DNA from: a virus | Virus record (IMG/VR): IMGVR_UViG_3300008448_000876 | Location: 1 to 20,190 of that record | Strand: one strand, 5' to 3' | DNA: 20,190 nt | Part shown: positions 1-20,190 of the stretch, piece after piece | Position numbering within the stretch: the stretch's first letter is position 1 | How the letters are laid out: every line of letters begins with the position of its first letter | Notes under the pieces: generated by a model | What the model was told of the DNA's origin: nothing | The model's input: the letters and a program-made list of their open reading frames with translations, nothing else | Database searches by the model: none | Translations under genes and position numbers: made by a program

Positions 1-1921
1 TATCTCGTCCTGCACTAACACCAGTCGCAGCTAAATTACTAATTCTTCCAATATCCATAGCAGTCTTAGCACTTTTACTTAATGTATCTGCAGCACCCAT
101 AGGATTTGTAAAACTACTAGCTATACTCCCAATTTGAGATATAGCATTACCTGCTTTATCCCAATCACTAGTATGCTTAGATGGGTCATAATTATTTTCA
201 TCTATCTTACCAATAGTATTAGCTAATTCACCTATTCCTCTTGTTGCCATAAGAAAAGGTTGTGCGCCAGGAAATAAGTTAGCTGCAGTGCTTAGTGATT
301 TACCTCCAAGGTTAGCTACATCATCAAACTTATCATTTGAATATTGGTCTTCATCTACAATATCTTGCATAGATTGGATACCTGTTAATCCTCCTATTGT
401 ACCTAAAGATGTATCAGCCATTCCATAACCTATATCTTTAATAGTAGAACCAAAGCCATACATACCTACAGGACCTCCATTAGCATATCCATGCATATAA
501 GAATTATTCTTACTTAACACAGCACCAAAGTTAGAAGAAGGACTATAGTCAGTAATAGGACCTCCATCAGCAAAAGTATAACTAGCTCCTGCATATCCTG
601 AGTTATCTCCTCTACCTGCACCATAACCTCCAAATAATTTAAATCTTGTATTACCTTTATCATCAATCCATAAAGGAGCTTGAACATCTACACCTAAGTA
701 AGGTCTTCCTTTTTGAGTGTCTATTGCAGTACTACCACTAGGTAATCCTACTTGTAAATTACCTGTTCTATTAGTATACCCAGCATTAATATTAAACATA
801 TTGTTTAACATTCCTAAACCAACACTAGCATCATAATAAGGATTTATTCTACCTTTACCAAATTTATCTAAACCTGCTTCTAAAGAAGCATTTAATCCTG
901 CAATTTCTACACCCCCTGCATCTAACCTTTTACGTCCTTGTCTTTGAGCTCCCCATGATGCAGTACCTAAAGGTATATGTGCATTTGCATTACCATGCAA
1001 AGCTCCAGTCATAAAAGTTTTATTTTCTGGACCTTCTGCATATCTATATCCTGTACCAGGAGTACCATGAGGTGTTGTATAATTAAAAGTTGTATGTAAA
1101 GAACCTCTATCTTGTTCACCTCTACCTAAAGTTAGTCCTGCTCCTAATGAAAGATTATTATCACTATATAAATCTTTAGTATAATCTAATCCATTTATAC
1201 GAGTACCTACTCCTATTTCTGGAGTAACACTTTGACCACTACTACTATAATTTCCTGGTAATTTATAATTAGTAGTAAATCCTGTACTGAATCCTGTTAT
1301 AGTATCATCTCCTGTATTTCTACTTCTACGTCCAAATCTACTATAAGGATTACCTGTAAAAGAACCTTCACCATACATAGGAGGAGTAGGCATACCCATA
1401 AGTTGTAATGCATCTACTGTACCTCCATCTTCAAATTCAAAACATCTTCCATCTACACATGATCCTGTAGGTTTACGTCTTTTAGGTCTTGCTTCTTTTT
1501 GATGAGGGTCAACAGTCTTTACATTTCGTGAATTATCTCTATCACCCCACCATACATAACCAGGAGGGCTCCACTTAGGCCTCTGTTTTGGAAATCTATC
1601 ATAAGGAGCACTTGTTGGAGTACCCATTTTTCTTTCTTCATGACAATCACAACTAGGAGGACATGGGCAATCATTTACCATACTTCCTGCATCATATTTA
1701 TTAATATAACTTTGAGCTTCATTAGGACTCATGTGAGCTTCAAGTCTACTACGAAGAATACCTTGAGGTAACTTACCTCCACTACCATACATTTCTGTAT
1801 CTTGGCCACCATGTACTTGAAAGAAAGAATCAGGAGTAGGATATTGTTTATGAAAAGCAGCTCTTCCTGCTGCTGTATCAGGGAAGCCAGCCTTAGCTAG
1901 CATTTGTTGTGCTTTATTCAT
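1..1921 (-). CDS. Large virion cargo-like protein with a beta-barrel-like region (cut by left edge)
   Basis: The frame is open from an ATG at 1921 to the left edge without a stop. The 640 visible residues are an N-terminal fragment and the stop lies outside the window. Residues 1-40 are helical and contain a YPTPDSFFQ segment, a type I associate with Bacteroidota phage virion proteins. A cysteine cluster follows (C85, C87, C91, C93, H94; also C155 and C160) beside a basic KRRKPTG stretch. Residues about 207-450 are Gly/Asn/Tyr-rich alternating strands ending GASYTF, resembling an outer-membrane beta-barrel. Residues about 490-640 are Gly/Ala/Ser-rich helices resembling ejected internal virion proteins. 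Short GG peptides recur at 44-49, 165-167, 182-187, 452-455 and 481-489, matching those of the upstream giant gene. The start lies 25 bases after that gene's stop. Function is inferred: virion cargo, perhaps membrane-active. I do not recognise the whole protein as a named family. Confidence 0.8.
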   Translation of the reverse strand, partial: MNKAQQMLAKAGFPDTAAGRAAFHKQYPTPDSFFQVHGGQDTEMYGSGGKLPQGILRSRLEAHMSPNEAQSYINKYDAGSMVNDCPCPPSCDCHEERKMGTPTSAPYDRFPKQRPKWSPPGYVWWGDRDNSRNVKTVDPHQKEARPKRRKPTGSCVDGRCFEFEDGGTVDALQLMGMPTPPMYGEGSFTGNPYSRFGRRSRNTGDDTITGFSTGFTTNYKLPGNYSSSGQSVTPEIGVGTRINGLDYTKDLYSDNNLSLGAGLTLGRGEQDRGSLHTTFNYTTPHGTPGTGYRYAEGPENKTFMTGALHGNANAHIPLGTASWGAQRQGRKRLDAGGVEIAGLNASLEAGLDKFGKGRINPYYDASVGLGMLNNMFNINAGYTNRTGNLQVGLPSGSTAIDTQKGRPYLGVDVQAPLWIDDKGNTRFKLFGGYGAGRGDNSGYAGASYTFADGGPITDYSPSSNFGAVLSKNNSYMHGYANGGPVGMYGFGSTIKDIGYGMADTSLGTIGGLTGIQSMQDIVDEDQYSNDKFDDVANLGGKSLSTAANLFPGAQPFLMATRGIGELANTIGKIDENNYDPSKHTSDWDKAGNAISQIGSIASSFTNPMGAADTLSKSAKTAMDIGRISNLAATGVSAGRD

Positions 1922-1946
1922 AGGATAAAATAAATTATAAAGTTAG

Positions 1947-4900
1947 TTAATTATAGCTATCTAGCCAAGTGTTTGAGTTATTATTTTTTACAGAGCCTCC
2001 ATCTTTATGAAAACCTCTTATTAGTTTATGTTTTACAGTTTGTGACGTAGTAGGTTTAAAGAATCGGTCTAAATTACCTTTATGAATTAAATAATCAAGT
2101 GTTATAGGTTCTGGTTTTTTTAATGCTTTTATAGCGTCAGAATGACTATAACCATAATTACTCATAATGTCTTGATAACCTTGTAATCTTGCAGACATTA
2201 AATCAGAATGCATTTCTCCAGGATAACCTTCCCATAAATAAGATTTATCATAAAGATCATTTAAAGTTTGTTGTAAATGAGATGGTGCATTTTTAATATC
2301 TTGATTTAAAGAAAAAATTCCTTTAGCATCTAAGTCTTCTCTAAATAATTTATATTCATTATTAGGTTCAAGCATAGCATTTTTAAATTCCATTCCTACT
2401 GGATTATCAGTATTAGCTGTAAGATATTTATAAGCAGATGGATTATAAGATGAAATAAGTCCCCAAGTATTATCAGCAGCTGTTGCAGTATGACCAAGTT
2501 CATGAGCATTTACATGTTGAATAGTTGATGGTTTATTAAAATAAAAACCGTGATTTCTAAAAGTTACAGGCATGTTAGGAGCTTTAGGTGAAACAAACCC
2601 ACTTGCTGTTGGCCTCATTTTAGTAATTTCATCTACAAAAAATTTTACTATAGGCTCATTAACATCTACATTTAAAGAGGCAGCTACATCTTTAGCTACG
2701 TTATTTTTCCTTACATCAGCTAATATAGGGTGAGCATCTAAAATTATTCTATCATTCCAAATAGGAGAAAGTGAAAACCCAGCTTTATTAAGAACTTTTT
2801 GTGCTGCATCATAAGCAGTTTTATCTAAAGTTGGATTTGGGTTAGTACTTCTATCAGGAAAATACCAATCTTTTACAAAGTTTGTAGCTGTATTAGCTGC
2901 GTCATTTTGCAAAGTTTTTACTTTATTTACTTGCTTTTGTGTTATAGGAAAAGTTTCAAAAAAAGGCCTACCTTCTTTTATATCATTAAATCCTTGATAA
3001 AATCCAGATGCATATTCTTTGCCTATTGGACCTAACTTAATTGGACCTACCTTAGATTTATTATATGCGTTTGCAGCAAGTTGCATTCCTTTATCTAAAC
3101 TATAATTTTTTAAACCACTTGTTCTTAATAAATTAGCTTCATTATTAAGAAAATTAACTCCTCTATATAATCCATTAATTGTTTCAGGTAAAGTAGCTAA
3201 TGCTGAATAAGTAGTTGGATCAAAAGCCATTACAGTTCCTTCACTTACATTAGGCATATTTTGGCCTGAGAAGAATCCAGGTAATTGTTTAAAGTTAGAG
3301 CCTGTACTAACACCTCTATTACTTAAATAATTTGCAGTGTTTCTTCCTATTATATTAATAGGAGAAAATATATCAGTACCACTTAACCAAGAATCATTAG
3401 CTTCTTGTAATTCTTTTGTAGTTAACCCTTTAATTCTATAATCAAAAGGTTTTCCTGGTAATAATGTATTACCTATTTGTTGTAATCCACTTAGCCCTCT
3501 ATCCCAAGCACTAGGTTGTAACATAGTACCATATTTAGAGTTTGCAATTATTTTTTTATACTCTGGAGATAATGTCTCTACCCAATCTGCTCTAGAACTT
3601 AAATCAATATTATTTTCTTTTGCATATTGTTCCATTGCATAATTATTCCGTAAATAATCATATTGGTTACCATATAAGTCTTCTACATCTTTAGGAAAAT
3701 TATCAAAGTCAACTCCTAATCCTTTTTGTAATCCTGAGTAACCATCTTTTAAATATTTTTGTTTTTGCTCTTTAATAAAATCTTCTCTAGATTGTTTTTC
3801 TTCAAATTCACTTTGCCATTTATTATATGGCATAACTTCTACACCTTTAAAATTAACTATAGGCATTCCTGTTGCAGGGTCTACTTGTAGTTTTATATTA
3901 TCATTAGGTCCTCTAACTCCTATTATATTATCTTCACCTCCTACAAAACTTCCATTACCCATCATAGTAGTATCAGGCGCATGTAACCTCATTGTATGAT
4001 AAGGTTGTACATCTTTATTATAATCATATGTACCTGCAGCAGGAGTTTTATAATCCATACCTGTAGGTATTACATCACCTATTCTATATCTACTAGTATT
4101 TAAACTTCTATCATTTCTAAAGTTCTGAGTAGAAGTTGGAGTAGGAGTACCTGCAGCATACAAAGGAGTATCTTGATTAGTCCATACAGTAGAACCTGCA
4201 TTGTACATAGGAATTCCTGTAGCATTTTTATAGCCTTCAGAAGATATGTAATCTGCATATTGATTAGGAACTTTTATAGCCTCATCTTTAGAATTCATTA
4301 CAGTAGGAAACATATAAGCTTGTCCATTATTATCTTCTCCCCATCCCATTTTATGACTCATTTTAGAACCAAATTCTTCAGGGTCAAATAAATTAAACAT
4401 AGGAGAATTAGGATTTTCTCCTACAGCATAAGCTCTTTGAACAAAATCTTTATCTCTGTTTCTATTCATTAATACATTAGCAATCATATTACCTTCTAAT
4501 GTATTTACACCTCCTCCTGGTCCATACATTACAGGCCCACCATCTTCTTTTTTATAAAGCTTTGCATCAACTTCTTTTCTAGCTTGTCTTCTAGAATAAC
4601 CTTTATACTTTCTTAAATAATCAATATAAGCAGGAGCTACTTTATCTAAATCTTTTTGGAAGTTTGGATTAACTAATACAGCTTGACTAGGAGCTACATC
4701 TGAATATGCAGAAGCTGCTTTATTAAATTCATCTTGAGTTATTAATTTATCTCCATTATAATAATTATATTTAGGAGTACCCATCTCATCTACTACTGCA
4801 TTTTCATCAATAGGAGTAAGACGTTTATCTGCAAACTTATTAAAGTTAGGATTTAATTCTTTTCTATATCCTACAGGTATACCTGAACTATGAGCAGCTG

Positions 4901-7900
4901 AGACTGCATCCATACCATACTGCTTTCCTAAACCTTCTATATACTCTTGTGCGTATTTTTGCTCAAAATATTTTCTACCACTTTCAGGGTTTACAGACAT
5001 GTTAGTAAAATAAGGATTTACAGCAGATATATCATCTAAATTAACACCAGGTGTTCTTGCTTCTGTTTTTCCATTATTTAAATTAAAAGCATTATAATCA
5101 TACCAAGCTCCTTCAAATAAAGGGTCTACCCTTTTATCCATAAACTTAGAAGTCTTTCTAAAAGCTTTTCTTCTATTATCTCCATACTTAATAAGGTTTT
5201 GCCCATATAAGTCTTTAAAGATATTAGCTTTTTGTTCTTCAGGATTGTTAGTTTGAGGAAAAGGAGTTTGATGTGTACCATCTTTTTTATACCCTAAATC
5301 ATATGTTTGAAATTTACCTCTATAAGGATTAATAATAAATCTAGTTAAATTAAAAGCATCATCTCCTTCCATCTCTATAGGACCATAAGGTTGACCTTCT
5401 TTATCCACCATATAGTTAAATCCTGTAGCATCGTCATACTTAACTCTTTTAAGAAGAGGCGATCCATTTAAAGTTTCAAAAGGATCTTGTGTTACAGGTG
5501 AATAACTACCTGATTTAGCATAAGTGTAAGCTCTCCAAGAAGGACTTTCTCCTAAACTTTTAGGAGCATCCATGTCATAGTATTGTCTATAAGGACTCTT
5601 ATTTCCCAATCCTAAAAATCCCCCACCTCCATACATTATAGGACCTCCTTGAGCAAACTTATTATTTTGTGCATCCCAAAGTTTACTATACTCTTCTTTT
5701 GAAATAGCTTTATCTCCATAGTAATAAACATTTCTAGGATTTCCTAATTCATCAACTACTGCTTCTTTAGTTCTTTTACCTTTTCCAAGATTAAACTTAG
5801 GATTAGCAGCCATTCTTAACATAGGTTGTGAAGAACCTTGAGGAGCTACTTGACGAATAGGTTGTTCATCATATTCTTCTGTAGGAAGAACTAAATCTTT
5901 AAATTCTGTTTTATTTCTTATTATAGGTTCTATAATTTCAATGCCATGTGGAGGAGGAGGTGGGGGTTGAGGAGGTTGAGGAGGTTGAGGGACATTATCA
6001 TTAAATATTACTTTTTGAACTGGTTTTTTAAATCTTGAATATGATCTCCATAAAAAAGGATTTGCATCAATAGGCCCAAGAGCTGTACCTGTAGGACTAG
6101 CAAATTTACTTTCAATAGGTAATATATTTGTACCAGGAAAAGGAACAAGTGTCATAGAACCTGGTTTAACTTTTAAAGGTGTCCCTTGTGCTCTACCTAT
6201 TCTAACTGCTGCGTTATAATCAGCAATTTGCATATTACCTACATTATAAGCCATTAAACTATCTTCATAAGCTTTTAATCTAGGGTCGTTAGGGTCTGTT
6301 ACATAGATAGGATTATTACCTCCACCTGTAGGCCCACCATCTTTATACATAGGTGCTTTATCAGTACCCATTTGATAATTAGTTAAAGTTCTATCAGGAT
6401 ATGCATCATAAAAAGAAGGAGTAGTAGGAGTAGGTAAAGAACTATCTTCTACCCAACTACCTGCATTGTACATATCTATCCAACCTCCAGCTTTATACAT
6501 ATTATCATTACAACATCCACCATTTTTAAAAGATTGTACATATCCTCCATTTTTTTGTTGAGGTGTTACTTCTAAAGGTTCAGGTGTAGTAAACATAGTA
6601 GGAATAACTTGTAGAACATTATTTGAATATTGGTCTACTAATTGTTTATATCCTGCATCTCCTTTTAGTATATCACCTTTATTTTGCATTGTAGCTTCAT
6701 CTCCTTTTAACCACCCACGCATATTATACAAGTATGGTATATATTCTAAATAATTATCTTTAGTAATATTTGAAGAATAAGGATTATTTTCTGTAGCAGT
6801 TTCTGCAGTAGTGTTAGCTCTTTTTCTAAGTAAAGGTAAACCTGCAGTTAAATATTCCATAGTAGCATCAGCTGCTGTCATAGGATTATACAAGTCATGT
6901 CCTTTTATAGTTTTTCTATAAGCTTCAGGTAATTGATTATATGTAAGTTGAAAAGGGCCAATACTTTTTTCTTCTTGGTTTATAATACCTAGTTTATCAG
7001 CCATCTTTGTAGCCCAAGGCCATTCAGGAGCAGGTACTTTTACACCCATTACTTCTTTTTCTTTACCTACATAGTCAGTACCAAATTTAGTCTCTGCTCC
7101 ATAAATACCAACCATGTTTTTTACTATAGCATCATATTCATCACTACTAATATTATGACTCCTCATATAATCATACTTATATTGAGGGTCACTATATTTA
7201 GTAAGCATACTTGTTAATCCTGAATTAGTAGCATCAATATAAGACCTAGCATTATAAGCTTGGTCTACTGTACCAGGATTAAGAGTTTGAATATTTACTG
7301 TAGGTACTAACTTATTTCCATACCTATCAGTACCTGAATCTTTTGTTTGTACATATTTACCATACTCATTACCTTGACCTTGGTCATTTAATTCAAAAGC
7401 AGTTTGTTTATAATCACCAGAACGAATATCTTCTTTAGGAGTAAAGTATTGAGGGTCTATTGCAAGTATTTGTTGTTTTATCGCATCTCTTTGTGTAACT
7501 AATTCATTGTAACTATTATCACTACCTTCTCTTCTTTTTAAAAGTTGAGTAGCATGAGGAGTTCTATCTCTACTTCCATATAAATTAGAATAAAGTTTAT
7601 TATCCTTTCCTAAAATATAAGCATCTTCTTTAACTATTGGACCACTACCATGAGTACCAACTACTGTTACAACTCTATCTCCATCTGCATTAGGTTCTCC
7701 TATACTGTATACAGTAAAAGCATGGTAAGGACCTGCTTTTTCATTTAACCCTCTTTTAAATTGAATAATATCTCCTGGTTCAATAAATCTCTCATCTTGT
7801 TCTAAATATCTACTAGCTTTAGGATTATTTTTAGCATACTTTGCAGCTAAAGCATTATCAATAAAAAAACTAGAACCTTCAGGATAAAATTTATCACCTG

Positions 7901-9359
7901 CTTGGTCAGCTAAATTACAAGCTGTTCCTATACAATTATTACCATTTCTTGCATACTCAGGAAAAACAGTATTAACATCAAACCCTTTTGCTATTAAATC
8001 ATCAGCAGTTTTACGCATGGTTTCTACATACGCATTTTTACTTGTATTGCCTTTATTTACTTGGTCTTGAATAGCTTGATATTGTGCAAGTAAAGCTTCT
8101 AATTCACTAGGAGGATTAGTAACTGTATCACCATCTGCATACATATCAATCCAACCACCATCTTTAGCAGATTGAATATTATCAAGCATTGGATTTTTAG
8201 CAGGTTCTTGTCTAGATATAGTATTAATCATATCTAAAATTTCTTCATCTGAATAAACACCTCTAAGTTGTTCTAATGCATCATAACTACTATCAGTTAA
8301 AGGTTTATAAGAGCCAAACATATCTATAGTAGCCTTTTCTGTAAAAGGATTATAAATACCTTGATTCTTCATTTGAAACCTTAAAGAATTTAATCTAGCT
8401 CTTGTTTCAGTAGGAGATTTAACATAAGTATTAAATGGAGTATCTTTAGCATCTTTACCATAAGATTCTATTAAATTTACATCAGATTGAGGCATTAATA
8501 TACCATTCCAATCAGAAGTATGACTAATTTCATGTACAGCTGTATCTGCTAAATTATCATCAGCTACATTATCTCTAAGGCGTATCATAGGACTAAACTT
8601 AGAAGAAGGAGTATACTTATCAAGTGCTCTATAAGGATTACTTACATAGTTAAAATAATTAGTATTATCTACATTTTCAGGACGTGTAGTTTCTCTAAAT
8701 TTATCTACAATAGGATTATCTATAAAATTATCAAAATCTTTTCTTGCTAAAAAAAACTTACTTTGTCCTGATATATTAGAAACTTCATCTTTTCCAAGAA
8801 AATCATCATTACCTCCATTTAAATAAGTATTAAAATCTTGATTAGATAAAGTTTGAAAATCTACATTATTTATAGCACTTACTCTAGCATCTCTCATTTG
8901 TTCCCAATAAGGCTTAGTAAAAGAAGTTTTAGAATAATTAGGAATAATTTTTTCACCTCGTATATTACTTAACGACCTTTCTCCAAAATTACTATCTAAA
9001 TATCCTGCACGTCTAGCTCCAAGTTTATTACCACTTGGATTATCTAATGAAACAGATTTTTGTAACATACTTTGACCCATTGGAGAGTTAGTCCAATCTC
9101 GCATATAATTTGCATAAGGATTTCCAAAAGTAGCTGGAGGGTTTTCTCCTCCTACTATATCTCCATCAGCATGTTTATTAATCTTTCTTTCTTGACGTAA
9201 CATCTCAGCAGTAGGCTTGCGGCCAGAACCTCTATTAGCTCTAATATTATCCCATAATCCTCTAGGAGAATAAGAACCATCTGCTCTTTTAATTAGACCT
9301 CCTTGTTTATACATAGAAGCATCCTCTTCTGCATTATACATATCTAACCAATTACTCAT
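1947..9359 (-). CDS. Giant 2470-aa multidomain virion protein: two zincin-like domains, a cysteine hydrolase and a lytic transglycosylase
   Basis: The layout reads as follows. A zincin-like metallopeptidase lies at about 230-395, with H276-E277-x-x-H280 and E318 in SPTETRAR as likely third zinc ligand. An NlpC/P60- or CHAP-like hydrolase lies at about 412-650, with C476 in GNNCIGTAC and H546 in PYHAFTV. A lytic-transglycosylase-like domain lies at about 735-905, with E756 in GAETKFG and SIGPFQL ending at 805. A proline-rich hinge follows at about 1123-1138, then a module duplicated at 1186-1231 and 1503-1550, and unrecognised modules to about 2240. A second zincin lies at about 2265-2440, with H2286-E-L-G-H2290 and E2382 or H2384 as candidate third ligand. 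Short GG peptides separate modules. No signal peptide is visible. The start is one base after the stabilisation-protein stop (TAATATG). Position downstream of that gene is typical of crAss-like cargo proteins. I infer envelope and peptidoglycan opening at infection. No RNA-polymerase DxDxD motif was found here. Confidence 0.88.
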   Translation of the reverse strand: MSNWLDMYNAEEDASMYKQGGLIKRADGSYSPRGLWDNIRANRGSGRKPTAEMLRQERKINKHADGDIVGGENPPATFGNPYANYMRDWTNSPMGQSMLQKSVSLDNPSGNKLGARRAGYLDSNFGERSLSNIRGEKIIPNYSKTSFTKPYWEQMRDARVSAINNVDFQTLSNQDFNTYLNGGNDDFLGKDEVSNISGQSKFFLARKDFDNFIDNPIVDKFRETTRPENVDNTNYFNYVSNPYRALDKYTPSSKFSPMIRLRDNVADDNLADTAVHEISHTSDWNGILMPQSDVNLIESYGKDAKDTPFNTYVKSPTETRARLNSLRFQMKNQGIYNPFTEKATIDMFGSYKPLTDSSYDALEQLRGVYSDEEILDMINTISRQEPAKNPMLDNIQSAKDGGWIDMYADGDTVTNPPSELEALLAQYQAIQDQVNKGNTSKNAYVETMRKTADDLIAKGFDVNTVFPEYARNGNNCIGTACNLADQAGDKFYPEGSSFFIDNALAAKYAKNNPKASRYLEQDERFIEPGDIIQFKRGLNEKAGPYHAFTVYSIGEPNADGDRVVTVVGTHGSGPIVKEDAYILGKDNKLYSNLYGSRDRTPHATQLLKRREGSDNSYNELVTQRDAIKQQILAIDPQYFTPKEDIRSGDYKQTAFELNDQGQGNEYGKYVQTKDSGTDRYGNKLVPTVNIQTLNPGTVDQAYNARSYIDATNSGLTSMLTKYSDPQYKYDYMRSHNISSDEYDAIVKNMVGIYGAETKFGTDYVGKEKEVMGVKVPAPEWPWATKMADKLGIINQEEKSIGPFQLTYNQLPEAYRKTIKGHDLYNPMTAADATMEYLTAGLPLLRKRANTTAETATENNPYSSNITKDNYLEYIPYLYNMRGWLKGDEATMQNKGDILKGDAGYKQLVDQYSNNVLQVIPTMFTTPEPLEVTPQQKNGGYVQSFKNGGCCNDNMYKAGGWIDMYNAGSWVEDSSLPTPTTPSFYDAYPDRTLTNYQMGTDKAPMYKDGGPTGGGNNPIYVTDPNDPRLKAYEDSLMAYNVGNMQIADYNAAVRIGRAQGTPLKVKPGSMTLVPFPGTNILPIESKFASPTGTALGPIDANPFLWRSYSRFKKPVQKVIFNDNVPQPPQPPQPPPPPPHGIEIIEPIIRNKTEFKDLVLPTEEYDEQPIRQVAPQGSSQPMLRMAANPKFNLGKGKRTKEAVVDELGNPRNVYYYGDKAISKEEYSKLWDAQNNKFAQGGPIMYGGGGFLGLGNKSPYRQYYDMDAPKSLGESPSWRAYTYAKSGSYSPVTQDPFETLNGSPLLKRVKYDDATGFNYMVDKEGQPYGPIEMEGDDAFNLTRFIINPYRGKFQTYDLGYKKDGTHQTPFPQTNNPEEQKANIFKDLYGQNLIKYGDNRRKAFRKTSKFMDKRVDPLFEGAWYDYNAFNLNNGKTEARTPGVNLDDISAVNPYFTNMSVNPESGRKYFEQKYAQEYIEGLGKQYGMDAVSAAHSSGIPVGYRKELNPNFNKFADKRLTPIDENAVVDEMGTPKYNYYNGDKLITQDEFNKAASAYSDVAPSQAVLVNPNFQKDLDKVAPAYIDYLRKYKGYSRRQARKEVDAKLYKKEDGGPVMYGPGGGVNTLEGNMIANVLMNRNRDKDFVQRAYAVGENPNSPMFNLFDPEEFGSKMSHKMGWGEDNNGQAYMFPTVMNSKDEAIKVPNQYADYISSEGYKNATGIPMYNAGSTVWTNQDTPLYAAGTPTPTSTQNFRNDRSLNTSRYRIGDVIPTGMDYKTPAAGTYDYNKDVQPYHTMRLHAPDTTMMGNGSFVGGEDNIIGVRGPNDNIKLQVDPATGMPIVNFKGVEVMPYNKWQSEFEEKQSREDFIKEQKQKYLKDGYSGLQKGLGVDFDNFPKDVEDLYGNQYDYLRNNYAMEQYAKENNIDLSSRADWVETLSPEYKKIIANSKYGTMLQPSAWDRGLSGLQQIGNTLLPGKPFDYRIKGLTTKELQEANDSWLSGTDIFSPINIIGRNTANYLSNRGVSTGSNFKQLPGFFSGQNMPNVSEGTVMAFDPTTYSALATLPETINGLYRGVNFLNNEANLLRTSGLKNYSLDKGMQLAANAYNKSKVGPIKLGPIGKEYASGFYQGFNDIKEGRPFFETFPITQKQVNKVKTLQNDAANTATNFVKDWYFPDRSTNPNPTLDKTAYDAAQKVLNKAGFSLSPIWNDRIILDAHPILADVRKNNVAKDVAASLNVDVNEPIVKFFVDEITKMRPTASGFVSPKAPNMPVTFRNHGFYFNKPSTIQHVNAHELGHTATAADNTWGLISSYNPSAYKYLTANTDNPVGMEFKNAMLEPNNEYKLFREDLDAKGIFSLNQDIKNAPSHLQQTLNDLYDKSYLWEGYPGEMHSDLMSARLQGYQDIMSNYGYSHSDAIKALKKPEPITLDYLIHKGNLDRFFKPTTSQTVKHKLIRGFHKDGGSVKNNNSNTWLDSYN
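4509..4553 (-). repeat. Inter-domain peptide, GGPVMYG type (residues 1603-1617)
   Basis: KKEDGGPVMYGPGGG follows duplicated module copy 2 and precedes a module containing DKDFVQRAY and SHKMGWGEDN with a YMFPTV strand. Confidence 0.7.
4710..4853 (-). repeat. Duplicated module, copy 2 (residues 1503-1550 of the giant protein)
   Basis: The segment runs NPNFN, then NAVVDEMGTPKYNYYNGDKL, then TQDEFNKAAS, and is the partner of copy 1 at 5667-5804. A further NPNF start occurs shortly after this copy without the rest of the module. Confidence 0.75.
5619..5657 (-). repeat. Inter-domain peptide, GGPIMYG type (residues 1235-1247)
   Basis: FAQGGPIMYGGGG directly follows duplicated module copy 1. It is nearly the same as the peptide after copy 2 and resembles NGGPVGMYG in the neighbouring large protein. 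Confidence 0.7.
5667..5804 (-). repeat. Duplicated module, copy 1 (residues 1186-1231 of the giant protein)
   Basis: The segment runs NPKFN, then EAVVDELGNPRNVYYYGDKA, then SKEEYSKLWDAQ. It matches copy 2 at 4710-4853 in order and spacing: NPxFN, AVVDE(L/M)G, a YY-GDK strand and an acidic helix. Each copy is followed by a GGP(I/V)MYG peptide. The similarity is at protein level; the DNA has diverged. Confidence 0.75.
5965..5991 (-). repeat. 9-bp tandem repeat encoding a Pro-Gln-Pro hinge
   Basis: Three tandem copies of GGTTGAGGA (plus-strand sense, last copy with one end mismatch) lie next to a run of GGA/GGG triplets at 5951-5966. Read on the minus strand they encode PQPPQPPQPPPPPP, a stiff proline-rich hinge in the middle of the 2470-aa protein (about residues 1123-1138). 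Confidence 0.85.
6318..6350 (-). repeat. Inter-domain peptide, MYKDGGP type (residues 1004-1014)
   Basis: MYKDGGPTGGG lies just before the unrecognised module that begins NPIYVTDPNDPRLKAYEDSL. It combines the MY and DGGP elements seen in the other linkers. Confidence 0.65.
6453..6500 (-). repeat. Inter-domain peptide, WIDMY type (residues 954-969)
   Basis: MYKAGGWIDMYNAGSW follows the lytic-transglycosylase domain. It is preceded by two further GG peptides (QKNGGY and FKNGGCC) within about 20 residues. Confidence 0.7.
8127..8165 (-). repeat. Inter-domain peptide, WIDMY type (residues 399-411)
   Basis: KDGGWIDMYADGD separates the first zincin-like domain from the cysteine hydrolase. Related peptides occur at the N terminus (NWLDMYN, residues 3-9), at 957-969 and at the extreme C terminus (NTWLDSYN). 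Confidence 0.7.
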
Positions 9360-9360
9360 A

Positions 9361-12300
9361 TTATCTAGAATTTAAAGCGTACGCAGCTTTAGCTGAATGT
9401 ACTACTAGTTTATTATTAGGTGTATTATTATAAGTTAGTTCTACCATGAACCATACATCTTTTAACCTTCTAGTTAATCGTGGTCTTACAGCAGAAAGAT
9501 TTAAATTATCAAATATATTTTGATTTACGTCTAACACTCTATCAGAAGGTACACGTAAATTCCAAATAGTTTTATGTCTTCTTGCATAATTATCTCTACT
9601 ACTTAAATCTGCTTTATTAGGAATCAAAGTAATCCAATCAGTATTTTGATAATTATTAAATATACGAATAGACTCAAAGAAATCTGTATAATCTATTTGA
9701 GCTAAAGCATCGTAATAGTAAGAATCATTAGGAGCTTGTTGAGTATTATGTTTATACCCTTCTGCTATAATCTCTAAATTATTTAATACTTTTTCTGTAG
9801 TAGTAGAAGTGTTTAAAACAAAACTTAAAGTAGAATAATCAGGTACACGTGCTTGATAAAAATTACCATACCTTCCATAGTTATGGATATACAATATTTC
9901 ATTGTATAAATTATTTGGGTCAGGAGAAAAGATATTTAACTTATCATTAAGATATACTTTAGGATAATGAGTGTATTCACCTATATACCCATCTAATAAA
10001 TCATTATAAACTAATGTTAAATAAAAGTCAGAAGTCTTATCTAAAAAAGTCATATAGAATTCATTATGCCTAAAATCATAAGTACAATGAATACCTTCAT
10101 AGATATAAGGATTATCTTTAACCTGAATGTTACCTGAGATTCTATTATACAAGAAAGCATTTAATCCTTTAATATCAGATAAAGGTTCTAAACCTTCTCC
10201 TTTATATCTATACATTTTTCTAGCAAGAGTATCAAACCATATCATACTATAGTCAGATACAGACATACCAAACTGATGTTTAGTACCTGTCTTAGTAGAA
10301 ATATAATCATACCTTTCTAATATACCTGAACTACCTAATACTAAATTAGCAGCAGTACTATCAGCTTCTTGAATTAACTTTTGTTCGTTAATTTGTAATT
10401 GACCAAACGCTCTATCTTGAAAAAAGAATAATTTATCTTTAAATACAAGTAAGTTATTTAAAGGCCCATAAGCTGACTCTACATCTAAATATGCACCAGG
10501 TTTAAAGTTACTCCAAGATTCTACTAACTCTCCATCTTGTTTAGGTTCAGACTTCCATACTCTACAATCAAATCTAAGAGATACATCTCCTAACGCAGGT
10601 TTAGCAAAGTATGTATAAGCAGTTTTATTTGTATGATTGTATACAGGGTCTACATTAAAATATTCTGCTGCTCCTATTCTAAACGCATTAGACCAAGCAG
10701 AAGAAGTTAAACTCCCAGGACTTTCTGTAATCCTACTTCTATTAGGTACACCTGTATAAATTAAATTAGTAGTATTATTATAATTTCTTCTATAATCAAC
10801 TGCTACATAAGTTTCACAAGGAAAGTATGCCCAATGCGTTAATAATTGTGCGGAACTACCATCATTTAAAAATTCTTGGCCTTCAGCTCTATCAAAAAAT
10901 TGTACTACATGATCTACTATAGTTACTGCAGTATCTCCTCCAAATATTCTAGTAGATACAATTCCACGAGAAGATATATCAATTAAATTATTACAAGGAA
11001 TGTATTCACTTAAAGCTCTAGCAAAATAACCATGTCCACCAAAAGGACCTCCTTGAATAGACCTTGTATAATTACTTAAATAGTAAGAAGTTAAAGTTCC
11101 ATAAACAAATTGCTCACTTAAAAACGCATCTCCTCCAAATGCAAGATTATTCCAATTAGAAGCAGGACCTTCAGTTAATTCTACAAACACAGAATTATTA
11201 CCATAAGAATATGCACTAGCAGAAGTTCCTAATCCTCCACCAGGAGTGCCTGATAAATCTTTAGGAGTGCAGTTATGAACAGTTCGTATACCTCCTGTAT
11301 AATCAGCAGTTATACCTGTATCATATCTTCTATTGTCCCCTCCAGCTGTTATAGAAGTAGCTTTTTGAATAGGATAAGGGTTTTGACTTAATACATTTTT
11401 TATAGGAGCTGGGTAAGCACTAGTTTCATGTAAATCATAAACTTTATGTCTTCTTCCTTGAGCAGTTATTGTATTACTTGATTCAAGAGCATAAGTACCA
11501 TTTAATTGTACAGGTGAATTGTTATATTCATCTGCTAATTGCTTAGAACTAACACTATTGTATATTCCTAAAACATCTAACGCATCAGTTCCTCCATACC
11601 CTACAAATTTATCAAACAAAAAGTCAGGACTATGAAAAGTCCAACAATCAAACCAAATATTATTTTCAGTTGCACCATAATGATCATACTTATTAAAAGT
11701 ACTTCCTTCACACAAAAAAACTTCTTCAGGAGCAGGTGATACATTATATGCTTTTAAAGTAGGTAAAAATAATCCTTGTCCTAATATATGTTTATCTTCT
11801 TGTTTTTTAGGAACACGAACAATAGAAGCTTTTTTATATTGTGGTGGTACATTACTAAAATCAATAGTAAATCTAATTCCTAAAGGTTTACCATATAAAT
11901 AATTTTCAGTTGCAGAACCAACAGTTTTATCTATTTTAACTATACTAGTATGTAAGTTAGTAGATTCAATTGTACTACGGTTATTATTACTTACAGGATA
12001 TACTGCACCATCTGTAGTGTCAGGCATAAACATGTGAGGCATCCTAATATCCCCAATCCAATTCACATAAGTAGGATTATCCAGCTCATCAAAAAAGACA
12101 ATACCAAATCTTTCCATCTCATCTCTTCTATAACCTACGAATATATCATATTTATAAGGAGAGTTGTTGTTAGACAATGAGTTACCTCTACTAGCATAGT
12201 ATCTATCTTCAGACCAAAATGTAGTTCCTGTATTAGTACCAGCTGTTAAGTGAGGAGCAAATACAGGAGTCCCTTGATCATTTTTATTATCTAGTAAAGT

Positions 12301-14868
12301 AGTTTCTGTAACAAACTCATAAGATACATTAGGACCTGCTCCACCTAATACATTACTATTAGGTTGGTATAAATAATTAGTATCAAGAGTAGGAGCTTGT
12401 GCATTATAATCTTGAACACAATCATGTTCTTCAGGAATTAAATAAGGTGTTGTTACAGCTACTCCATTTTCTTGAGTAATTTGATAACCTAAATTTGCAT
12501 CTACTGTATAAGATTTATTAGAAGTATTAATAACATCTCTAATTATAGTAGTAGAACTGTTTATAGGAAATCTATAGGCTCTAGCATCCCAATCTACTAT
12601 TTGAGTTCCTAATGCTACATTACCTAAAAATAAAGTTTGTTTTTTAGCAACTAATGTTTTAGCACGTATAATAGAAGAAGTAAAAGCAGTAAATTCATCT
12701 AATGTAATAGGTACTTTAGTTTCATTACCTGATATAAGTAAATCTACTGAACCATTTGCAGGAATAGAAATTTCTGGTATTACATTAATTTCTGGAGTAC
12801 TTGTATTATCTCTATAATACAAAGTAGCAAATTCTATTGTATCAAAATTAGTATCTACATTTTGTACTTCTACTCTAATTGATTTACCTGCTACAGTAGG
12901 TTTAGGGTCATTAGTATTTGTATTATCTAATAAAGGTTTTGTAGGATAATAAGTATTAGGTACAGTAACATTTTCTGAAGCATCTATAATAGGAATTAAC
13001 TGAGAAGTTCTACCAAATCTTGTTTCTGAACCATTTATATTTTTTAATCTGTATGCTACTTGATATACTCCCATGTATAATCCACCACCATCTATAACTT
13101 CTGTTACTTGTGGTAAGTCCATAGATAAAGAAGGAAGTAATCTTAATTCATCTACTGTTAAACTAGCTACATTAGGGTCAGCTACATTTATTTGTCTAGG
13201 TACATTATAGTTATCTGTCCAATAAATTTTTTGAATAAATTCATTTTCATATCTACCTTCTATCATTCCTGGATTAGCAATAGGACGATATTTAGTAAGA
13301 TTTAAAACAGGATTATGATAAACTAAAGAAATATTATAGTTTGCACTATTTGCATAATCTCCTGCTCTATTATAATAAAGTTTCCATATTTGACCATCTG
13401 TTATAGGAAGATTAGGACCTCCCCATGTTGTAGGGTCATCTGGATCTACTGCACCTGTAGTAGTAAATAAATATAAATTATCATTTTGAGCATCTCTTAA
13501 ATTAGTCCATCCTATTAAAGAAGGATTAGTAGCTCCTGGTATATTATTTATAGTAACTAAACTATAATTCATTACAGGACCTGATACTTTTAAGTAATCT
13601 AAATTAAAATCTATATCATAAGAATATGGACTACTTGCTGGAATAGAAGCTTCTATAAATACAAAAATCTGTGGTTTAATAGTAGCTCCATTATTAAAAG
13701 GAGTGTCAGATAAATTTACAGTAAACTGTACAGCTCCAAGATTATTTAAATTTTGAGATAATACTTGACTATAAACTCTAGCACATCTTTGAGTACCTGT
13801 TAATTGATACCCTCCTGTAATATTAGGAAATTCATAAGTAAGAGAAGGAGAAGGATCATTCCAACCATTACCCATGTACATGTAAACTTTTAATGTAAAA
13901 GTTACATTAGCATTATTTAAAGCTCCTACATAATAACTTAAATCAAAGTTATAAGGACCTGCTGGATAATCTTGTATATTGTATAAATTATTTTGAAGAG
14001 TATCATAAGAGATTAAAGCAGCTGAAGCATCTCTAGCAGAAATTAAACTTGTGTAAGTATCACGGTATCTAATTCTAGAAATACCTTTAGCTATTACTGC
14101 TCCTGTGCTGCTTATTATACCAGTTCCTAAATTTACATTATATGTAGGAGTTCCAGTTGCACCACCAATCCATCTATTGTCTAATTGCCATTGATTAGGT
14201 CCTGCTGCACCTGTATAAAAAATATTACCTACTGGTAATAAATTCATGTTTATATTATAATCAGGTAATGTAGGATCACTAGATATTAAATTCTCACAAT
14301 CATAATCTACTGGACTATATCCTGTTATAGTATAATTATTTACTACATTTCCTGAATAAAATAATCCTGTTGTTATAGTGTCACAATTAGGAACACTTAA
14401 TGTAACAGTACCTGTATAAGTAGTACTATAAGTAGGACTAAATACTCCACTAATACTATAAGTAGAAGATGCTGTAATAAGAGCATTTATAAATATAGAA
14501 TTAGTATTTACAAAAGAAATTACATCATTTAAAAATCTATCTATAGAAATGTATGTAAAAGTAAAAAGAACTAATGTTCCATTTAAATAAAATTCTAAAC
14601 TATAAGATTGATTTATAGTTAATGTATTTCCTATTTTATTTAAATCAAATATTAATGAAGTAGTACATGGTACATTAGGAATACTTATTATAGAAGTATT
14701 ACCTTTAATATTAGATCTAACAGCTAATGTACCTCCATCATCTGTAGTTACTCTAAAATTTTTAGATTCATAAACTACATTCTCAGGGACTTTACCAAAA
14801 GCTATATCCTTATTTAATAAACCTCCTAAATCTTTTATTCCAGAAGGTCCTTGAGTTTCTTCAGCCAT
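9361..14868 (-). CDS. Tail stabilisation (muzzle) protein, P22 gp10-like, crAss-like type, with a large N-terminal insertion
   Basis: At 1835 aa this is the structural protein expected at the distal end of a crAss-like short tail. Diagnostic stretches are the N-terminal ENVVYESKNFRVTTDDGG (residues 29-46) with LAVRSNIKGN, the IGWTNLRDA block from 452, the IYWTDNYNVPRQINVA block, and the LLVFKDKLFFFQDRAFG to LERYDYIS block (about 1473-1525). As I recall, the last is the most conserved part of the P22 gp10/crAss stabilisation family. Residues about 58-450 are a Thr/Asn/Ser-rich beta-structured stretch where relatives I remember have only a short connection, so it looks like an inserted decoration domain. 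It starts five bases after the 266-aa gene and ends one base before the giant cargo gene, implying one late transcript. The role is structural and the exact homologue number is not assigned. Confidence 0.87.
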   Translation of the reverse strand: MAEETQGPSGIKDLGGLLNKDIAFGKVPENVVYESKNFRVTTDDGGTLAVRSNIKGNTSIISIPNVPCTTSLIFDLNKIGNTLTINQSYSLEFYLNGTLVLFTFTYISIDRFLNDVISFVNTNSIFINALITASSTYSISGVFSPTYSTTYTGTVTLSVPNCDTITTGLFYSGNVVNNYTITGYSPVDYDCENLISSDPTLPDYNINMNLLPVGNIFYTGAAGPNQWQLDNRWIGGATGTPTYNVNLGTGIISSTGAVIAKGISRIRYRDTYTSLISARDASAALISYDTLQNNLYNIQDYPAGPYNFDLSYYVGALNNANVTFTLKVYMYMGNGWNDPSPSLTYEFPNITGGYQLTGTQRCARVYSQVLSQNLNNLGAVQFTVNLSDTPFNNGATIKPQIFVFIEASIPASSPYSYDIDFNLDYLKVSGPVMNYSLVTINNIPGATNPSLIGWTNLRDAQNDNLYLFTTTGAVDPDDPTTWGGPNLPITDGQIWKLYYNRAGDYANSANYNISLVYHNPVLNLTKYRPIANPGMIEGRYENEFIQKIYWTDNYNVPRQINVADPNVASLTVDELRLLPSLSMDLPQVTEVIDGGGLYMGVYQVAYRLKNINGSETRFGRTSQLIPIIDASENVTVPNTYYPTKPLLDNTNTNDPKPTVAGKSIRVEVQNVDTNFDTIEFATLYYRDNTSTPEINVIPEISIPANGSVDLLISGNETKVPITLDEFTAFTSSIIRAKTLVAKKQTLFLGNVALGTQIVDWDARAYRFPINSSTTIIRDVINTSNKSYTVDANLGYQITQENGVAVTTPYLIPEEHDCVQDYNAQAPTLDTNYLYQPNSNVLGGAGPNVSYEFVTETTLLDNKNDQGTPVFAPHLTAGTNTGTTFWSEDRYYASRGNSLSNNNSPYKYDIFVGYRRDEMERFGIVFFDELDNPTYVNWIGDIRMPHMFMPDTTDGAVYPVSNNNRSTIESTNLHTSIVKIDKTVGSATENYLYGKPLGIRFTIDFSNVPPQYKKASIVRVPKKQEDKHILGQGLFLPTLKAYNVSPAPEEVFLCEGSTFNKYDHYGATENNIWFDCWTFHSPDFLFDKFVGYGGTDALDVLGIYNSVSSKQLADEYNNSPVQLNGTYALESSNTITAQGRRHKVYDLHETSAYPAPIKNVLSQNPYPIQKATSITAGGDNRRYDTGITADYTGGIRTVHNCTPKDLSGTPGGGLGTSASAYSYGNNSVFVELTEGPASNWNNLAFGGDAFLSEQFVYGTLTSYYLSNYTRSIQGGPFGGHGYFARALSEYIPCNNLIDISSRGIVSTRIFGGDTAVTIVDHVVQFFDRAEGQEFLNDGSSAQLLTHWAYFPCETYVAVDYRRNYNNTTNLIYTGVPNRSRITESPGSLTSSAWSNAFRIGAAEYFNVDPVYNHTNKTAYTYFAKPALGDVSLRFDCRVWKSEPKQDGELVESWSNFKPGAYLDVESAYGPLNNLLVFKDKLFFFQDRAFGQLQINEQKLIQEADSTAANLVLGSSGILERYDYISTKTGTKHQFGMSVSDYSMIWFDTLARKMYRYKGEGLEPLSDIKGLNAFLYNRISGNIQVKDNPYIYEGIHCTYDFRHNEFYMTFLDKTSDFYLTLVYNDLLDGYIGEYTHYPKVYLNDKLNIFSPDPNNLYNEILYIHNYGRYGNFYQARVPDYSTLSFVLNTSTTTEKVLNNLEIIAEGYKHNTQQAPNDSYYYDALAQIDYTDFFESIRIFNNYQNTDWITLIPNKADLSSRDNYARRHKTIWNLRVPSDRVLDVNQNIFDNLNLSAVRPRLTRRLKDVWFMVELTYNNTPNNKLVVHSAKAAYALNSR

Positions 14869-14873
14869 AATTT

Positions 14874-15674
14874 TTAATATCTACCTCTAAATGCTCTTGT
14901 ATTAATATTACTAAATGCACTTGCAAAGTCTTCTGTACGTACAACCATTTTAGTAAGTTGTCTACGTAGACTTTCTGCTTGACTAAGATCAGGCATTTTA
15001 ATATGTGAACTTGCAGATGCAACATTCCATCTCCATTCCTCTTCAGACTTCATATAAACTTTATCAGTTAACATATCTTGTCTCCAAAGAATATAATCCA
15101 TCTTCATTTGAAGATAAGACGCACATGCTCTTTTATATTTTACATCATCAGGTACAAGAGGAAACCCTTCTTCATCTAATGGAAAAGCATAGTAAGCCAT
15201 ACATACTTTACCTTCTTTAATATTAAACGTAATGTAATTATTATTAATAGTAAAGGTAGGAGGGTTAGCAGTTATCCTTGTATTTAAAGGTAAAGCTTGT
15301 GGAGAAAACATATTACCAAAGTTATCATAAAAATTCTCCATAGGCCTAGCCGAAGAATCTATATTACAACATGAGCCATCTAATAAATGATGAAATGTAT
15401 TTTGAGAAGGTATAGCTATTACACCATCTACTGATATAGCAATTAACTTATGAAAATCTGCAGGAAGTTCAATTCTATAATCTTGTAAATTATAAGACTC
15501 ATCTCCATTTATACCAATAACTTTTGGCATATATTGTAATGGTGCTCCAATAAGTTCCATACATTCATATATCCAATAAGCACCATCACCTAAGTTGAAT
15601 AAATCGTTGTATGCAGTATTTCTAAAAAAATTATTTATAACTTCCTTAGAAGATGTGTAATTAGCTATTAACAT
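14874..15674 (-). CDS. Neck/tail structural protein, crAss-like (tail tubular or ring type)
   Basis: The protein has 266 aa and no signal peptide or membrane segment. It carries stretches I associate with a crAss-like virion protein just upstream of the stabilisation gene: NLQDYRIELPADFHKL (about 63-78), then KEGKVCMAYYAFPLDEEGF and LVPDDVKYKRACASYLQMK, and a helical C-terminal third with EEEWRWNVASASSHIKMP. The likely role is a ring or adaptor between portal and tail tip, by analogy with P22 gp4-like or tail-tubular proteins. The exact counterpart in solved crAss-like virions is not assigned. Its ATG overlaps the previous stop (TAATG), suggesting coupled translation. A 71-codon frame on the other strand (15005-15220) is a shadow. 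Confidence 0.75.
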   Translation of the reverse strand: MLIANYTSSKEVINNFFRNTAYNDLFNLGDGAYWIYECMELIGAPLQYMPKVIGINGDESYNLQDYRIELPADFHKLIAISVDGVIAIPSQNTFHHLLDGSCCNIDSSARPMENFYDNFGNMFSPQALPLNTRITANPPTFTINNNYITFNIKEGKVCMAYYAFPLDEEGFPLVPDDVKYKRACASYLQMKMDYILWRQDMLTDKVYMKSEEEWRWNVASASSHIKMPDLSQAESLRRQLTKMVVRTEDFASAFSNINTRAFRGRY

Positions 15675-16183
15675 TATAAGAAATAATCTATGTTAGTTGT
15701 TTGAATAAGTTTAGCAAGTTCTCTTTTCCTCTCACGAAGAGCTTCAAACTTGTAATATGATTTACCACTAGGACCTTTTTTACAAAGCCAATAGAACTTG
15801 TATCTACAATTATCTCTATCTTCATTTAAATGCTTTATAATTTTACCAGTCTTTTGGAAATGGCCCCAGTCAGTTTTTAAATTTTTACATTCATGTAGAA
15901 GACCTATATCCATCTGCTTCTTTTGAATTCTAATTTCACCTAAGTTGTAAGGTACAGCAAAGGTTTTAGATTCATGTAAAACTTGATGCATAATTTCTTC
16001 TAAACATTTAGTAGTAACTTTTTTATACTCTTCCCAACTTAATGATAAGTCTTTAGGATTAGATGTACTAAACTTACTACCGTGTGATTCAAAGTCAAAC
16101 TTTTTTAAATAAGAAGTGTAGGCTGATTTTAAGTTTTTATCAGTCTTATATTTACCTACACCTCTTTTTGAAAGTCTACTCAT
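15674..16183 (-). CDS. Conserved crAss-like structural-block protein (169 aa), exact role unknown
   Basis: This is a basic protein rich in Lys and aromatics. Its most distinctive stretches are VPYNLGEIRIQKKQ (about 78-91), LKTDWGHF (about 102-109) and the segment from HLNEDRDNCRYKFYWLCKK to FEALRERKRELAK near the C terminus. I recall this pattern (short N-terminal helices, a 'LGEIRI' strand, an 'F/WYW' strand, then an RxxKRxLA helix) in a small uncharacterised protein of the crAss-like tail block. Candidate roles are tail hub/ring component or assembly factor; nothing enzymatic is visible. It overlaps genes on both sides by one base (TAATG). Its start is the only one in the window with a strong Shine-Dalgarno sequence. 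Confidence 0.72.
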   Translation of the reverse strand: MSRLSKRGVGKYKTDKNLKSAYTSYLKKFDFESHGSKFSTSNPKDLSLSWEEYKKVTTKCLEEIMHQVLHESKTFAVPYNLGEIRIQKKQMDIGLLHECKNLKTDWGHFQKTGKIIKHLNEDRDNCRYKFYWLCKKGPSGKSYYKFEALRERKRELAKLIQTTNIDYFL

Positions 16184-16878
16184 TATACTCCTCCTTCTTC
16201 TGATTTACTTTGTGGTTCTAAAGCTTGATTACCACTATTAGTTTTATCAATAGGTACTTTAAGTGTTAAGCTTAATTCTTCTACTACCATTTTAATAGCT
16301 GGGTCTATAAGATGTGAAGACATAGGATAGTTACTATCCCAGTCATAACATGTATTACCTTCACAATCATCATGATCAGCTAAATCATTAGGTTGTTCAA
16401 AGATACCACTTACTGAAATACTTTCAGTATATGGAGCATCAATTATATAAATATAACTATTAAACAAAGTAGCAAATGGTCTTTTAAACCTAGTGTATGT
16501 AACATAAGGTACTCTAGAATAAGGTACAAACTCATAGCCAAATCCTCCAAATGCTGTAGGACTAATAGCTGTGATTAAGTCTTTATTTTTTCCTTCAATA
16601 GGTTTAGGTAATTGTTGTATAGTTTTATAAACTCTACAGTCCATTTGAAAGTTAGGATCAAAACCTGTATCTACAGATTCAAGACCTAAGCACTTAATAG
16701 TTTGTACATTATTATCAGATAAAGATTGGCCTTTATTAATCTGTTGTCTTAATAAAGTTGCACGTGCTGCATCAATAAGAAAGGCTACTTGTCTGTCTGA
16801 TATTTTATCATCATCAGTAATTAATCCTGCTCTTATGATTGACTTTACCGTGTATATTAGTTCCCTTTGGGTTGCCAT
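16183..16878 (-). CDS. Neck/tail structural protein, crAss-like (231 aa)
   Basis: The protein begins MATQRELIYTVKSIIRAGL, a helical N terminus common to crAss-like ring/adaptor proteins that start with a Leu/Ile-rich helix and an 'SDRQVAFLIDAARA' second helix (about 26-39). A beta-rich middle follows (FVPYSRVPYVTYTRF, then YIYIIDAPYTESISVSGIF), with a Cys/Asp-rich loop DHDDCEGNTCYDWD and a helix IDPAIKMVVEELSLTL near the end. No membrane segments are seen. The likely role is a head-to-tail connector or tail ring protein. The chosen ATG makes the first 65 bases overlap the small upstream gene. The next in-frame Met lies well inside the fold, so the upstream start is preferred. Its C-terminal EEGGV codons supply the Shine-Dalgarno of the following gene. 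Confidence 0.75.
   Translation of the reverse strand: MATQRELIYTVKSIIRAGLITDDDKISDRQVAFLIDAARATLLRQQINKGQSLSDNNVQTIKCLGLESVDTGFDPNFQMDCRVYKTIQQLPKPIEGKNKDLITAISPTAFGGFGYEFVPYSRVPYVTYTRFKRPFATLFNSYIYIIDAPYTESISVSGIFEQPNDLADHDDCEGNTCYDWDSNYPMSSHLIDPAIKMVVEELSLTLKVPIDKTNSGNQALEPQSKSEEGGV
16184..16194 (-). promoter_or_regulatory. Strong Shine-Dalgarno for the 169-aa gene
   Basis: On the coding strand GGAGGAG lies four bases (TATA) upstream of the ATG at 16183, inside the last codons of the 231-aa gene (EEGGV). The other starts in the window have A/T-rich leaders with no comparable purine box, as is usual for Bacteroidota. Confidence 0.6.
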
Positions 16879-17002
16879 GGTTTACTTTTTTAGTATTACT
16901 TTTTTTCTTTAATTGAGGTAACTCAGGTATAGTTGGTTCTATATCTAAGTCATCATCTTCTGGTATATCCTCAATCCAATGTGTAGATTTAGGCTTCTTC
17001 AT
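16814..17002 (-). CDS. Small charged protein of unknown function (62 aa)
   Basis: The ATG sits one base after the stop of the phosphoesterase gene, and the frame fills what would otherwise be a 125-base gap in a gap-free operon. The product has an acidic, Pro-rich N-terminal half (IEDIPEDDDLDIEPTIPELP) and a basic Lys/Asn/His-rich C-terminal half, with no membrane segment or recognisable domain. It is probably disordered. Its last 65 bases overlap the start of the 231-aa structural gene in a different frame, which is long for this region and lowers confidence. I do not recognise it. It could be a small virion or assembly protein. Confidence 0.5.
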   Translation of the reverse strand: MKKPKSTHWIEDIPEDDDLDIEPTIPELPQLKKKSNTKKVNHGNPKGTNIHGKVNHKSRINY

Positions 17003-17003
17003 A

Positions 17004-18104
17004 TCAGTTGAATATATTAACTTGAAAATATCCTTCTAATCCTTTTTCTTTATTCCAAAGATACGCCTGAGCAGCTTTCATATGAGAGTATCCCATCATT
17101 TTATGCCAGTCATCAGTAATACAAATACTAGGAAGAAATCTAGTCTTTATACCACAAAACTCATTCAGCATCTCCTTATGGAAATGGCCTAAATGAGCCT
17201 CTCTGTATTTAGTACGAGCAAACATCTCTGGTTGTTCAGTAGCCATAATTAACGGAAGATTAGCAGTTTTCTCTTTATCACCATGTGTAAACATAAGCAT
17301 ATTTACGCCATATTCAAAATATTTTCTATACTCTCCTGAGTTATCTACAGCAACATTTTTATTACTTCTGAAATATGCAGCTAATACTTCACCTGCATAA
17401 AACATTCTTTCCATATCATGATTACCTGGAACTACAATAACATCTACTTTATATTGACTAGAAAGTACTTGTATTAATGCAGTCATAGTAGCCCAATAAT
17501 GTCTAAAAGAAGCTTGCCAATCTACTGTGTCTTCTTGAGGAGTTCCACCTGTAGTAGTTTTTCTTTTACCTTCAGAGTTCATACCATCATTCCCTACAGG
17601 AAGAAGTATCCTCTCTACACCAAATCTTTCAGCTTTTTCTAAAAGATTAAACACACATTCTAAGAACCTTTTTGAAAGTTCTTCTATATCACCTTTACCA
17701 AAATGCAAATCAGGTAAGCTTATTTCTAGACAAACATCACCTGACTCTACTACTTTGTTATTTACTGCTTGTAAACTTCCTAACAATGCTAGTTCATCTA
17801 AAAACTTCTTTTTAAACTCACCCCACTGTTCTTCAAAATTTACATCAAATTGTAATGATTCTCTCCAAGAGCCATCATATACTTGCCACATTTTACCCCT
17901 TATTAAACTACCTTTGTAGCCTTCAGGAGTATTTACTTCTTGTTGAGCTCTATACTCTTTTACTATACGAGCTTTTACAAACCTTTGTCTTACTCCTGCT
18001 GCTACATTATAACCTACATTAAATGTGTCTATTATATCTTGAGTTGTAGCATCAGGGTTTTTTTCTAGGTAAGCTCTAATTTTATTATTTATGTCTTCAG
18101 ACAT
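17004..18104 (-). CDS. Calcineurin-like metallophosphoesterase with N-terminal HTH-like segment
   Basis: The two-metal phosphoesterase motifs appear in order: D132-x-H134 in PDLHFGKG, a G-N-D motif with N172 and D173 in LPVGNDGMN, G227-N-H-D230, H274 in FTHGDKE, and H307-x-H309 in LGHFHKE. All expected metal ligands are therefore present and the enzyme should be active as a phosphomonoesterase, phosphodiesterase or nuclease; the substrate cannot be read. Residues 1-45 form helices with a TTQDIIDTFNVGYNVAAGVRQRF segment resembling a small helix-turn-helix. As I recall, phage proteins of this family are about this size (366 aa). It sits between the lysis genes and the neck genes, 10 bases after the preceding stop. 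Possible roles are host or phage nucleic-acid processing or virion maturation; this is inference. Confidence 0.85.
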   Translation of the reverse strand: MSEDINNKIRAYLEKNPDATTQDIIDTFNVGYNVAAGVRQRFVKARIVKEYRAQQEVNTPEGYKGSLIRGKMWQVYDGSWRESLQFDVNFEEQWGEFKKKFLDELALLGSLQAVNNKVVESGDVCLEISLPDLHFGKGDIEELSKRFLECVFNLLEKAERFGVERILLPVGNDGMNSEGKRKTTTGGTPQEDTVDWQASFRHYWATMTALIQVLSSQYKVDVIVVPGNHDMERMFYAGEVLAAYFRSNKNVAVDNSGEYRKYFEYGVNMLMFTHGDKEKTANLPLIMATEQPEMFARTKYREAHLGHFHKEMLNEFCGIKTRFLPSICITDDWHKMMGYSHMKAAQAYLWNKEKGLEGYFQVNIFN

Positions 18105-18114
18105 GCGTTAAGGT

Positions 18115-18432
18115 TTATATAACCTCTTCGTCTGGATTATCTACTCTATTTGTAGTTTGATAAGATTGTAAATAACTATCAGTAAAGTCTCTCATTCCGA
18201 ACCTACTTCTAAACAACTCTACTATATTTTCTGCTGTTAGGAAACCTAGCCCTAATAATACGATTGTAGCATAGATTATAACATACTCTTTTTGTATAGA
18301 GTTTCCTGTAGATAAATGTACAATGAAACCTATGTTAAAAAGAATGAAGGCTACAAACACAGTAAGTTTTCTTGCTGATACTTTTCCCTTTCTTTCAAAG
18401 GACTGTAGTAACCATACTAAGAAATTATTCAT
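18115..18432 (-). CDS. Two-helix membrane protein, possible second holin or holin regulator
   Basis: The protein has 105 aa with an amphipathic N terminus (FLVWLLQSFERKGKVSARK) and two predicted transmembrane helices, about 24-41 (LTVFVAFILFNIGFIVHL) and about 50-67 (YVIIYATIVLLGLGFL). A polar, acidic C-terminal tail ends NPDEEVI. Its ATG overlaps the lysozyme stop in ATGA. Small two-helix proteins of this form are often annotated as holins in Bacteroidota phages. Since the 81-aa protein on the other side of the lysozyme is also holin-like, this one could be a holin, an antiholin or an unrelated inner-membrane protein. No spanin lipobox is visible. Confidence 0.6.
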   Translation of the reverse strand: MNNFLVWLLQSFERKGKVSARKLTVFVAFILFNIGFIVHLSTGNSIQKEYVIIYATIVLLGLGFLTAENIVELFRSRFGMRDFTDSYLQSYQTTNRVDNPDEEVI

Positions 18433-18878
18433 GGTGTGAAATATAACTTAGATTCAATTTGGCGTCTCTTAATTAAACCATTAATAACTTTTCCTCCACC
18501 TCTAACCCATCTCATAAATTGATTAGCTATTTCAGGATTATTAGGGTCTTTATTTATAAGACGTAGTAATGTAGATTTTCTAAAGTTTGTTACTCCAACA
18601 TTATAAGCAAAGCTTACTAATGCATCAAATTGATTTTGAGTTATCTTAGGAATAACTAAACTTGTAACTCCTTTTTCGTAAGTATGGACTATGTGACTTA
18701 AAAGTTGCTCGGCCCACTCTTCTGAAATAGGCTCATCACTCATAGTAACCTTAGTACCATTTGTATAATAAGTAGCTCCATACCCAATTGTAGGAACTCC
18801 TGCAGGACACAGATAAGGCTTTGCCGAAAAGCCTTCAAACTTTTTAATCAAGTCTAACCCTTTCTGACTGATTTTCAT
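18429..18878 (-). CDS. Endolysin, GH24 (T4-type) lysozyme
   Basis: The enzyme hydrolyses the MurNAc-GlcNAc bond of peptidoglycan at the end of infection. The canonical N terminus (KGLDLIKKFEGF) carries catalytic E15, followed by C24 and T30 in LCPAGVPTIGYGAT. This gives the spacing E-x8-C-x5-T, the known variant of the GH24 triad in which Cys replaces Asp. The helical core QNQFDALVSFAYNVG and the FMRWVRGGGKVINGLIKRRQIE segment are also typical. At 149 aa it is a single catalytic domain with no cell-wall-binding domain. There is no signal peptide or SAR anchor, so export should depend on a holin. The start is fixed by the domain boundary and by the ATGA overlap with the upstream holin-like gene. 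Confidence 0.95.
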   Translation of the reverse strand: MKISQKGLDLIKKFEGFSAKPYLCPAGVPTIGYGATYYTNGTKVTMSDEPISEEWAEQLLSHIVHTYEKGVTSLVIPKITQNQFDALVSFAYNVGVTNFRKSTLLRLINKDPNNPEIANQFMRWVRGGGKVINGLIKRRQIESKLYFTP

Positions 18879-19120
18879 TTCTTTACAATTATATTCTTAG
18901 TAAATTTTTTCTTATACCATGTAGTCATTTTAGTTCTTAAAGGACTTCCTATCATTGTGTCAATACCTACAATAACTGCAAGTAAATAAGAAAGGCCTTG
19001 TAAAAATACTACTACATCACTCATTGCAGGTAAGAAACTAATTATCTTACCTAGCACTACTAAACAAATTGTCAAACTTGTTCCTTCTATATTAGTCATA
19101 TCTAAATTCGGGTGGCTCAT
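18875..19120 (-). CDS. Probable holin (class II-like, 81 aa)
   Basis: Two hydrophobic segments are visible, about residues 15-33 (SLTICLVVLGKIISFLPAM) and 37-59 (from VVVFLQGLSYLLAVIVGI), separated by a very short polar turn. A strongly basic C-terminal tail follows (WYKKKFTKNIIVKK). This size, two-helix layout and charged tail are those of class II holins, and the gene sits immediately upstream of the lysozyme, overlapping it by four bases (ATGA). It would form inner-membrane lesions that release the signal-less endolysin. No dual start or lysis-timing motif could be recognised. The 105-aa membrane protein after the lysozyme is the alternative holin. Confidence 0.68.
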   Translation of the reverse strand: MSHPNLDMTNIEGTSLTICLVVLGKIISFLPAMSDVVVFLQGLSYLLAVIVGIDTMIGSPLRTKMTTWYKKKFTKNIIVKK

Positions 19121-19134
19121 TATTTTAAATTATT

Positions 19135-20190
19135 TTAAGAAGTTATTATATTACTTACAACTCTTACAAATCCTGAAGTAGGTATTGTCCCCCCTGGTGT
19201 AGTAGTATCCCATAAACCAGTAGCAGCTAATAAAGTAGCTACTGAATTAATACCACCACCCAATCTACAATTATTAAAGTCCCAAGTAGGTTGAAACCCT
19301 CCTGTACTGTTGTTAAAAAACTTCATTCCTGAAGGTTTGAAAGGAATATTAGCAATGTAAATATCAGGATAATTACCTCCTGTTGAAGGTAATCCTTCTT
19401 CTACACCAACTAAAGTTTGGCCATTTTGTATGTAAATATTATCTACAATATAACGACCTGCAGCTCTAGGTCTTAACCATATAGCTCCTTTAGTGCATGG
19501 AGTTTCAATGTGACAATCTTGAACTCTAAAGTTAGGAGTAACTGTAGCTCCAATACTATCCCATAAAATACCGTATTGAGGGGTTCCAGGATTAGCTCCT
19601 ATCTGACCTTCAATAATACAATTTTTAACTACACAAGTATCTGCATCTATAATAGCAATACCTGCAATCTGATCTTCTGTATCAAAGACACGTACATGAC
19701 TTACTACTGAAGCATTACTTTGTCCATGAGAAGTATCTGCGCCTGGCCATGAGCCATTCTTTACTAATACTGAATAACTAAAACAACTATTTGCAAGTAT
19801 ATTTTTAACTTGAGCATTCATACAAAACTCAAGCTTAATTCCTATATCAAATCTCTTTAAAAAGATATTCTCAATGATACTACCATATGTAGCACCTAAA
19901 TTTAAGAATGCTTTTCCTGAGCCTGATGTAGTAGTACCAGTACAAATAGCATTAAAGTTTTTAATAGTAAAGGCATTATCAATGTATAAAGCATCTGCCT
20001 CACTTTGAGTAGCTGGGCCTCTAAAGAAAAAGTCAAAGTTTGAATCATTTGCTTTTCTTATAATAGCTCCATTACCATCAATTATAAACATACCTCTACC
20101 TGTAATTCCTGAAATAGTCGTGTTACTTATAGGAAGTTCACAAGTTCTAGTAAGCCAATAAACTTTAGGTTCAAAGATTAAAGACTGAAA
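19135..20190 (-). CDS. Beta-helix tail spike or receptor-binding protein (N terminus outside window)
   Basis: An ATG at 20091 would give 318 aa, but the frame stays open to the right edge. The extra residues read VYWLTRTCELPISNTTISG and then ITGRGMFIIDGNGAII, the standard first rung of a right-handed beta-helix, so Met at 20091 is internal and the gene starts beyond the window. The body repeats short strand-turn rungs (for example YGSIIENIFLKRFDIGIKL, NAQVKNILANSCFSYSVLV and ADTCVVKNCIIEG), as in pectate-lyase-like tail spikes. A small C-terminal part (SVATLLAATGLWDTTTPGG) may be a trimerisation or tip segment. It probably binds or cleaves host surface glycans. No catalytic residues can be assigned. 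It ends 14 bases before the holin-like gene. Confidence 0.75.
   Translation of the reverse strand, partial: FQSLIFEPKVYWLTRTCELPISNTTISGITGRGMFIIDGNGAIIRKANDSNFDFFFRGPATQSEADALYIDNAFTIKNFNAICTGTTTSGSGKAFLNLGATYGSIIENIFLKRFDIGIKLEFCMNAQVKNILANSCFSYSVLVKNGSWPGADTSHGQSNASVVSHVRVFDTEDQIAGIAIIDADTCVVKNCIIEGQIGANPGTPQYGILWDSIGATVTPNFRVQDCHIETPCTKGAIWLRPRAAGRYIVDNIYIQNGQTLVGVEEGLPSTGGNYPDIYIANIPFKPSGMKFFNNSTGGFQPTWDFNNCRLGGGINSVATLLAATGLWDTTTPGGTIPTSGFVRVVSNIITS

What the first reader, a model, noticed from the sequence alone, without database searches (positions are those of the whole stretch)
1..9359. Recurring GG/MY peptides punctuate two neighbouring giant proteins: polyprotein processing sites or packaging tags
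Short peptides of two kinds, GGW(I/L)DMY and (D/Q/N)GGP(I/V)xMYG, recur at nearly every module boundary of the 2470-aa protein and around the barrel region of the next protein. Some residues between them are not conserved, but the peptides are. Repetition at boundaries across two genes suggests a shared function: cleavage by a phage protease, docking to a scaffold or portal, or a recombination-friendly linker that lets cargo modules be shuffled. I have seen similar peptides in other Bacteroidota phages, without a known function.
Basis: partly seen in the sequence, partly recalled or inferred. Interest (0 to 1): 0.85.

Follow-up and report, generated by a model that had tools for sequence, protein, structure and literature searches.

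The report
Joint peptides in phage ejection proteins
Two giant proteins of an uncultured crassvirus-type phage are strings of exchangeable small domains joined by a repeated short peptide; the peptide marks where domains are swapped between genes and phages, probably acts as a hinge or contact point in protein that is stored in the virion and injected into the host, and does not look like a cleavage site.

Summary
The peptides are real. The window is a crassvirus fragment (rings, muzzle); proteins A (2470 aa) and B (640+ aa) occupy the cargo position behind the muzzle. In A/B proteins of the window and six related contigs the peptides exceed shuffles 17- to 87-fold (37 vs 2.2; 19 vs 0.6; 20 vs 0.23) and are absent from muzzles and other cargo genes. 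Homology breakpoints between relatives fall within 5 aa of a peptide 53 times of 195 (18 expected, maximum 35). One bead module ('GLWDNIRA', once per record) and a Gly-rich helical module each sit in A in some phages and in B in others; all four combinations occur. Within a genome, peptide copies differ at 45% of synonymous codons, as random choice would give, so the amino-acid sequence is maintained, not freshly copied DNA. The solved C1 ejection protein of crAss001 (gp45) has one of the same beads and GG joints. I read the peptides as hinge/contact joints of uncleaved, shuffled ejection proteins. Cleavage is disfavoured: no S78/Clp protease found, joints present without any in-cis zincin motif, peptide kept at the extreme C-terminus. 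A general packaging tag is not supported: C2- and RNAP-type cargo lacks it. Docking inside the virion stays open. AlphaFold models failed (pLDDT 31).

The parts
1947..9359 (-). Protein A, 2470 aa: cassette-string cargo protein directly downstream of the muzzle
   Evidence: ORF; homologues in L008, L003, L004, L005, L133, L139, L143 at the same place
2..1921 (-). Protein B, first 640 aa: C1/gp45-type ejection protein, N-terminal bead string; C-terminal core lies beyond the window
   Evidence: ORF open at the edge; L008_B has the same start and runs on into the conserved core
9361..14868 (-). Crassvirus muzzle protein
   Evidence: PF25731, E 2.6e-145
14874..15674 (-). Tail ring protein 1
   Evidence: PF24228, E 1.6e-50
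16183..16878 (-). Tail ring protein 2
   Evidence: PF25702, E 1.3e-36
9333..9356 (-). Joint variant at the N-terminus of A, SNWLDMYN (residues 2-9)
   Evidence: same start in L005 (MENWLDMY) and L133 (MKNWLDKF)
9297..9314 (-). Joint MYKQGG (A16-21)
9177..9299 (-). GLWDNIRA bead (A21-61), a basic module found once per relative, in A or in B, and as stand-alone 50-aa genes
8160..9176 (-). Region A62-400 with HEISH zincin-like motif at A276
   Evidence: motif only; no Pfam hit
8139..8159 (-). Joint GGWIDMY (A401-407)
   Evidence: identical 11-residue joint in L133 behind a different upstream module
7260..8138 (-). Region A408-700, fold not assigned; conserved in L133
   Evidence: 55% identity A308-758 / L133
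6552..7262 (-). Region A700-936, possible muramidase-like segment (by eye only)
   Evidence: sequence reading; no Pfam hit
6468..6521 (-). Double joint GGCCNDNMYKAGGWIDMY (A947-964)
6336..6464 (-). Conserved block A966-1008 (GSWVEDSS..TNYQMGTDKAPMYKDGG), once per complete A homologue
   Evidence: 79-84% identity over four phages
5649..6323 (-). Cassette A1013-1237 (YVTDPNDP..VVDELG); two related copies in L008_A
5619..5648 (-). Joint GGPIMYGGGG (A1238-1247)
4542..5618 (-). Cassette A1248-1606, no homologue in the relatives found
4512..4541 (-). Joint GGPVMYGPGG (A1607-1616)
4191..4217 (-). Joint GIPMYNAGS (A1715-1723), crossover point between different upstream cassettes
   Evidence: window GIPMY|NAGS, L008 GGPVMY|NAGS, L004 KAPMY|AAGS
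3957..4211 (-). Conserved block A1717-1801 (MYNAGSTVWT..HAPDTT)
   Evidence: 88% identity to L004, 78% to L008
2001..3956 (-). C-terminal cassette A1802-2453 with HELGH zincin-like motif at A2286, no homologue in relatives
1950..2000 (-). C-terminal peptide GGSVKNNNSNTWLDSYN (A2454-2470)
   Evidence: L008_A ends NNNSNTWLDQYN; L004, L139 and L143 A proteins end GGWLDNL
1811..1921 (-). N-terminal module of B (residues 1-37)
   Evidence: shared start with L008_B; similar module in L004, L139, L143 B proteins
1775..1810 (-). Joint GGQDTEMYGSGG (B38-49), site where L008_B carries an extra KRGTF bead plus joint
1685..1774 (-). RSRLEAHMSP bead (B50-79)
   Evidence: profile E 2.5e-22; 66% identity to L099
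1358..1426 (-). Joint block GGTVDALQLMGMPTPPMYGEGS (B166-188)
   Evidence: profile E 1.2e-14; in all five B homologues
566..1357 (-). Region B189-452, proposed beta-barrel by composition; not confirmed
   Evidence: sequence reading; AF2 pLDDT about 25 here
545..565 (-). Joint variant GGPITDY (B453-459)
446..478 (-). Joint GGPVGMYGFGS (B482-492)
2..445 (-). Gly-rich helical module B493-640; found in A in L004 and L143, in B in window, L008, L139

Best explanation
A and B are ejection (cargo) proteins of a crassvirus, B being of the C1/gp45 type. Each is a string of small exchangeable modules: basic beads of 25-75 aa, peptidase- or muramidase-like inserts, a Gly-rich helical module, and in B a C-terminal core. 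The GG/MY peptides are the joints between modules. Shown here: the joints are far above chance, lie where homology between relatives breaks, occur only in A/B-type genes of these contigs, and are kept as peptides although their codons are saturated; modules move between A and B and between phages. Inferred: a joint is a short flexible Gly-Gly hinge carrying a conserved aromatic contact (W-D-x-Y or V-D-M-Y) that lets the uncleaved chain be stored in head and tail and threaded through the portal and tail barrel, with modules gained or lost at the joints without disturbing neighbours.
For: Crassvirus ring and muzzle genes directly upstream. Motif counts 37 vs 2.2, 19 vs 0.6, 20 vs 0.23. Breakpoints within 5 aa of a joint 53/195 vs 18.1, max 35 of 2000 shifts; with joints masked 43/153 vs 14.5, max 30. 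All 16 DNA matches of MY..GG in five relatives' records, 180 kb, lie in A or B (placed with the ORF coordinates). Clean cassette insertion: window B 'DTEMYGSGG|KLPQ' vs L008_B 'DDMYKSGG|GIHIK..KHEDGGPVMYADGG|KLPE'. GLWDNIRA bead once per record, in A or B; Gly-rich module in A or B; all four combinations. Within-genome joint copies differ at 111/248 synonymous codons. For some pairs shared blocks have far fewer synonymous changes than the muzzle (L004-L139: 0/30 and 15/102 vs 349/919, p about 1e-6; L005-L008: 4/59 vs 233/882, p 3e-4), i.e. recent exchange. crAss001 gp45, the solved C1 protein with residues 214-245 in the tail barrel and 425-552 on the portal (PMC10172136), has the KRGTF bead at 373-424 between GG joints; its portal-bound domain matches mosaic proteins L103, L128 and L093, and L103/L128 share the C-terminal core with B-type relatives. 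Gut phage cr85_1 has bead - 'GGWIDEEF' - muramidase-like insert - portal domain in one C1 protein. 65/124 bead boundaries have GG/GS within 10 aa vs 21.9 at random.
Against: No structure or experiment shows what the joints do. The window's B is cut before the C1 core, so its C1 identity rests on L008_B and gene order. The direct profile link from B-type proteins to gp45 is weak (4.2 bits, E 0.0016 in a two-sequence test) and goes mainly through L103/L128. A pure hinge does not need W, M and Y, nor a copy at the extreme C-terminus, so contact or docking may be the main role. Both AF2 models failed (pLDDT about 31), so disorder of the joints is not shown. Motifs were defined after the fact and the 12 proteins are related. 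Several shared blocks are no younger than the muzzle (W-L008 8/65 vs 249/1369, p 0.32).
Confidence: 0.6

Rival explanations
1. Docking motif: the aromatic peptide binds a site in the portal, the inner ring surface or the muzzle, so many weak contacts load and align the chain; the modules between are passengers.
For: Peptide kept despite codon saturation; W-L-D within the last seven residues of all five complete A proteins, behind unrelated C-terminal domains in the window and L008; crAss001 gp45 has a joint-like 'SAYGGPLEFGSG' at 206-217, overlapping the start of its ring-bound segment 214-245; the crAss001 map holds an unassigned 14-residue peptide at the muzzle.
Against: Absent from C2- and RNAP-type cargo, which is also loaded; MY joints are rare in gut crassvirus C1 proteins; no binding partner tested.
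Confidence: 0.22
2. Polyprotein processing sites: a phage, in-cis or host protease cuts at the GG joints to free the modules.
For: GG is a common recognition element (own knowledge); zincin-like HExxH motifs at A276 and A2286; self-processing by metallopeptidase domains has been proposed for polyvalent phage proteins (PMC5512222).
Against: No Peptidase_S78 or Clp-type protease in four relatives' contigs and six complete crassviruses (the S77 search had a silent control); L004, L139 and L143 A proteins have joints but no HExxH; motif at the extreme C-terminus, where a cut frees nothing; gp45 is discussed as one chain spanning tail and head; virion RNAP of N4, which has such a domain, is packaged unprocessed.
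Confidence: 0.1
3. Recombination relics: the joints are short repeats through which modules recombine and have no role in the protein.
For: Breakpoints sit at joints; some shared blocks are recent exchanges.
Against: Copies within a genome are saturated at synonymous codons, so there is little DNA identity left to recombine through, yet the amino acids are kept.
Confidence: 0.08

Closest known systems
crAss001 cargo protein C1, gp45 (solved in part; PMC10172136)
   Same: Gene order muzzle - cargo; KRGTF bead with GG joints; portal-bound domain and C-terminal core found in mosaic relatives; parts in tail and head of the virion
   Different: One 842-aa protein with few beads and aromatic-GG joints (SAYGGP, NAFGGW) rather than MY/WDMY joints; beads and joints are not mentioned in the passages read; here two genes, up to 2470 aa, many cassettes
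Polyvalent proteins of phages and conjugative elements (Iyer et al. 2017, PMC5512222)
   Same: Very large multidomain proteins next to virion genes, variable domain order, zincin-like motifs, proposed to be injected
   Different: None of the 24,736 Pfam models matched A or B; short stand-alone beads and a repeated joint peptide are not described in the passages read; their proposed processing by in-cis metallopeptidase does not fit all homologues
Cellulophaga phage phi14:2 gp81/gp80 (Crassvirales, Akihdevirus; virion proteins by MS/MS as annotated)
   Same: Genes behind the muzzle; gp81 has a portal-type module and two HExxH segments introduced by GG..VDPP linkers
   Different: No MY/WDMY joints; separate shorter genes
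T4-type internal proteins with capsid-targeting sequence (own knowledge)
   Same: Short peptide attached to internal virion cargo
   Different: There the tag is N-terminal and cut off by the prohead protease; here it is repeated, internal and also C-terminal, and no such protease was found

Membership tests
Crassvirus C1 (gp45) cargo protein, for B | Gene lies in the cargo block behind muzzle and ring genes | tested here: met
Crassvirus C1 (gp45) cargo protein, for B | C-terminal helical core shared with C1 | tested here: inconclusive
   window B is cut at the edge; met in L008, L004, L139, L143 B proteins and L103, L128; direct match to gp45 weak
Crassvirus C1 (gp45) cargo protein, for B | Portal-wing-bound domain (gp45 425-552) | tested here: inconclusive
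   found in L103, L128, L093, DAC15, cr85_1 and phi14:2 gp81, not by this profile in the close relatives; window B ends before it
Crassvirus C1 (gp45) cargo protein, for B | Packaged in the virion and ejected | not testable with these tools
   uncultured phage; true of gp45 (PMC10172136)
Protease-processed virion polyprotein | Virion-maturation protease encoded | tested here: not met
   no PF04586 or PF00574 in ten relatives; relatives' contigs are fragments, six crassviruses are complete
Protease-processed virion polyprotein | In-cis metallopeptidase in every homologue that has the sites | tested here: not met
   HExxH absent from L004, L139, L143 A proteins
Protease-processed virion polyprotein | Mature termini at the peptides | not testable with these tools
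   needs mass spectrometry
General cargo-packaging tag | Present on all packaged cargo proteins of the phage | tested here: not met
   zero in C2- and RNAP-type genes; 16 of 16 DNA matches in A/B genes
Polyvalent proteins (Iyer et al. 2017) | Variable multidomain architecture next to late virion genes | tested here: met
Polyvalent proteins (Iyer et al. 2017) | Contains catalogued domains (MPTase, LPD and others) | tested here: inconclusive
   no Pfam hit; two HExxH motifs only

The most novel reading that the evidence does not exclude
The joint peptide is a reusable docking code of phage interiors: any module flanked by GG-[WVP]-x-D/P-M-Y-x-x-GG is held in the portal-tail channel and injected, so phages exchange payload modules by swapping joint-bounded cassettes. 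The same joint also occurs in other phage proteins with tape-measure-like segments.
Probability: 0.2. Interest if true: 0.85.

Novelty: new variant of a known kind. Interest (0 to 1): 0.62.

Why it matters
C1 is the one crassvirus cargo protein seen in both head and tail, and how it is held and ejected is open. Showing that it belongs to a family of joint-and-bead strings gives defined, testable units (beads, joints, inserts), suggests how these phages gain and lose injected enzymes, gives a profile for finding C1 where sequence search fails (the authors report none in the epsilon group), and points to joint-bounded cassettes as natural payload slots.

Tried and rejected
AlphaFold of A75-960 and of B (two-sequence alignments): mean pLDDT 31, unusable, so no fold search was run. 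Pfam, PHROGs, PDB-by-sequence and INPHARED tblastn for A and B: nothing useful. PDB search with the B-type alignment gave only a weak FtsZ match (E 0.0045), judged spurious. Pure DNA-repeat recombination was rejected by codon saturation. Calling the Gly-rich module transmembrane was dropped: 19-residue hydropathy reaches 1.4 in L139_B only among those modules. Beta-barrel in B: neither shown nor excluded. S77 protease search: control silent, no conclusion. The paper library had nothing under the bead sequences as search words and nothing relevant on domain shuffling of ejection proteins.

Full report
What is there. The window is a fragment of an uncultured phage; only these 20,190 bases are held. 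On the minus strand run a phage lysozyme, a metallophosphoesterase-like protein, tail ring protein 2, an unnamed protein, tail ring protein 1, the crassvirus muzzle, then A (2470 aa) and B (640+ aa, cut by the edge). It is therefore a crassvirus, and A and B lie where crAss001 has its cargo genes gp45-gp46 and phi14:2 its MS-detected virion proteins gp81-gp79. Neither A nor B matches Pfam or the INPHARED phages, and A matches nothing in the PDB by sequence.

The peptides. Counts over 12 A/B-type proteins from the window and six related contigs exceed shuffles by 17- to 87-fold for the three tight patterns (37 vs 2.2, 19 vs 0.6, 20 vs 0.23) and 7-fold for the loosest (36 vs 5.1). They are absent from the muzzles, apart from the loosest pattern, and from the C2- and RNAP-type cargo genes. 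In five relatives' records (180 kb) all 16 DNA matches to MY..GG lie in A or B (placed). The W form belongs to A and the V-D/P-M-Y form mainly to B.

Boundaries and shuffling. Relatives were found through the muzzle, A, B and two conserved blocks. Their A and B proteins are only patchily homologous. Ends of homologous stretches lie within 5 aa of a joint 53 times of 195 (18.1 expected, maximum 35 in 2000 circular shifts); with the joints masked, 43 of 153 (14.5, maximum 30). Some cases are exact. In B the window reads DTEMYGSGG|KLPQ where L008 reads DDMYKSGG|GIHIK...KHEDGGPVMYADGG|KLPE: a bead with its own joint inserted at a joint. The block starting [NA]AGSTVWT follows GIPMY in the window, GGPVMY in L008 and KAPMY in L004. 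About 710 aa present between two blocks of the window's A are absent from L004. The GLWDNIRA bead occurs once per record, in A in the window, L008, L004 and L005 and in B in L139 and L143; the Gly-rich helical module behind a joint is in B in the window, L008 and L139 and in A in L004 and L143. All four combinations of the two occur in five phages, so A and B behave as one cargo set split over two genes.

Peptide or DNA? Copies of the joint within one genome use different codons for the same residue in 111 of 248 comparisons, about what random codon choice gives. The repetition is thus old and kept at the protein level. Whole blocks, however, have moved recently between some phages: L004 and L139 share the last 33 codons of A with no synonymous change (0/30) and another block at 15/102, against 349/919 in the muzzle (p about 1e-6); L005 and L008 4/59 against 233/882 (p 3e-4). 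Other blocks are no younger than the muzzle.

Link to known proteins. crAss001 gp45 (C1) is the only such cargo with resolved parts: residues 214-245 inside the tail rings and 425-552 on the portal (PMC10172136). Its sequence has a KRGTF bead at 373-424 between GG joints, and its portal-bound domain, as an iterated profile, matches mosaic proteins L103, L128 and L093, DAC15, cr85_1 and phi14:2 gp81. L103 and L128 also share a C-terminal core with the B-type proteins of the window's relatives. DAC15 has two tandem beads; cr85_1 from the human gut has bead, GGWIDEEF, a muramidase-like insert and then the portal domain (insert identified by eye). The direct profile match of B-type proteins to gp45 is weak, so the link is mainly transitive. 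Small beads (GLWDNIRA, KRGTF, YFGD, WIQK) are strongly basic (mean net charge +7 to +12), and 65 of 124 bead boundaries have GG/GS within 10 aa (21.9 expected). An independent DNA search for GG-x-VDMY-xx-GG in IMG/VR returned 16 stretches; two are L139 and L143 themselves, and most of the others lie in proteins with a tape-measure-like PGEFVI segment and NPGF-like beads (six ORFs match that profile at E below 0.05), two in proteins with a helical segment that resembles the core by eye, and one (L168) looks unrelated.

How it works. Best reading: A and B are uncleaved ejection proteins made of exchangeable modules; the joint is a Gly-Gly hinge with a conserved aromatic contact that allows storage and threading through portal and barrel and tolerates gain and loss of modules. 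Location, restriction to A/B, protein-level retention and shuffling are shown; hinge and threading are inferred. Docking is the strongest rival, because W-L-D is kept at the very C-terminus of all five complete A proteins and a joint-like stretch of gp45 overlaps the start of its ring-bound segment. Cleavage is disfavoured, though the protease families searched are few, and the four environmental records are fragments.

Limits. Motifs were defined after inspection; the proteins are related; AF2 failed for both jobs; enzyme names for A are motif-level only; the barrel in B is unconfirmed. Novelty: no paper found describes the joints or beads, while the protein class (C1 cargo) and the general idea of injected multidomain phage proteins (polyvalent proteins) are known.

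Noticed in passing
window 9177-9299 (A21-61); L013, L015, L043 and others: The GLWDNIRA bead is very common in viral contigs: the scan stopped at 120 stretches; 68 of 121 copies are in open frames under 80 aa, i.e. stand-alone genes of about 50 aa, and 19 are in frames of 300 aa or more. 'GLWDNIRAKRARGE' variants match PHROGs of unknown function.
   Followed up: partly
L128 (1601-aa ORF), L081 (1391-aa ORF), window B189-452 (566-1357): Barrel-like beta-rich repeats in three cargo-type proteins, two copies in L128: possible outer-membrane-type barrels carried by ejection proteins (seen by eye).
   Followed up: no
L156-L158, L160-L163, L165-L167, L170: Another phage group has G/M/Y joints and an NPGF-like bead behind a tape-measure-like 'LTPGEFVI' segment.
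   Followed up: partly
L055, L077, L093: Other mosaic proteins look as if they carry YkuD-like, T4-lysozyme-like and kinase-like segments between beads (by eye).
   Followed up: no
L146, L147, L148, L150: C1-position genes of several gut crassviruses have in-frame stop codons under table 11, consistent with the stop-codon reassignment known in some of these phages.
   Followed up: no
window 15674-16183: Unnamed protein between the two ring genes with only a weak HNH_3 hit (E 0.034) and PHROG 12177 (E 1.4e-10).
   Followed up: no
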